Of a DNA stretch of 64,000 bases, positions 1 through 64,000 are shown one piece after another (the first letter of the stretch is position 1; every line of letters starts with the position of its first letter). The stretch comes from an uncultured Oscillospiraceae bacterium (lineage in GTDB: Bacteria > Bacillota > Clostridia > Oscillospirales > Oscillospiraceae). The notes beneath the pieces are model-generated. The model searched no databases, was not told the DNA's origin, and saw only the letters and a program-made list of their open reading frames with translations. Location: contig CANRNU010000006.1 of the NCBI GenBank assembly GCA_947632005.1, positions 1 to 64,000 of the forward strand. Reading direction: 5' to 3'. A program made the translations under genes and the position numbers.

Positions 1-795
1 ATCGGCGCCGTGGGTCTGGCGCTGAGCTTTCTGGCGGCCGTGGCCGCGTCCATGCTGGGCGGGCTGATCTACGCCTTCCTGACCATCACCCTCCGGGCCA
101 ACCAGAACGTCACGGGCCTGACCCTGACCATCTTTGGGGCGGGGCTTGCCAACCTCTTCGGCGGCAGTCTCAACGCCATGGCCGGCGGTGTGGGCCAGAT
201 CAGCGTGGCCGTCACCAGCCGGGCCTACCGGGCCTATATCCCGGCGCTGTCGGGCCTGGGCCGGGTGGGACAGCTCATCTTCTCCTTCGGCTTCATGGCA
301 TATCTGGCCATCGCCGCGGCCCTGCTGGCCAGTTGGTTTTTGAACCGCTCCCGGGTGGGACTGAACCTGCGGGCCGTGGGCGAGGACCCGGCCACCGCCG
401 ACGCCGCCGGCATCAACGTCACCCGCTACAAATATCTCGCCACCTGCGTGGGCGCCGGTATCTCCGGCCTTGGCGGGCTCTATTACGTCATGGACTACAT
501 CAAGGGCACCTGGTCCACCGACGGCACCATCGAGGCCCTGGGCTGGCTGGCGGTGGCGCTGGTGATCTTCGCCACCTGGAAGCCGGCGCGGGCCATCTGG
601 TCGGCGTATCTGTTCGGGGTCCTCTACTGGGCCTACAACTACATCACCGGCCTGAGCCGGGCCAGCATCGAGCTGTTCAAGATGCTGCCCTACCTGGTCA
701 CCATCATCGTGCTGGTGGCGGTGAGCCTGCGCCGGTCCCGGGAGTCCCAGCCGCCGAAATCTTTGGGACTGAGCTACTTCCGCGAGGAGCGATAG
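1..795 (+). CDS. ABC transporter permease (nucleoside/sugar BmpA-associated type), 5' end outside window
   Basis: Polytopic membrane protein; frame open to the window edge; NQNVTGLTLTIFGAGLANLFGG resembles the YufQ/NupQ-like permease family. Confidence 0.8.
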   Translation: MGAVGLALSFLAAVAASMLGGLIYAFLTITLRANQNVTGLTLTIFGAGLANLFGGSLNAMAGGVGQISVAVTSRAYRAYIPALSGLGRVGQLIFSFGFMAYLAIAAALLASWFLNRSRVGLNLRAVGEDPATADAAGINVTRYKYLATCVGAGISGLGGLYYVMDYIKGTWSTDGTIEALGWLAVALVIFATWKPARAIWSAYLFGVLYWAYNYITGLSRASIELFKMLPYLVTIIVLVAVSLRRSRESQPPKSLGLSYFREER

Positions 796-796
796 T

Positions 797-823
797 CGTT
801 TGAAAGGCAAAGCCTTTCAAACG
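797..823. terminator. Perfect 12-bp hairpin after permease gene
   Basis: CGTTTGAAAGGC-AAA-GCCTTTCAAACG; no strong T-tract. Confidence 0.45.
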
Positions 824-854
824 AAAAGGCTGCGGCCTGCTGCAGCACCAGACC

Positions 855-882
855 GAATGCCTCCCCTGTGCAAGGGGGCCAA
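855..882. repeat. Partial copy of the CTCCCTTGTGCAAAGGGAG-type intergenic repeat
   Basis: gaatgcctcccctgtgcaagggggccaat resembles the repeats near 19.7, 20.1 and 22.6 kb. Confidence 0.5.
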
Positions 883-896
883 TAAGGTGATACATT

Positions 897-1541
897 ATGA
901 GATACAAGCACATCTTCTTTGATCTGGACGGGACCCTGACGGACCCGGCCCTGGGCATCACCAACTCCATTATCTACGCCAGGAAAAAGTGGGGTCTTGA
1001 CCCGGGAGAAAACAAGGATTATTATAAGTTTATCGGCCCTCCCATGCCCAGGAGCTACGAGCAGTTCTGGGGCATGCCCCACGAGGAGGCTGTCCGGTTT
1101 TTGGCCACATACCGGGAGTATTTCGGGACCGTCGGTCTTTTTGAAAACGAGGTATACCCCGGCATTCCGGAGTTGCTGGCCGCGCTGAAGGAGCGGGGCT
1201 GCAAGCTCTACATGGCCACCACCAAGCCCACGGGCTTTTCCACCCGCATCGCGGAAAGATTCGGTCTGCTGCCCTACTTTGAGATCATCTCCGGCAGCCA
1301 GCCCAGCGGCGACAACACCAAGGCCGACGTGATATGCTTCGCCCGGGACACCTGCGGCGTGGATATGGCAAGCGCCGTCATGGTGGGCGACCGGCTTTAT
1401 GACGTGGAGGGAGCCCATGCCTGCGCCATCCCCTGCATCGGCGTGTGCTACGGCTACGGCGGCCGGGAGGAACTGACCGCCGCCGGCGCGGACCATATCG
1501 TGGACACGGTGGAGGACCTGCGCGCTCTGCTGCTGGGCTGA
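897..1541 (+). CDS. HAD-superfamily hydrolase (phosphoglycolate phosphatase-like)
   Basis: HIFFDLDGTLTD motif, later VMVGDRLYDVEGA motif. Confidence 0.9.
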   Translation: MRYKHIFFDLDGTLTDPALGITNSIIYARKKWGLDPGENKDYYKFIGPPMPRSYEQFWGMPHEEAVRFLATYREYFGTVGLFENEVYPGIPELLAALKERGCKLYMATTKPTGFSTRIAERFGLLPYFEIISGSQPSGDNTKADVICFARDTCGVDMASAVMVGDRLYDVEGAHACAIPCIGVCYGYGGREELTAAGADHIVDTVEDLRALLLG

Positions 1542-1549
1542 TACGGATC

Positions 1550-1810
1550 TTATTTCTGATAGACCGCAGCGAGGGATGTTTTCGCGAGGCAAGAAAGGCG
1601 ACGCGGGGAATACTTTGTGTATTGCCAGGCCGCCTAACGCGGCATCACGGAAACAGACCTGTTGCAGAAAGGAGGCGAGACGATGGACGCTGGCGACAGT
1701 ACCGGCACAAAACGAGGCCGAACGCGGCGGGCGACTGTCGTCCGCTCTCTGATGGGATAGGGGCGTACTGCGCCTGATCCCCGGCCTTTTTGTGCCTTCC
1801 ACATACCGAA
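1550..1810 (+). ncRNA. Possible structured 5' leader of mgtE
   Basis: About 270 nt GC-rich leader; 7-bp inverted repeat CGACAGT (1694-1700)/ACTGTCG (1734-1740) plus further short helices; no M-box consensus seen. Confidence 0.3.
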
Positions 1811-1826
1811 AAAAGGAGGAAGGACA

Positions 1827-3203
1827 ATGGCTGAACGCAGTATCTCGCTGGAGGACACCATCGTCACTCTGGCGGAACAGAAAAAATACCCCACCCTGCG
1901 GGACATCCTGGTGACCATGAACCCCGCGGACACCGCGGCTCTGTTTGAAGAGCTGGATGAGCACCTTCTGCCGCTGCTGTTCCGGCTGCTGCCCAAGGAC
2001 GAGGCGGCGGAGACCTTCGTGGAGATGGAACCGGACAGCCAGGAGCTGCTGATCCGGGGCTTCTCCGACAGCGAGCTGAAGGAAGTCGTGGATGAGCTGT
2101 ATGTGGACGACGCGGTGGACCTGGTGGAGGAAATGCCCGCCAACGTGGTCCGGCGCATCCTGCGCCAGGCGGACCCGGAGACCCGCAAGCTCATCAACAA
2201 CATTCTGAAATACCCCGACGACTCCGCCGGGTCACTGATGACCACGGAGTTCGTGGACCTGCTCCCCACCATGACGGTGGAGGACGCCATCAAGCGCATC
2301 CGCCGGACCGGTACGGACAAAGAGACCATCAACATCTGCTACGTCATCGACGACGGCCGGCACCTGCTGGGGACCGTGTCCATCCGCACCCTCATCCTCT
2401 CGGAGGAGGACGAGGCCGTCTCGGATGTGATGGAGGAGAACGTGATCTCCGTGGGCACCCTCACCGACCAGGAAGACGCCACGGCACTGTTTTCCAAGTA
2501 CGACCTGACGGTGGTGCCGGTGGTGGACAACGAGAACCGCCTGGTGGGCATCATCACCGTGGACGACGCCCTGGACGTCTTGGAGACAGAGACCACGGAA
2601 GACATTGAGATCATGGGCGGCGTCACCCCTACCGACAAGCCCTATTTCAAGACGACCGTGTGGGAGACCTTCAAGGCCCGGTTCCCCTGGCTGCTACTGC
2701 TGATGATCTCCGCCACCTTCACCGGCCAGATCATCGCCAGCTTTGAAAACGCCCTGGCGGCGGCCACGGTGCTCACAGCCTACATCCCCATGCTCATGGA
2801 CACCGGCGGCAACTCCGGCTCCCAGGCCAGCGTCACCGTCATCCGAGGCATCTCCCTGAACGACATTGAGTTCTCCGATTTCTTCCGGGTGGTCTGGAAG
2901 GAGATCCGGGTCGCCGTGACCTGCGGCGTCGCTCTGGCGGCGGTGAACTTCGTGAAGCTGCTGCTGGTGGACGGGATGCTCTTTCACAACGAGGCGGTCA
3001 CGGTGCCCGTGGCGGCAGTGATCTGCCTGACCATGGTCTGCACCATCCTGTGCGCCAAGCTGGTGGGCTGCACGCTGCCCATGCTGGCGGAAAAACTGGG
3101 CCTGGACCCCGCCGTGATGGCCTCGCCCTTCATCACCACCATCGTGGATGCGCTGAGTCTGCTCATCTATTTCCGCTTCGCCACCGCTATCCTGCAGCTG
3201 TGA
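1827..3203 (+). CDS. mgtE: Magnesium transporter MgtE
   Basis: MgtE N domain, CBS pair, C-terminal TM region with PMLMDTGGNSGSQ signature; GGAGGA RBS. Confidence 0.95.
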   Translation: MAERSISLEDTIVTLAEQKKYPTLRDILVTMNPADTAALFEELDEHLLPLLFRLLPKDEAAETFVEMEPDSQELLIRGFSDSELKEVVDELYVDDAVDLVEEMPANVVRRILRQADPETRKLINNILKYPDDSAGSLMTTEFVDLLPTMTVEDAIKRIRRTGTDKETINICYVIDDGRHLLGTVSIRTLILSEEDEAVSDVMEENVISVGTLTDQEDATALFSKYDLTVVPVVDNENRLVGIITVDDALDVLETETTEDIEIMGGVTPTDKPYFKTTVWETFKARFPWLLLLMISATFTGQIIASFENALAAATVLTAYIPMLMDTGGNSGSQASVTVIRGISLNDIEFSDFFRVVWKEIRVAVTCGVALAAVNFVKLLLVDGMLFHNEAVTVPVAAVICLTMVCTILCAKLVGCTLPMLAEKLGLDPAVMASPFITTIVDALSLLIYFRFATAILQL

Positions 3204-3240
3204 GCGCCCGGCGCGGCAACATTGCCGCCCCACTCTGACA

Positions 3241-3281
3241 AAAAAGAAGACGGACACGTGTGTGTCCGTCTTCTTTTACTT
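3241..3281. terminator. Bidirectional intrinsic terminator
   Basis: AAAAGAAGACGGACAC...GTGTCCGTCTTCTTTTA between convergent genes. Confidence 0.85.
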
Positions 3282-3288
3282 TCACCGC

Positions 3289-4368
3289 TCACACGATGGA
3301 CTTGAAAAGGGGCAGTTTTTTCATGACCATGTCGGTGAGATAGGCCATGCCGAAGGCGAAGGCCACCACTACCAACAGGCCGGGGACGCCGCCCAGCCCC
3401 CACCGGAAGGGGTTGAAGTGCAGATATTTATAGATGAGCCGCACATAGGCCAGATGGATGAGATAGATCCCGAAGGAGTGCCGGTCGATATTGGCCAGGA
3501 CCTTCTTCACCCGGGGGAAGCCCTCCTGGGAGCAGCGGAAGAACCAGCCTCCCACGCCGGCGCCCTGCAGAACCACCAGCGGGGACCAGTAGGAGAACAG
3601 GCCGTCCAGCTCCGCCCTGCCGTACCACAGATATACATATGTCAGCACTCCCAGCGCTGCCGTGGCCGCCAGCGCCATGGCCGCGTAGACGCCCCGGGGC
3701 ACCTTTCCGCCCCAGTTGTACAGATAATACCCCAAAAACAGCCAGAAGGGGTAGATGGTGGACACATGGATATAAAACCCATAGGGGACGCCCCAGATAT
3801 TCAGCAGGGGCAGCAGGGACAAAAACACTCCGTACACGATCAGCAAATAGCGGATGTCCTTTTCATCCGACAGCGCCGCCACCTTCTTATAGGCCGGCAG
3901 CAGCAGATACAGCCCCAGCAGGCAGTACAGGTACCACATGTGCGACCAGGTATTGCCGGTGAACACCTCCGCCACGCCGCCCAAAAATACAGGCCAGGTG
4001 CGCATGGCCGGGTTGAAGATGGCCTCCAGCACCGCGAACAGCACGCCGAAGACTACGATGGCCTTCACCACCCGGGCAATGTACCGGGAAAACAGCTTGC
4101 GATAGCCGATCTCCTTTTCCGGCCGCAGGAGCAGCGCGCCCGTCACCATGATGAAGCAGGGCACCGCCCAGTACTGTTCATTGATCGCGAGCCGGCACAC
4201 GAATGCCCGCGGAAAATTCATCCCGGCGGCAAACGCCAGCTCCGTGGAGCGGGCCGTGTGCATCAGGACGATGAACAGACAGGCCGTGGCGCGCAGGCAA
4301 TCGAAGGCGGCAGTGCGCCCCGGCACTTGTGCCGGGGCGCTCTGGGATACGGAATACCGGTCCATCAA
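3289..4368 (-). CDS. Acyltransferase family 3 (OafA/WecH-like) membrane protein
   Basis: FDCLRATACLFIVLMHTAR N-terminus, about 10 TM segments; start overlaps the stop of the upstream gene. Confidence 0.85.
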   Translation of the reverse strand: MMDRYSVSQSAPAQVPGRTAAFDCLRATACLFIVLMHTARSTELAFAAGMNFPRAFVCRLAINEQYWAVPCFIMVTGALLLRPEKEIGYRKLFSRYIARVVKAIVVFGVLFAVLEAIFNPAMRTWPVFLGGVAEVFTGNTWSHMWYLYCLLGLYLLLPAYKKVAALSDEKDIRYLLIVYGVFLSLLPLLNIWGVPYGFYIHVSTIYPFWLFLGYYLYNWGGKVPRGVYAAMALAATAALGVLTYVYLWYGRAELDGLFSYWSPLVVLQGAGVGGWFFRCSQEGFPRVKKVLANIDRHSFGIYLIHLAYVRLIYKYLHFNPFRWGLGGVPGLLVVVAFAFGMAYLTDMVMKKLPLFKSIV

Positions 4369-5066
4369 TAGAACATGCCGCCGCCGGGGATGCAGCCGCC
4401 GCTGTTGCCGCCGGAGCTGCTGCCACCGCCGCCGGAGCTCTTGGAGCCGCCGGAACTGCCGGAGCTGCCGGAGCTCTTGGGGGCGCCGCCGTAAGCGAAC
4501 GTGCCGGCCGCGATCTCCGCCTCGGCCGTGGCCTGCTCATCCGCGGAGGTGTCGATCTCCTCGCCGGTGGCGATGCTGGTGTAGACCAGGTAGGGCAGAC
4601 TGTTCCAGGCACGCTGGACCTCGCCCTCCTCGATGTCGGAGAACTTCACGTCATGGACCTCGCCCACCGTCCAGTCGGACCAGATGATCTGCAGGTCATA
4701 GGTGGTATCCTCGGTCTCCTCCTCGCCGGGCGTGTAGCACAGCCAGCAGGCCTCTTCCTTCTCAAACACGACGTCTCCGCCGTTCTCCAGCAGGGTGGCA
4801 AACTCCCACTCCGCCTGTTCGCTGGTCTTGATGTTGATGCCGGTGATATTGGTGCCGGTGGCGTTCACAAGGCGGATCTTATAGCCGTCCTCGGTCTCTT
4901 CCCCGAGGATCTCCAGATCCTCTTCCTTTTCCGTCTCTTCGGCCTCCGCCGCGTCCTGATCTTCCTCCTTGGCCTCGTCGTCCGCCGCCAGGGCAGCGGC
5001 GCCGCAGCTCAGGACCAGCAGCAGAGCCAGCAGCAGGGATGTGATCTTTTTCATCTTGGTGTTCAT
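4365..5066 (-). CDS. Small secreted protein with acidic N-region and Ser/Gly-rich tail
   Basis: Signal peptide MNTKMKKITSLLLALLLVLSCGAAALA; tail SSGGSKSSGGGGSSSGGNSGGCIPGGGMFY; in an operon with 5108..7840. Confidence 0.75.
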   Translation of the reverse strand: MNTKMKKITSLLLALLLVLSCGAAALAADDEAKEEDQDAAEAEETEKEEDLEILGEETEDGYKIRLVNATGTNITGINIKTSEQAEWEFATLLENGGDVVFEKEEACWLCYTPGEEETEDTTYDLQIIWSDWTVGEVHDVKFSDIEEGEVQRAWNSLPYLVYTSIATGEEIDTSADEQATAEAEIAAGTFAYGGAPKSSGSSGSSGGSKSSGGGGSSSGGNSGGCIPGGGMFY

Positions 5067-5107
5067 AGTGTGTCCTTTCTTTCCACGCCTGTTCGGTCCT
5101 CGCACCG

Positions 5108-7840
5108 TCAGGCCACGTATTTGTAGTTGACGTACATCCAGGTCCCGGACTGACCGTAGGAGATCTGGTAGCCGTTGCGGCCCGTCTCATTGGTAAAGTT
5201 GGTGTCAAAGACGTACCATCTGCCGTTGATCTTGACCTCTGTCCAGCCGTGGGGCGCGTTGTAGGTAGGCGTGCTGCGCACATAGCCCTCCACGAAGCGG
5301 ACCTCATAGCCCAGCACCTTCGCCATCTGATAGAAGGTAGCGGCCATCACATAGCAGTTGCCGGTCTTGTTATTAAAGCCGTAGTTGGCATACCAGGAGC
5401 TGTGAGGCGTGCTGGAGGCGCGCATCCAGCGGTTGGAGTACCGCAGGCCCGCCGACCAGTTGAAGGCTGCCCGCAGGTTCCAGCCCACGGAGTTGAGCAC
5501 CTTCACGGCCTTGCGCATGGGGTCGGTCATATAACCCGTGATGATGCCGTTCTCATTCACATGATAGGTCTTGCCCGCCAGGCTCACATCCTGGTTCGTG
5601 ACCAGCTTGCCGTCGGAGGTGAAATAGTACATGTCGTCGTTCATGTACGTCACACCGGTGGCCATGGCGCCGGAGCTGCCAAAGTAATAGGTCTCGCCGT
5701 CGATGATCTTCTTCCCGGTGGCCATCACGCCGGTGGCCGTGCTGTTCAGGTCGCCCGGCTCAAAGTAGTACTTCTTCCCGCTGATGGTCTGCCAGCCGGT
5801 CTGCATCACACCGGCGCTGGTGAAGTAATACTTGCTGCTGCCCACGGCCTTGAGGCCGGTGGCCATCTTGCCGTTGCTGTCATCAAAGTGATACTTGCTG
5901 CCGTTGAGGATCCGCCAGCCGGTGGCCATCACGCCCAGGTTGGGATTGCTCAGATCGCCTTCTTCAAAATAATACTTGCTGCCGCTGATGGTCTGGAAGC
6001 CGATCAGCATCTCGCCGGTGCTCTTGCTGAAGTAGTACTTCTTCCCGTCTATGGTCTTCCACCCCGTGGGGAGCACGCCGGTGGTCGGGTCCAGATAATA
6101 GGTCTTGCCGCCGATCACCTGTTTGCCCTTCAGCTGCCAGCCGGTAGCCGGGTCAAAATAGCACTTGCCCTTGCCGGAGATGTCCACCCATCCGGTCAGC
6201 ATCCTGCCGCTGCCGTCCTTCCGGCGCAGGAAGTAGGTATGCTTCTCGCCGTTTTCCTCCAGCTCCACCAGTCCGGTCTTCCGCACGCCCGTCGTCGGGT
6301 CCAGGTAATACCGGTTGCTGCCCACCGTCAGCCAGCCCGTCTGCATGATGCCGGTGGCCGGGTCAAAGTAGCACTTGCCTCTGCCGGAGATGTCCACCCA
6401 TCCGGTCAGCATCTTGCCGCTGCCGTCCTTCCGGCGCAGGAAGTAGATGTTCTTCTTGCCGTCTTCCTCCAGGGTCAGGATACCGGTCTTCCGCACGCCT
6501 GTCGTCAGGTCCAGATAATACCGGTTCTTGCCCACCGTCAGCCAGCCCGTCTGCATGATGCCGGTGGCCGGGTCAAAATAGCACTTGCCCCGACCGGAGA
6601 TGTCCACCCATCCGGTCAGCATCTTGCCGCTGCCGTCCTTCCGGCGCAGGAAGTAGGTGTTCTCCTTGCCGTCTTCTTCCAGGGTCAGGATGCCGGTCTT
6701 CCGCACGCCTGTCGTCAGGTCCAGATAATACCGGTTCTTGCCCACCGTCAGCCAGCCCGTCTGCATGATGCCGGTGGCCGGGTCAAAGTAGCAATTGCCC
6801 CGACCGGAGATATTCACCCATCCGGTCAGCATCTTGCCGCTGCCGTCCTTCCGGCGCAGGAAGTAGGTGTGCTGTTCGCCGCCTTCCTCCAGGGTCAGGA
6901 TGCCGGTCTTCCGCACGCCCGTCGCCGGGTCCAGATAATACTTGTTCTTGCCCACGGTCAGCCAGCCTGTCTTCATGATGCCGGTAGCCGGGTCAAAGTA
7001 GCACCTGCCTCTGCCGGAGATGTCCACCCATCCGGTCAGCATCTTGCCGCTGCCGTCCTTCCGGCGGAAGAAGTAGGTGTTCTGCGCGCCGCCTTCCGTC
7101 AGGGTCACCAGTCCGGTCTGCTTGGCGCCGGCCAGTTCCGATTCCAGATCGTCCATCCGCAGGAAGTATGTATACTTCCCGATCTTCTGCCGACCGGTCA
7201 GCATCATTCCCGTCGCCGGGTCAAAGTAGTACTTCCGCGTGACCTTATCGGTGCCGGTGATGCTCACCCACCCGGTCAGCATCACGCCGCTGCCGTCCTT
7301 CCGGCGGAAGAAGTATTTCTGTCCATCAATGATCTGCCAGCCCATGAGTTTATTGCCCGCCGGGTCAAAGCAGTACCACCTGCCGTTCACCTGGGCCTTG
7401 TACGCTCCCTCTACGGACAGCAGCGCGATATCGGCGACGTCTTCCTCCCCGTCGTCGGTCTCATCGTCGCCGTCCTCGTCATCCGGGAGTTCGTCCTTGT
7501 CCTCCGAGCCGTCGTCAACGTCCTCGCCGGGCCCGGCAGGGGTGTTGGTGTTATCGGGCGCAGTGGTGTTGTCCGGGTCGCTCGCAGGGGGCGTGGTGGG
7601 CTGCTGGGTCCCGCCGCTGTCGTCGGACTTGTCGCCGCCGTCCTCGCCGGTGTCCTTCTCCGGCACGTCGGCCGGGGGCTCGCTCTGCACCGGGTCCGGA
7701 TCTTCGACCGTGTCGGCGGGAGCCGTCTCCTTCGGCGTGTCAGAGGGCTCTTCCTCCGCATAGACCGGCACCCAAAGGCCCAACAGCGCCACCGCCGCCA
7801 GGATCAAACTGATGATACGCTTTGTCACGTTCCCCATCAC
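5108..7840 (-). CDS. Secreted cell-wall-binding-repeat protein with C-terminal transglutaminase-like domain
   Basis: Signal peptide; about 25 GW/YYLDPATG choline-binding-type repeats; C-terminal GNCYVMAATFYQMAK...HGWTEVKINGRWYVFDTNF Cys-His-Asp pattern. Confidence 0.9.
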   Translation of the reverse strand: MMGNVTKRIISLILAAVALLGLWVPVYAEEEPSDTPKETAPADTVEDPDPVQSEPPADVPEKDTGEDGGDKSDDSGGTQQPTTPPASDPDNTTAPDNTNTPAGPGEDVDDGSEDKDELPDDEDGDDETDDGEEDVADIALLSVEGAYKAQVNGRWYCFDPAGNKLMGWQIIDGQKYFFRRKDGSGVMLTGWVSITGTDKVTRKYYFDPATGMMLTGRQKIGKYTYFLRMDDLESELAGAKQTGLVTLTEGGAQNTYFFRRKDGSGKMLTGWVDISGRGRCYFDPATGIMKTGWLTVGKNKYYLDPATGVRKTGILTLEEGGEQHTYFLRRKDGSGKMLTGWVNISGRGNCYFDPATGIMQTGWLTVGKNRYYLDLTTGVRKTGILTLEEDGKENTYFLRRKDGSGKMLTGWVDISGRGKCYFDPATGIMQTGWLTVGKNRYYLDLTTGVRKTGILTLEEDGKKNIYFLRRKDGSGKMLTGWVDISGRGKCYFDPATGIMQTGWLTVGSNRYYLDPTTGVRKTGLVELEENGEKHTYFLRRKDGSGRMLTGWVDISGKGKCYFDPATGWQLKGKQVIGGKTYYLDPTTGVLPTGWKTIDGKKYYFSKSTGEMLIGFQTISGSKYYFEEGDLSNPNLGVMATGWRILNGSKYHFDDSNGKMATGLKAVGSSKYYFTSAGVMQTGWQTISGKKYYFEPGDLNSTATGVMATGKKIIDGETYYFGSSGAMATGVTYMNDDMYYFTSDGKLVTNQDVSLAGKTYHVNENGIITGYMTDPMRKAVKVLNSVGWNLRAAFNWSAGLRYSNRWMRASSTPHSSWYANYGFNNKTGNCYVMAATFYQMAKVLGYEVRFVEGYVRSTPTYNAPHGWTEVKINGRWYVFDTNFTNETGRNGYQISYGQSGTWMYVNYKYVA
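6125..7180 (-). repeat. 210-bp (70-aa) tandem repeats within cell-wall-binding gene, about 5 copies
   Basis: 'ccggtctt(c)' register recurs at about 6271, 6481, 6691, 6901 and 7111 with near-identical flanks. Confidence 0.9.
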
Positions 7841-8060
7841 CTCTCAATAGTTCTCTTCCTCTGCTGTAGGAAAAACTGTAACATACAGATATAAATATAA
7901 CTCTCCTGAAACCCATTTGTCAAGGTATTCCGCCGCCTCCGCCGCGAGATACGGCAGGAAAAGCGGTCGGAACGGCGCCGGCGCCCTTATCTGCGCCCTG
8001 TTCATTGACAAAGCCCCGCCCTCTGTGCTATCATGTCACCAGTCCCAGGAGGTGGATACC

Positions 8061-8273
8061 ATGGCGCTAAAGACAACCGACCGCATCCTCAAGGATGCGA
8101 AAAAGATCGTCCGGGGGGAGAAGGTCGCCGATTTTCTGAACGACCCCAAGCAATATTTCCGCCGGGTCCGGGTGGGCTACTATCACGACCGTTTCCTTCT
8201 GGCCACCCGCTGGGTCGTCAACGACGAACAGCAGCAGCTCAACGAGTACTACCGGAAGCTGCAGCAGCCATAA
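8061..8273 (+). CDS. Small conserved-looking hypothetical protein (70 aa)
   Basis: AGGAGG RBS upstream of ATG at 8061; MALKTTDRILKDAKKIVRGEKVADFLNDPKQYF; followed by a terminator hairpin. Confidence 0.65.
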   Translation: MALKTTDRILKDAKKIVRGEKVADFLNDPKQYFRRVRVGYYHDRFLLATRWVVNDEQQQLNEYYRKLQQP

Positions 8274-8280
8274 AACCGCA

Positions 8281-8307
8281 CGGACGAGGAACGCCTCGTC
8301 CGTTTTC
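8281..8307 (+). terminator. Intrinsic terminator
   Basis: CGGACGAGG-AACG-CCTCGTCCG-TTTTCATT. Confidence 0.8.
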
Positions 8308-8333
8308 ATTCTTCCGCAGCAAGGAGGCATACC

Positions 8334-9566
8334 ATGGACATCGGCATCATCGGCGGGGGCGCGTCCGGTCTGGCGGCGGCGCTGTCGGCCCGGGAGAGTC
8401 TGGATAACCGGGTCACGGTATTCGAGCGGCAGAACCGGGTGGGCCGGAAGCTCCTGGCCACCGGCAACGGCCGCTGCAACCTGACCAACCGGAACGCCGC
8501 GCCGGAGCACTATCACGGCGGGGACCCGTCCTTTGCCGGGCCTGCCCTGGCCCGCTTCGGCCCGGAGGACACCCTGCGCTGGTTCGCCTCCCTGGGCCTG
8601 GTCACCCGCACAGAGCCCTCCGGTCGGGTCTATCCCCTGTCCGACACGGCGGGCAGCGTGGTGGACGTGCTGCGCCTGGCCCTGGAGGCCCGGGACGGCA
8701 AGACGGTCTGTGCCCTGCCCGTGGCCCACGCCGAAAAACGGGGCGGAAAATTCCTCGTCGCCGGCGCCCTGGGGGAGGAATATTCCTTCGACCGGCTCAT
8801 CGTCGCCTGCGGCGGCATGGCCGGGGCCCGGGTGGGCGGCGTCCGCGCCGGCTATGACCTGCTGGCCGGCTTTGGCCACGCCGTCACGGACCTGCGCCCG
8901 TCCCTGGTCCAGCTCCGGACCGAAAACACCTGGACCCGCCCGCTGAAGGGCGTGCGCACCCAGGCCCGGCTCACCCTGGAGCGGAACGGGGCCGTCCTGG
9001 CCACCGCGGAGGGAGAGGTCCAGTTCGCCGACTACGGCGTCACCGGCCCCGGCGTGTATGACCTGAGCCGGGCGGCCTCCACCGCCGGTCCCGGCTGCGC
9101 CGTCGTGCTGCGGCTCCTGCCGGAGATGGATAAAGTTGACATAATTCAATATATGATAAACAAACGGGACGATTTTCCCGACTATAAAGCGGAAAACATC
9201 CTAAACGGAGCTTTACATAATTCTATCGCCCGCACGGTCCTCCGCCGGGCACAGATCCCCCAGGAGGCCCGGCTGTGGGCCCTGTCGGACGGGGCCCTCG
9301 GCCAGATCGCGGAGACCCTGTGCCGGTACGAGCTTCCCCTGACCGGCACCCTGGGCTTCGAGGACGCCCAGGTGACCGCGGGCGGCACCGAGACGTCCGG
9401 ATTCGACCCGGAGACGCTGGAGAGCCGGCTGGTGCCGGGGCTTTATGCCTGCGGCGAGGTGCTGGACGTGGACGGAGACTGCGGGGGCTATAACCTGCAA
9501 TGGGCCTGGTCCAGCGGACGGCTGGCCGGTCTCGCCGCCGGGGGACTGCTGGAGGCGCTCTCATGA
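8334..9566 (+). CDS. NAD(P)/FAD-dependent oxidoreductase, HI0933/YhiN (BaiN-like) family
   Basis: N-terminal GIIGGGASGLAAALSA dinucleotide-binding motif; C-terminal GLYACGEVLDVDGDCGGYNLQWAWSSG. Confidence 0.93.
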   Translation: MDIGIIGGGASGLAAALSARESLDNRVTVFERQNRVGRKLLATGNGRCNLTNRNAAPEHYHGGDPSFAGPALARFGPEDTLRWFASLGLVTRTEPSGRVYPLSDTAGSVVDVLRLALEARDGKTVCALPVAHAEKRGGKFLVAGALGEEYSFDRLIVACGGMAGARVGGVRAGYDLLAGFGHAVTDLRPSLVQLRTENTWTRPLKGVRTQARLTLERNGAVLATAEGEVQFADYGVTGPGVYDLSRAASTAGPGCAVVLRLLPEMDKVDIIQYMINKRDDFPDYKAENILNGALHNSIARTVLRRAQIPQEARLWALSDGALGQIAETLCRYELPLTGTLGFEDAQVTAGGTETSGFDPETLESRLVPGLYACGEVLDVDGDCGGYNLQWAWSSGRLAGLAAGGLLEALS

Positions 9567-11128
9567 TACGGCTCCGAAACGTCCCCCTGCGCCTGGACGA
9601 GCCGGAGGACATGCTGGCCGACAAGGCGGCGGACAAGCTGAAGACAAGGGTCATTTCTGTGAAGATCGCCCGGAAGGCCGTGGATGCCCGGCGGAAGTCG
9701 GACGTGCATTTCGTGTACACCCTGGACGTGGCGGTCCGCGACGAGGCGTCCGCCCTGGCCCGCTGCCGGGACGCGGCTCCCGCACCCAAGAATGACTATG
9801 CGTCCCCGGTCCCGACCCGCATGCCGGAGGACCGTCCCATCGTGGTGGGTTTCGGCCCGGCGGGGATGTTCGCGGCCCTTGCCCTGGCCCTGGCAGGTCT
9901 CCGTCCCATCGTGCTGGAGCGGGGCGAGGACGCCGGACGCCGGAGCGCGAAGGTGGAGCGGCTGCGCCGGGAGGGCGTTCTGGACCCGGAGAGCAACATC
10001 CAGTTCGGCGAGGGCGGGGCCGGGGCCTTCTCCGACGGAAAACTGTCCACCGGCGTCAAGGACCGGCGCATCCCCTGGGTTCTGGAGCAGCTGACAGCCG
10101 CCGGCGCATCAGTTGACATAATTTATGACGCCAAGCCCCACATCGGCACGGACATGCTCCCCGGCATCTGCGCCAATATCCGCCGGCGCATCGAGGCCCT
10201 CGGCGGCGAGGTGCGCTTTTCCACCCGGCTGGACGGTCTGGAGACGGCCCATGGCCGCCTGACCGGCGCCGTGGCGGGCGGCAGCACCCTCCCCTGCTCT
10301 CGGCTCATCCTGGCCTGCGGCCATAGCGCCCGGGACACGTTTGAAATGTTATGTAAACTTATCCCCATGGCCCCCAAGCCCTTTGCCATGGGGGTGCGCA
10401 TCGAGCACCTGCAGGCGGACACGGACCGGGCCCAGTACGGTCCTCTCGCCGGACATCCCGCCCTGCCTCCCGCGGATTACGCCCTGGCGGCAGAGCTTCC
10501 CGACGGCCGCCGGTGCTATACCTTCTGCATGTGCCCCGGGGGCGAAGTGGTCCCCGCGGCCAGCGAACACGGCATGGTCTGCACCAACGGAGCCAGTCCC
10601 AGCAAAAGAAATTATGGTAACTCCAATGCCGCCCTGCTGGCCGCCCTGTCCCCGGAGGATTTCCCCTATGACGGCATCCTGGGCGGGGTGCAGTGGCAGC
10701 GGGAGCTGGAGCGCCGGGCCTATGAGGCCGCCGGGGGCGGCTATCGGGCCCCGGCACAGACCGTGGGGAGCTTTCTCCGGGGCGGCCCCTCCCGCTTTGG
10801 CCGGGTGACACCCTCCTATGGGCCGGGCGTGACCGCAATAGATTTACATAATATTCTTCCTCCGATCATCACCGGCACGCTTGCCGGGGCATTGCCAATC
10901 TTTGACCGGAAACTCCGGGGCTTCGCGGCGGCAGACGCGGTGCTGACCGGACCGGAGACCCGCTCCTCCAGCCCGGTGCGGATGCTTCGGACCGATGCGC
11001 TCCAGTCTCCCGCTGTGGCGGGTCTGTACCCCTGCGGAGAGGGAGCCGGCTGGGCAGGAGGCATCATGAGCGCCGCCGTGGACGGCCTCAGATGCGCCGA
11101 GGCCCTGATCGGGAGCCTGGAGGCCTGA
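9563..11128 (+). CDS. FAD-dependent protein (NAD(P)/FAD oxidoreductase, YtfP-like)
   Basis: VVGFGPAGMFAALALA...; C-terminal GLYPCGEGAGWAGGIMSAAVDGLRCAEAL; 4-nt overlap with previous ORF. Confidence 0.9.
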   Translation: MIRLRNVPLRLDEPEDMLADKAADKLKTRVISVKIARKAVDARRKSDVHFVYTLDVAVRDEASALARCRDAAPAPKNDYASPVPTRMPEDRPIVVGFGPAGMFAALALALAGLRPIVLERGEDAGRRSAKVERLRREGVLDPESNIQFGEGGAGAFSDGKLSTGVKDRRIPWVLEQLTAAGASVDIIYDAKPHIGTDMLPGICANIRRRIEALGGEVRFSTRLDGLETAHGRLTGAVAGGSTLPCSRLILACGHSARDTFEMLCKLIPMAPKPFAMGVRIEHLQADTDRAQYGPLAGHPALPPADYALAAELPDGRRCYTFCMCPGGEVVPAASEHGMVCTNGASPSKRNYGNSNAALLAALSPEDFPYDGILGGVQWQRELERRAYEAAGGGYRAPAQTVGSFLRGGPSRFGRVTPSYGPGVTAIDLHNILPPIITGTLAGALPIFDRKLRGFAAADAVLTGPETRSSSPVRMLRTDALQSPAVAGLYPCGEGAGWAGGIMSAAVDGLRCAEALIGSLEA

Positions 11129-11129
11129 C

Positions 11130-11684
11130 ATGAGCGGCAAGAGCCCTTTTCAGGCGTTCCTGCACCGGGCCGCCGCGGCCAGTCTGCTGGTCCTGCTGCT
11201 GTGCATCCCCTTTTGGCACGTCGCGGTTTTGGAGAGTCTTGGCATCACGGCGCTGACCGTGTTCTATCACCTAGCTGTCCGGCTCTTCCTGGGCGAGTGG
11301 CTGCTGATGAGACTGATACCGGCCCATCCTGACTGGCATGCCCGGCGGTACCGGGTGAGCCCCCGGGAGCAGGCGCTTTATGAAAGGCTGGGCGTGAAGC
11401 GGTGGAAGCGGTCCATGCCCACCTACGACCCGGCGGAGTATTCCGGCAGCCTGGACCACATCATCGAGGCCACCTGCCGGTCGGAGACCGTCCACCTTTG
11501 CAACGTGCCCGCCAGCTTCGTCCCGCTGCTGTTCTCCCTGGCCTTCGGCGCATTTCCCGTGTTCCTGCTCACTTCCCTGGCTGCGGCGGCGCTGGACCTG
11601 GCGTTCGTCATCGTGCAGCGGTATAACCGGCCCCGGCTGATCCGGGCATACGAAAAGCAGACCGCCCGAAGAGCAGTCCGCTGA
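11130..11684 (+). CDS. Hypothetical membrane protein
   Basis: Hydrophobic segments; immediately downstream of 9563..11128. Confidence 0.7.
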   Translation: MSGKSPFQAFLHRAAAASLLVLLLCIPFWHVAVLESLGITALTVFYHLAVRLFLGEWLLMRLIPAHPDWHARRYRVSPREQALYERLGVKRWKRSMPTYDPAEYSGSLDHIIEATCRSETVHLCNVPASFVPLLFSLAFGAFPVFLLTSLAAAALDLAFVIVQRYNRPRLIRAYEKQTARRAVR

Positions 11685-11704
11685 GCGCGATATCCATATA
11701 CACA

Positions 11705-11742
11705 TGCGCCCAGGCGGCCAAAAATGGCCGCCTGGGCGTCAT
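11705..11742. terminator. Bidirectional intrinsic terminator
   Basis: CGCCCAGGCGGCCA-AAAA-TGGCCGCCTGGGCG then T-rich. Confidence 0.85.
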
Positions 11743-11743
11743 T

Positions 11744-12922
11744 TTATCCCAGCCGCCGGCGGATGGCGGCGACGAAATCCTCTGTGTCCGCCACCTGGCC
11801 TCTTCCCAGCAGCGCGGCGATGTCCCCGGTGACCACGCCGTCCCGGACCGTATCCATGGCGGCGTCCTCCAGTTTTTGGGCAAAGGCGGAAAGCGCCGGA
11901 AGCCCGTCCAGTTCCCCCCGCTTCCGGAGGGCGCCGGACCAGGCGAACAGGATGGCCATGGGGTCGGTGCTGGTCCGCTCCCCGGCCTGCCGCCGCCGCC
12001 AGTGGCGGGTGACGGTGCCGTGGGCGGCCTCGTAGACGAACCGCCCGTCGGGGGAGATGAGCACGCTGGTCATCAGGGCCAGAGCCCCGAAGGCCGCGCC
12101 GATCATATCGCTCATCACGTCCCCGTCGTAATTTTTCAGCGCCCACACGAACCCGCCGTTCGACCGCATGCACCGGGCCACCGCGTCGTCGATGAGGGTG
12201 TAGAGATAACGGATCCCCGCGGCCTCGAAGGCCGCTTTGTACTCCTCGTCGTAGACCTTTTGGAAGACGTCCCGGAACCGGCCGTCATAGGTCTGGCTGA
12301 TGGTGTCCTTACAGGAGAACCACAGGTCCTGCTTCCTGTCCAGGGCACAGGCAAAGGAGCTGCGGGCAAAGGAGAAGATGCTCGCGTCCGTGTTGTGCAT
12401 GGCCAGGGCCACCCCGGGCCCCTGGAAGGCGAACACGGTCTTATCCTCCCCCGCGCCGGTGAGCCGGACGGTCTCGCCGCCCCGGGCGGAGACCTCCACG
12501 CCCTTGTACACGTCCCCGTACCCGTGGCGGGCCACGGTGATGGGCCTGGTCCAGGTGGGCACCAGGGGCGTCGCCCCGGGCAGGAGGATGGGACTGCGAA
12601 AAATGGTCCCGTCCAGGGCCGAGCGCAGGGTGCCGTTGGGACTGGGGTACAGCCGGGGCAGGTCATATTCCGCTTTCCGCTGGGCGTTGGGGGTGATGGT
12701 GGCGCACTTGACGCCCACACCCAGTCTCTTCACAGCCCGGGCCGCATCCATGGTGACGGCGTCTTCCGTCTCCTTTCGGGCGGTCAGGCTCAGGTCATAA
12801 TACTCCGTCTTCAGGTCCACGAAGGGCCGGACCAGCTCCTCCCGGACCAGCCCCCACATGAGCCGGGCGGTCTCATCTCCGTCCATCTCCACGATGGGCG
12901 TGGTCATCCCGATCTTATCCAT
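11744..12922 (-). CDS. icd: Isocitrate dehydrogenase (NADP-type)
   Basis: TPIVEMDGDETARLMW N-terminus; NYDGDVMSD; EAAHGTVTRHWR. Confidence 0.93.
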   Translation of the reverse strand: MDKIGMTTPIVEMDGDETARLMWGLVREELVRPFVDLKTEYYDLSLTARKETEDAVTMDAARAVKRLGVGVKCATITPNAQRKAEYDLPRLYPSPNGTLRSALDGTIFRSPILLPGATPLVPTWTRPITVARHGYGDVYKGVEVSARGGETVRLTGAGEDKTVFAFQGPGVALAMHNTDASIFSFARSSFACALDRKQDLWFSCKDTISQTYDGRFRDVFQKVYDEEYKAAFEAAGIRYLYTLIDDAVARCMRSNGGFVWALKNYDGDVMSDMIGAAFGALALMTSVLISPDGRFVYEAAHGTVTRHWRRRQAGERTSTDPMAILFAWSGALRKRGELDGLPALSAFAQKLEDAAMDTVRDGVVTGDIAALLGRGQVADTEDFVAAIRRRLG

Positions 12923-14933
12923 TGCCGCCCTCCTTCCGGGCCCGGTACCAGTTGATGAGGCACCCGGCCAGCAATATCTCCCGCTCCTTGGCCGTGAGGG
13001 CGCCCAGGCCCAGGGTCACAGGCGTTCCGCCGATGGAGCCCTCCACCTGTTCCGCGCCGGAGGCCAGGGCCTTCCGGATGCCGGGCACGGTCAGCACCGC
13101 GCCGGGCTCCCAGGCAAAGTCCCCGTCGTAGGTAAAGGGCACGATGCCCCAGTTGATGAGGTTGGCCCGATAGCGGCGGGTGGCGTATTCCCGGGCCACA
13201 TTGGCCGCGCCCCCCAGCACCCGCTGGCAGGAGGCGGCCTGCTCCCGGGCGGAGCCGTCTCCGGGTTTCACCGCATAGACGGCGCTGGCCTTCCCCTCGT
13301 CCTGCAGGGCCTTGCACCGGGGCACATACTCCGGTACCCGGCGGCTCAGGGCAAACTCCGCCAGCTTCATGGGGTTGGACCGGTAGCTGGAGGTCTCCCC
13401 GGAGGGGATGAGCTCATCCGTGGTGGTCACCGGGTCATGGATGACCGCGGCAAAGGTGACCGCCAGGTCCTCCGGCATGGGGGGGATCTCCGGCCAGGGC
13501 TGGATATTGGGCCCGTAACGCAGGAGCTCCTCCGCCAGAGGCTTGCCAAAGCCCCGGTAGACCCGGCTGTCATAGGGCGCGGGGTCGAAGCAGTCGGGCA
13601 CCTCCGGCATGTCGTAGTCCATCTCCGTGGCAGGGGTGATGACGCCGCCATTGGCCGCCGTGGCGGCGATGGACCGGGCGTCCATCAAGATCACCTGGGC
13701 GCTCTGGCCCTGGGCGGGCTGGGACCCCTCCCGGTTGGGGAAGTTCCTGGTGGTGTGCCGCAGGCTCACCGTATCGTTGGCGGGCACGTCCCCGGCCCCG
13801 AAGCAGGGCCCGCAGAAGCAGGGCTTCACCACGCCGCCGGCGGCCAAAATGGTCTCCAGCGCGCCGCAGCCCATGGCCGCCAGCTGCACCGGCATGCTGG
13901 CCGGATATACCGCCAGGTCAAAATACCCGCTGCCCACGGTCCGGCCCTTCAAAATGGCCGCGGCCTCCGCGATGTTCTCCAAAAGACCCCCGGCGCACCC
14001 GGCGATGATCCCCTGCTCCGCCCGCTTTCCGGCCAGCTCCTTGAGGGGCACCGCCTTGGAGGGGTGGTAGGGTAGCGCTGCCATGGGCTCCACCTTTGAC
14101 AGGTCCACGCTCACCATGGCGTCATAGAGAGCGCCCTCCCCCGGCTCCATGCGCCTGTAGTCCCCCAGCCGCCCCCGGAGGGCCAGCCAGGTTTCGGTCT
14201 TCTCGTCGGTCTGCCAGATACTGGAAAGACAGGCTGTCTCCGTGGTCATCACGTCCAGGCCCATCCGCCAGTCCATAGAGAGATCTTTCACTCCCGGTCC
14301 GGCGAACTCCAGCACCGCGTTTTTCACAAAGCCGCCGGGAAACACCGCTCCGCACAGGGCCAGGGCCACGTCATGGGGCCCCACCCCCTGCCGGGGCTTT
14401 CCGGTCAGGTACACCAGGATGACCCGGGGCGCGGGCAGCTCATAGGCGTCGTCCAGCAGCTGCTTGACCAACTCCGGGCCGCCCTCCCCCACACCCATGG
14501 TCCCCAGGGCGCCGTAGCGGGTGTGGCTGTCCGAGCCGAGGATCATCTTCCCGCAGCCAGCCAGCCGCTCCCGGGCGTACTGGTGGATGACCGCCAGGTT
14601 GGCCGGGACATATTCGCCCCCGAACCGCCGGGCGGCGGACAGGCCGAAGGCGTGGTCGTCGGCGTTGATGGTGCCCCCCACGGCGCACAGGCTGTTGTGG
14701 CAGTTGGTGAGCACATAGGGGATGTCGAAGCGAGTCATCCCCGAGGCCATGGCTGTCTGGATGATGCCAACATAGGTGATATCGTGGCTGATGAGCGCGT
14801 CGAAGCGCACCCGCTCTCCCCCGTGGGCAGCCAGTACCCCTGCCGCCATGGTCCGGCCCCGGTCCGCCTCCGGGCCGGGCTCCGCCGGGGCGCCGTTCTG
14901 CCACATGATGGGTCCGTCGTGCAGTGTGATCAT
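12915..14933 (-). CDS. Aconitate hydratase
   Basis: SDSHTRYGALGTMGVGEGGPE; CGPCFGAGDVPANDTVSLRHTTRNFPNREGS; overlaps icd start. Confidence 0.92.
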   Translation of the reverse strand: MITLHDGPIMWQNGAPAEPGPEADRGRTMAAGVLAAHGGERVRFDALISHDITYVGIIQTAMASGMTRFDIPYVLTNCHNSLCAVGGTINADDHAFGLSAARRFGGEYVPANLAVIHQYARERLAGCGKMILGSDSHTRYGALGTMGVGEGGPELVKQLLDDAYELPAPRVILVYLTGKPRQGVGPHDVALALCGAVFPGGFVKNAVLEFAGPGVKDLSMDWRMGLDVMTTETACLSSIWQTDEKTETWLALRGRLGDYRRMEPGEGALYDAMVSVDLSKVEPMAALPYHPSKAVPLKELAGKRAEQGIIAGCAGGLLENIAEAAAILKGRTVGSGYFDLAVYPASMPVQLAAMGCGALETILAAGGVVKPCFCGPCFGAGDVPANDTVSLRHTTRNFPNREGSQPAQGQSAQVILMDARSIAATAANGGVITPATEMDYDMPEVPDCFDPAPYDSRVYRGFGKPLAEELLRYGPNIQPWPEIPPMPEDLAVTFAAVIHDPVTTTDELIPSGETSSYRSNPMKLAEFALSRRVPEYVPRCKALQDEGKASAVYAVKPGDGSAREQAASCQRVLGGAANVAREYATRRYRANLINWGIVPFTYDGDFAWEPGAVLTVPGIRKALASGAEQVEGSIGGTPVTLGLGALTAKEREILLAGCLINWYRARKEGGNG

Positions 14934-15139
14934 GTTTCCTCACCTGTTTAAACAATAAAATAGTCAGGAATCATTATACAACGCTCCCGGACATCCGTAA
15001 AGGGTCTTTCCGCTGTAGCATCCGCCAAAAAATACCGCGAAAATGTAAAATTGATTGTAGTAAGTTGCAAAAACACCAAATCCAGCCCGCGATATCCAGA
15101 TATTTTCGGTCATTTCTGAAATTTTTGTTTTTGAAACTT

Positions 15140-15167
15140 GCAAATACCGCTTCCGGTGTGTATAATA
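15140..15167 (+). promoter_or_regulatory. Sigma70-type promoter for citrate synthase
   Basis: TTGCAA-17 bp-TATAAT upstream of ATG 15196. Confidence 0.65.
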
Positions 15168-15195
15168 TCCCATCATACGAATCGAGGCGGAGATC

Positions 15196-16545
15196 ATGAC
15201 GGAATACACATTCGTTCTGGACAAGTACATGAGCGCTCTGTGCGCGGACGCGGCGGAGCGGTACGCCATCGACCCGGCGTATTTCGCCCGGGTCCGGCGG
15301 GGCCTGCGCAACGAGGACGGCACGGGCGTGCTCATCGGCGCCACCCGCATCGGCAGCGTCCAGGGCTACTACATGCAGGACGGCGAGCGGGTGCCCACGG
15401 AGGGGCGGCTGCTGTACCGGGGCATCTCGGTGGAGGACATCGTGAAGAGCCACTGGGACGCCGGCACCTTCGGCTATGAGGAGGTGGCCTACCTGCTGCT
15501 GCTGGGCCAGCTTCCCAACGCCGAGGAGATGGACCTGTTTTCCGCCATGCTCTCCGAGGCCCGGCGGCTGCCCTCGGGCTTTTTCGAGGACATGATCCTG
15601 AAAAACCCCAGCCCGGACGTGATGAACGGCCTGGCCCGGAGCGTGCTGGCCCTGTACGCCTATGACTCCGACCCGGACGACCTGTCCGTGGAGAACCTCA
15701 TGCGCCAGTCGGTGGAGCTCATCGCCCGGCTGCCTGTGATCGTGGCCCAGACCTACGCGGTGAAGCGCCACATCTACGAGGAGGCCAGCCTCTACATCCA
15801 TCACCCCAAAGATGAGCTGAGCCTGGCGGAGAACTTCCTGCGCATGGCCCGGAAGGACAAGAGCTACTCCCCTCTGGAGGCCCGGCTTCTGGACCTGATG
15901 CTCATCCTCCACGCGGAGCACGGCGGCGGCAACAACTCCGCCTTCGTCTGCCGGGCCATGTCCTCCTCCGGCACGGACACCTATTCCGCCATCGCCGGGG
16001 CCATCGGCGCGCTGAAAGGCCCCCTTCACGGCGGCGCCAACGCCAAGGTCCAGGAGATGTTCTCCTTCCTGCATCAGCGCATCGACGACGACTCCCCCGA
16101 CAGCGCCATCCGGGACGCCCTGGCAGATATCCTGGCCCGGCGGGCCGGGGACGGCTCCGGCAAGCTCTATGGCCTGGGCCACGCGGTCTACACCAAGTCC
16201 GACCCCCGCACCGTCATCATCAAGAAATACGCCCGGGGCCTGGCCCGGGAAAAGGGCCGGGAGGAGGAGATGGACTTCCGGGAGCGGGTGGAGCGCATCG
16301 GCCTGGAGCTGGTGGCGGAGAAGAAAGGGACCACCTGCGCCAACGTGGACTTCTATTCCGGCTTCGTGTATGACATGCTGGGCATTCGGCAGGAGCTGTA
16401 CACGCCGCTGTTCGCCATCGCCCGCATCGCCGGGTGGTGCGCCCACCGGATGGAGGAGGTCCTCACCGGCGGTCGCATCATGCGCCCCGCCTACCGGTCC
16501 GTCAGCACCCCCAGCGCCTATACCGCCCCGGACATGCGGGGTTGA
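15196..16545 (+). CDS. gltA: Citrate synthase
   Basis: GPLHGGANAKVQEM; GLGHAVYTKSDPRTVI; divergent from aconitase/icd. Confidence 0.93.
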   Translation: MTEYTFVLDKYMSALCADAAERYAIDPAYFARVRRGLRNEDGTGVLIGATRIGSVQGYYMQDGERVPTEGRLLYRGISVEDIVKSHWDAGTFGYEEVAYLLLLGQLPNAEEMDLFSAMLSEARRLPSGFFEDMILKNPSPDVMNGLARSVLALYAYDSDPDDLSVENLMRQSVELIARLPVIVAQTYAVKRHIYEEASLYIHHPKDELSLAENFLRMARKDKSYSPLEARLLDLMLILHAEHGGGNNSAFVCRAMSSSGTDTYSAIAGAIGALKGPLHGGANAKVQEMFSFLHQRIDDDSPDSAIRDALADILARRAGDGSGKLYGLGHAVYTKSDPRTVIIKKYARGLAREKGREEEMDFRERVERIGLELVAEKKGTTCANVDFYSGFVYDMLGIRQELYTPLFAIARIAGWCAHRMEEVLTGGRIMRPAYRSVSTPSAYTAPDMRG

Positions 16546-16571
16546 CACCGGGGCAGCCCCGGGTCTATAAT
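16542..16571 (+). promoter_or_regulatory. Consensus sigma70 promoter for MFS gene leader
   Basis: TTGACA (16542-16547)-18 bp-TATAAT (16566-16571); -35 overlaps the gltA stop; spacer carries CCGGGG/CCCCGG dyad. Confidence 0.85.
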
Positions 16572-16592
16572 ACCTGCCGAGGTGTTTTCATC

Positions 16593-16610
16593 ATGGTGAT
16601 CCGGTCTTAA
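16593..16610 (+). CDS. Putative leader peptide MVIRS (uORF) of MFS gene
   Basis: GAGGTG-8nt-ATGGTGATCCGGTCTTAA, just downstream of predicted TSS and before the terminator. Confidence 0.55.
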   Translation: MVIRS

Positions 16611-16625
16611 TACAGGCAAATATAT

Positions 16626-16675
16626 CCACGGTCCACAGGGCAAGCTGCGGCTTGTCCTGTGTCCGTGGTCTTTTT
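16626..16675 (+). terminator. Leader terminator/attenuator upstream of MFS gene
   Basis: CCACGGTCCACAGGGCAAGC-TGCG-GCTTGTCCTGTGTCCGTGG-TCTTTTT. Confidence 0.85.
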
Positions 16676-16722
16676 ATGCCCTTTTGGGACACATCATTTT
16701 TACTTTTTAAGAGGATATCACC

Positions 16723-17880
16723 ATGAAAATAAGACGCAATATCTATATCATGTACGCCATCTCTCTGTTGTACGGGATGGTGTTTTACGCCCCCATCGCC
16801 TCCCTGTACCGGCAGGCCCGGGGCCTGAGCCTGGGGCAGATCGCCCTCATCGAGAGCATCTCCTTCCTCATCAGCCTGGCCATGGAGCTGCCCTGGGGCG
16901 TGCTGGCAGACCGCATCGGCTACAAGCGGACCATGTTCGCCAGCTGCGCTCTGATATTCCTGTCCAAGCTCATCTTCTGGCGGGCCTATAGCTTCGGGGC
17001 CTTCCTGGCCGAGCGGTTCGTGCTGAGCGCGGGCATCGCGGGCATGTCCGGGGTGGACGAGAGCATTTTGTATCTCTCCTGCGAGGAGGACGACAGCCAG
17101 CGGGTCTTCGGCATCGAGGGAGCCCTGGGCACGGCGGGGATGCTGGGGGCCTCTCTGCTCTACTCCGCGTTCATCCGGGAGGACTACGCCCTGGCGGCGG
17201 TCCTCACGGTGCTCACCCACGGCGCCGCGATGCTGCTCCCCCTGGGGCTTCAGGAGGTCCGGCCGCCGGAGCGGGAGCGGCAGGCGCCGGTCCGGGAATT
17301 TCTCACCCTGCTGCGGGGCACCCTGCGGGACCGGCGGTTCCTGCTCCTGCTGCTGGCGCTGGCTCTGTACGGGGAGACCGTGCGGATGATGACCACCTGG
17401 CTCAACCAGAATCAGTATCAGCTTTGCGGCATGGGCCTGGGGGCCATCGGCCTGGCCTATACCGCCGTCACCGCGGCCTCCATGGCGGGCGCCTTTTCCA
17501 AGACCGTTACAGACCGGGTGGGCCGGCGCCGTTTCCCGCTGCTGGTGGTGGGCCTCGCGGCGGCGGCATGTCTCGCACTTGCCTTTACCCGCTCGGCGGC
17601 CCTGTCCTTTGTCTGCATCCTCGCGCTGACCGTGGGCAGCGAGCTTCTGTTCCCCCTGACGAGCCAGGTCTATAACGACCACGTCACCACCCGGGACCGG
17701 GCCACCCAGATGAGCATTTTCGCCGTCATCGACGAGGCCGTCTCCGCCGGGGCTGAGCTGGCCTACGGCCAGGCGGCGGACGTCTCCCTGCGGACAGCGT
17801 TCCTCCTGGGCGCGGCAGTATGCGCCCTCTGTGCCGCCGTCATTGCCGCCTGCTGCCGGCAGTACTTCGTAAAAAGCTGA
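16723..17880 (+). CDS. MFS transporter (drug-efflux-like)
   Basis: 12-TM; ELPWGVLADRIGYKRTM MFS loop 2-3 motif; AAGAGGA RBS. Confidence 0.88.
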   Translation: MKIRRNIYIMYAISLLYGMVFYAPIASLYRQARGLSLGQIALIESISFLISLAMELPWGVLADRIGYKRTMFASCALIFLSKLIFWRAYSFGAFLAERFVLSAGIAGMSGVDESILYLSCEEDDSQRVFGIEGALGTAGMLGASLLYSAFIREDYALAAVLTVLTHGAAMLLPLGLQEVRPPERERQAPVREFLTLLRGTLRDRRFLLLLLALALYGETVRMMTTWLNQNQYQLCGMGLGAIGLAYTAVTAASMAGAFSKTVTDRVGRRRFPLLVVGLAAAACLALAFTRSAALSFVCILALTVGSELLFPLTSQVYNDHVTTRDRATQMSIFAVIDEAVSAGAELAYGQAADVSLRTAFLLGAAVCALCAAVIAACCRQYFVKS

Positions 17881-18009
17881 CAGCCGCCGTCGCCGCATCC
17901 GCCTGTTCCCGCGCTCCTCTCCCCAAAGGGCCGCGTGCCATTTGAGGAGAGGAGGCGCCGCATCCCTATGACGCGCCCATCGACGACGCATATATGGACG
18001 CCCGGTGAC

Positions 18010-19293
18010 TCAGAAGCCTTCCACCCCGAGGTCATGGGCCCGGGCGATGCGATACTCATCCAGAAGCGCCACACAGCCTGCCACATCCGTCTTGCCGCGG
18101 AAAAGACTGTCCAAGGCCGCAGCCACATCGTCGTCGCTGTAGCCCTTGATCCTGGAAGCAGCTGTGGAGGCGCGCAGAACGCCCTCTACCGGCTCGGCGG
18201 CGTTTGTGATCATCGGCGACTGGATGTTGGTGGTCTGGCCCTTGAAGCAATTCACCGTGGAGATGCCGTCAAAGGCAACGTTATAGTTTTCAGCCGTGGC
18301 GCAGAAGGTGAGGAACTCCAGACACGCGTCCACATGTCCGCCGTTTTTGTTGACCATCATCATGTTCAGGTTTCCGCCCTCGTAGGTGCCCCCGTCCTCC
18401 GTACCCAGGAACACGGGCATCAACGCAAAGTCGTCGACGGTGTACCGGCCGTCCTTCGCCAGGTCCGTATAGAACCAGGTGTCCCACATGAAGGTCATGA
18501 CCGCCTGTCCTCCGCTCATGACCGGGTCCACATCGTTGATGTCCCAGTTCAGGTATTCGTGCCCGAGCCAGCCCCGGTCGGCGGCGTCAGCGATCCACTG
18601 GACCATATCGGTGACTTGAGGGATATCGGCATAGGTCACTTCGTTTCGGTTGAGCCTTTGCAGCAGCTCAGGGTCATCCGCAAAAACAGGGTCCAGGGCA
18701 AACTGCACCATCCATCCGCCGCCGGCGGCGGGCCAGCAGATGGGGAGATTGCCGGTCTCAGCCAGCGCCTCGCAGAGGATGTCGAACTCGGACTGGGTCG
18801 TGGCAGGCCGCAGGCCAAGGTCATCAAGGATGGTCTTGTTGTAGTAACAGCCTGACACGGAATTCTCCCAGTAGGGCAGCCCCATCACGTTGCCCGCATC
18901 GTCCATGCAGTACGCCAGGGAGCTCTCCGTCAGCTCGTCCACCCATGCCTGGTCGTTCAGGGGCATAAAGTTCTCTTCAAAGTCAAACCGGTCCAGATCC
19001 GCATTATGAAAGTGCATAAATATGTCCGGGACCTCGCCTTTTGAAAAGCTCTCCGCCGCGGAGGTCTCAAATTCCGTGTCCTCAAAGAAGACCGGCTCAA
19101 TCCGGTTGCCTGTCGCCTTCTCATACTGCGCGAAGATGCTGGTCATATAACTTTTCGCAAGGTCGCTTTTCCTGCCCATAACGGTGATGGTCAGGCTGTC
19201 GCTGCCCTCACCTTCTCCCGGGCCAAAGCAGCCCGACAGCATGAGCGCCGATACGATAGAAACCAAGGGGAGAAAAACGCTTCGTTTTTTCAT
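18010..19293 (-). CDS. Extracellular solute-binding lipoprotein (carbohydrate ABC type), orphan
   Basis: Lipobox LMLSGCFG; SBP fold motifs (GLPYWENSVSGCYYNKTILDDLGL); no permease or ATPase adjacent. Confidence 0.88.
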   Translation of the reverse strand: MKKRSVFLPLVSIVSALMLSGCFGPGEGEGSDSLTITVMGRKSDLAKSYMTSIFAQYEKATGNRIEPVFFEDTEFETSAAESFSKGEVPDIFMHFHNADLDRFDFEENFMPLNDQAWVDELTESSLAYCMDDAGNVMGLPYWENSVSGCYYNKTILDDLGLRPATTQSEFDILCEALAETGNLPICWPAAGGGWMVQFALDPVFADDPELLQRLNRNEVTYADIPQVTDMVQWIADAADRGWLGHEYLNWDINDVDPVMSGGQAVMTFMWDTWFYTDLAKDGRYTVDDFALMPVFLGTEDGGTYEGGNLNMMMVNKNGGHVDACLEFLTFCATAENYNVAFDGISTVNCFKGQTTNIQSPMITNAAEPVEGVLRASTAASRIKGYSDDDVAAALDSLFRGKTDVAGCVALLDEYRIARAHDLGVEGF

Positions 19294-19419
19294 ATCCCGC
19301 ACCCTCCTTTGTCGGGGCCTGTTCCAGACAAATGACCATTCCAACTATTTCCATTATACATGGCGCCAGCCGTTGTGTAAAGCATCCGTCGGACATATTT
19401 TGACCGGGCCTCCCGGCTT

Positions 19420-19625
19420 CCCGGGCCGTCCCCCGTTTCCGGTAGGCCATGGGCGTCATGCCGTATTTCTCCCGGAACTGTCTTGTGAAATAGCTGCCGG
19501 AGGCAGACCCGCACGTCCCGGCGATCTCCGTGACAGACCGGCCAGTCGTCAGCAGCCGCCGGGCGGCGGACGTCTCCCTGCGGACAGCGTTCCTCCCGGG
19601 CGCGGCGGTATGCGCCCTCCGTGCC
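19420..19625 (-). pseudogene. Truncated AraC-family regulator remnant (C-terminal HTH)
   Basis: Minus-strand frame reads NAVRRETSAARRLLTTGRSVTEIAGTCGSASGSYFTRQFREKYGMTPMAYRKR; no N-terminal domain. Confidence 0.75.
19562..19625 (+). repeat. 64-bp near-identical copy of MFS 3' end (17772-17835)
   Basis: ggcggcggacgtctccctgcggacagcgttcctcc..., about 3 mismatches in 64. Confidence 0.9.
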
Positions 19626-19700
19626 CGGGCCCTGGCGCTCCGGTGCCGGCAGTATTTTTGATAAGCGCGCCTCCCTCACGCGAGGGAGGCGCACATTATT

Positions 19701-19752
19701 GAAAGGCCCCCTTGTGTAAAGGGGGCTGTCAGCGAAGCTGACTGAGGGATTG
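19701..19752 (+). repeat. Palindromic intergenic repeat copy A
   Basis: GGCCCCCTTGTGTAAAGGGGGCTGTCAGCGAAGCTGACTGAGGGATTG. Confidence 0.85.
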
Positions 19753-20097
19753 TTTTACCATCCGATCTATGTATTCGCAAACGCCGTCAAAGTTCTGACC
19801 TATCTCATTATTGGGTATTCTTACGACCGTCAGACCATATCCGGCCAAAAAGCCCGCTCTGGCAGCATCTTTCGCTATGGCGTTCGGCTCAAAATGCTGG
19901 GAACCATCCAATTCGATGACCAGCTTCGCCTGGGCGCAGTAAAAGTCAACGATATATCTTCCCAAGACTTTCTGCCTTGAAAAAGGGATGGGATATCCCC
20001 GAAGGAAATCATACCAGAGGCGCCGCTCTTCTCTCGTCATGTTCCGGCGCAGCTCCCGGGCCCTTGACGTGAGCGCTTTGTTATGCTTCCGCTCCAT
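19729..20097 (-). CDS. DUF559 endonuclease-domain protein (Vsr-like fold)
   Basis: LRRNMTREERRLWYDFLRGYPIPFSRQKVLGRYIVDFYCAQAKLVIELDGSQH. Confidence 0.92.
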   Translation of the reverse strand: MERKHNKALTSRARELRRNMTREERRLWYDFLRGYPIPFSRQKVLGRYIVDFYCAQAKLVIELDGSQHFEPNAIAKDAARAGFLAGYGLTVVRIPNNEIGQNFDGVCEYIDRMVKQSLSQLR

Positions 20098-20116
20098 AAC
20101 ATCCTCTCCGCCGTTA

Positions 20117-20170
20117 CAATCCCTCAGTCAGCGCTTCGCGCTGCCAGCTCCCTTTGCACAAGGGAGCCAT
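20117..20170 (-). repeat. Palindromic intergenic repeat copy B (inverted relative to A)
   Basis: Reverse complement reads GGCTCCCTTGTGCAAAGGGAGCTGGCAGCGCGAAGCGCTGACTGAGGGATTG. Confidence 0.85.
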
Positions 20171-20249
20171 AAGCGGTGCGCCTCCGGCGCGGTAAACACC
20201 GCTGTGCCGTGTTCATTATACACGCCGCCTCCCCGTCTGTAAAGCGCGC

Positions 20250-20290
20250 GAAAAGGCCGCGCAGGATGTTCCCGCGCGGCCTTTGCCGTT
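20250..20290. terminator. Intrinsic terminator of pnp
   Basis: AAAGGCCGCGC...GCGCGGCCTTT. Confidence 0.8.
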
Positions 20291-20295
20291 GTTTT

Positions 20296-22470
20296 TTACT
20301 CCGCGTCGGGCCTGTCGATGGGCAGGCCGGCCTGCTGGCGCTCTTTGATGGCGTCTTTGCGGCTGAGGTTGACGCGGCCCCGGTCGTCGATCTCGCTGAC
20401 CTTGACCCAGGTCCAGTCGCCTACGTTCAGCACGTCCTCCACCTTCTCGGTGCGCTTGAACTCCAGGTCCTTGATGTGGACCATGCCGTCCTTGCCGGGG
20501 ACCAGCTCGATGAACGCGCCGATGGGGATGATGCGCACGCACTTGCCGTAATAGAGCTGTCCCACCTCGGGCACGAAGACGATGTTGTCGATGGTCTTCT
20601 TGGCGGCCCGGCAGGCCTCGATGTCCTCGGAGGCGATATAGATGGTGCCGTCGTCCTCGATGTCGATCTTGCAGCCGGTGTCGGCCTGGATCTTCTGGAT
20701 GACCTTGCCGCCGGAGCCGATGACCTCGCGGATCTTATCCGGGTCGATGGTCATCTTGATCATCTTGGGGGCGGAGGCGGCCAGCTCATGGCGCGGCTCG
20801 CTGATGACGGGCAGCATGATCTCGTCCAGGATCTGCAGCCGGGCCTCGTGGGTCATCTCAAAGGCCTTCTTGACGATCTCATGCTTCAGGCCGTCGTTCT
20901 TCAGATCCATCTGGATGGCGGTGATGCCCTTCTTGGTACCGGCCACCTTGAAGTCCATCTCCCCGTGGAAGTCCTCCACGCCCTGGATGTCGATGAAGGT
21001 GGTGAAGTCGTCGCCGTCCTGGATGAGGCCGCAGCTGATGCCGGCCACGGGGGCCTTGATGGGCACGCCGGCGGCCATGAGGCTCAGGGTGGTGCCGCAG
21101 ATGGAGCCCTGGGAGGTGGAGCCGTTGGACGAGAGCACCTCGCTGACCACGCGGATGGCATAGGGGAAGTCCTCGACCGGCGGGATGACCGCCTCCAGGG
21201 CCTTCTCCACCAGGGCGCCGTGGCCCTGCTCCCGGCGGCTCACAGACCGGCTGGCGCGGGCCTCGCCGGTGGAGTAGCTGGGCATGTTGTAGTGGTGCAT
21301 GAACCGCTTCTCGTCCTCTTCCCAGATGGTGTCCAGCTTCTGGGCGGCGGAGAGGGTGTTCAGGGTGGTGATGGACAGCACCTGGGTCTGGCCGCGGGTG
21401 AACAGGGCGGAGCCGTGGACCCCGGGGATCACGTCGATCTGGCTGTCCAGGGGACGGATCTCATTCATGGCCCGGCCGTCCACGCGCTTGCCGGCCAGCA
21501 GCCACTTCTTCACGACCTTCTTCTGCAGCTTGTAGAGGATCTCGTCCATGTAGTTCATCATGTCGGGATGCTCTTCGCCGTACTTTTCCTGCATGGCGGT
21601 GACCCACTCGTTGACCCGGGCCTCCCGGACGTTCTTGTCGTCGGTGTCCATGCAGTGCTCCATGCCCTCGAACTCGTTGGCCACCAGCGTCTCGAACAGC
21701 TCGTCGTCGAAGGCGGCGTGCTCGTACTCGAACTTGGGCTTGCCCACCTCGGCCACCATCTGGTCGATCAGGTCCAGCACGCCCTGGAGCTTTTCGTGGG
21801 CCTGGACGATGCCCTCATACATGACGTCGTCGGGGATCTCCTTGGCCTCGGCCTCGATCATGACGATCTTCTTGTGGGTGGCGGCCACGGTGACGGTCAT
21901 CTGGTTGACTTCCTTCTCGGCGTGGGTGGGGTTGAAGAGGTACTTCTCCCCGTCCCAGCCCAGCACGATGCCGGCGATGGGGCCGTTGAAGGGCACGTCG
22001 GAGATGGACACGGCGGCGGCCGCGCCGATCATGGCGGTGATCTCGGGAGAGCAGTCCCGGTCCACGTTCATGACCTCGCAGGCGATGACCACGTCATTGC
22101 GCAGGTCGGAGGGGAACAGGGGACGCATGGGCCGGTCGATGAGACGGCTGGCCAGCACCGCGGGCAGAGAGGGGCGGCCCTCCCGGCGCAGGAAGGAGCC
22201 GGGGATGCGGCCCACGGCGTAGAGCTTCTCGTTGAAGTCCACGGCGAGAGGGAAATAGTCGATGCCGTCCTTGGGCCGGGCGGAGGCGGTGACGGTGCAC
22301 AGGACCGTGGTCTGGCCGTACTGGACCAGCACGGAGGCGTTGCACAGCTCCGCCATCCGGCCCACCTCCATCTTCAGGGGCCGGCCGCAGAAGTCCATCT
22401 CCCAGCGGTGGAGATTGTCGAATGTCTTGTGTTTGATGATCATTTGTTCTTTCCTTTCATTCCATACCAA
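20296..22470 (-). CDS. pnp: Polyribonucleotide nucleotidyltransferase
   Basis: RNase PH repeats, GSGGKVIQKIQADTGCKIDIEDDG KH domain, S1 domain; likely start slightly inside the ORF. Confidence 0.97.
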   Translation of the reverse strand: MVWNERKEQMIIKHKTFDNLHRWEMDFCGRPLKMEVGRMAELCNASVLVQYGQTTVLCTVTASARPKDGIDYFPLAVDFNEKLYAVGRIPGSFLRREGRPSLPAVLASRLIDRPMRPLFPSDLRNDVVIACEVMNVDRDCSPEITAMIGAAAAVSISDVPFNGPIAGIVLGWDGEKYLFNPTHAEKEVNQMTVTVAATHKKIVMIEAEAKEIPDDVMYEGIVQAHEKLQGVLDLIDQMVAEVGKPKFEYEHAAFDDELFETLVANEFEGMEHCMDTDDKNVREARVNEWVTAMQEKYGEEHPDMMNYMDEILYKLQKKVVKKWLLAGKRVDGRAMNEIRPLDSQIDVIPGVHGSALFTRGQTQVLSITTLNTLSAAQKLDTIWEEDEKRFMHHYNMPSYSTGEARASRSVSRREQGHGALVEKALEAVIPPVEDFPYAIRVVSEVLSSNGSTSQGSICGTTLSLMAAGVPIKAPVAGISCGLIQDGDDFTTFIDIQGVEDFHGEMDFKVAGTKKGITAIQMDLKNDGLKHEIVKKAFEMTHEARLQILDEIMLPVISEPRHELAASAPKMIKMTIDPDKIREVIGSGGKVIQKIQADTGCKIDIEDDGTIYIASEDIEACRAAKKTIDNIVFVPEVGQLYYGKCVRIIPIGAFIELVPGKDGMVHIKDLEFKRTEKVEDVLNVGDWTWVKVSEIDDRGRVNLSRKDAIKERQQAGLPIDRPDAE

Positions 22471-22539
22471 ATTCTATCCAGGAAACCCGCCGGGGCGGGT
22501 AACTTTCAGTAAACTATCGCCGCCAAGCGATACATGATT

Positions 22540-22597
22540 GAAGGCTCCCTTGTGCAAAGGGAGCTGGCTCCGGCGATAGCCGGAGACTGAGGGATCG
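22540..22597 (+). repeat. Palindromic intergenic repeat copy C
   Basis: GAAGGCTCCCTTGTGCAAAGGGAGCTGGCTCCGGCGATAGCCGGAGACTGAGGGATCG. Confidence 0.85.
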
Positions 22598-22630
22598 TTG
22601 CCGGACCGGAGGTTGCCTCAACACTGGCAA

Positions 22631-22685
22631 CAACCCCTCCGCCTCGCTATCGCTCGGCACCTCCCCTTGCACAGGGGAGGCGTCC
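22631..22685 (-). repeat. Palindromic intergenic repeat copy D (inverted relative to C)
   Basis: caacccctccgcc...ggcacctccccttgcacaggggaggcgtcc. Confidence 0.75.
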
Positions 22686-22704
22686 AAAGCGGTAGGAAAT
22701 CAAA

Positions 22705-22745
22705 AATGAGTGGGACAGTATGAACTTGTCCCACTCAAAAATCCT
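22705..22745 (-). terminator. Intrinsic terminator of rpsO
   Basis: GAGTGGGACA...TGTCCCACTC flanked by T-rich on the minus strand. Confidence 0.8.
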
Positions 22746-22773
22746 TCATAACCCTCAGTGCAAGTAACGAAAC

Positions 22774-23040
22774 TTACTTACGGATGCCAAGCTTGGCGAT
22801 GATGGCGCGGTAGCGCTCGATGTCGTTCTTGGCCACATAGTCCAGCAGACGGCGGCGCTTGCCGATCATCTTGAACAGGCCCATACGGCTGTGATTGTCC
22901 TTCTTGTGCACCTTCAGGTGCTCGGTGAGCTGATTGATGCGCTCGGTGAGGATGGCGATCTGGACTTCCGGAGAACCGGTGTCGCCCTCATGGGTCTTGT
23001 TGTTTTCGATGATAGCGGTCTTCTGTTCCTTGGTGATCAT
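22774..23040 (-). CDS. rpsO: 30S ribosomal protein S15
   Basis: [53 protein letters not shown]. Confidence 0.98.
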
Positions 23041-23235
23041 GGTCTTTGCCCTTCCTTTCGGTTTTACTAGACCCTGCGTCTGAGTGGGGGGCTGCGCCCC
23101 GGACCAAGTGCGCGGGTTTTTCCAAGCTCTGGTACTATATCATACATTATCCCGTTTGTCAAAAAATATTTGCAAAAGGACACAAAAACGCCGCCTCCCT
23201 CAGGAAAGCGGCGCTTTTGGGGGCAAACCGGCAGT

Positions 23236-24090
23236 TCACCGTCTGCCCAGGGCGAACTTGCCCGCCCGCATGGAGGCGATGACGCCCCCGTCGATGAGAA
23301 GGTCCGTGCCGGTGATGAACCCGGCGTCCGGCCCCAGCAGAAACACCCCCGCCGCCGCGATCTCGTCAATGGTGCCCGTGCGCCGGGCCGGGGAGGCGTC
23401 GATCATGCCCTGGTAGGTGTTGCCGGGGGCGTTGAACTCATCATAAGCCAGGGGCGTAACGATGATGCCGGGGCTCAGGGTATTGATACGGGCCCGCCGT
23501 TCGCCCCAGGTGGTGGCGGCCGCCGCCTGGACCCGGAGCTGGTTGGCCCGCTTGGCCACGATGTAGGCCGCGCCGGAAGAGGCCGTCTTGCTCCCGTCCA
23601 GGCAGGGCAGCTTGGCCAGCTCCGCCGCGGGCGTCATGGCCAGGGCCTGCTCGTCCTCCTTTGTCAGCGCCGAGGGCATATACCCGGTCTGGCTGGCCAC
23701 CACCAGGCCCGCGCCGCCGGGGGCCATCACCGCGCCGAAGGCGTCGATGGCGTATGCGGTGCCGATCAGGTCCAAAGCGATGATGTGTTCCGGCTTGGCC
23801 TGACTGGGAGAGGCCCCCGCCGTCATAACAAACACCTTGACCGGCCCCAGGGACGCAGCCTTCTCCGCAAAGGCTTTCAGGGAAGCCGGGTCGCAGGCGT
23901 CCACAATGTAGGTCTGCACGTCATAGCCGCTGTACTGAAAATCATGGCTCACCCGCTCCAGGGCCTTTTCGCTGATGTCGCCCAGGAGTATCCTTTTGCC
24001 CGCCGCCACCCGCCGAAGGATGGCGGTGCCCATGGCCCCCGCGCCCAGCAGGACCACCACATCTTTGTTCTCGTTCCGATCCAGGATCAT
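23236..24090 (-). CDS. SDR-family oxidoreductase
   Basis: Rossmann VVLLGAGAMGTAILRRVA; SSGAAYIVAKRANQ; TGTDLLIDGGVIAS. Confidence 0.88.
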   Translation of the reverse strand: MILDRNENKDVVVLLGAGAMGTAILRRVAAGKRILLGDISEKALERVSHDFQYSGYDVQTYIVDACDPASLKAFAEKAASLGPVKVFVMTAGASPSQAKPEHIIALDLIGTAYAIDAFGAVMAPGGAGLVVASQTGYMPSALTKEDEQALAMTPAAELAKLPCLDGSKTASSGAAYIVAKRANQLRVQAAAATTWGERRARINTLSPGIIVTPLAYDEFNAPGNTYQGMIDASPARRTGTIDEIAAAGVFLLGPDAGFITGTDLLIDGGVIASMRAGKFALGRR

Positions 24091-24203
24091 AGTCGCGCCC
24101 TCCTTGTTGTCCTTGACAAGACCAGTATAGCATTGTAGAATCAATAAAGCTAAACGAAGTATTAGATAATTAATCGAAAATACTGATTATACGGGTGAAC
24201 GGC

Positions 24204-25100
24204 ATGACCACAAAAGATATGGATGCCATCCTGGAGGTGGCCCAGACCCACAATTTCAACCGGGCAGCGGAGAATCTCTTTATGGCCCAGTCCACCCTCA
24301 GCTACCACATCAAGGCGGTAGAGGACGAGCTGGGCTTTGCCATCTTCGTCCGCTCTGGCAAGGGCGCGGCCCTGACGCCCGCCGGGGAGCAGTTTTGCGT
24401 CACGCTGCGAAACGTCCGCCAGGAGCTGAAAAACGCCGTGGAACAGGCCCAGAACTTCAGCGCCCGGTACGCGGAGAACATCTCCATCGGCATGCCTGTC
24501 CGCTCGGCCATCTATGACCTGCCTCGGCTCATGCGCCGGTTCGCCCAGCTCCACCCGGCGGTCTCCGTCACGCCGGTCTACTCCTACGCCAGCTCCATCG
24601 ACCAGTTTTTGAAGGGGGAAACGGACATCCTCTTTGCACTGGAGACCAGCGTCCGGCATATCTCCGATATTCGGATCGAACCATTTTACGAAAGCCCCAT
24701 CTATCTTCTCACCCTGCCCGGCGACCCCCTGGCGCAAAAGGCGCGTGTCACAGCGGAGGACCTGACAGGCCGGACGCTGATGATCGGCGGCGGCTCCCCG
24801 CCTGCTCTGAAAAAGGTGCAGCAGCGGATCATCGCCGGGGGCCGTGTGAACTACTTCAACAGCGCCGACCATGAGACCACGCTGACCAACGTGGCGGCGG
24901 AGAAGGGTGTGTGCCTCTCGCCGGGGTTTCTCAACGACCACAACCCCGAATTTGCCTGGACGCCCTTTGACTGCCGGGAGACCATATCCTGCGTGCTCTG
25001 CACCCACCGGGAGGACCAGCGCCCCATCGTCCGGGAGTTCGTGGCCCTCCTGCGGGAGCACTACGCCGACACGGGACAGCAGAAAGGCCGTGCTCTCTGA
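24204..25100 (+). CDS. LysR-family transcriptional regulator
   Basis: MTTKDMDAILEVAQTHNFNRAAENLFMAQSTLSYHIKAVEDELG; divergent from the SDR gene. Confidence 0.92.
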   Translation: MTTKDMDAILEVAQTHNFNRAAENLFMAQSTLSYHIKAVEDELGFAIFVRSGKGAALTPAGEQFCVTLRNVRQELKNAVEQAQNFSARYAENISIGMPVRSAIYDLPRLMRRFAQLHPAVSVTPVYSYASSIDQFLKGETDILFALETSVRHISDIRIEPFYESPIYLLTLPGDPLAQKARVTAEDLTGRTLMIGGGSPPALKKVQQRIIAGGRVNYFNSADHETTLTNVAAEKGVCLSPGFLNDHNPEFAWTPFDCRETISCVLCTHREDQRPIVREFVALLREHYADTGQQKGRAL

Positions 25101-25117
25101 CAGAGCACGGCCTTTAG
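25082..25117 (+). terminator. Intrinsic terminator of lysR gene
   Basis: AAAGGCCGTGCTCT-CTGAC-AGAGCACGGCCTTT. Confidence 0.85.
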
Positions 25118-25209
25118 CTTATTCATTTCACTTCCGGACCTGGCTCTTCATGGGCTTTTTTGGCAGGAAAGCGGGCCCGGGCCTCTTGTCCGGAGGAGGC
25201 CGGAGAAAC

Positions 25210-26196
25210 TCAGAGCACAGACTCTCTGTGATAATCTGTCACATCGCTGCCCAATTTCTCGTATAATTCCTTCACTCTGATCTCTTGATTCCGGACCGCT
25301 TTCAGCTCGCGGTCCGTTACGCCTATAAACTCAACAAAACACACCTTGCCATTGGGGGTGTCGATCTCGTGGAATTTATCGTCCGGCACAGTGATGAAAC
25401 CGGTGATATTGGACCTTCTGTTGCAGTCTATCCCCTCCGACTGGCCCGTATACAAGCTCTCATAGACATGGAACAGCTCGCCATTCGTGAACGTGATCCG
25501 GGCGATCGACTGCAATATCCCGCAGACGCATCTTATCTCATCTTCCTCGTTCTCATAGGCGTCTTTTTTCAGCTTAAAGGTAAATTCCATGCCATAGCCG
25601 CTGATCTCCGGGATGTCCGACTCCTTGTCGTACAATTCGGATAAACCATAGGTCACGAAATGCCAATAGCTGCCGCCGTCATACACGCTGATCCCGTCCA
25701 GGGGCTGATCTCCCCCAAACCGCCAGTTGATAAGAGTGCCGTAATGCTTCGGGTCCTCCTGATGGGGATATACCCTGTCGCATTCCTCTGTTATCGCGTC
25801 CCATCCCGGCGCATCGTCCTCCGGCGGCTCCTGCTGAAGCTGGAGCATTTCCGCCAGCGACAATCCTTTTATCAGGATCGCGTCGTCCCTCTCGTCGATC
25901 TTCTGCTCCTGCAAGCGTGCCAAGGCGGCGAAATACTCCTGTTCAAATAAGACTTCCCCCTTCGTCGTGCTGAAAAACACGATCTTCCACTGTCTCACCG
26001 GTCTCCCGTCAACTTGATATTGATTTTGCGGCGCTTTGAAAAGGACAGTGTCTGTCCCCTCCGTTAACGCGACGGCGCCGAAGGGCTCTCCCTGGGGGTC
26101 CACATAAAACTTTGGCACGGCGGTATAGGCTTGTGCCCAGACAGCGGACGCTGCATCTGCTTCGTTTTTCTTCCTGAACTTTTCAAACAGTCCCAT
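25210..26196 (-). CDS. SUFU (suppressor-of-fused) domain protein
   Basis: DQPLDGISVYDGGSYWHFVTYGLSELYDKESDIPEISGYGMEFTFKL is a SUFU signature. Confidence 0.85.
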   Translation of the reverse strand: MGLFEKFRKKNEADAASAVWAQAYTAVPKFYVDPQGEPFGAVALTEGTDTVLFKAPQNQYQVDGRPVRQWKIVFFSTTKGEVLFEQEYFAALARLQEQKIDERDDAILIKGLSLAEMLQLQQEPPEDDAPGWDAITEECDRVYPHQEDPKHYGTLINWRFGGDQPLDGISVYDGGSYWHFVTYGLSELYDKESDIPEISGYGMEFTFKLKKDAYENEEDEIRCVCGILQSIARITFTNGELFHVYESLYTGQSEGIDCNRRSNITGFITVPDDKFHEIDTPNGKVCFVEFIGVTDRELKAVRNQEIRVKELYEKLGSDVTDYHRESVL

Positions 26197-26416
26197 CGTT
26201 GTCCCCTCCGCCGGCCAAAGCCGGACCGCAAGGACCCGGAGCCATACTCAAAACGCGCTTTCTCATGTTGTTCCTTTCCTTTCTTTTGTTCCGGCAGTCG
26301 GACCCGGGACGGGGCATTCCCGCCCCGGGTCTTTCCGCCGAGACAACGCAAAAGCGGCGCAGGGGTTCTCCCCTACACCGCGAAAGGACACAACACCGCC
26401 CGTTCCACCTTTCCCC

Positions 26417-26445
26417 TTGTAAAAATCAGGGGGAGCGGGTATAAT
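26417..26445 (+). promoter_or_regulatory. Sigma70-type promoter of candidate ncRNA
   Basis: TTGTAA-17 bp-TATAAT, no downstream same-strand gene. Confidence 0.7.
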
Positions 26446-26451
26446 GAGGCG

Positions 26452-26595
26452 TGGCGCAGTGATTCTGCTGTGTGGGAGGGCTCTTCTCCTGCATAGGGCC
26501 GCGGGGTGTTGCGAGCGCCCCGCGGCCTGCCTTTGGATGTCTCGCAAGGCCATTATAGCGCGGTACGCCTTATGGCGCAAGAGATTTTTTCATAT
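26452..26595 (+). ncRNA. Candidate structured ncRNA with pseudoknot
   Basis: Strong promoter; 10-bp stem GGCCGCGGGG/CCCCGCGGCC whose loop TTGCGAG complements downstream CTCGCAA; ends near a T6 tract. Confidence 0.5.
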
Positions 26596-26599
26596 CGAA

Positions 26600-26637
26600 G
26601 GAACAAGGACGCGGCTTGACCGCGTCCTTGTCATTTT
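26600..26637. terminator. Intrinsic terminator (typA and/or ncRNA)
   Basis: AAGGACGCGG-CTTGA-CCGCGTCCTT. Confidence 0.8.
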
Positions 26638-28448
26638 CATTTCCGGAACTGGCTCTTCATGCGCTTTTCGTGGTTGAGGATGCTCTTGCGCAGGCGCAGA
26701 TGCTCCGGGGTGACCTCCAGAAGTTCATCGTCCGCCATGAACTCCAGACACTGCTCCAGGCTCATCTGCTTGGGCGGGATGAGGCGCAGGGCCTCGTCGG
26801 AGCCGGAGGCACGGGTGTTGGTCAAGTGCTTGGACCGGCACACGTTCACCACGATGTCCTCTTTCTTGGGGCTCTCCCCCACGATCATGCCGGCGTACAC
26901 CGCCGTGCCGGGGCCGATGAACAAAGCGCCCCGGTCCTGGGCGTTCCACAGGCCGTAGGCCACCGCCTCCCCGGTCTCAAAGGCGATGAGGGACCCGGTG
27001 TTGCGCCGCTTCACCTCCCCCTTGATGGGGGCGTAGGAGTCGAACACCGAGGCCATGATGCCCTCGCCCCGGGTGTCGGTCAAAAACTCGCTCCGGTAGC
27101 CGAACAGGCCCCGGGTCGGCACCAAAAATTCCAGCTTCATCCGGTCCCCGATGGGAGTCATCTCGATGAACTCGCCCTTTCTCTGGCCCAGCTTCTCCAT
27201 AACGGAGCCCATGCACTCCCCAGGCACGTCCAGCACCACCCGCTCCATGGGCTCGCACTGTTTGCCGTCGATGGTCTTGTAGAGCACCCGGGCCGGGGAC
27301 ACCTGGAACTCATACCCCTCCCGGCGCATGGTCTCGATGAGAATGGAAAGATGCATCTCCCCCCGGCCGGCCACATTAAAGGCGTCGGTGGAGTCCGTCT
27401 CCGTCACCCGCAGGGACACGTCCTTCAAGGTCTCCTGCTCCAGGCGCTGACGGATGTTCCGGCTGGTGACCCAGCGGCCCTCCCGGCCGGCGTAGGGGCT
27501 GTCGTTCACCGAGAAGGTCATCTCGATGGTGGGGGCGGATATCTTCACGAAGGGCAGGGGCTCCGGGGCCTCCGGGGCGCAGATGGTGTCCCCGATGGTC
27601 ACGTCCCCGATGCCGCTCATGGCGATGATGCTGCCCGCCTCCGCCACCGTCACCGGCTGGCGGCCCAAGGGCTCATACTCATACATGCTCACGGCCTTGG
27701 CCTTGCGGACAGGCCGCTCGTTGTGGTAGTCGCAGACCACGATCTCCTGGTTCTGGGTCACTCGGCCCCGCTCGATGCGACCGATGGCGATACGACCCAC
27801 ATATTCGTTATAGTCCAGGGAACTGACCAGCATCTGGAAGGGCTCGTCCACGGGCCGCTCCGGGGCGGGGATATAGTTCACGATGGCCTCAAACAGCGGC
27901 GTCAGGTCCGTGCCGGCCTCGTCGGGGCTGACGGAGCAGGTGCCCTGCCGGGCGGAGGCGAAGAGCATGGGACTGTCCAGCTGCTCGTCGGTGCAGCCCA
28001 GGTCCATGAGAAGCTCCAGTATCTCGTCGATGACCTCATAGATGCGCTGGTCAGGCCGGTCTATCTTGTTGACCACCACGATGACCTTGTGGCCCAGCTG
28101 CAGGGCGTGCTCCAGCACGAACCGGGTCTGGGGCATGGGTCCCTCGGCGGCGTCCACCAGCAGCAGCACGCCGTTGACCATCTTCAAAATGCGCTCCACC
28201 TCGCCGCCGAAATCGGCGTGGCCCGGGGTGTCCACGATGTTGATCTTGGTGTCCTTGTAGTGGATGGCGGTGTTCTTGGCCAGGATGGTGATGCCCCGCT
28301 CCCGCTCCAGGTCGCCGGAGTCCATGATCCGCTCCTGGACCTGCTGGTTCACCCGGAAGGCTCCGGACTGGCGGAGCATGGCGTCCACCAAGGTGGTCTT
28401 GCCATGATCCACGTGGGCGATGATGGCGATGTTGCGCAGATCTTGCAT
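26637..28448 (-). CDS. typA: Ribosome-associated GTPase TypA/BipA
   Basis: [38 protein letters not shown]; full-length. Confidence 0.97.
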
Positions 28449-28689
28449 GAAACTGTCACTCTCTTCTCTGTATTAACGCAAGTTGGGATTATATCACGGG
28501 AGGGGCCTCTTTGCAATCGTCACCAAGCACAAAAATGCCCTCAAACCACGGTCTCCGGACATTTTCCTGTCCCATCCCGCCGCCGGGGCCGCTTTTGCGG
28601 CGCCGCGCACGGCGGACGGACAGAGAAGACCGGGCATTTTCTATCCGGAGGGGTCTTCTCAAAAACGGTCAACGGATATATCATGCTCC

Positions 28690-28703
28690 TGACCGACCGG
28701 TCA
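28690..28703. promoter_or_regulatory. Putative TetR operator
   Basis: TGACC-GACC-GGTCA dyad directly upstream of the tetR RBS. Confidence 0.5.
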
Positions 28704-28716
28704 GCGGAGGTGCGTC

Positions 28717-29328
28717 ATGAACGACAGATTCTTTTCCCTTCCCCAGGAAAAACAGCGGGCCATTATCAACGCCGGCTACCGTGTATTCTCCCAAAACGCC
28801 TACAAAAACAGCCCCATGAGCGAGATCGCGGCGGAGGCGGGCATCAGCAAATCCCTGCTGTTTCACTACTTTCGGAACAAAAAGGAGCTATACCTGTTTT
28901 TGTGGGACCAGTGCGCCCAAATGACCATCGCGGTGCTGACCCGGTACGGATGCTACCGGCAGGAGGAGCTGTTCGTGAGCATGGAGCGGGGGATGCGGGC
29001 CAAGATGGAGCTCATCCGCCGGTACCCCGACATGGCCAGCTTCACCATCCGGGCGTTTTATGAAAAGGACGCCGAGGTCTGCGCCGCCGTCCAGGAGAGC
29101 TATCACCGCTATTTCAATCTCAAGGCGGATCTGGCCCGTCTGAATCTGGACCCGGCCCAGTTCGTCCCCGGCCTGGACATCCCCATGATGTACCGGGAGA
29201 TGTATTGGGCGTCGGAGGGGTATCTCTGGGAGATGGTCCAGCGGGGAGACGTGGACATGGGCCAGATGGAGAGGGATTTTACCCGCCTCATAGCGTTTTG
29301 GAAGAGCATCTATCTGCGAAAGGAGTGA
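28717..29328 (+). CDS. TetR-family transcriptional regulator
   Basis: AIINAGYRVFSQNAYKNSPMSEIAAEAGISKSLLFHYFRNKKELYLF. Confidence 0.93.
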   Translation: MNDRFFSLPQEKQRAIINAGYRVFSQNAYKNSPMSEIAAEAGISKSLLFHYFRNKKELYLFLWDQCAQMTIAVLTRYGCYRQEELFVSMERGMRAKMELIRRYPDMASFTIRAFYEKDAEVCAAVQESYHRYFNLKADLARLNLDPAQFVPGLDIPMMYREMYWASEGYLWEMVQRGDVDMGQMERDFTRLIAFWKSIYLRKE

Positions 29329-29332
29329 GCCC

Positions 29333-30214
29333 ATGGACGCCATCTGCACCCGCGGCCTGACCAAATACTACGGCAGGCGCCGCGCCATCCAAAACATCGA
29401 CCTGACCGTGGAGCAGGGGGATTTCTTCGGCTTCATCGGCCCCAACGGCGCGGGCAAGTCCACCACCATCCGCGCCCTGCTGGGGCTCATCCGGCCCAGC
29501 GCCGGCCAGGGGCGGGTATTGGGTCTGGACATCGTAAGGGACCGGGAGAAGATCCTGGAACGGGTCGGTTATCTGCCCTCGGAGACGGCGTTCTGGCCCG
29601 GCATGCGGGTGCGGGACATCCTGAAGCTCTCCGCCGGCCTTCGCCGGTGCGACTGCGCCGGGGAGGCGGACCGGCTGTGCCAGCGGCTGCGGCTGGACCC
29701 GGCCCGGAAGGCGGAGGAGCTGTCCTTCGGCAGCCGGAAAAAGACCGCCATCGTCTGCGCTTTGCAGCATGAGCCGGAGCTTCTCATCCTGGACGAGCCC
29801 ACGGGCGGCCTGGACCCGCTGATGCAGCGGGAGTTTTTCGCCATCCTCCGGGAACGGAACGCAGAAGGCGCGACCATCTTTCTGTCCAGCCACATCCTCT
29901 CGGAGGTCCAGCGCAGCTGCGCCCACGCCGCCGTCATCCGGGAGGGGTCGCTCATCGCCGGCGGCAGCGTGGAGGCCCTGGTCCGCACCGGCGCCAGACG
30001 GGTCAGTGTCCGGGGCCGCGCCAGGCTCGACGCCCTCCCCGGCGTGCGGGACCTGCACATATCGTCGGAAGGGGCCGATCTCCTCTACAGCGGGGACATC
30101 CGGGACCTGCTCGCGGCGCTGGCCGCAGGGGACGTCCGGGACCTGTCCGTCTCCGAGCCGGACCTGGAAGAGGTATTTTTGCATTTTTACGAAGACGGAG
30201 GCAGCGGGATATGA
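29333..30214 (+). CDS. ABC transporter ATP-binding protein
   Basis: Walker A GPNGAGKSTT; Walker B LLILDEPTGGLD; SSHILSEVQ. Confidence 0.95.
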   Translation: MDAICTRGLTKYYGRRRAIQNIDLTVEQGDFFGFIGPNGAGKSTTIRALLGLIRPSAGQGRVLGLDIVRDREKILERVGYLPSETAFWPGMRVRDILKLSAGLRRCDCAGEADRLCQRLRLDPARKAEELSFGSRKKTAIVCALQHEPELLILDEPTGGLDPLMQREFFAILRERNAEGATIFLSSHILSEVQRSCAHAAVIREGSLIAGGSVEALVRTGARRVSVRGRARLDALPGVRDLHISSEGADLLYSGDIRDLLAALAAGDVRDLSVSEPDLEEVFLHFYEDGGSGI

Positions 30215-30996
30215 CCATCTTCCGGCATGAACTGCGGCAGGGCCGGGCCGCTCTCACGGTCTGGACCGCCGCCCTCGGGTCTCTTCTCGCCGCCTGTGTG
30301 TTCCTGTTCCCCGAGATGAAAGAACAGATGGACGCGGTGGGCAGTTCGTTCGCGTCCATGGGCAGCTTTACCGCCGCATTCGGGATGGACCGGCTGGAGC
30401 TCGGGACTCTGAGCGGGTTTTATGCCGTCGAGTGCGGGAGCATCCTGGGGCTCGGCGGGGCGCTGTTCGCCTCGCTGCTGGGCATCTCGGCCCTGGCCAA
30501 AGAGGAGCGGGGCCGCACGGCGGAATTTCTGCTGACCCACCCCGTGTCCAGGGCGCGGGTGGTCACCGAAAAGCTGGCGGCGCTCCTGGCACAGCTCACA
30601 GCCGCGGACCTCATCATCCTGGGACTGGCTCTGCTGGCGGCGGCGCTCATCGGGGAGGATGCCCCCTGGAAAGAGCTCCTGCTCCTGCACGGGGCGAATT
30701 ATCTGCTCCATGTGGAGCTGGGGTGCGTCTGCTTTGGCCTGTCCGCGTGCCTGCGCCGGGGCGGCGCCGGACCCGGCATGGGCCTGGCCGCCGGGATGTA
30801 TTTTCTGGACCTGCTGGCCAACATGACGGACCGGGCGGGCTTTCTCAAGGCCGTCACCCCCTTCGGCTATTGCGACGGCGCGGACATCCTCGCCGCCGGG
30901 GCTCTGGACACCGGACGGGTCGCCCTGGGCGCGCTGTTTGCCTGCGCCGGTGTCGGGGCGGCCTACGGTCGCTACCGCAGAAAAGACATCCGCTGA
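30211..30996 (+). CDS. ABC-2-type transporter permease
   Basis: About 6 TM segments, overlaps the ATPase gene. Confidence 0.88.
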   Translation: MTIFRHELRQGRAALTVWTAALGSLLAACVFLFPEMKEQMDAVGSSFASMGSFTAAFGMDRLELGTLSGFYAVECGSILGLGGALFASLLGISALAKEERGRTAEFLLTHPVSRARVVTEKLAALLAQLTAADLIILGLALLAAALIGEDAPWKELLLLHGANYLLHVELGCVCFGLSACLRRGGAGPGMGLAAGMYFLDLLANMTDRAGFLKAVTPFGYCDGADILAAGALDTGRVALGALFACAGVGAAYGRYRRKDIR

Positions 30997-31023
30997 CACA
31001 CGGCCCGGCGTCCCTCTCTGCGC

Positions 31024-31779
31024 TCAGTTCTCGAAATATCTCTCCCGGTATGCCCTGGGCGTCTGGCCTGTGCGGGCCTTGAAGGCCCGGATGAAATGGC
31101 TCTGGGAGCTGAACGCCAGGATGGCGCCGATGTCCGCGCAGGAGTAGTCCGAGAATTTGAGCATGTTGCCGGCTGCCTCGATGCGCCTGTCCATCACATA
31201 GTCCGAGACGGACCGGCCCGTCTCCTTTTTGAACAGGGCGGACAGATAGCTCTCCGTCAGGCCCGCCTGCTCCGCCAGGTCCGGCAGGGTGATGCGCTGA
31301 TGCAGGTGCTCGTAGATATAGTCCACGCACCGCGCCACAGGCCGGGAGTACGGCGTCCGTCTGGGGACGGCCCGGACCTCTTTGAGATAGAACTCGAACA
31401 TCTCCCGCCGGAGCTGGCAGACGTCCTCCACGGTGTCCAGCCGGTCCATCCGCTGAATGAACAGATCGCTGCTGTTGTAGGCCCGCTCCGGCTCCATCCC
31501 CGCGGCCATGGCGGCCCGGCAGGCCATGGTGGCGGAGGCCACGAACAGGTATTTGCAGTTGCGCACCGGGTCGTCTGACACATGCCCCGCCAACCCGGAA
31601 GCAAACATCCGCACCGATTCCTCCACCGTCCCCGGATCGCCGGCCCGGAGCATCTCATACTGACGCATGTCCTCCTCGTTGGTGTGATGCCGCTCCCCGG
31701 TCTCCCGGTGGATGTACTCCATATACCGCAGCTTCTTCTCGTCCACCGTCATCGTCCGCATCCCGCTGCCTCCCTTCAC
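31024..31779 (-). CDS. AraC-family transcriptional regulator
   Basis: C-terminal double HTH: RITLPDLAEQAGLTESYLSALFKKETGRSVSDYVMDRRIEAAGNMLKFSDYSCADIGAILAFSSQSHFIRAFKARTGQTPRAYRERY. Confidence 0.92.
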   Translation of the reverse strand: MKGGSGMRTMTVDEKKLRYMEYIHRETGERHHTNEEDMRQYEMLRAGDPGTVEESVRMFASGLAGHVSDDPVRNCKYLFVASATMACRAAMAAGMEPERAYNSSDLFIQRMDRLDTVEDVCQLRREMFEFYLKEVRAVPRRTPYSRPVARCVDYIYEHLHQRITLPDLAEQAGLTESYLSALFKKETGRSVSDYVMDRRIEAAGNMLKFSDYSCADIGAILAFSSQSHFIRAFKARTGQTPRAYRERYFEN

Positions 31780-31883
31780 TTTGCAATATCATTATATCAT
31801 AAATCATATCATTGTGCAATAACTCCCCCGGTCCTTCTGCCATAATGAAGCCATCAAAAACAGATCTGCCGGAGGACGGGACC

Positions 31884-32027
31884 ATGAAGAATATGACCAA
31901 AATGATGAAGAAGATCCGCAGGTACCAGAAGCTGGAGGCCGGCCGCAGACAGTTCATGCCCCTGGTACGGCCCACGGCCTACGTGTTCGTGAACAACGTG
32001 TCCGTACCCATCGTGGCGAACCTGTGA
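31884..32027 (+). CDS. Small basic/hydrophobic peptide (47 aa)
   Basis: GGAGG RBS; MKNMTKMMKKIRRYQKLEAGRRQFMPLVRPTAYVFVNNVSVPIVANL*; followed by a strong terminator hairpin. Confidence 0.55.
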   Translation: MKNMTKMMKKIRRYQKLEAGRRQFMPLVRPTAYVFVNNVSVPIVANL

Positions 32028-32047
32028 CCGTACGAGCGGGCATAGGA

Positions 32048-32085
32048 AATGCGGCCCCGGCGTGACGCCGGGGCCGCATTGCTTT
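32048..32085. terminator. Bidirectional terminator hairpin
   Basis: AATGCGGCCCCGGCG-TGA-CGCCGGGGCCGCATT-GCTTT. Confidence 0.85.
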
Positions 32086-32138
32086 CATAAGACGGATGTC
32101 TCTCCGGGCTCCGCCGGGAGGCTGGGCCTTTTCCCGGC

Positions 32139-33437
32139 CTATTCCTCCGGCTCGTCCGGCAGGCGCATCTTGGGCACATGCACGTCGAAGGGGCCGCTCA
32201 CCGTGCAATAGATGCCCTCCTGCTCCAGCAGGTCCACGAAGGTCCTCACCGTGCTGTCGTCCTCGAACTCCTGCATGAAGCAGTAGTCGAAATATCCGTT
32301 GCAGGTGTTGATCTCGATGCAGATGCCGCTGCCGTCTGTGGTCACGGAGCAGTGGACCGACTCGATCATATTGGCCATGCTGCCCCAGTCCGTCCGGCCC
32401 ACATAGCTGACCTTGAAGCTCACGGGAGCGGAGGCCGGCAGGTTGCCGATGCCCGTCCGGGCGCCGGTGACGACGGGGCGCAGCAGGGCAAATCTCTCCT
32501 GAAGCGTCAGCGGCTCCAGCTCCTTTTCCAGGGCCAGCTGCTTTCGCACCGTGTCCCACACCGTCTCCGGCTGGCTCTGGAGCATCACCATGCCGCGGCT
32601 GCAAATGGCCAGCCGCTCGATGTCCGCCCCCTTCAGCCGGGGCGGATAGGCAAGCTCGATGAGCTTGACCATGCTCTGGTGGGCCAGGGGCTTATGGATC
32701 ACGTCCCGGATGTTGTGGGCCATGCCGCAGACCACCGGCTGCGTCATATCCGGGTACAGGGTGTGCAGGGTCTTGGCCATGAAGGCCGAGGTGATGGTGG
32801 CGGGGCTGCCGTCCTGGGTGCGGGTATACTTCATGAAGGAAGTCTCCCCGATGCGGATGTGCCAGCAGCGCTGCCTTCCCACGGGGATATGGTCCGTGAC
32901 AGAAAATGCGCCGCTCCACCGGGGCAGCAGGGGCTCCTCCGTCTCCGGCGCCTGGGCCGGGAACGGGTCCTCCAGCTCTTCGGCGGGGATGTCCTCCCCC
33001 GCCAGGCGCACGCCCGCCGGGTCAAGCTGACGCCCCTCCGTCTCGCAGAGGTAGTAGTACAGCGTCGTCTTGATCCAGTGGAAAGCTCCGGCCCCGTCCG
33101 TCAGGGCGTGGAACGCCCCGAAGACCACGCTGGTGCGCTCATAGCTGACCCCCACCAGGTGGTAGTTGGACGCCGCCGTGTTGAGCTTTGCCGGCTCCGG
33201 TCCCTTCACGATGGTCACCGGCAGGGGGTTGTCCTCCAGCACCAGCTCCTCGCCCTGCACCGTCAGGCGCACGGCGAAATAGGGGTACCGCTCCATGGCT
33301 CTGTCCAGCGCCCGGCGCAGGGGCTCCGGCTCGATGGGGTTTTTCAGCGTCACCCGGACGCTGAACGCATTGGCAAAATCCCGGTTCGCCCCGTAAAACA
33401 TCGCCAGGCTCACCGGCGCCAGTTTCGTTCTTTCCAT
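32139..33437 (-). CDS. Condensation/alcohol-acetyltransferase-like (HxxxDG) acyltransferase
   Basis: FGAFHALTDGAGAFHW active-site HxxxDG; start ATG at 33437. Confidence 0.8.
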   Translation of the reverse strand: MERTKLAPVSLAMFYGANRDFANAFSVRVTLKNPIEPEPLRRALDRAMERYPYFAVRLTVQGEELVLEDNPLPVTIVKGPEPAKLNTAASNYHLVGVSYERTSVVFGAFHALTDGAGAFHWIKTTLYYYLCETEGRQLDPAGVRLAGEDIPAEELEDPFPAQAPETEEPLLPRWSGAFSVTDHIPVGRQRCWHIRIGETSFMKYTRTQDGSPATITSAFMAKTLHTLYPDMTQPVVCGMAHNIRDVIHKPLAHQSMVKLIELAYPPRLKGADIERLAICSRGMVMLQSQPETVWDTVRKQLALEKELEPLTLQERFALLRPVVTGARTGIGNLPASAPVSFKVSYVGRTDWGSMANMIESVHCSVTTDGSGICIEINTCNGYFDYCFMQEFEDDSTVRTFVDLLEQEGIYCTVSGPFDVHVPKMRLPDEPEE

Positions 33438-33491
33438 ATGCTCCTCCGTCCGGCGGGACAGATGCCTGTTCCCGCCGGTCTGCACGTCCTG

Positions 33492-33635
33492 TCAGAAAAA
33501 CGGATGTGCTTTGTTCTGATTCTCATAGGGCGGGCGGAGGCTGTCGCCGCCCGTTACCTTGTCCAGCTCCTCGTCGCGCAGGTCCTTGTCCTCGTTCTGC
33601 TTCTTTTCCTCGCTCTGGACCTTTTCCTCGTTCAT
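33492..33635 (-). CDS. Double-glycine-leader peptide E (47 aa; absent from ORF track)
   Basis: Minus-strand GGAGGAACGGCAC-ATG; MNEEKVQSEEKKQNEDKDLRDEELDKVTGG-DSLRPPYENQNKAHPFF*. Confidence 0.75.
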   Translation of the reverse strand: MNEEKVQSEEKKQNEDKDLRDEELDKVTGGDSLRPPYENQNKAHPFF

Positions 33636-33692
33636 GTGCCGTTCCTCCTTCATGGCGTTCTGCTTCCTGTTGGGCCGCCTGCCGGCGCCGGG

Positions 33693-33923
33693 TCAGGGGG
33701 CCACCATGCGGGCGTTGCACTTGACAGGCTGCCCTGCGGCATAGGCCTGCTGCGCGTGGATCTTTTCGGACACGCAAAACGTATCCTTCTCCGTCGTTAC
33801 AAAAATGCAATCGCCGCAGTTGGCGCTGACGTACGCAGCCCATGCCTGCTCGAAGCCGCTGGCGTCTGTGCCGCCCGTCACCTTTTCCAGTTCCTGCTCA
33901 TTCAGATTCTTCTGCTCGCTCAT
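33693..33923 (-). CDS. Double-glycine-leader peptide D (RiPP/bacteriocin precursor-like)
   Basis: MSEQKNLNEQELEKVTGG-TDASGFEQAWAAYVSANCGDCIFVTTEKDTFCVSEKIHAQQAYAAGQPVKCNARMVAP. Confidence 0.85.
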   Translation of the reverse strand: MSEQKNLNEQELEKVTGGTDASGFEQAWAAYVSANCGDCIFVTTEKDTFCVSEKIHAQQAYAAGQPVKCNARMVAP

Positions 33924-34031
33924 GGTCTTTTCCTCCTTGAAAATGATTTATTGTTGTCCGGCAAAGCCGGAGACTTCCCGTTCTGTCGCAGTGTTCAGTT
34001 GAGCTTGGGCGGCACGAACCGGCCCATGTTT

Positions 34032-36230
34032 TTATGCACCGGCGTCCGTCTCGGCTGTGTCCAGGCGCTGCCGGGCAACCAGCTCCGCGAAGAAGCCGTC
34101 CTCGGCAATGAGCTCGTCGTATGTGCCGTCCTCCACGATATGGCCCCCGTCCAGCACGATGATCCTGTCACAGTGGCGGATGGTGCTCAGCCGGTGGGCG
34201 ATGACGATGCGGGTGCATTTGAGCTTATCCAGGGACTCGGACACCACCCGCTGGGTGATGTTGTCCAGGGCCGAGGTGGCCTCGTCGAACATGAGGATGC
34301 GGGGCTTTGGCGCGATGGCCCGGGCAATGAGGATCCTCTGGCGCTGACCGCCGGAGATGCCGCCGCTGCCCTCGGATATCAGGGTATGCATCCCCATGGG
34401 CATGCGCCGGATGTCCTCCGCCACGCCCGCCATCTCCGCCGCCGCCCAAGCGTCGTCCATAGTCAGCCACGGCGCGGAGATGGTAATGTTGGAGTAGATA
34501 TCGCCCTGGAACAGTTTCCCGTCCTGCATCACCACGCCCATGCGCCGACGCAGGCTCTTCAGGTCCAGGCCCGACATGTCCCGGCCGTCGTAGTAGATGG
34601 CGCCCTTTTGGGGCTTTTCAAAGCCCAGCAGCAGCCGCATGAGCGTACTCTTGCCGCAGCCGGTCTTTCCCACAATGGCCACATACTGACCGGGGCGGAT
34701 CTTGAGGCTCATGTCGTCTACCACATTGGGCATATCCTCCGAGTACCGGAAGGAGACGTTGTTCAACTCAATGCCGCCAGAGAGGCGCTCTACCACCTGT
34801 TTGTCCGCGCTGATCTCCGGCTCCGCCTCCAGGATGGGCTTGGCCATGTTGAGGATAGGGACGATCTGACCCGCCATGGACGCGATGCCCGCCAGCGAGG
34901 CAAAGGCCCCGGTGATCATGGCATAGGCGGAATTGAAGGCGTAGTATTCCGCCGCGGACACGCCGCTTCTCACCGCCACGGCATACATCACCAGCGTGCC
35001 GGTGAGGCTGATGGCCAGGCTGATGACGCTGTTCACCTTCAAAAACATGGGCGGGTCATAGGCCAGCCGGGCCCCCTTGGCATACTGCTCGCTCCACTTG
35101 GCAAAGGCCCGCTTCTCCGCGCCGGAGAGCTTCACCTTCTGCACGCCGCTGATGAGGGCGTAGGAAAGGCCGCTCTCCTTGGCGTCCTGCTCCATCATCT
35201 GCTGGGTGACGCCCTTTTGCCGGATGGAGGTGAGGACCGAGAACACCAGCGTGACGCCCACCACCGCCAGCGCCGGGACCACCAGCGCCGGTGCGTAGGC
35301 AAAGATCTGGGTGATCTGCAGCAGGGAGAACAGGCTCGTCAGCCCCACCGCCGCCACAGAGGTGACAAGAAGGCTGGAGAGCGTCTTGATGTTCATGACA
35401 CGGGTGGCCATCTCGCCGGTGCTGTACTGCCGGAAGAAGTTGGCCGGCAGGGCAAACAGGCGCATCATCCCGGCGGCCTCTACCGCCACGGATACCTTCG
35501 TCGCCATCCGCCCGGAGAGGAGCTGCTTCACCACCTCCAGCAGCTGGGTGCTCACGCTCACCAGCAGCATGAAGGAGATGAGCGCCGCCAGCACCTGTAT
35601 GCTTCCGCTGTCCGCCACACGGGAGAACAGCAGATTGTTGAGCCTGGGCAGCAGCAGTCCCACCAGCGACACCGCCAGCGCGGCTGCCCCGAACAGGAGC
35701 CGGTCCGCCCAGGAGGTACAGGAGCCTATGTACCGCATCAGGCCCGGGATGCCGATCTTCCCCTGGGGGAAGGGCCGGTAGAACGCGATGGCCTCCCGTT
35801 CAAAAAGCGCCGCCCTGCGGGCGTTCACCCGCGTGCGCCTGCCCGCGTCCGTGTCATAATATGTATAGCCGGAAAGGCCCGCAGGGACCAGGGCCGTGAG
35901 GGCGCCGCTGTCCTTCCGGCGGGCCAGCATGGCGCCGATGGCGTCCTGATACCAGCGCTCCTCCAGCGTCACCGTCCGGCGCATGATGCCGTGGGGACGC
36001 AGCAAAAATTCCAGCTGCTCGTTGAAGTCCTTCACCGAGCCGGGTATCTCCCGGCTTTTGACGTGGTAGAACTTCAGTATCTCCTCCATGGCGCTCTTGG
36101 CCTGCTGGCTGCTGTCCCCGGGGACGACCGGACGGCCCAGCACCGCCCCGGCAATGGAGGCGAAGCCCTCCTCAAAGGCCTGCTGGTCCTGCCGCTTGCG
36201 CTCGCGTATCTGTTCGTCAAACCAACCCAT
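34032..36230 (-). CDS. NHLM-type bacteriocin export ABC transporter, permease/ATPase
   Basis: TM domain plus VGKTGCGKSTLMRLLLGFEKPQKG, SGGQRQRILIARAI; paired with C39-ABC. Confidence 0.88.
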   Translation of the reverse strand: MGWFDEQIRERKRQDQQAFEEGFASIAGAVLGRPVVPGDSSQQAKSAMEEILKFYHVKSREIPGSVKDFNEQLEFLLRPHGIMRRTVTLEERWYQDAIGAMLARRKDSGALTALVPAGLSGYTYYDTDAGRRTRVNARRAALFEREAIAFYRPFPQGKIGIPGLMRYIGSCTSWADRLLFGAAALAVSLVGLLLPRLNNLLFSRVADSGSIQVLAALISFMLLVSVSTQLLEVVKQLLSGRMATKVSVAVEAAGMMRLFALPANFFRQYSTGEMATRVMNIKTLSSLLVTSVAAVGLTSLFSLLQITQIFAYAPALVVPALAVVGVTLVFSVLTSIRQKGVTQQMMEQDAKESGLSYALISGVQKVKLSGAEKRAFAKWSEQYAKGARLAYDPPMFLKVNSVISLAISLTGTLVMYAVAVRSGVSAAEYYAFNSAYAMITGAFASLAGIASMAGQIVPILNMAKPILEAEPEISADKQVVERLSGGIELNNVSFRYSEDMPNVVDDMSLKIRPGQYVAIVGKTGCGKSTLMRLLLGFEKPQKGAIYYDGRDMSGLDLKSLRRRMGVVMQDGKLFQGDIYSNITISAPWLTMDDAWAAAEMAGVAEDIRRMPMGMHTLISEGSGGISGGQRQRILIARAIAPKPRILMFDEATSALDNITQRVVSESLDKLKCTRIVIAHRLSTIRHCDRIIVLDGGHIVEDGTYDELIAEDGFFAELVARQRLDTAETDAGA

Positions 36231-36241
36231 GGCGCGCCCCC

Positions 36242-38416
36242 TCAGTCATTGGACACCAGGCGGGTGTAATACCCGTTCATGGCGTAGAGCTCCTCGTGCG
36301 TCCCCCGCTCCACCACCTTGCCCTGGTCCAGCACGATGATCTCGTCGCAGTCACGGATGGTGGAGAGCCGGTGGGCTACCACGATGCAGGTGACGCCCCG
36401 GTCCTTGATGGACTTGACCACCTCATACTCCGTCTTGGCGTCCAGGGCGGAGGTGGCCTCGTCCAGGATGATGATGGTGGGGTCCTGGGCCAGGACCCGG
36501 GCGATCTCCATGCGCTGGCGCTGGCCGCCGGAGAAGTCCCGGCCGCCCTCGGTCAGCTTGTGGTCATAGCCGCCCTGCCGCTGGACGATGTCGCTGTGTA
36601 TCCCCGCGTCCCGGGCCGCCAGGATCATCTCAAAGTCCTCGATGGACTTATCCCACATCTTGATGTTTTCCGCGATGGTGTCCTCAAAGAGGATGACGTC
36701 CTGGTCCACCACCGCCAGGGACCCGGTAAACACGCTCCGGTCGATGTCCCGGATGGGCTTGCCGTCGAAGAGGATCTCCCCGCTCCAGGGCTGGTAGAGC
36801 CCGGAGATGAGCTTGGACAGCGTGCTCTTGCCGCAGCCGGACCCGCCCACGAAGGCCACCCGGCTGCCCGGCTTCAGGGACAGGTTGAAATCCTCGATGA
36901 GGGGGTCCGCCAGCTTGGAGTAGCCGAAGGTCACGTGGCGCATCTCCAGCGCCCCGGAGAGCTTGTCGTAGCTCTCCGGCGCCTCTCCCTCGGCCATGTT
37001 GCTGTCCTCGGGGTATTCCATCACGTCCTCCACCCGCTCCATCTCCGTGCGCATCTCCTGGATGGTCTGCCCGGCGCCGATCAGCGACGTCGCCGGGGCG
37101 GTGAAGCTCATGAGGAACCCCTGGAAGGCCATGACCATGCCCAGGGTGAAGCTGCCCTGCATCACGAACAGCACCCCCAGGAACAGGATCACCATATCAC
37201 AGACGATGCTCACCAGAGACGGGATGAGCCCCAGGTACGCGTCCATCTTCGTAAAACGCGTCTCCTGGGTGTTCACGCTGGCCTGATAGCCCGCCCAGCG
37301 CTCAAAATAGCCGTTCTCCGCCCCGGCGGCCTTGATGGTCTCGATCATCTCGATGGCCGCCATGGTGGAGGCCGCCAGCTTCCCCGAATCGCGCATCTGC
37401 ACCCGCATGACGTTTATCCGCTTTTGGGAGATGAACCGGCTCACCGCCAGGTTGATGACCACCGACAGCAGGCCCACCAGCGTCAGGACCCAGGAGTAGC
37501 GCAGCATGACGGCCAGATAGAACACCATCATGCCGGCGTCCAGCACCAGGGGGCCCAGTGTATTCACCAACTCCTGGGCAATGGTGGCATTGGTCTGCTG
37601 CCGCTGCTGGATATCGCCGGCCATGCGCTGGGAGAAAAACTCCATGGGCATGTGCAGCACCTTCCACAGGAAGGTGGCCGCCCCCACCGAGGCCAGCTTG
37701 CCGGTGATGCGCAGGGACCATACCGCCTGGATCCAGGCCACCACCAGCTGCAGCAGACTGACCCCGGCCAGCGCCCCCAGGAACGGCCACAGCCACTGGG
37801 GATTCTCGCCGGTCAGGAGCCTATCCATGAATATCCGGGAAAAGGCCGGGTTGATCACGCCGAACAGGGAGCTGATGAGGGTGGTGAGCGCCACGAATAC
37901 CAGGGCCGTGCCCGCGCCGGTCAGGCGTTTTTTCGCATAGTTGACCATGCTCTTGGGGCTGCCGCTGGGCTGGAACGCCTCCCCCGGCTCGAACGCCATG
38001 CAGATGCCCGTGAAGGACTCGTCAAAGCTCTCCATGCTCACCGGCACCGTGCCCCGGGCCGGGTCGTTCAGGATGGCCTTGTCCCCTCTGAACCCGTTCA
38101 GCACCACAAAATGGTTGAAGTTCCAGTGGATGATGCAGGGGAACGTCCCCTGCCTCTTCAGGTCCTCCGGCTCATAGCGGTACGCCTTTGCCGTGAGGCC
38201 ATAGCTCCTGGCCGCCCGCAGCACGTTCCTGGCGTTGGAGCCGTCCCGGCTCACGCCGCAGTCCGCCCGCACCTGCTCCAGGGGTATCCACTTCCCGTAG
38301 TAGGCCAGCACCATGGTCAGACAGGCCGCGCCGCACTCCAGCGCCTCCATCTGCATGATCACCGGCACCTTCGCCACCCCTTTGGTGACAGGTCTTTTGA
38401 TCTCAGCCTTCTTCAT
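36242..38416 (-). CDS. NHLM-type ABC transporter with N-terminal C39 peptidase
   Basis: MQMEALECGAACLTMVLAYYGKWIPLEQVR (C39 Cys), IIHWNFNHFVVLNGF (C39 His), ABC ATPase motifs. Confidence 0.95.
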   Translation of the reverse strand: MKKAEIKRPVTKGVAKVPVIMQMEALECGAACLTMVLAYYGKWIPLEQVRADCGVSRDGSNARNVLRAARSYGLTAKAYRYEPEDLKRQGTFPCIIHWNFNHFVVLNGFRGDKAILNDPARGTVPVSMESFDESFTGICMAFEPGEAFQPSGSPKSMVNYAKKRLTGAGTALVFVALTTLISSLFGVINPAFSRIFMDRLLTGENPQWLWPFLGALAGVSLLQLVVAWIQAVWSLRITGKLASVGAATFLWKVLHMPMEFFSQRMAGDIQQRQQTNATIAQELVNTLGPLVLDAGMMVFYLAVMLRYSWVLTLVGLLSVVINLAVSRFISQKRINVMRVQMRDSGKLAASTMAAIEMIETIKAAGAENGYFERWAGYQASVNTQETRFTKMDAYLGLIPSLVSIVCDMVILFLGVLFVMQGSFTLGMVMAFQGFLMSFTAPATSLIGAGQTIQEMRTEMERVEDVMEYPEDSNMAEGEAPESYDKLSGALEMRHVTFGYSKLADPLIEDFNLSLKPGSRVAFVGGSGCGKSTLSKLISGLYQPWSGEILFDGKPIRDIDRSVFTGSLAVVDQDVILFEDTIAENIKMWDKSIEDFEMILAARDAGIHSDIVQRQGGYDHKLTEGGRDFSGGQRQRMEIARVLAQDPTIIILDEATSALDAKTEYEVVKSIKDRGVTCIVVAHRLSTIRDCDEIIVLDQGKVVERGTHEELYAMNGYYTRLVSND

Positions 38417-38423
38417 AGGCGTC

Positions 38424-38900
38424 TCAGTTCAGCAGAAAGGAGATGGGCGAAACGCTGTCCACCACGATCTCAGCCTCATATACGCCCTCCGCCAAAGACG
38501 CGCCCACCTGGGCAGGATACACCCACTGGCCCGCCTCCAGGCCGCCAACGTGCATGGTATAGGCGTCGAAGCTCTCATCCACCGGCACGGGCCTGGGGTC
38601 GATCCCGTTCAGGACATACTCCTCCCCGCCCACGCGGACGGTCTGTCCCTCCTGCACCGCATCCAGGTCGTCTTCCCCTATGTAGCAGATGACCCCGCCG
38701 TCCGCTCCGGCTACTGCCGCCGCGGCGACCGTCGTCTCCAGCCGGCCCAGCGCCGACCAGATGATGAGCCCCGCCAGCAGCGCGATCACCGCGGCCAGCA
38801 CCAGCCACACCCCCGGACTCGTCACCCGGATATAGTCGTTCATCTGCTCCGGACTGGATACTTTCTCCAGACTTTTTTGACGAAACAGCCCGTTGTCCAT
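38424..38900 (-). CDS. NHLM-type secretion (HlyD-like) membrane protein
   Basis: One TM segment and short periplasmic-adaptor-like domain, directly upstream of the two ABC genes. Confidence 0.75.
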   Translation of the reverse strand: MDNGLFRQKSLEKVSSPEQMNDYIRVTSPGVWLVLAAVIALLAGLIIWSALGRLETTVAAAAVAGADGGVICYIGEDDLDAVQEGQTVRVGGEEYVLNGIDPRPVPVDESFDAYTMHVGGLEAGQWVYPAQVGASLAEGVYEAEIVVDSVSPISFLLN

Positions 38901-38943
38901 GCCAACTCTCCTTCTGCTAAGTTTTCAGGCGCCCTTCATCCGT

Positions 38944-40122
38944 TCAGAAGGTCAGTGTGTCTATCCGGCCCAGGAGCTCGGCCAGCCGGGCTTTGCAGTT
39001 GGCGATGATGGCCTGCCCCTCGGCGGTGCCGCTCAGCCGGCGGATGGTACGCCGCAGCAGCCGGGTGTAGCCGATCACCTTTGCCTTGCCGGCGATCTCG
39101 TCCAGTCGGGCTGCATCGTCCGTGCCGAAATACAGCCGGAGGGTCTTCTCCCAGATGGCGGTGCAGGTGTCGTAATCCAGCCCCAAAAACTTCTCCGACA
39201 CGCTGTGGTCCAGCTCGCCGAAGCCCTGATAGGCCAGGAATATCGACGCGAACTCGAACACCGGGTGGCCCATGCACAGGGTGTCCATGTCGATGAGCAG
39301 CACCTCGCCGTTTTGGACCATGACATTTTTGACGTGGTAGTCCCCGTGGAGCATATGGTGGTCCTCCGGCACGTCGGCGATGAGCCGGCGGAGCTTTTCG
39401 TACTGCTCCGGGGGAAGATGTCCGTTCAGAAAGTCCGCCCAGTCCAGGGCCACGGCCTTCATGTCCGGCATATCCCCGGGCTGCACCTCGGTGGCGTGTA
39501 TCTTTTTCAGCAGCTCCACATACACGCCGACATATTCGTCCAGCTTCTCCGGCTCGGCGATGATGAGCTTTGCCAGGCTCTTGGCGTTCAAGAGCTCAAA
39601 GACCGAGCCATAGCCGTCGCCCACCTTGACCACATCGTAGGGGATGGCGGTGGGGATGCCCAGCACGAAGGCCCGGCGGGCCAGTTCCCGCTCCCGGTGG
39701 ATGTCCGGCAGGCTGTCCGGATTCAGATACACCTTGATGATGGTGTCCGGGTCCAGACGGTATACCTCGCCGTTGGCGCCCCGGCCGATGACCTCGCAGC
39801 CCTCCACGCTCAGCCGCCGGTACGCCTTTTCCACCGGTATCATCTCCGTGAAGCCGGTCATGTCCAATATCTCATATACCTCCGGGGACGCGTTCACGAT
39901 GCGCAGTCCCGGCTGCTCCTTCCGCAGCCGGAGGATGACCCGCAGGCCCGCGCTGGAGATGTATGTGAGCTGCTCCAGATCCAGCACCACACCCGCTTCC
40001 GGAGCCTGCTGACGCAGCTCGTTCAGCTCCTGCTCGGCCTGCGCGGCGTTGCTGGAGTCGACGTGCCCTGCCAGATACACCGTCAGCACGCCGTTTTCCT
40101 GTTTGCCCTCTGCAATCTTCAT
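38944..40122 (-). CDS. STAS domain-APH-like phosphotransferase fusion
   Basis: N-terminal STAS (LTYISSAGLRVILRL); C-terminal APH fold (HGDYHVKNVMVQNGEVLLIDMDTLCMGHPVFEFA). Confidence 0.88.
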   Translation of the reverse strand: MKIAEGKQENGVLTVYLAGHVDSSNAAQAEQELNELRQQAPEAGVVLDLEQLTYISSAGLRVILRLRKEQPGLRIVNASPEVYEILDMTGFTEMIPVEKAYRRLSVEGCEVIGRGANGEVYRLDPDTIIKVYLNPDSLPDIHRERELARRAFVLGIPTAIPYDVVKVGDGYGSVFELLNAKSLAKLIIAEPEKLDEYVGVYVELLKKIHATEVQPGDMPDMKAVALDWADFLNGHLPPEQYEKLRRLIADVPEDHHMLHGDYHVKNVMVQNGEVLLIDMDTLCMGHPVFEFASIFLAYQGFGELDHSVSEKFLGLDYDTCTAIWEKTLRLYFGTDDAARLDEIAGKAKVIGYTRLLRRTIRRLSGTAEGQAIIANCKARLAELLGRIDTLTF

Positions 40123-40134
40123 ATTGAACCCCTT

Positions 40135-42693
40135 TCACGCCTCCAGGCTTTTTTTGATCGTGAGAATGTTCTGTCCGTCTTTGTACTCGTATTTCACATC
40201 GTCCATGGTCTTCTTCACCATAAAGATGCCCAAGCCGCCGATCTGTCTGTCCTCGGCGGAAAGGGACACGTCCGGGTCCGTCTTCGCCAGCGGGTCGTAG
40301 GGCCTGCCCTGGTCGATGAACGTGATGCGCACCGCCAGCGGCTCCTGGTCCACATCCACCCGCACCGTGGCCGGACCTGTATCCGGATCGTAGGCATAGT
40401 GGGCGATGTTGCCGAACAGCTCGTCGATGGCGATGTCTATTTGGGTCTGGGCCTTCATCGGGCAGTCCAGCGCCTCCAGCCGCTCGTTCACAAAGTCCGT
40501 CACTGCCGGGATGTTCTCCAGGGTGGCCTCCACCGTCAGTTCGTCCGGCTCGCCCGTTCCCGTCTTCTCCCGGAACTCCAGACAGAGCATGGTGATGTCG
40601 TCAAATTGGGGCGCCTCCCCCACGAACCGGTCGATGTCCGCCTTCACTGCCGGCAGCAGCTCGTCCGGCGACACCTCCGCGTTCCGGTTCAGCACCGCCT
40701 CCAGCCGCTCCATCCCGTACAGCTCGTTGCTCCCGTTGGTGGCCTCCGTCACTCCGTCCGTGTACTGGAACAGCTTGTCGCCCGGCTCCAGCTCCATGCT
40801 CCCCATCCGGTACCGCGTCCCCTCCATGCCTGCCAGCACAAAGCCAGGCCGGATCTTGTAGGGGGCGTAGCTGCCGTCCTTTTTGCAGATGAACGGCATC
40901 TCATGCCCCGCGTTGACGAAGTCGAACCGGCCGGTCTCCAGGTCCAGCACGCCCTCAAAGGCCGTGATGAACATCTCCTCGCTGTTGGACTCGCACAGCA
41001 GCCGGTTCACCTCCATGAACACCTCGCCCAGGTCCCGCCCCGGCGTGGTGTGGTCCTTGATCAGCGTCTTCCCGATGACCATGAAAAGGGCCGCCGGCAC
41101 GCCCTTGCCGGACACGTCCGCCATCACCACGGCCAGGTGGGTGTCGTCCACCATGAAGAAGTCGTAAAAATCTCCGCCCACCTCTTTGGCCGGGGCCATG
41201 GAGGCAAAGATGCTGAATTCCTTCCGGTCCGGGAAGGGCGGGAAGATGCAGGGCAGCATGGACGCCTGGATATGGGTGGCGATGTCCAGCTCCGCGCCGA
41301 TGCGCTCCTTTTCCGCCGTGACGTTCGTCAGGTCCCTGATATAGCTGTTCAGCGACCCGGCCATGCCGTTGAAGGCCACCGCCAAGTCCCCGATCTCGTC
41401 GTTTTGCCGCACGGCAGCCTGGTGGGTCAGGTCCCCGGAGCTTATGTGTTCCACGTCCGACCGCAGCTCCAGGAGCGGACCGGTGAGCCGCCGGGAGAAC
41501 CCGCCGCTCAGGCCCACCACTCCCCCGATGATGAGAGCGAACACCGCGAGGGACAGGATCTCCGTCCGTGCGATGCGCGCATTTATGGTCGCGGCGGTGG
41601 CATCGGTCCGGGCGGTGATATCCGCACGGATATCCTCGACCGGGGTCAGCACAGCATCCGCCGGCGCGTGGATTGCCAGCGTCCAGTCTGCGGTGGTGAT
41701 GGGCGTATAGGCGTAGTAGATATCATCCGATGTGGACGTGACGCCGGTGACGCCGCTCATGATCTGAGACGCCGCCTCATAGGCCGGGCAGTCCGGGGAC
41801 CAGACGTTGTCAAAGCTCCCGTCCTCCCGCATATAGGGGGAGGCTATGATATCCCCCTGCGGGTCTACCAGAAACGCGTAGGAGCCGGGGCTGAAGTCAA
41901 TGTCTATGATCTCCTTGATGATGTTCTCGACGAGGATGTCTATGCACACCACACCGGCAAGGCGGCCCTCTGCGTCCCGGACCGGCGCGGCGCACGTGAC
42001 GGTGAGGCCCCGGCCGAAATGGTCCTCATAGGTGCCCGTGAACACAGGGCCGTCGGCGTTCCTCGCGGCGGTGTACCAGATCGAGTCAAAATAGTCGTAG
42101 TACTCCGATGTCACATTGGGGGTCGACTCATAGGTGAGCATGAAGCCCGACTCCGTTGCTATGTAGATGGTGGAGATGATGCTGTCGTTATCGGTGATGA
42201 CCGGCTGCCAGACATGGACGAGATTGGACAGCAAGTCCATCTCCTCCTCCACGTCCTTGAGGGCGACGCTCGCATTCGCAAAGCTCATCAACAGCACATA
42301 GTGATAGTTGCTCTTCTCACCGACCTGATACACTTTCCGGGGCACATAGGCGTCGGGCTCCTCATAGATACGCCGGGCATAGAAGGCAAACTGGCTGGTG
42401 TAGTCCGCGAACTTGATGAATCGCCTGTCCGCCATTTCAGCTTCGACCTGCGCAGCACGCAGGAGGTTATGTTCCATCTGGTCCAGCAGCGCCTCGCTCC
42501 CGGCGGTCGCTGCGTTCTCACCCAGGTCCCGGCTGTCCCGCTGCACCGTGTCCCGCAGGGCGAACAGGCTCCCGGCCCACAGCATCCCCGTGACCACCAG
42601 CGCCGCCACGCACAGCAAGAGCACCATCCGCTGCACCTGCAGGCGGATGGGCCGGCGCTTCATATCCTGTTTTTGCTTATCGCCGCTCCCCAT
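40135..42693 (-). CDS. SpoIIE-family PP2C phosphatase with Cache-HAMP input and C-terminal HATPase_c (RsbW-like)
   Basis: TM-Cache-TM-HAMP; EVGGDFYDFFMVDDTHLAVVMADVSGKGVPAALFM; C-terminal IDIAIDELFGNIAHYAY...GGLGIFMVKKTMD. Confidence 0.93.
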   Translation of the reverse strand: MGSGDKQKQDMKRRPIRLQVQRMVLLLCVAALVVTGMLWAGSLFALRDTVQRDSRDLGENAATAGSEALLDQMEHNLLRAAQVEAEMADRRFIKFADYTSQFAFYARRIYEEPDAYVPRKVYQVGEKSNYHYVLLMSFANASVALKDVEEEMDLLSNLVHVWQPVITDNDSIISTIYIATESGFMLTYESTPNVTSEYYDYFDSIWYTAARNADGPVFTGTYEDHFGRGLTVTCAAPVRDAEGRLAGVVCIDILVENIIKEIIDIDFSPGSYAFLVDPQGDIIASPYMREDGSFDNVWSPDCPAYEAASQIMSGVTGVTSTSDDIYYAYTPITTADWTLAIHAPADAVLTPVEDIRADITARTDATAATINARIARTEILSLAVFALIIGGVVGLSGGFSRRLTGPLLELRSDVEHISSGDLTHQAAVRQNDEIGDLAVAFNGMAGSLNSYIRDLTNVTAEKERIGAELDIATHIQASMLPCIFPPFPDRKEFSIFASMAPAKEVGGDFYDFFMVDDTHLAVVMADVSGKGVPAALFMVIGKTLIKDHTTPGRDLGEVFMEVNRLLCESNSEEMFITAFEGVLDLETGRFDFVNAGHEMPFICKKDGSYAPYKIRPGFVLAGMEGTRYRMGSMELEPGDKLFQYTDGVTEATNGSNELYGMERLEAVLNRNAEVSPDELLPAVKADIDRFVGEAPQFDDITMLCLEFREKTGTGEPDELTVEATLENIPAVTDFVNERLEALDCPMKAQTQIDIAIDELFGNIAHYAYDPDTGPATVRVDVDQEPLAVRITFIDQGRPYDPLAKTDPDVSLSAEDRQIGGLGIFMVKKTMDDVKYEYKDGQNILTIKKSLEA

Positions 42694-42696
42694 GGC

Positions 42697-42996
42697 TCAC
42701 TGGATGGTCAGGATGTCCGCGAAGCCCGTGACCTCGAAGATCTCCATGATCGTCTCGTTCACGTTCCGCAGCACCATGGTCCCCTGTTTGTTCATGACCT
42801 TTTGCGCGCTCAGCAGCACCCGCAGTCCCGCCGAGGACAGATATTCCAGCTCCCCAAAGTCCAGCGTCAGCTCTGTGACGCCGTCCACGCTCTGCCGCAG
42901 CTCCGCCTCCAGCTGAGGAGCGGTGGTGGTGTCCAGCCGGCCGGCCAGGGCCAGGTCAAGATGGGTCCCGTTCTGATTCTTTGTGATCGTCATCAT
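42697..42996 (-). CDS. STAS-domain anti-sigma factor antagonist
   Basis: LEYLSSAGLRVLLSAQKVM. Confidence 0.93.
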   Translation of the reverse strand: MMTITKNQNGTHLDLALAGRLDTTTAPQLEAELRQSVDGVTELTLDFGELEYLSSAGLRVLLSAQKVMNKQGTMVLRNVNETIMEIFEVTGFADILTIQ

Positions 42997-43061
42997 CGCT
43001 TTTCTACCTCACTTATTTGGTCTTATTTATCCCTTGGCAGTCTGTTCACGCCTGCCGCCGG

Positions 43062-43340
43062 TCAATGCGGCCTTTTCTCCAGACCATGGTCGGCGCCGCC
43101 GCCGGCAGCAGTGCAGACGCAGTAGAGCATCTTGCCCAGTCCTTCACACCGTTCGTCGATGCCGGTCCCCTCTCCGTACATCGCACAGGCGCATTGGTAC
43201 CTGGCGTGACTTCCGCTGTCGTTTCCTTTGCCGCTGCCTCCCATGACGCAGCCACAGGAGCCTCCGTTCACCGCGTCCAGTTCAGACTCGTCCAGCTCCT
43301 TCTCCCGGTCCAGGATATCGTCTTTTTTCTCTTCCGACAT
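43062..43340 (-). CDS. RiPP precursor peptide C (CxC-rich)
   Basis: MSEEKKDDILDREKELDESELDAVNGG-SCGCVMGGSGKGNDSGSHARYQCACAMYGEGTGIDERCEGLGKMLYCVCTAAGGGADHGLEKRPH; RBS GGAGGAGA. Confidence 0.85.
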   Translation of the reverse strand: MSEEKKDDILDREKELDESELDAVNGGSCGCVMGGSGKGNDSGSHARYQCACAMYGEGTGIDERCEGLGKMLYCVCTAAGGGADHGLEKRPH

Positions 43341-43359
43341 ATTTGCCCGCTCTCCTCCG

Positions 43360-43590
43360 TCAGGGGTACTCCGGCGGTTTCCAACCGTCGCCATCCCCCG
43401 CCTGGAAGCAGAAGCACGTGGTCTTGTACTTTCCCTCTCCCGGGGCAGGGCACTGCGATTTGGGTTTTTCGTCGCCGTATCCCTCAAACACACAGTGGCA
43501 GGGGCGGTAACCGCCGGTCACTGCCTCCATCTCGGACTCCTCCAGCTCGCTCTCCCGACCCAGGATCTCGTTCTTCTTTTCCTCAGACAT
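43360..43590 (-). CDS. RiPP precursor peptide B (CxC-rich)
   Basis: MSEEKKNEILGRESELEESEMEAVTGG-YRPCHCVFEGYGDEKPKSQCPAPGEGKYKTTCFCFQAGDGDGWKPPEYP; GGAGG RBS. Confidence 0.87.
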   Translation of the reverse strand: MSEEKKNEILGRESELEESEMEAVTGGYRPCHCVFEGYGDEKPKSQCPAPGEGKYKTTCFCFQAGDGDGWKPPEYP

Positions 43591-43659
43591 GTTCGTTTCC
43601 TCCATCAAGAAAACATAGATTTTCCGGTCCCCGCTGCTATGGCGTCCCGCAGGGCTTTT

Positions 43660-43905
43660 TCATGTGACTGGCTTATCCGTACCGCCGCCCACAGCAGGGC
43701 AGAAGCAGTAGGTCGTATCCTCTTTATCAAAGCCGACACCGGCGCCAGGACAGGGACAGATGTATTCGAGGTCGCTTTTCTTCCCATGTCCTCTGCCGCC
43801 GCCGCCGAGGAAACAGCCACAGTCGCCTCCGCTCACCGCGTCCAGTTCGGTCTCGTCCAGCTCTTTTTCCTTGTCCAGGACCTCGTTTTTCTTTTCCTCA
43901 GACAT
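43660..43905 (-). CDS. RiPP precursor peptide A (CxC-rich)
   Basis: MSEEKKNEVLDKEKELDETELDAVSGG-DCGCFLGGGGRGHGKKSDLEYICPCPGAGVGFDKEDTTYCFCPAVGGGTDKPVT; GGAGG RBS. Confidence 0.87.
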   Translation of the reverse strand: MSEEKKNEVLDKEKELDETELDAVSGGDCGCFLGGGGRGHGKKSDLEYICPCPGAGVGFDKEDTTYCFCPAVGGGTDKPVT

Positions 43906-43920
43906 GTTCGTTTCCTCCAT

Positions 43921-45321
43921 TTAAGATGATTTTGGCTTACTTTGTTTGACCTCCTCCATGACGGCCCGGATCTTCTCATCCCAGCCGTCCCGGAAGATGG
44001 CACAGGCATACATATCCCGGCCCAGGATGTCCTCCGGCGCGGTCTCCAGCGCGCTGGCCCGGCACCCGCCCAGACATCTGGCAGCGTGGGGGCAGACCCG
44101 GCACTCCGAATCGTGGGCCAGCACCTCCAACGCCCGGGTCTCGATCAGGCGCATATAGCTGGAATCGGTGATGCATGCGCGCAGCCCCAGCTCCGGGATC
44201 AGCGGATAGTTCTCCTGGATGGGCATGCCCGACAGGGCCATGCAGGGCAGGGCCCGGCCCTCGGCGGAGATATACATCACCATCCGGGCGTGGCCGCACA
44301 CGCAGACTCTCTCCGGGTCGGCGCAGTTCTTCTCCGAGGGGATGGACCAGCCCTCCGGGTCGCGGGGGCTAGCGGAGAAAAAGCCGCCCAGCTGCAGGCT
44401 CAGGGGCATGCCGTCCTCATAATACCGGGGAATGTAGTCCAGATAGGTCTGGAAAAGCTCCTCCATACCGATGCCCGGCCCATAGCCGCCCTCTTTCCAG
44501 GCGCCCACGTTGGAAATGGGATTCGTCTTGAGGCTTCCGCAGCCCAGACTGGCCAGGAAGTTGACGGTATCCCGGAGGGTGTGCTTGTTCTGCCGGTGGA
44601 TGCACATCTCCGCCCCGGTGGGAAAGCCGTGCTCCCGGCAGAGCTTGAATGCATCCGTCACATACTTCTCCGCCCCGGGCACGCCCCGGAGCCAGTCGTG
44701 CCAGCCCACCCCGTCAAAACTCATGTTGAACTCAGGACGGATGCCCCGGTCCTCCAGCTTTTTCAACAGCTCCTCCGTCACCAGCCGACCGTTGGAATAG
44801 ATCTGGGAGATATGTACCCCGCCGTCCAGCAGCACATCCACGATATCAAAAAGATCCCGGCGCACCAGCGGCTCCCCGCCTGTGAGCGTCACTTCTGCTA
44901 TGCCGCAGTCCACGATCTGGCGGGCGATGCTCATGGCCGTGTCATGGTCCAGCTCCCCGTACTTGGCGTCCGGGGCGGACATATAGCAGTGCTTGCAGCG
45001 GTAATTGCACCGGCCCGTCACGGACCAGTGGGCCGTGCGGATGTATCGGTTGTCGTGGAATCTGTAAAGCTGATCGTCTTTCAGCTTCTCTCCTGCCCGG
45101 CAGGGGCGGATGATGCCCCGCTCCACCGCCGCACGGACCGCGCTCCGCCGCGCCTCTGACGCCTCCGGTCCGTCCAAGTCCCGGCTTCCGTCGCAGTCCA
45201 GCAGGAACTCCATGTCCGGGCGGCGGAGAAACCTGGCCCGGCCCGTGTCCCGGTCCACCAGGGCAAAGGGCAGCTTTCGCCAGCCCCGAAGGCAGTATCT
45301 CTCGTTCAGCAGGTAATGCAT
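43921..45321 (-). CDS. Radical SAM/SPASM RiPP maturase
   Basis: CNYRCKHCYMSAPD CxxxCxxC; GGEPLVR; C-terminal SPASM CRVCPHAARCLGGCRASAL; N-terminal PqqD/RRE-like region. Confidence 0.93.
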   Translation of the reverse strand: MHYLLNERYCLRGWRKLPFALVDRDTGRARFLRRPDMEFLLDCDGSRDLDGPEASEARRSAVRAAVERGIIRPCRAGEKLKDDQLYRFHDNRYIRTAHWSVTGRCNYRCKHCYMSAPDAKYGELDHDTAMSIARQIVDCGIAEVTLTGGEPLVRRDLFDIVDVLLDGGVHISQIYSNGRLVTEELLKKLEDRGIRPEFNMSFDGVGWHDWLRGVPGAEKYVTDAFKLCREHGFPTGAEMCIHRQNKHTLRDTVNFLASLGCGSLKTNPISNVGAWKEGGYGPGIGMEELFQTYLDYIPRYYEDGMPLSLQLGGFFSASPRDPEGWSIPSEKNCADPERVCVCGHARMVMYISAEGRALPCMALSGMPIQENYPLIPELGLRACITDSSYMRLIETRALEVLAHDSECRVCPHAARCLGGCRASALETAPEDILGRDMYACAIFRDGWDEKIRAVMEEVKQSKPKSS

Positions 45322-45467
45322 ATCGTTTTGTCTCCCATCCCCTTTGCGGTGCTGACCCTATGTGGACCGCGCAGCAAAAGGACCAAGAGGTGATGAAAAA
45401 TGTTTGGCCCACGGCACGCCCGGCCGAATGCAGGCCGGGACCGTGTTTGCCGGCAGGCGGACCTGGT

Positions 45468-45503
45468 AAAAAAGGTGTGAGCCGGAGAGCCCCGGTCCAC
45501 ACC
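45468..45503 (-). terminator. Intrinsic terminator inside the leader of the radical-SAM operon
   Basis: Minus strand: GGTGTGGACCGGGGCTCTCCGGCTCACACC-TTTTTT, about 150 nt before the maturase start. Confidence 0.75.
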
Positions 45504-45617
45504 CTTCGCTCGTTTTACGTTATCATGATTATCGGATGGCGAAACGCTGCAAGGCGTTGCGCCAAACCAGTCGTTTGGCAGCGAAAACGACCGTTCCGGA
45601 TCGTTTCCCCTATGCGA

Positions 45618-45655
45618 CACCATTATACCTTCTGTTCGCGGGCAGAACAAGATTT
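45618..45655 (-). promoter_or_regulatory. Minus-strand promoter with operator-like dyad
   Basis: TTGTTC-17 bp-TATAAT; spacer contains TGTTC...GAACA. Confidence 0.55.
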
Positions 45656-45811
45656 TTGCACGAATGACCCGCCAGCCGGCGTGAAAGACAAAGATTTTCA
45701 TCCTTACGCCGGCGAAAGCCGCCTTATTTTTGGTCCCGGCCGGTCCACAGGATGTCCCCTTCGCCGGCAGCCCGGACATGCCGTCTTACCTTATAAGTTA
45801 TTTACAACTTA

Positions 45812-45840
45812 TTTATAAAACCATCCGCACGGTTTGTCAA
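45812..45840 (-). promoter_or_regulatory. Near-consensus minus-strand promoter
   Basis: TTGACA (45840-45835)-17 bp-TATAAA (45817-45812). Confidence 0.7.
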
Positions 45841-45923
45841 CGCTTTTGTCCCATAATGGCCGAAATCCGACCGGCATCGTCCACCGCGGCAGACCATCCC
45901 TCCGCCCCGGCGCAGTGTGCATT

Positions 45924-46550
45924 TTACGGACAAACCGCCTCCTTTTGCACGCGGCGCAGATCCTGATAAAGCAAGTCATATATCTTGGGATCGACGCTGG
46001 AGAAAACCACCTTGAGCTGATACGCGCTGTTTTCCGCCAGCCAAGCATATACGGCCCTCACGGCGATCTCGCAGGCCTCCTTTTGTGGGTAACTGGACTT
46101 TCCGGTGGAAATCGACGGGAAGGCGATGCTGTGGATCCCATGTTCCCTCGCCAGGTCAAGACTGGCCGTATAGCATTTTGCCAGGTCCTCCCGGCAGTGC
46201 GCGGACGGATATCTGGGGCCGACCGTGTGGATGACATGCTTTGCCTTCAGGCGGTATCCTCCCGTTATCTTTGCCTCGCCCACCCGACATCCGCCGAGCG
46301 CGGCGCATTCCGTTCTCAATCCCTGCCCTGCGGCACGATAGATCGCGCCGTCAACGCCTCCGTCTCCATGAAGCGTCCCGTTCGCCGGGTTTACTATGCA
46401 TTCGCATTCGGACAGCGTTATATCCCGGTCGTCGAGCCACATCCCCTCAAACGGCCCTGTCAGCGAATGGCAGACCGGCGGCGCCGGTATCCCGTCCCGG
46501 CGCAGTTCGTCCCGCAGGGCCATGAGGATCTTTCCGAGATGGTTTTCGCC
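45924..46550 (-). CDS. Macro-domain (ADP-ribose hydrolase-like) region, in a different frame from the upstream NADAR domain
   Basis: ITLSECECIVNPANGTLHGDGGVDGAIYRAAGQGL; HVIHTVGPRYPS; IAFPSISTGKSSYPQKEACEIAV. Confidence 0.85.
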   Translation of the reverse strand, partial: GENHLGKILMALRDELRRDGIPAPPVCHSLTGPFEGMWLDDRDITLSECECIVNPANGTLHGDGGVDGAIYRAAGQGLRTECAALGGCRVGEAKITGGYRLKAKHVIHTVGPRYPSAHCREDLAKCYTASLDLAREHGIHSIAFPSISTGKSSYPQKEACEIAVRAVYAWLAENSAYQLKVVFSSVDPKIYDLLYQDLRRVQKEAVCP

Positions 46551-46942
46551 TTCGCCCGTTTCAGGTCCACGCCCCAATATAGGTCCTTCCAACGATTCCC
46601 CTCTTTCAGCTCTCGCTCTCCGGTGTCCAGCAGATCCCGCGCCAGCGTAGGATTTTGCGCGAATTTTTCGCGCACGACCCGCTCCATGAGCTCCAGCTTC
46701 ACCGCATCCCAATCCGGCCTCGCCTCCACCTTCCTTCCGAGCCGTTTCGATTCGTCGGCGGAGAGAAGGGCAAACTGTTCTTTGTCCGTTTGGCGCAGGC
46801 ATTTCTGCGCCTGATAAGCGGCCTCCGAATTGTAATAGGTGATACCATCGAACGATATTTTCGTTGGATAAAAATTGCTCAAAAAATCGTATTCTCCACG
46901 GAAAAGGCCAATGGTCCGGTCTGTGGCCCCACAACGATCCAT
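46460..46942 (-). CDS. NADAR (YbiA-like) family protein, frameshifted before its C-terminus
   Basis: GLFRGEYDFLSNFYPTKISFDGITYYNSEAAYQAQKC; NRWKDLYWGVDLKRAK; expected GENHLGKILMALRDELR is in the -1 frame. Confidence 0.85.
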   Translation of the reverse strand: MDRCGATDRTIGLFRGEYDFLSNFYPTKISFDGITYYNSEAAYQAQKCLRQTDKEQFALLSADESKRLGRKVEARPDWDAVKLELMERVVREKFAQNPTLARDLLDTGERELKEGNRWKDLYWGVDLKRAKAKTISERSSWPCGTNCAGTGYRRRRSAIR

Positions 46943-48708
46943 TCTGTCTCCTTCCTCCATACGCCCCGCGCGCCCAGCGCCGGAAATGTACCCTCCCGAT
47001 CATCTGCCGGTATAACAAAATGACGCGGCAATCCATCGGTCATAGCGTTCCGGAGCGTCCTGTCCCGCTCAAAAATGATCTTCGACGCCCTGTTTCTGCA
47101 ATGATTTGAAAACAGTCCAAACTGTTTGCCCCCGCCCATAGCCGACGTTTTTTTAAGGAAGAAGAGCTTTGACCGACGAGAGCCCCACTTTGGCGGGGAG
47201 CCGACATCTTCAAAGCTCTTCTGCGGTGGTGCACCACGGCAATCCAAATCCGAACCCGCGGCCTGTTCATCTAGGGCCGCCTTCATCTCGTCAAAGGTGA
47301 CGGTCTTTGTCCCGTCCTTGTAGTTGATGTGGAGCGTCAGCTTGTCATCGAACAAGTACACCGAGTTGACGAATGTGTCTATGAGCTGCTGCCGATGCTC
47401 CTTCTTCCGCATGTCCAGCTTGCGGAACCGCTCCAGCCACATGGTCACGAACTCTGCCGTCAGCTTCGGCTTCGCCAGCTTCTCGTTGGCAATCTTGATC
47501 TCCAGGTCCTCTTTTGTGGCCTCCAACTCTTCCAACCTAGTTTTGGTGGACGGAGTAAGTATTCCCTGCTGGATGGCGTTGAGCAGGTTATTGATGCCGG
47601 TCTCCGCTTCTTTTAGCTGTTGCTCATACAGCGGAAGATTGGTATTTTCACGCTCTTGCAAGTCCATCACCATAGAAACAATGGCTTCAATGGTTTTATC
47701 GTCCCGTATCTCCTTCATCGTCTCATGGACGATGAAATCCTCAATAAACGCCTTGTTGACCGGCTTCTTGTGACAGTCGCCGCGTTTTTTCTTCACCGTG
47801 GCGCACTTGTAGTAATGGTGGACCTTCCCTGTGTGGCTGGTGCCGCTCTCGCCGCACATACAACTGCCGCAGTAGCCGCAGAATAGTTTTGTGGTCAGCA
47901 GATAGTCGTCTTCAGCCTTATGTCGGGCTGGAGCCTTTTTGTTCTTGGCCAGCTTTTCCTGCACCCGCTCAAACAAGTCCTTGGGAACAATGGCGGGGAT
48001 TCCGTCAGGGATGACCGTATCACGATAACGGAACTCACCCATGTACCGGCGATTGTTCAGCAGGTGCTGGATGCTGTTATAGGAGAACGGCTGCCCGCGT
48101 GTGTTCTTCACGCCTTTCTCATTCAGCCAATCCCGGATAGCAGTCATGGTGTACCCGGCGTCGTATCTCTTGAATGCCCCCAGAACATAAGGGGCCGTCA
48201 GCGGGTCGATTTGGAAGTGCTGTTCGCTGTCTATGACATAACCCGTGGGCAGGGTCCCGCCGTTGAATTTGCACTTGAGAGCGTTATCCGTCATGCCTCG
48301 GATGACCTTTTCGGACAGATCGGCGGAGTAATACTCGGCGTAGCCTTCCAGCACGGATTCCAATATAATGCCTTCCGCGCCCTCAGAAATGACCTCGGTG
48401 GCAGACACCACTTTGATGCCGTTCTTTTTGAGTGCGGCCTTGTACCGGGCACTGTCATAGCGGTTTCGGGCAAAGCGATCCAGCTTCCAGACGATGATCA
48501 TGTCGAACAGCTTTTTCCCGCTGTCCTTGACCATGGCCTGGAACTCCGGGCGGTTATCCGTCTTGGCGGAAAACGCCCGGTCTATATAGTGGCGCAACAC
48601 AGTGATACCGTTTTTCTCTGCAAAGGCGGTGCACTCCCGAATTTGCCCCTCTATGCTTTCTTCCCGCTGGCTGTCTGAGGAGTAACGGGCGTAGATTACG
48701 GCGGTCAT
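46879..48708 (-). CDS. Large serine recombinase (C-terminal extension probably reads past the native end)
   Basis: MTAVIYARYSSDSQREESIEGQIREC; Zn-ribbon FCGYCGSCMCGE...CATVKKKRGDC; coiled coil. Confidence 0.95.
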   Translation of the reverse strand: MTAVIYARYSSDSQREESIEGQIRECTAFAEKNGITVLRHYIDRAFSAKTDNRPEFQAMVKDSGKKLFDMIIVWKLDRFARNRYDSARYKAALKKNGIKVVSATEVISEGAEGIILESVLEGYAEYYSADLSEKVIRGMTDNALKCKFNGGTLPTGYVIDSEQHFQIDPLTAPYVLGAFKRYDAGYTMTAIRDWLNEKGVKNTRGQPFSYNSIQHLLNNRRYMGEFRYRDTVIPDGIPAIVPKDLFERVQEKLAKNKKAPARHKAEDDYLLTTKLFCGYCGSCMCGESGTSHTGKVHHYYKCATVKKKRGDCHKKPVNKAFIEDFIVHETMKEIRDDKTIEAIVSMVMDLQERENTNLPLYEQQLKEAETGINNLLNAIQQGILTPSTKTRLEELEATKEDLEIKIANEKLAKPKLTAEFVTMWLERFRKLDMRKKEHRQQLIDTFVNSVYLFDDKLTLHINYKDGTKTVTFDEMKAALDEQAAGSDLDCRGAPPQKSFEDVGSPPKWGSRRSKLFFLKKTSAMGGGKQFGLFSNHCRNRASKIIFERDRTLRNAMTDGLPRHFVIPADDREGTFPALGARGVWRKETEWIVVGPQTGPLAFSVENTIF

Positions 48709-49061
48709 TTCGTCTCCCCCTCCAGCATCTGCACCAGCGTCTTTTTCAGCCGCTTGTTCATGGGAGATTTGGGGTCAAAGCACATCTTGATGAACTCGTT
48801 CATCTCCGGATGCAGCTTGCTCAGATCCGGCTCGTTGGAATATACCTTTCCCTTGGGATCATCCGTGCGGCCATAAAGATAGTCCAGCGATACATCAAAA
48901 TAATCCGCATAGCGGAGCAGCACCTTGGCGGAGGGTTCGCACTGGTTATTCTCATAGCGGTTGACGCCGGACTGCCGCAGGCCCAGGATAGGGGCCAGCT
49001 TATTTTGGGATACGTTGATGGACAGCCGCAGCGCCCGCAGCCGTTCTGCCATAATCTGCAT
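48705..49061 (-). CDS. XRE-family transcriptional regulator
   Basis: LRALRLSINVSQNKLAPILGLRQSGVNRYENNQCEPS. Confidence 0.9.
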   Translation of the reverse strand: MQIMAERLRALRLSINVSQNKLAPILGLRQSGVNRYENNQCEPSAKVLLRYADYFDVSLDYLYGRTDDPKGKVYSNEPDLSKLHPEMNEFIKMCFDPKSPMNKRLKKTLVQMLEGETK

Positions 49062-49166
49062 GATGGACCCTCCTATGTTGGTTTTCTATATCATAGCACA
49101 TCACAGCGTATAAATCAACACCTGGTTTGCATAATATTGTGTATGAAAAAATAGCTGACTAAGGTT

Positions 49167-50294
49167 TCACAGTTTCGGTGTTACTTCAGGCGTGCCATCT
49201 TCGTAAATGATGGTAGTCATCCGCATGAATCGAATATCACAGGTGCTGCCGGATTTGATTAGGCACGACGGGACATCGTATTTTATGCATATGCTGTTGT
49301 GAAACATCATGACCCACAAGTATTTTTTCAAAATATGTTCTCGTATCGCCGCTAGTTTGGCTCCTTCTTCACTCACCGCATCCAAATCGTCATACTTGCC
49401 AAATTTCTTGATTTTCTCAATAATACGAAGACTATGGCGCTCAAGCTGTTGTATTTGGTCAGGGCTGGAATTGCTGACTTTTTGATAGTCGCTAAGTGAG
49501 AGTGTTTTCAGAATTTCCAGAAGTCTCTCGATAGTAGCTTGATTGATAGTATTGTTTATGCCAGAAGTGTATAGGTAGTTTAAGCTCAAGCATCCTTCAG
49601 ATTCTAGGAAAAGAAGTTGGTTTCGCCATGCTAAATAGAATTTTTCCACTTCAACAGCGGGCATAAGGGAATTACAAAAGGTGAGATCTTCATCGGTAAT
49701 GTATTCACCAGAATGTGCGCGCCGTTCAATTTCACATGCCCTATTCAGATCGCCCTGATCCACAAAGTGGGGTTGCAAGACATAGTTTTTAACAGCCTCC
49801 CCTAGAATGATTCGGGGATATACCGCAGTCTCCTCCAACTCAACGGCATCAATCAGTCCCTGACCGAATATGAAATCATCATTAAATGAAAGACTTCCAA
49901 TCGTTACCCCGCCTCTTAGAAACAAGCCATAGTTCAAAATGAAATTTCGCTGAATATCCGCAACAATGGCCAAAAACGCTAAGAAACGCGGATACTCTAT
50001 CTGAGCAGTTTTTTCACCAACTTCCAGACAAAGCAAAATGTTATCCGAAAAGATTTTTGTTTTGATGGCCAGCCTGCCTAATTTGCCAACAAACGAGGAG
50101 CCAATCCCTTGCGTGTATTCTTTCGCGTTAGAAACTGCATCGTGTATGTCCTGGAGGAATTCTTCAACTCTTTCCGGGTAAGTACGAAAGAAATCTTTAT
50201 AACCCAGCAAATCAAAATATGCAATGTAGTATTCCTTAATTGGCTCTGGCATCTGATTCTCTAACGGCATATAATCATTCCTTTCTGGAAGCAC
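49167..50294 (-). CDS. Class III nucleotidyl cyclase-like domain protein
   Basis: YFDLLGYKDFF and KIFSDNILL (two metal-Asp motifs), RGGVTIG, FGQGLIDAVELE in cyclase order. Confidence 0.65.
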   Translation of the reverse strand: MLPERNDYMPLENQMPEPIKEYYIAYFDLLGYKDFFRTYPERVEEFLQDIHDAVSNAKEYTQGIGSSFVGKLGRLAIKTKIFSDNILLCLEVGEKTAQIEYPRFLAFLAIVADIQRNFILNYGLFLRGGVTIGSLSFNDDFIFGQGLIDAVELEETAVYPRIILGEAVKNYVLQPHFVDQGDLNRACEIERRAHSGEYITDEDLTFCNSLMPAVEVEKFYLAWRNQLLFLESEGCLSLNYLYTSGINNTINQATIERLLEILKTLSLSDYQKVSNSSPDQIQQLERHSLRIIEKIKKFGKYDDLDAVSEEGAKLAAIREHILKKYLWVMMFHNSICIKYDVPSCLIKSGSTCDIRFMRMTTIIYEDGTPEVTPKL

Positions 50295-50306
50295 CTCCTG
50301 TAAGCA

Positions 50307-50558
50307 CTATTTTATCTCCTGCTCCAAACCTTCAAAGAGCGGGGACGCAAAGAACTCGGAAATGCCGATGTCCAGGCCGTCGCATAGCTTCTTCACCGTG
50401 GCCACCGTCGCGCTGTTGTTGCGGAGGCTGACGATGTTGTTCACCGTGGACTGCGTGACACCGCTGAGCGTGCACAGCCGGTTGACCGAGATGTTCCGCT
50501 CCCGGCACAGTTCCAAAATACGCTCCGCTACCGCTTCTCCCACATTCATCTTTGCCAC
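50307..50558 (-). CDS. XRE-family HTH protein
   Basis: RILELCRERNISVNRLCTLSGVTQSTVNNIVSLRNNSA. Confidence 0.9.
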   Translation of the reverse strand: MAKMNVGEAVAERILELCRERNISVNRLCTLSGVTQSTVNNIVSLRNNSATVATVKKLCDGLDIGISEFFASPLFEGLEQEIK

Positions 50559-50654
50559 CTCATTTCACCTATGAGGATAGCCAATTCCTGTTGACAAGTT
50601 TAACCCTTTTGGGTTAAAATAACTCAAAAGGGTTAGTGCACGGGAGGCGAGAAA

Positions 50655-50834
50655 ATGACGGACTACAAGCGGGCTTATCACATTCTCTGCGCAGCGGCGT
50701 CGTATGCGCTGGATGTACTGCCGGACACGCCGGAAAATGCCGCCGGGCGGACGGTCATTCAGGAGGCGCTTTTGGAGGCGGAGGACGTGTGCATCGAGAG
50801 CATGGACGAAAATGAAAGGGGTGCCGAAAAATGA
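50655..50834 (+). CDS. Small hypothetical protein
   Basis: RBS GGGAGGCGAG; MTDYKRAYHILCAAASYALDVLPDTPENAAGRTVIQEALLEAEDVCIESMDENERGAEK*; overlaps next ORF. Confidence 0.65.
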   Translation: MTDYKRAYHILCAAASYALDVLPDTPENAAGRTVIQEALLEAEDVCIESMDENERGAEK

Positions 50835-51076
50835 AAAAGCTGATCTCTTGTGAGTTCAACATGGACACGGGTCGTGTAGAACTGCGATACGCAGACGGCG
50901 GCCAAATCGACATTGACACCGCGGGCGTGGAGAACGAGGTCGCCGACAATCTCTATCAGCGCAGCAAACTGGACTGGCTGATCTATAACCAGCCATTGGA
51001 GTATGCACAGCTCGTCCTCGGTGGGGAGCTGGATGGATATGTACAAGGGACAGCGGAACATAGGTTGGAAGATTGA
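50831..51076 (+). CDS. Small hypothetical protein (DUF6061-like)
   Basis: LISCEFNMDTGRVELRYADGGQIDIDTAGVENEVADN; typical of MGE backbones. Confidence 0.65.
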   Translation: MKKLISCEFNMDTGRVELRYADGGQIDIDTAGVENEVADNLYQRSKLDWLIYNQPLEYAQLVLGGELDGYVQGTAEHRLED

Positions 51077-51142
51077 GCAACGCAAAAAACATGCCCTGCC
51101 AATTAATCTTGATTGGCAGGGCATGTTTCATACTCTTCTTAT

Positions 51143-52108
51143 TTACTCAGTCCTTTCCGAATTTTGAACGATTTGCTTTTTCATTTCGTCAACATCCGCC
51201 TCTGTCAAACTTGCGCGATAGTCAATGTGCTTTGGATTGATCTGCTCTGATAAATCATTTACATTGCAACAATCATAGACCACATTTTGTACTCTAATTA
51301 TTCTTTCTGGCTTTTTTTGCAGTTCTAAATCGTCCTGAGAAAAAATAACGAAGTTCATCCCCACATGACTTTGGAAGCTCGGATACGATATCCCCTGAAC
51401 CGAAGCATCTTTATCCCTAAGAGCATTAACCAAATATTGTGTTGGTAGATACTCCAAATCTGCGTCTCCTCTACGAATGGGACGCGAGAACTGGAATGAC
51501 AACTCTCTTGCGGTTGCATTTAAGTAAATGTTTATATCCTCGTCATCTATGAGCATCGCCTTTAAGTCTTGCCCGGTGCGTGGTAACTTAATTATCTTAA
51601 TTGGCGACGGGTTTACATACTCTACTACATTCACAAGCTCTAAGATTGACGGACGAACCTCCGAGACTGCTGTGTATATGTTATCTGTTACATATAAATC
51701 GGGAATTCCTTTTGGACTGGCTCGGTTTGGACCGGCCTTCTCTACGGGTGGCACGCCAACATCAGAAGGATCAGAATATCCTCTGATTAGGCTCTTTCTA
51801 GGTATCCAAACCGGCATTTTCTCATTATCAGGTCCGAAATAATCTATGTGCTTTTGAACTGTTAATTTCCACCCAGGGATAATCCTCGCTCTATAGAATA
51901 CCGATCCCACAGGAACTTCAACTGTGAAGTACTTTGCTAGTAAGTCCGTAACTTCATCAATGAACTCTCTGTCTTCCTTTCGGGGAATAAAACGTGAATT
52001 GTGAATCAGGTTATAACAAAACATGTTCCATTGATGATGGAAATATGTACTTTTTGCCGCGAATTCAAAGTTCTTCATTCTCTTTTTTAGTTCTTGCTCT
52101 TCGTTCAT
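51143..52108 (-). CDS. RES-domain protein (ART-like NAD+-consuming fold) with extra N-terminal region
   Basis: VFYRARI...NRASPKGIPDLYVTDNIYTAVSEVRPS...YLPTQYLVNALRDKDASVQGISYPS. Confidence 0.82.
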   Translation of the reverse strand: MNEEQELKKRMKNFEFAAKSTYFHHQWNMFCYNLIHNSRFIPRKEDREFIDEVTDLLAKYFTVEVPVGSVFYRARIIPGWKLTVQKHIDYFGPDNEKMPVWIPRKSLIRGYSDPSDVGVPPVEKAGPNRASPKGIPDLYVTDNIYTAVSEVRPSILELVNVVEYVNPSPIKIIKLPRTGQDLKAMLIDDEDINIYLNATARELSFQFSRPIRRGDADLEYLPTQYLVNALRDKDASVQGISYPSFQSHVGMNFVIFSQDDLELQKKPERIIRVQNVVYDCCNVNDLSEQINPKHIDYRASLTEADVDEMKKQIVQNSERTE

Positions 52109-52135
52109 TCCATCTTCCTCTAAAGCAAAATTACT

Positions 52136-52330
52136 GCGGTTCTCTCAAGTTCATATAAATCTCTTTCGTGAAGATTCCCAGCACCTGGCGCTTAAATTCC
52201 TCATCACTCCAGAACAGCGAGAAGAAATCCTGTTTTGGGGAGAGGCCCTCGATCAGTTCGTCGTCGGTGTCATCGAAACAGGAAAACTCGAAATCCTTAC
52301 GTCTAGTGCACTTTCTTCACATTCTTTGTT
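52136..52330 (-). pseudogene. Start-less coding remnant between res and RES gene
   Basis: Minus frame RRKDFEFSCFDDTDDELIEGLSPKQDFFSLFWSDEEFKRQVLGIFTKEIYMNLREPQ*; opened by TGA, no start codon. Confidence 0.5.
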
Positions 52331-55002
52331 CACAACGCCCGGAACCGTTCTGCCAGCTGCACAAACGACGAACTGGGCATTACCTGCTTTGCCGGAATGA
52401 ACAAGTACCGCCACTCTTTATAACCGTTTGCCTTGCCCCAGCGGGAAGCCACCTCGCAATATTGGATGCCGCGCTTTTTCTTTGCTATGACATCCGGGTC
52501 GTTCAGCATCTTTTCTTGCTTTACCTCGACCAAATAGATCACATGCTCTGTCTCCACCACAAAATCCGGCTCATAGCGATGCCCATGATTATAAGTGATA
52601 TTAAACTCCTGGGGTGCCGGACGGAGCCAATTCAGCACATCAGGATCGCTCTCCAGAACGCGGGCCAACGTCAGCTCTCCCTCTTCGCTGTCAAACTTTG
52701 CTGTGCTGAACACGCCCTTTTTGATGCCGTCGAACAGGACAGAACGAATATCCGATGTAAAACTCTCATACAAGCCGACACGCTCTTTATAGGTGTACGA
52801 CTGCCGCAGATTGTAATTTCGCAGTCCAATGACCTCTTCCTGGAGAAATCCATTCTCACAGTAGAAGTGCTGCATCATCTGGGCATATATCTTGTTGCCT
52901 ATATCTCGCTTGAACATCATCACAATGTTCTGCATACCGTTTTCGCCAAACTTGGCCTCATAGTGGCTACAGACCTGAGTGATCAACTTGAACAGCAGCG
53001 CAGAACATTTCTCATAGTCGATTTCTGGCTTCTGTCGAAGCTGTTCCAGAATGACCTTTTTCGGGTTGTAACCCTCAAAATCAATAGCGTCGCCCTTGAT
53101 ACGCTGCCTGTCCTGCATATCTTCCAAGTTCTGAATAAGGAGTTCATTGCGGATAGGGACATGGGTAAAATCACTCATGTCCAAATCAAAGTCCACAAAT
53201 GCGTATTCCTCCACTCCGGCATCCGTCACCCGGATGTGTGGGATAGGGATATACTTTGCCTGTGCTGCGCGGTGAGTATCCTCCGTTTTATACTGCATCC
53301 ACTCAGTGAGAGGCATCTCATTTGCGGCAAAGACTTGGCCCAGGTCCTTATCTGCGGCGACATCTTCTTTGACCGTCTCTACGATCGCGCTTGTCTGCTC
53401 CGGAGTGATTTCTTGTCCCGGCGCGGTCTGAAGTTGACGGTCAACTTCTGCCTCGATTCGCTTAACGGCTTTTTTCAGCAGAGAATCTGTTTCAGGTGTT
53501 CTCTCAATATGGGTGTGCTCATAGGCATCATCAAGAGCCCAATCAGGCTCCAGCTCGATTGCCAACTGCGTATGCTCAATTTTCTCCGGGACGATCTCCT
53601 CCGCCTTGATGATGTTCCCGGCCTTAAAGATAGAATCACCTTTCTGCGCCTCGGCAAGAATGTCGCTGAACTTATCATGGGCCGTGAGCATGACCGCGTC
53701 CACATCCCGATCTCCCGTGCGCTCTCCGTAAGGCAGACGCAGTCCGCGTCCCACCATCTGCTCCCGCAGGATCTTTGAGGCAGCAGTCCGCAGGGGAACG
53801 ATAGTGTAAAGGTTGTTTACGTCCCATCCCTCTTTGAGCATGTTGACGTGGATAACGATCTCTACCGGATTGTCAGAACGCTCCACTTCCAACAGCAGCT
53901 GCATATTGGCATCGCTTTCTGCACCCTTTTGCCTGGAATGGACCGTGATCGTTTTACTCCGATAAATGCCGCCTCGGAATCCATCGGACTTGATGAATTC
54001 CTCCACCCATTTTGCATGATCGGTATCCTTGCACACGACCAACATGAATGGCTTTACAACAGGTTTTCCGTGATTAGCAGCATAGGCAGCCAGCTTGGTC
54101 TTCACGTTTTCATGACACGCAATGCCATCCAGCAGCATCAGCTTGTCCAGCTGCTCGTCACCAAAATTGTAGAAATCAATGTCGGTGCGGGTCACCGCAA
54201 AGGGGGTACGGGTATATCCATCCGCAATGGCGCGGGACAGGGGATACTCATAGACGACATTCTTAAACAGGGTCTGTTTCCCGTTTTTTGTGACAAGCGG
54301 AGTTGCCGTCAGCTCCAGGCCGAGAAGAGGGTGCAGCTCGTCCAGGGCCTTGGCACCCTTTTCCGCCCGATAGTGATGAGACTCGTCCATGATAAGCACC
54401 AAATCCGGCAGATTGGAGAGGAACTGATAGAAGGAGTCGCCGATCATTTCATTGATCTTTTTCATCTTGGCGTCTTCTTTGTTAAACTTATCGATGTTGA
54501 ACACAAAGATATGAACGTCTGCCTCGAACAGTGACAGCGGCTTCTCACGGTAGTCGTCATCCGCTATGATCTGTGGCGGGTCTGCAAAGCACCCCAGCCC
54601 TTTGAACACATACTTCGGATTGTTCGGATCGCTCAGGTCCCGTTTCAGCTTGTTGTAGATCGTAGTATTCGGCGCAACGAAAAAATAGTTCTTGATACCG
54701 TGTTGCGTATAAAGATAGGCAATGAACGCCCCCATCAGGCGGGTCTTGCCCACGCCGGTGGCCAGGGCAAAGGTCAGCGACATGAATTCCCGCTCAAAAT
54801 CCGAGCAAATGGGATACATGGCGTGGACTGCCCCTAATGCCGCGTTCAGATTCATCCCTTTCCGAAGCTGCACGGCGTTTACGATCTCCTCCAGGATTTT
54901 CAATGACTCTTCCTGCGGCTTGCGGAGGCTCATCACGCCGCTGATATAGCCAGTTGTATATTGAGGGAAGAAGCTATTATTCATCATAGTCCTCCTCGTC
55001 AT
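52330..55002 (-). CDS. res: Type III restriction-modification endonuclease subunit
   Basis: TFALATGVGKTRLMGAFIAYLY Walker A, LIMDESHHYR, C-terminal endonuclease region HRYEPDFVVETEHVIYLVEVKQEK. Confidence 0.93.
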   Translation of the reverse strand: MTRRTMMNNSFFPQYTTGYISGVMSLRKPQEESLKILEEIVNAVQLRKGMNLNAALGAVHAMYPICSDFEREFMSLTFALATGVGKTRLMGAFIAYLYTQHGIKNYFFVAPNTTIYNKLKRDLSDPNNPKYVFKGLGCFADPPQIIADDDYREKPLSLFEADVHIFVFNIDKFNKEDAKMKKINEMIGDSFYQFLSNLPDLVLIMDESHHYRAEKGAKALDELHPLLGLELTATPLVTKNGKQTLFKNVVYEYPLSRAIADGYTRTPFAVTRTDIDFYNFGDEQLDKLMLLDGIACHENVKTKLAAYAANHGKPVVKPFMLVVCKDTDHAKWVEEFIKSDGFRGGIYRSKTITVHSRQKGAESDANMQLLLEVERSDNPVEIVIHVNMLKEGWDVNNLYTIVPLRTAASKILREQMVGRGLRLPYGERTGDRDVDAVMLTAHDKFSDILAEAQKGDSIFKAGNIIKAEEIVPEKIEHTQLAIELEPDWALDDAYEHTHIERTPETDSLLKKAVKRIEAEVDRQLQTAPGQEITPEQTSAIVETVKEDVAADKDLGQVFAANEMPLTEWMQYKTEDTHRAAQAKYIPIPHIRVTDAGVEEYAFVDFDLDMSDFTHVPIRNELLIQNLEDMQDRQRIKGDAIDFEGYNPKKVILEQLRQKPEIDYEKCSALLFKLITQVCSHYEAKFGENGMQNIVMMFKRDIGNKIYAQMMQHFYCENGFLQEEVIGLRNYNLRQSYTYKERVGLYESFTSDIRSVLFDGIKKGVFSTAKFDSEEGELTLARVLESDPDVLNWLRPAPQEFNITYNHGHRYEPDFVVETEHVIYLVEVKQEKMLNDPDVIAKKKRGIQYCEVASRWGKANGYKEWRYLFIPAKQVMPSSSFVQLAERFRAL

Positions 55003-56560
55003 CGTACACAGGGGGATGTACGATGTTCAAATTGTAATTCTCCCTGCCAAACTCGCAGCGGGAAAGAAGCATCTGCGGGATCTTCTTGATAGCAATATGC
55101 TTGTATACTTTATCCAAACCGCCGTCAAAGGAGCGGCAGGCGATCACAAGATACTCGTCCTCTTCCATCGACTCCTTAATGGAATCCAGAAACGCCGCCG
55201 TCATATGTCGGGTCGTTACGAACAGATAGGAATTTTCGTTCCCCACGGACTGTTTCCAAAACAGACTGCTGTCCGGTCGATAGGTAAAGCCCTCATGCAG
55301 CGCCACAGCCGCCGCCAGCATATCCGCGTCATATTCGGGATTGATGATGGCCTCCCCAAAGGCGTCCTCGTTGATAAGCGTGGGCGCAAGCTCATAGAAA
55401 CGATACCCTCCGCCGCCCTGCCAGCCGGCGGACTTTGTGATACCGCCGGCATCCTCACCGGCGACTACCTTGTCCAGCCGGACTTTGCAATGGGTATACG
55501 CATGGTTGCCCATTTCAATGCCGATGTAGCGCCTGCCCATTTTGTGGGCAACAGCAGCCGTTGTGCCAGAGCCAAGGAAAGAATCGAGGACCAGATCGCC
55601 GGGGTTTGTAGCAATATGTATCACTCGCTCGATCAACCGTTCTGGCTTCGGCGTGTCAAATACATTAGCAGCGCCAAATAACGCAATTATTTCTTTTTTC
55701 GCTTCCTGGTTATGTCCAACCTCCTTGTTAGTCCACCACGTCCAAGGAATTACGCCATCGTGCTCCGATAGAAAAGTTTTTCGTCTGGGCATAGAGCATC
55801 CATCCGGGCCAAACCAGATACGATTATCTGCAACTTGCTGTAAGAAGATTTCCTCTACATTCTTCCAGCACTTTCCCTCCGGGGGTGAATATTTCACACC
55901 TCCTGGTGTTGTGATCTCATACATCTGATTAGGCCGAAATCCTTGTGCCGTATAGTCCGCCGATGTCCACGGCCCCCTGGGGTCATTGTCAGGATTCTTA
56001 TAATTCTGGGCCTGTTCTTCACTAAGCGGAAGTTTATTCCTGTACTTTTTGAATTCCTCACGGTTCTTGGCATATAGAAGCAAATAGTCATGGCCATCGC
56101 TTATAACAGCTCTCATATCAGGAGAAGTGCGCTTCTGCCAAATCATGGATGCTACAAAATGGGCCCGTCCAAATAATTCATCACACAGGACTTTCATGTA
56201 TGCCTGTTCGTCATCATCAATACTGATCCAGATGCTTCCTTCCTCCGCCAACAGCGTCCACAAAATCTCAAGGCGGGGGCGCATTAGATTAAGCCATTGA
56301 CTGTGCTCAAGATTATCATCGTAATGGCTAAAGGCATAGCCCGTATTATACGGCGGATCGATGTAGATGCACTTTACCTGTCCGGCGTACTTGCTCTCCA
56401 AGGCTTTCAGAGCCAGCAGGTTGTCGCCGTGGATCAGCATATTCTCCGTGCCGGGGTCTGCGGATGTATTGGACAGTTCGGGCTTTTCGATCAGCAGCCG
56501 TGGCTCGATCTTGATGGGTTTGTCCTTCCCGACCCAGGTAAGCTCCAATTTATTCGCCAT
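54977..56560 (-). CDS. mod: Type III R-M DNA methyltransferase
   Basis: CIYIDPPYNTGYAFSHYDDN; VLDSFLGSGTTAAVAHKMGRRYIGIE. Confidence 0.95.
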   Translation of the reverse strand: MANKLELTWVGKDKPIKIEPRLLIEKPELSNTSADPGTENMLIHGDNLLALKALESKYAGQVKCIYIDPPYNTGYAFSHYDDNLEHSQWLNLMRPRLEILWTLLAEEGSIWISIDDDEQAYMKVLCDELFGRAHFVASMIWQKRTSPDMRAVISDGHDYLLLYAKNREEFKKYRNKLPLSEEQAQNYKNPDNDPRGPWTSADYTAQGFRPNQMYEITTPGGVKYSPPEGKCWKNVEEIFLQQVADNRIWFGPDGCSMPRRKTFLSEHDGVIPWTWWTNKEVGHNQEAKKEIIALFGAANVFDTPKPERLIERVIHIATNPGDLVLDSFLGSGTTAAVAHKMGRRYIGIEMGNHAYTHCKVRLDKVVAGEDAGGITKSAGWQGGGGYRFYELAPTLINEDAFGEAIINPEYDADMLAAAVALHEGFTYRPDSSLFWKQSVGNENSYLFVTTRHMTAAFLDSIKESMEEDEYLVIACRSFDGGLDKVYKHIAIKKIPQMLLSRCEFGRENYNLNIVHPPVYDDEEDYDE

Positions 56561-56879
56561 GATGCTGTGCCTCCAATTCCTTTTGTGCCAGTTTCAATAG
56601 CTGCCATTGAAGGTTATCCCGTATCGCGTCATCTGATAAAGTATAATTCGGCTGAGCGCTGCCACCCGAGGCAATGCCAGCTTCAATGAATATCTCCGGG
56701 TACTTCCCGTAGTTCAGCCCCATTCTCAACGCCGCCGAGGGCCGGTCAAATGGCTCCTTGGATAACTCCTTGTACGTCTCCAGAATATCAGATTCCAAGT
56801 CCGTTATAACACTCTTTGCCTTCAATCCAGCAATCAGAGTGTCGAGAGCACCTGTTTTAGCATCCATAAACTGCAACAC
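56550..56879 (-). CDS. Small hypothetical protein preceding mod
   Basis: Overlaps mod start; same strand and operon. Confidence 0.7.
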   Translation of the reverse strand: MLQFMDAKTGALDTLIAGLKAKSVITDLESDILETYKELSKEPFDRPSAALRMGLNYGKYPEIFIEAGIASGGSAQPNYTLSDDAIRDNLQWQLLKLAQKELEAQHHGE

Positions 56880-57067
56880 TTCCGTTGTTTAGTATTTGCA
56901 TTAATTATATCATAATGGTACATATCTCACAAACGATTTTTGGGCCGCATGGCTAGCCTTCGAAAAAGGATTTTGGAGTGGAGTAGAAAGGCAGAGAACA
57001 ACCCAACTAATAATGTATTGCGAAACGACATACAATATGGTATAATCTCCTTGAAAGGTGGTGCATA

Positions 57068-57372
57068 CCATGGCGAACAAGACTGCGAACGTACTGGCCC
57101 GGGTGGAGCCAGAGACGAAGCGCGAGGCGGAAGAGGTCATGCAGAAGCTGGGCATCTCCGCATCCACGGTGATTAATCTGCTCTACAATCAGATTATCCT
57201 CACCAAGAGCATTCCTTTCCCGCTGACGCTGCCCCGCGAGCCGAAGGCGCGGGACGAGATGACCGACGAGGAATTCTCCGCTATGCTTCAGAAGGGCATG
57301 GACGATGTGCAGGCTGGGCGCACCCGGCCCGCCAAAGAGGTGTTTGCCGATCTGCGTCGGGAGCTTTCGTGA
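57068..57372 (+). CDS. RelB/DinJ-family antitoxin
   Basis: KTANVLARVEPETKREAEEVMQKLGISASTVINLLYNQIILTKSIPF. Confidence 0.93.
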
Positions 57373-57696
57373 ATGGAGAGCTATGCCGTTGAGATGACCC
57401 GGCAGGCGGAGGAGCAGCTGTCGGAGATCGTGCAGTATATCTCCCTGACGCTGCGGTCGCCGCAGGCTGGCGTAAACACACTGGACGCGCTGGAGGAAGA
57501 GATCGGTTCTCTTTCGGCCATGCCGTTCCGTTACCCGGCGATAGACGATGACCCGGCGGGTGACCGTGGCATCCGCAAAACACGGGCCAAGAACTTCAAC
57601 ATCTACTATCAGGTGGACGACGCCCGGAAGCGTGTCAATATCCTCGCCGTCTGCTACGCCCGCCGGGATCAGAAGAAGATAATTGAGAACCTGTGA
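57373..57696 (+). CDS. RelE/ParE-family toxin
   Basis: MTRQAEEQLSEIVQYISLTLRSPQAGVNTLDALEEEI...NFNIYYQVDDARKRVNILAVCYARRD. Confidence 0.92.
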   Translation: MESYAVEMTRQAEEQLSEIVQYISLTLRSPQAGVNTLDALEEEIGSLSAMPFRYPAIDDDPAGDRGIRKTRAKNFNIYYQVDDARKRVNILAVCYARRDQKKIIENL

Positions 57697-57821
57697 TTTG
57701 TCCTGGTTCGCAAATGCGTCATTGACAGGCGGAGCGTAAGGTAGTAAAGTCACTTTAGATGGAGCAAAAAGCCCGCCTTAATCGAACTTAATATGATACA
57801 CAGATCATAGTCTGTGCTAGG

Positions 57822-58178
57822 AGCCGCTGTTAGTGTGTCTTCAGGCCGTATGATCGGAGCATTCCGTGCTCTGATTTCTCGGTCGAGACCATTAACAGCG
57901 GCTTCGCAATTTGTTCAGCACTTTTCTTGCCTGACCGACTGCTTTCCACAAATTCCGCAGAGAGAAAAATCTAAAATGATTTTGCACGGTGGATCACCGC
58001 TATGGAGCACCACTTGTCAGAGCAAGATTCTACCATGGGCCCAAATTTCGCTTTTCGCTCATTTTTGCCCCATGGAATCTTGTTGGGGAGTGCCTTCCCC
58101 AAACCCTGCTTGTCGGCCTCGCGGCGTTCGCCGTTCGGTGCTCGCGTCCGCTCGCTTGTTGTAAAGGAGAATCAGCCC
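57822..58178. other. Candidate oriT/mobilization control region
   Basis: Noncoding stretch upstream of mobC with AGCCGCTGTTA/TAACAGCGGCT and CAAGATT..CCATGGGC/GCCCCATGG-AATCTTG inverted repeats. Confidence 0.45.
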
Positions 58179-58577
58179 ATGCCGAAGAAATACAACACAC
58201 CTCATCGGAATGTGACCGTAAAAACGCGGTTGACCAAAGAAGAATACGCCGCCTTTGAAGAAGTCGCAGCTCTATGCGGTGTCAGCAAAGCGGCGTATAT
58301 CCGCAAGGCCATAACCGGCGCACTGCTCAAGCCCACTATCGTAATCACATCGGTGAACGATGAACTGCTGAAAAAGCTGGATGATCTCATTGCGCAGTAC
58401 GGCAAGATCGGCGGCAATCTCAATCAGATCGCACGGCACCTGAATGAGTTTGGAACACCTTATAACGGCTTGGAAAAGGAGGTCCGGGACACCGCCGTTG
58501 ACCTTGCCATGCTGAAATATGAAGTTCTGGAAAAGGTGGCGGCAGCTATTGGCAACATTCAAACACATAAGCTCTAA
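58179..58577 (+). CDS. MobC-like mobilization/relaxosome accessory protein
   Basis: VKTRLTKEEYAAFEEVAALCGVSKAAYIRKAITG; IGGNLNQIARHLNEFG. Confidence 0.88.
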   Translation: MPKKYNTPHRNVTVKTRLTKEEYAAFEEVAALCGVSKAAYIRKAITGALLKPTIVITSVNDELLKKLDDLIAQYGKIGGNLNQIARHLNEFGTPYNGLEKEVRDTAVDLAMLKYEVLEKVAAAIGNIQTHKL

Positions 58578-60087
58578 AAACGCCCGGTACAGCGACGCGG
58601 AAAAGTACCTGCTTTTCGAGCATGACGAGTTCACCATGAAGCCCATTTTGGATGAAAGCGGACGGCTCATTCTCAGAGAGGATTATCGCATCGCCACTCT
58701 CAACTGTGATGGCCAGGATTTCGCCGTCGCCTGTATGAGAGCGAATCTGCAATACGGCAAAAATCAAAGCCGGGACGATGTGAAAAGTCATCACTACATC
58801 ATCAGCTTTGACCCGCGGGACAGTATTGACAACGGCCTGACCATAGACCGGGCACAGGAGCTTGGAGTGCAGTTTTGCCGTGAGCATTTCCCCGGTCACC
58901 AAGCGTTGGTCTGCACTCACCCGGACGGCCACAACCACACGGGCAACATCCACATACATATCGTCATCAACAGCCTGCGTATTGAGGATGTCCCCATGCT
59001 GCCGTACATGGACCGGCCCGCCGACGTGAAAGCCGGGATGAAACACCGCTGCACCAACGCGGCAATGGATTACTTCAAGGCCGAGGTCATGGAGATGTGC
59101 CACCGGGAAGGGCTATATCAAATCGACTTGCTCAACGGCAGCCAAGATCGCGTCACCGACCGGGAGTATAGGGCACAGAAAAAAGGACAGGCCGCATTGA
59201 ACAAAAGCGGCAATCCCACCAAGTTTGAAACGGACAAGGAGAAACTGCGAAAAATCATCCGTAAGGCGTTGGAGACGGCCACCACATTTGACGAGTTTTC
59301 CGAGTTGCTTCTCCGTGAGGGCGTGACAGTCAAGGAGAGCCGGGGCAGACTATCCTATCTCTCGCCGGACAGAGCGAAATCCATCACGGCCCGGAAGCTG
59401 GGCGACGCCTATGATCTCGCGGCGGTGAATGAGATGTTTACACAAAACGCACTGAAGCAACCTGTGCGCCACAGCGTACTGGATAAGCTCCGGGAGACAG
59501 GAACGGTCCAGCAGCTTGTGGATATTGAAGCCAAACGCGCCGAGGGAAAGGGCATCGGCTATGAAAAATGGGCGCAAGGATTCAATCTTCAGCAGATGGT
59601 CAACACCCTGAACACATATACCGAGTACGGCTTTGCCTCCATGGACGAGTTGAACGATCTGTTGTCTGCCGCCCGGAGCGAATTGCAAGAGAGCCGGGAA
59701 AAACTCAAATCCATAGAGACCATCATCGCCGGGAAGAAAAAGTTGTTGAAGCAGCTTCTGACATATTGGGAAACAAAGAATGTCCGGCAAGAATACAAGG
59801 CGCTGAAAAGCGCCAAGGCTAGGGCTGAATACGCCCAGGCGCATGAACGGGAGTTCAAGCTGTCCAACGCCGCTGCAAAATATTTCAAGGACCACGGGAT
59901 CACCAAGCTGCCCAGCACCAAGACCCTGCAAGCGGAGATCCAGCAGCTTACATCGGAGAAGAATGCGTGGTACAAAGACTACCGGGAAAAGCAGCGCAGG
60001 GTGAAGGAACTGGAGACTGTGAAGAACAATCTGGAGAACATACTGGGCCACAAGAAAGAGAAACGCCATGAGCTTATTCCATCTTGA
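58549..60087 (+). CDS. Relaxase/mobilization nuclease (MOBP type), likely TTG start
   Basis: ATFKHISSKNARYSDAEKYLLFEHDEFTMKP; HPDGHNHTGNIHIHIVINS HxH motif. Confidence 0.92.
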   Translation: MATFKHISSKNARYSDAEKYLLFEHDEFTMKPILDESGRLILREDYRIATLNCDGQDFAVACMRANLQYGKNQSRDDVKSHHYIISFDPRDSIDNGLTIDRAQELGVQFCREHFPGHQALVCTHPDGHNHTGNIHIHIVINSLRIEDVPMLPYMDRPADVKAGMKHRCTNAAMDYFKAEVMEMCHREGLYQIDLLNGSQDRVTDREYRAQKKGQAALNKSGNPTKFETDKEKLRKIIRKALETATTFDEFSELLLREGVTVKESRGRLSYLSPDRAKSITARKLGDAYDLAAVNEMFTQNALKQPVRHSVLDKLRETGTVQQLVDIEAKRAEGKGIGYEKWAQGFNLQQMVNTLNTYTEYGFASMDELNDLLSAARSELQESREKLKSIETIIAGKKKLLKQLLTYWETKNVRQEYKALKSAKARAEYAQAHEREFKLSNAAAKYFKDHGITKLPSTKTLQAEIQQLTSEKNAWYKDYREKQRRVKELETVKNNLENILGHKKEKRHELIPS

Positions 60088-60505
60088 ACTGCTCCCGCCC
60101 GTTGAGCGGAAGCCGGACGGGTCGCTCCCACGCATGAACGGTAGACAGCGCCAGCGGGCAGTCGCGCTCATTCGCAAGCTGTGCAACGCCTGTGACAATG
60201 GCAACTGCCTTTACCTGGATGACGGTGAGGAAGTCCCGTGCCCGCAGACGCTCTCCTATTCCGTCTGCTGCAAGGTGTTCCGTTGGGTGCTGCTGAAGGA
60301 CAGAGTAGGACAAGAATTAGAAACAGAGATATTCGGCAAGGACGCCATGAAACGGTGCGCGATCTGCGGCAGGGCATTCATCCCCGGCTCAAACCGGGCG
60401 AAATACTGCGACGATTGCAAAACCATAGTCCAGCGTCAGCAAAAGGCGGAGTACGCCAAACGACGCAGGGCGAATAGTAGAACGATAGAACAGCAAAGCC
60501 CCTGA
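60068..60505 (+). CDS. Cysteine-rich VLP-type MGE protein
   Basis: RQRQRAVALIRKLCNACDNGNCLYLDDGEEVPCPQ; CAICGRAFIPGSNRAKYCDDC. Confidence 0.8.
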   Translation: MSLFHLELLPPVERKPDGSLPRMNGRQRQRAVALIRKLCNACDNGNCLYLDDGEEVPCPQTLSYSVCCKVFRWVLLKDRVGQELETEIFGKDAMKRCAICGRAFIPGSNRAKYCDDCKTIVQRQQKAEYAKRRRANSRTIEQQSP

Positions 60506-60658
60506 ATCTGCAAGGCTTTCCGGGCGCAAAACCCGGTGGGGTAGTATCCTTACATACCAGACCGCAGATCCAGGCTTTAGAACACATCAGAAAGGAGGGA
60601 GCAGAACATGACACCGTTCATCCGTCACTACTAGCATAGCGTCACATAGGAGGTAACA

Positions 60659-60841
60659 TTGGGTCGTAGAAAGAAGCTCATAAACGACACCAACATCCCG
60701 CAGCACGAGATCGAAAAGCTCGCCCGGTGCTTTCTGCCGGACATCCTCGCGTTCTATGAGAGCGAGGAAGGCCAGCGGGAGTTCGCGGCGTGGCAAGCCC
60801 AGCGGGAAGAAAGACGCCTCCAAGACACCAAGGCGAAATAA
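60659..60841 (+). CDS. Small hypothetical MGE protein
   Basis: GGAGG upstream; GRRKKLINDTNIPQHEIEKLARCFLPDILAFYESEEGQREF; alternative start likely. Confidence 0.6.
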   Translation: MGRRKKLINDTNIPQHEIEKLARCFLPDILAFYESEEGQREFAAWQAQREERRLQDTKAK

Positions 60842-60941
60842 CGCCAGCGGCGGCAGTCACTCGACTGCCGCCGCCAAACAACACATTGATACCGGTTGAG
60901 CTTCTGTTCTTTTGAATTATCTCCTAATTTACACAATTCCG

Positions 60942-61739
60942 TTAGAAAACAGATTCAATTCTACGGATAGCAGCAATAGATTTACGACCCTCAGCATTTT
61001 TCGACAGAATGGAACGAAAGACACTTGAACTTGCAGTATTATTAATTACTCCAGACGAAGGAGCGCTCTTTGATCCTAGCCCAGATTGTCCTCTGGCACT
61101 CTCGTGTCGTTGTGCGGCTTCTTTTTCAACACTCTGCTTGATTGATACTTCTATTCCATCATACATCTCATCTATTAGGTTAAGAACATTGTCAAAACGC
61201 TGCCTTGATATCTTCTCTGTATCATTGTCGTTAAAATCTATCACATTATCTATGTTATTCGTAATCAAAGAAAGCAACCGGGCCGACTTGTTTAAATAAT
61301 AACTAATTTCCAAATAATAAAACTCTTTTAGAGTATTTGTATGCTCCTCTGATTTGTTTGTCGTCAGACTACTGTTGCTATAAAGACTGGAAAAGAAAGA
61401 ATCAGCAGACATCACAAGGTAACAAATCTCATCATCAAATAAAGAGATTAGGTCTCTTGCGTTTTGCACACGGGCAGACTGTCTTCTTAGTCGCTTACCT
61501 CTAAAATGTCCTACTACAACAGCAACTACGGGAACGAGAAATCCAACGATTGCAATAACCAGCCAAATTACTCGCGGTACTTGCTCTTTTTCAAATGCTT
61601 GATTCAGGACAAAGGCAAGTAAAATAAGAAACAAATCAAATAATATACCTACCCTTACTGAGGCGCGTCTTACAACCATTTGGCGTATTTTTCTGAGATC
61701 ATTTCGAATTTGGATAATCTTCCAATCACTAATGGTCAT
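60942..61739 (-). CDS. Hypothetical two-TM membrane protein with long cytoplasmic region
   Basis: Two hydrophobic segments (VGILFDLFLILLAFVLNQAF, VIWLVIAIVGFLVPVVAVVVGHF) then soluble domain. Confidence 0.75.
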   Translation of the reverse strand: MTISDWKIIQIRNDLRKIRQMVVRRASVRVGILFDLFLILLAFVLNQAFEKEQVPRVIWLVIAIVGFLVPVVAVVVGHFRGKRLRRQSARVQNARDLISLFDDEICYLVMSADSFFSSLYSNSSLTTNKSEEHTNTLKEFYYLEISYYLNKSARLLSLITNNIDNVIDFNDNDTEKISRQRFDNVLNLIDEMYDGIEVSIKQSVEKEAAQRHESARGQSGLGSKSAPSSGVINNTASSSVFRSILSKNAEGRKSIAAIRRIESVF

Positions 61740-61767
61740 TTCATCACCTCCTACAAAGAATAGTATA

Positions 61768-62448
61768 TCACCGAATAAACAACCTATCCATCTTGTCGAA
61801 CTCTGAAACTATTGTTTTTGCAATCTCTCTCTCTTTCTCAGTATAACCTTTTTTATTGTCCGAGATAGTCTTAACTTCGTCATAGTAAGGAAAGCCGATG
61901 ATTTCACTTGGAGTGGTCTGCTCGTCACCTTGAAGATGAATGCTGGTTAACAACAGGTCGCAAACGCTTGCATAAAGATTGAGTATAATCTTTTCATCAG
62001 TCTTATTCTTGTCTTTAATAAGACTACAAATTGTTTGAAGGGCAGATTTTGTTTTCCGTTTGTGTAATCGCCAAATCGTTCGCTGGTCACAATTATTCCC
62101 AACGCACATAAAACTCTTTTGGCCATATGAATATACCATTCGCCTAATTGCTGTTTTACTCCATCCATGCATCGCTCTATTTAAAATGGTGAGCCCTCTT
62201 TTAAAAGAAGCTGCATACTGTATTTTGTCCTTAGGGTTAGGCAATTTGTTGTTCTCTCCCAGGTACGCAAGGATATAGTGCATCCCATGGCTAATCGCAA
62301 ATGCCTCATTTTTAGGCAGCATTACTTCAATGTACTGCATAACACAAACTCTCTTTCTAGTCCCGGGCATACCCGAAATAATTTGACAGGTTTCTTTAGT
62401 CACCCTGATAGTAGCATATGACACATTATAATTCAATAGCTTTTCCAA
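61768..62448 (-). CDS. Hypothetical protein, probably operonic with 60942..61739
   Basis: Long ORF, same strand, 28-nt gap, AT-rich. Confidence 0.65.
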   Translation of the reverse strand: MEKLLNYNVSYATIRVTKETCQIISGMPGTRKRVCVMQYIEVMLPKNEAFAISHGMHYILAYLGENNKLPNPKDKIQYAASFKRGLTILNRAMHGWSKTAIRRMVYSYGQKSFMCVGNNCDQRTIWRLHKRKTKSALQTICSLIKDKNKTDEKIILNLYASVCDLLLTSIHLQGDEQTTPSEIIGFPYYDEVKTISDNKKGYTEKEREIAKTIVSEFDKMDRLFIR

Positions 62449-62566
62449 TTAACGCTACCATCTGCTCTCCTCCCTTTTTCTTCTTCGGCCCTCTTGGCTT
62501 CGACTCTGGTCTCTTTCGCACCCCGTTCCTAAAGTGTGTAGCCTCATACGGCTCGAAGTAAAACAC

Positions 62567-62620
62567 AAATCCGAACCCATCGCCTACGGGATACGGTCCC
62601 ACAGGTCTTGGGTTCGGATT
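62567..62620. repeat. Nested palindrome next to tRNA-Leu (terminator or att-related)
   Basis: AATCCGAACCC...CCTacGGGAtacggTCCCacAGG...GGGTTCGGATT. Confidence 0.75.
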
Positions 62621-62629
62621 ATGTTGGTT

Positions 62630-62717
62630 TGGTGCCGGCGGCGGGGCTCGAACCCGCACGTCCCTACGGGACAAGGGATTTTAAGTCCCTGGTGTCTGCC
62701 AATTCCACCACGCCGGC
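62630..62717 (-). tRNA. tRNA-Leu (anticodon UAA)
   Basis: GCCGGCGTGGTGGAATTGGCAGACACCAGGGACTTAAAATCCCTTGTCCCGTAGGGACGTGCGGGTTCGAGCCCCGCCGCCGGCACCA. Confidence 0.96.
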
Positions 62718-62805
62718 ATGCCCATACAGTTTACCCCATCGCCGCTGAGAAGTCAAATGAATCCCGCCCTTGCGGCGGGACAGACTTTGCGGTACAATAG
62801 CGGCT

Positions 62806-64000
62806 ATGAGAACATACGACGCGGGACAATTTGACATCGTGGTGATCGGCGCCGGACACGCGGGCATCGAGGCGTCCCTGGCGGCGGCCCGGCTGGGGCT
62901 GGAGACGGTGTGCTTCACCGTCAGTCTGGACGCGGTGGGCAACATGCCCTGTAACCCGGCCATCGGCGGCACGGGCAAGGGCCATCTGGTGCGGGAGCTG
63001 GATGCCCTGGGGGGCGAGATGGGCCGGGCGGCGGACAGAGCCTGCATCCAGTACCGGATGCTGAATCTGGGCAAGGGCCCCGCCGTCCACTCCCTCCGGG
63101 CCCAGGCAGACCGGCGGAAATACCAGGCAGTCATGAAGCAGACCCTGGAGCGGCAGGAACACCTGCATCTCCGGCAGGGCGAGGTGATCGCCATCGGTAC
63201 GGAGGACGGCCATGTGGCCACCGTCACCACGGACAAGGGCGCGGTGCTTCACACGAAGGCTGTCATCATCGCTTCCGGCACCTATTTGGGGGGGCGGACC
63301 ATCACCGGCGAGGCGGTACGGGCCTCCGGGCCGGACGGTCTGGCGGCAGCCCTGCCTCTGACGGACTGCCTGCGGGAGCTGGGCCTGCGCCTGCGCCGGT
63401 TCAAGACCGGCACCCCGCCCCGGGTCAACCGCCGGACCGTGGACTTTTCCAGGATGGAGATCCAGTACGGCGACCGGGACCCCCAGCCCTTCTCCTTCTC
63501 CACCGACACGCCGCCGGAGAACCGGGCGGTGTGCTATCTCACCTACACCAACGCCGAGACCCACCGGATCATCCGGGAGAATCTGGACCGGAGCCCCCTC
63601 TATGACGGGGTCATCCAAGGGGTGGGGCCCCGCTACTGCCCCAGCATCGAGACGAAGATCGTCACCTTCCCGGACAAGCCCCGGCACCAGCTGTTCATCG
63701 AGCCCATGGGCCTGGACACAGAGGAGCTCTACATCCAGGGACTGTCCAGCTCCCTGCCGGAGGACGTGCAGGTGGCCATGGTCCACACCATCCCCGGCCT
63801 GGAGCAGGCCGAGCTCACCCGCCCGGCCTACGCCATCGAATACGACTGCCTGGACCCCACGGAGCTGTACCCCACCCTGGAGACGAAGAAGATATCGGGT
63901 CTCTACGGCGCAGGCCAGTTCAACGGCTCCTCCGGCTATGAGGAGGCCGCGGTCCAGGGCTGGGTGGCCGGGGTCAACGCCGCCCGGAAGATACAGGGGC
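62806..64000 (+). CDS. mnmG: tRNA uridine-5-carboxymethylaminomethyl(34) synthesis enzyme MnmG (3' end outside window)
   Basis: [56 protein letters not shown]. Confidence 0.96.

Follow-up and report, generated by a model that had tools for sequence, protein, structure and literature searches.

The described systems closest to the locus reported here are the sactipeptides, the freyrasin-type CX3D ranthipeptides, the TvgA/TvgB system and the Nif11-leader/NHLP precursors. Sactipeptides (SkfB; streptosactin/StsB; ruminococcin C) combine an RRE, a radical SAM domain and an auxiliary-cluster domain with a Cys-rich core that follows a leader, and their known sactionine acceptors, among which Gly is documented, are varied in identity (PMC8326336). 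For PapB, the CX3D ring spacing is documented, and the exact spacing is dispensable in vitro (PMC9413430). In TvgA/TvgB a repeated TVGG motif is the site of cyclopropylglycine formation (PMC9062424). SCIFF peptides, a further class considered here, carry six Cys in about 45 residues.

We analysed a window of 64,000 nucleotides from an uncultured Oscillospiraceae bacterium (assembly GCA_947632005.1, contig CANRNU010000006.1), and we infer that the locus it carries belongs among the radical-SAM thioether-type RiPPs as an apparently undescribed variant. In common with the sactipeptides, the locus has an enzyme with radical SAM and auxiliary-cluster domains and a putative RRE, a Cys-rich core after a leader and a putative Gly acceptor; however, its core holds three CxCX3GxG repeats rather than a single Cys-to-acceptor hairpin, and its thioethers are predicted. 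With freyrasin/PapB it has in common repeated modules, a Cys with a partner four residues away and a SPASM radical SAM maturase, but the partner is Gly, no Asp stands in register, and C1 and G9 are additional. The TvgA/TvgB system likewise has a radical SAM enzyme that repeatedly modifies short tandem motifs in one precursor, although the motif is another one, without Cys, and so is the chemistry.

An earlier note on this DNA had described three paralogous precursors with a common leader, and we confirmed, at the level of sequence, that the three minus-strand genes at 43062-43905 are predicted RiPP precursors of this kind, with 27-residue double-glycine leaders:

43660..43905, minus strand: precursor peptide 1, 81 aa, leader MSEEKKNEVLDKEKELDETELDAVSGG, three full CxCX3GxG modules (recognised by open reading frame, ribosome-binding site, modules and homologs)
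43360..43590, minus strand: precursor peptide 2, 76 aa, modules CHCVFEGYG, SQCPAPGEG (without C1) and CFCFQAGDG
43062..43340, minus strand: precursor peptide 3, 92 aa, three full modules and an extra Cys between modules 2 and 3

All three open reading frames are present, the ATG of MSEEKK is the start in each (3/3) with a GGAGG ribosome-binding site directly upstream, and the leaders fit the consensus that had been quoted. When peptide 1 served as query against the genome that the window comes from, the other two precursors were matched (E=1.2e-20 and 3.1e-10) and no convincing fourth copy appeared. The hallmarks of a RiPP gene cluster are found together here (a conserved leader, a cleavage site, a divergent core, and an adjacent modifying enzyme and exporter), and the leader, the divergent cores and the neighbouring maturase support the further proposal that these are RiPP precursors with a radical-SAM partner.

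The core alignment revealed a repeat unit of nine residues, C1-x-C3-x-x-x-G7-x-G9, with three units per core:

43795..43821, minus strand: module CGCFLGGGG, peptide 1 module 1
43732..43758, minus strand: module CPCPGAGVG, peptide 1 module 2
43681..43707, minus strand: module CFCPAVGGG, peptide 1 module 3
43474..43500, minus strand: module CHCVFEGYG, peptide 2 module 1
43432..43458, minus strand: module SQCPAPGEG, C1 lost, peptide 2 module 2
43390..43416, minus strand: module CFCFQAGDG, peptide 2 module 3
43230..43256, minus strand: module CGCVMGGSG, peptide 3 module 1
43167..43193, minus strand: module CACAMYGEG, peptide 3 module 2
43095..43121, minus strand: module CVCTAAGGG, peptide 3 module 3

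Eight of the nine modules fit CxCX3GxG fully, the exception being the middle module of peptide 2. The CxC assignments made earlier were correct (CGC/CPC/CFC in peptide 1, CHC/C/CFC in peptide 2 and CGC/CAC/CVC in peptide 3), but the repeat built on them was incomplete, as a GxG follows every CxC at a fixed spacing; peptide 2 does have a single Cys in the middle, but it belongs to an aligned module in which only C1 is missing. The seventh Cys of peptide 3 lies within ERCEGLGK. When 12 short-leader precursors are aligned, the columns that stay invariant in the core are the module Cys and Gly, with C1 of module 2 lacking in peptide 2 alone.

The protein encoded by the maturase gene beside the precursors was used as a query against 85,462 species genomes and yielded 80 maturase loci at 36% to 93% identity, nearly all of them from gut metagenome-assembled genomes (rabbit, ruminants, deer and chicken; Bacillota, Synergistota and Actinomycetota). 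The small ORFs adjoining these relatives yielded 55 distinct cores from 27 sources (the window and 26 other loci), including precursor-rich clusters with 12 (L012) and seven (L016) precursors. The 55 cores contain 183 CX3GxG matches (shuffled mean 17.4, maximum 30; 500 composition-preserving shuffles) and 178 CxC (shuffled mean 35.5, maximum 52). Among 163 CxC-anchored modules, Gly stands at +4 (G7) in 162 (99%) and at +6 (G9) in 153 (94%), vs 46% or less at all remaining positions among +1 to +11; as ORFs were selected for a CxC with at least two Gly in the next eight residues, Gly richness is partly selected here and the exact spacing is not. The G7 codons vary (GGC, GGT, GGA and GGG in 107, 30, 15 and 7 cases, respectively), and such synonymous variation at the module glycines indicates that the constraint acts on the amino acid. 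Linker and x positions are diversified among the 12 L012 paralogs.

A core-only profile matched no other genome of a 399-genome phylum sample and is therefore not a generic Cys/Gly-rich match; together with the shuffles, this control ruled out chance or composition as the source of the motif. A whole-precursor profile matched 11/392 genomes of the class, several via a Nif11 leader alone, and strong maturase matches are patchy within the genus (6/35 genomes, the window's genome counted); a plasmid collection gave no match. The 399-genome control bears on the alternative that the precursors encode unmodified Cys/Gly-rich class II bacteriocin-like peptides and that the neighbouring radical SAM enzyme acts elsewhere, which we regard as highly improbable: weak double-glycine/class II bacteriocin leader matches, the only ones obtained where no Pfam or NCBIfam precursor family claims the window peptides, would fit it, but in the window the precursor genes directly adjoin that of the maturase, and such precursors turn up again next to its relatives; the module grammar accompanies this maturase family and is absent from the 399-genome control, and neither Pfam nor NCBIfam revealed a second modification enzyme within the window cluster.

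The pattern had also been set apart from SCIFF and from freyrasin-type peptides. The first distinction holds, and SCIFF membership was rejected, as no SCIFF model matched the window precursors at E<=1 and the six Cys of peptide 1 are arranged as CxCX3GxG repeats. The second holds in one respect, since the +4 residue is Gly and not Asp (162/163 modules), on which ground membership of the CX3D ranthipeptides was rejected; however, the inner C3-X3-G7 spacing equals that of CX3D. Because Gly has no beta-carbon, a thioether at G7 would have to be at the alpha-carbon and hence sactipeptide-type rather than ranthipeptide-type.

The candidate modifying enzyme is encoded immediately next to the precursors:

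43921..45321, minus strand: radical SAM/SPASM maturase, 466 aa (Pfam Radical_SAM)

Its radical-SAM motif CX3CX2C is formed by C105, C109 and C112, and its seven-Cys SPASM motif is complete (C342-X12-G355-X4-C360; C407-X2-C410-X5-C416-X3-C420; C440), in agreement with the definition CX9-15GX4C...CX2CX5CX3C...C (PMC6231123). The cluster-ligand Cys are invariant in 62 relatives (C342 in 61). Residues 333-342 include, in the maturases of the CxCX3GxG group, an extra C333 and C340 near the first SPASM Cys. An AlphaFold2 model of the maturase reached a mean pLDDT of 93.6, and the sactisynthase SkfB is both the closest solved structure by sequence (4.8e-14, remote at 19% identity) and the best PDB match by fold, followed by SuiB (15% identity, remote), which makes a C-C bond, unlike the thioether predicted here; the fold matches also include TigE and the epimerase EpeE. 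The StsB model scored 83.2 bits vs a curated cut-off of 625, and no NCBIfam equivalog was reached among the best 25 matches listed. Residues ~1-75 form an RRE-like N-terminal domain; when the N-terminal 92 residues were modelled separately, the N-terminal region of SuiB was the top match, followed by the RREs of lasso B1 and cyanobactin heterocyclase proteins, with weak E-values (best 0.024), and a sequence profile of this domain found nothing convincing in PDB or Pfam.

We consider it unlikely that this enzyme installs a different modification (alpha-epimerisation, a C-C crosslink, or Cys/Gly oxidation), with the thiols free, in disulfides or metal-bound, in which case the secreted, mature product could serve in metal binding or redox reactions. 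CxC pairs commonly bind soft metals, the fold matches include EpeE, TigE and SuiB, and C340 makes a CxC with C342, adjoining the Aux I site, in 22/23 maturases of the CxCX3GxG group vs 33/62 overall, all of which are compatible with such a role. Nevertheless, the top sequence similarity among solved structures is to a sactisynthase, and a chelating CxC pair is weakened by modules in which C1 is dispensable, namely SQCPAPGEG in the window and all three modules of L063, which read C3-X3-G-X-G.

Our preferred reading, to which we assign a probability of roughly 50%, is a RiPP cluster in which the radical SAM enzyme would join the C3 thiol to the alpha-carbon of G7, and perhaps C1 to G9, before cleavage at GG and export. 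The radical SAM/SPASM enzyme would bind the acidic leader through its RRE-like domain and then modify every CxCX3GxG module of the core in repeated rounds; a 5'-deoxyadenosyl radical would take the alpha-hydrogen from G7, and the C3 thiol would close a sactionine-type, sulfur-to-alpha-carbon ring from C(i) to G(i+4), around which C1, where present, may close a second, outer C1-G9 ring. Each module would thus be a small stapled hairpin, with three of these beads per core strung together by variable linkers; the leader would be removed after GG by the C39 peptidase of the NHLP exporter, and the secreted product would plausibly be an antagonistic or signalling peptide. The earlier suggestion that the conserved Cys are the modification sites is supported, and we regard it as likely, with the glycines of each module now added to the conserved unit.

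Natural variants of the module inform the choice of bond. The first modules of Treponema L048 have lost both C1 and G9 while retaining C3 and G7, which favours C3-G7 as the primary pair. Given a three-residue turn, the C-x-C / G-x-G alternation would let C1/C3 and G7/G9 share faces of a hairpin, which makes an outer C1-G9 bond attractive, but such a bond is weakly supported because C1 and G9 are each also lost alone (C1 without G9 in 10 modules, G9 without C1 in 7), and a strict requirement for it was rejected on the same independent losses. C1 and G9 are associated (Fisher p=0.0065, with shared ancestry ignored and the double-loss cell hand-cleaned). A radical-SAM thioether RiPP could also have its acceptors at x4-x6 or in the linker, or pair C1 with G7 and C3 with G9 in parallel; these readings, taken together, we judge unlikely. 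Since sactionine acceptors are chemically diverse (PMC8326336), another residue might be the acceptor and the conserved glycines might serve only as turns, flexible points or substrate-recognition elements, and the parallel pairs are both i+6, a regularity compatible with the data; however, the x positions are hydrophobic-biased and not fixed, whereas G7 hardly varies (99%) and is retained together with C3 in L048.

Downstream of the precursors lie the exporter genes and, between them and the precursors, a further group of genes:

34032..36230, minus strand: NHLP exporter subunit 2 (TIGR03797, 725 bits vs cut-off 709)
36242..38416, minus strand: NHLP exporter subunit 1 with C39 leader peptidase (TIGR03796, 942 bits vs cut-off 853; Peptidase_C39, 1.3e-33)
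38424..38900, minus strand: short HlyD-like NHLP secretion protein, 158 aa (TIGR03794, N-terminal partial match, 6.9e-11)
38944..40122, minus strand: STAS-APH kinase-like fusion (Pfam STAS and APH; recurs in relatives)
40135..42693, minus strand: dCache-HAMP-SpoIIE phosphatase-HATPase sensor (Pfam)
42697..42996, minus strand: STAS anti-sigma antagonist (TIGR00377, 72.9 bits vs cut-off 53.45)

Exporter genes recur near the maturase relatives, and the C39 peptidase is likely to cut the leader after GG. The HlyD-like protein scores under the TIGR03794 cut-off (41.7 vs 156.2 bits) and has 158 aa vs 421 positions in the model; it is possibly a reduced Gram-positive form. Proteins similar to the STAS/SpoIIE/kinase group (38944-42996) are found near many relatives (L018, L019, L034, L052 and L079 among them) and are absent from the minimal clusters L011 and L012, which consist, among the genes compared, of the radical SAM gene, precursors, HlyD and two ABC subunits only. 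Because the group recurs but is missing from the minimal clusters, it is probably regulatory and optional, possibly exerting partner-switching control over RiPP production.

Short acidic double-glycine leaders are found in close relatives (maturase at least 76% identical to that of the window), and the remaining relatives have Nif11 leaders, of which 8/10 tested scored above the curated cut-off of TIGR03798. Related clusters thus combine the same core with Nif11 leaders, and the window likewise has an NHLP transporter with subunit scores above cut-offs; however, its own leader is the short form, which shares only the last part (ELxxxELxAVxGG) with the Nif11-leader members, and the window peptides matched neither TIGR03798 nor any other Nif11 model. 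In the maturase tree the short-leader enzymes form one clade (support 99) with L038, a locus that has a Nif11 leader, as its closest neighbour, which suggests that the leader type probably changed once without a change in the core grammar. That all maturases with CxCX3GxG cores form one clade of single origin was rejected (AU test on grouping the 23 labelled rows, p 8.8e-52): L052 falls outside the main group, which in turn includes some distant Synergistales rows whose cores are of other kinds. As to homologs lacking the Cys pattern, which the earlier note had named as a potential objection, the pattern is kept within the close maturase clade; departures from it occur only in clades further away, whose maturases pair with other Cys-containing precursors.

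No family model describes the CxCX3GxG motif, and we found no description of it, or of Nif11/NHLP radical-SAM RiPPs, in the literature searched, which included few subscription-journal papers. In the fullest form of the proposal, which we regard as doubtful, one maturase would make up to six thioethers per peptide, with a C3-G7 bond enclosed by a C1-G9 bond in every doubly stapled CxCX3GxG hairpin and Gly as the dedicated acceptor, and the RiPP family, previously undescribed and present in gut bacteria of three phyla, would have exchanged its Nif11 leader for a short double-glycine one with no change to the core grammar. The module itself (CxCX3GxG, three per peptide) offers a simple, testable substrate grammar for an uncharacterised group of radical-SAM maturases, and L012, with 12 diversified precursors, amounts to a natural library on a fixed scaffold. 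Should the C3-G7 bond be real, it would parallel CX3D thioether chemistry with glycine as the specific partner, offer a compact form of serial peptide stapling useful in peptide engineering, and mark a new candidate class of antagonists or signals that gut microbes secrete.

Upstream of the maturase, the flank at 45924-56560 encodes a macro-domain protein, NADAR, a serine recombinase, an HTH regulator, a RES-domain protein, a ResIII helicase/endonuclease and a DNA methylase, and is a mobile or defence-type region adjoining the RiPP cluster. Among other maturase loci, the Synergistales L034, L036 and L040 have Nif11-like precursors that end in a short CTG(V/A)xxxxxCDxVTx core, and the distant relatives at L070, L072, L076, L079 and L084 accompany precursors with a conserved core of the CAATVEDGSxCxxNDAC type. 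In L058, L062 and L067 (Faecalibacterium, Blautia and related), the precursors are short, with a DxITTSG-type leader and short Cys/Gly/Asn-rich cores that contain NGCxGNSG in L058 and L062.
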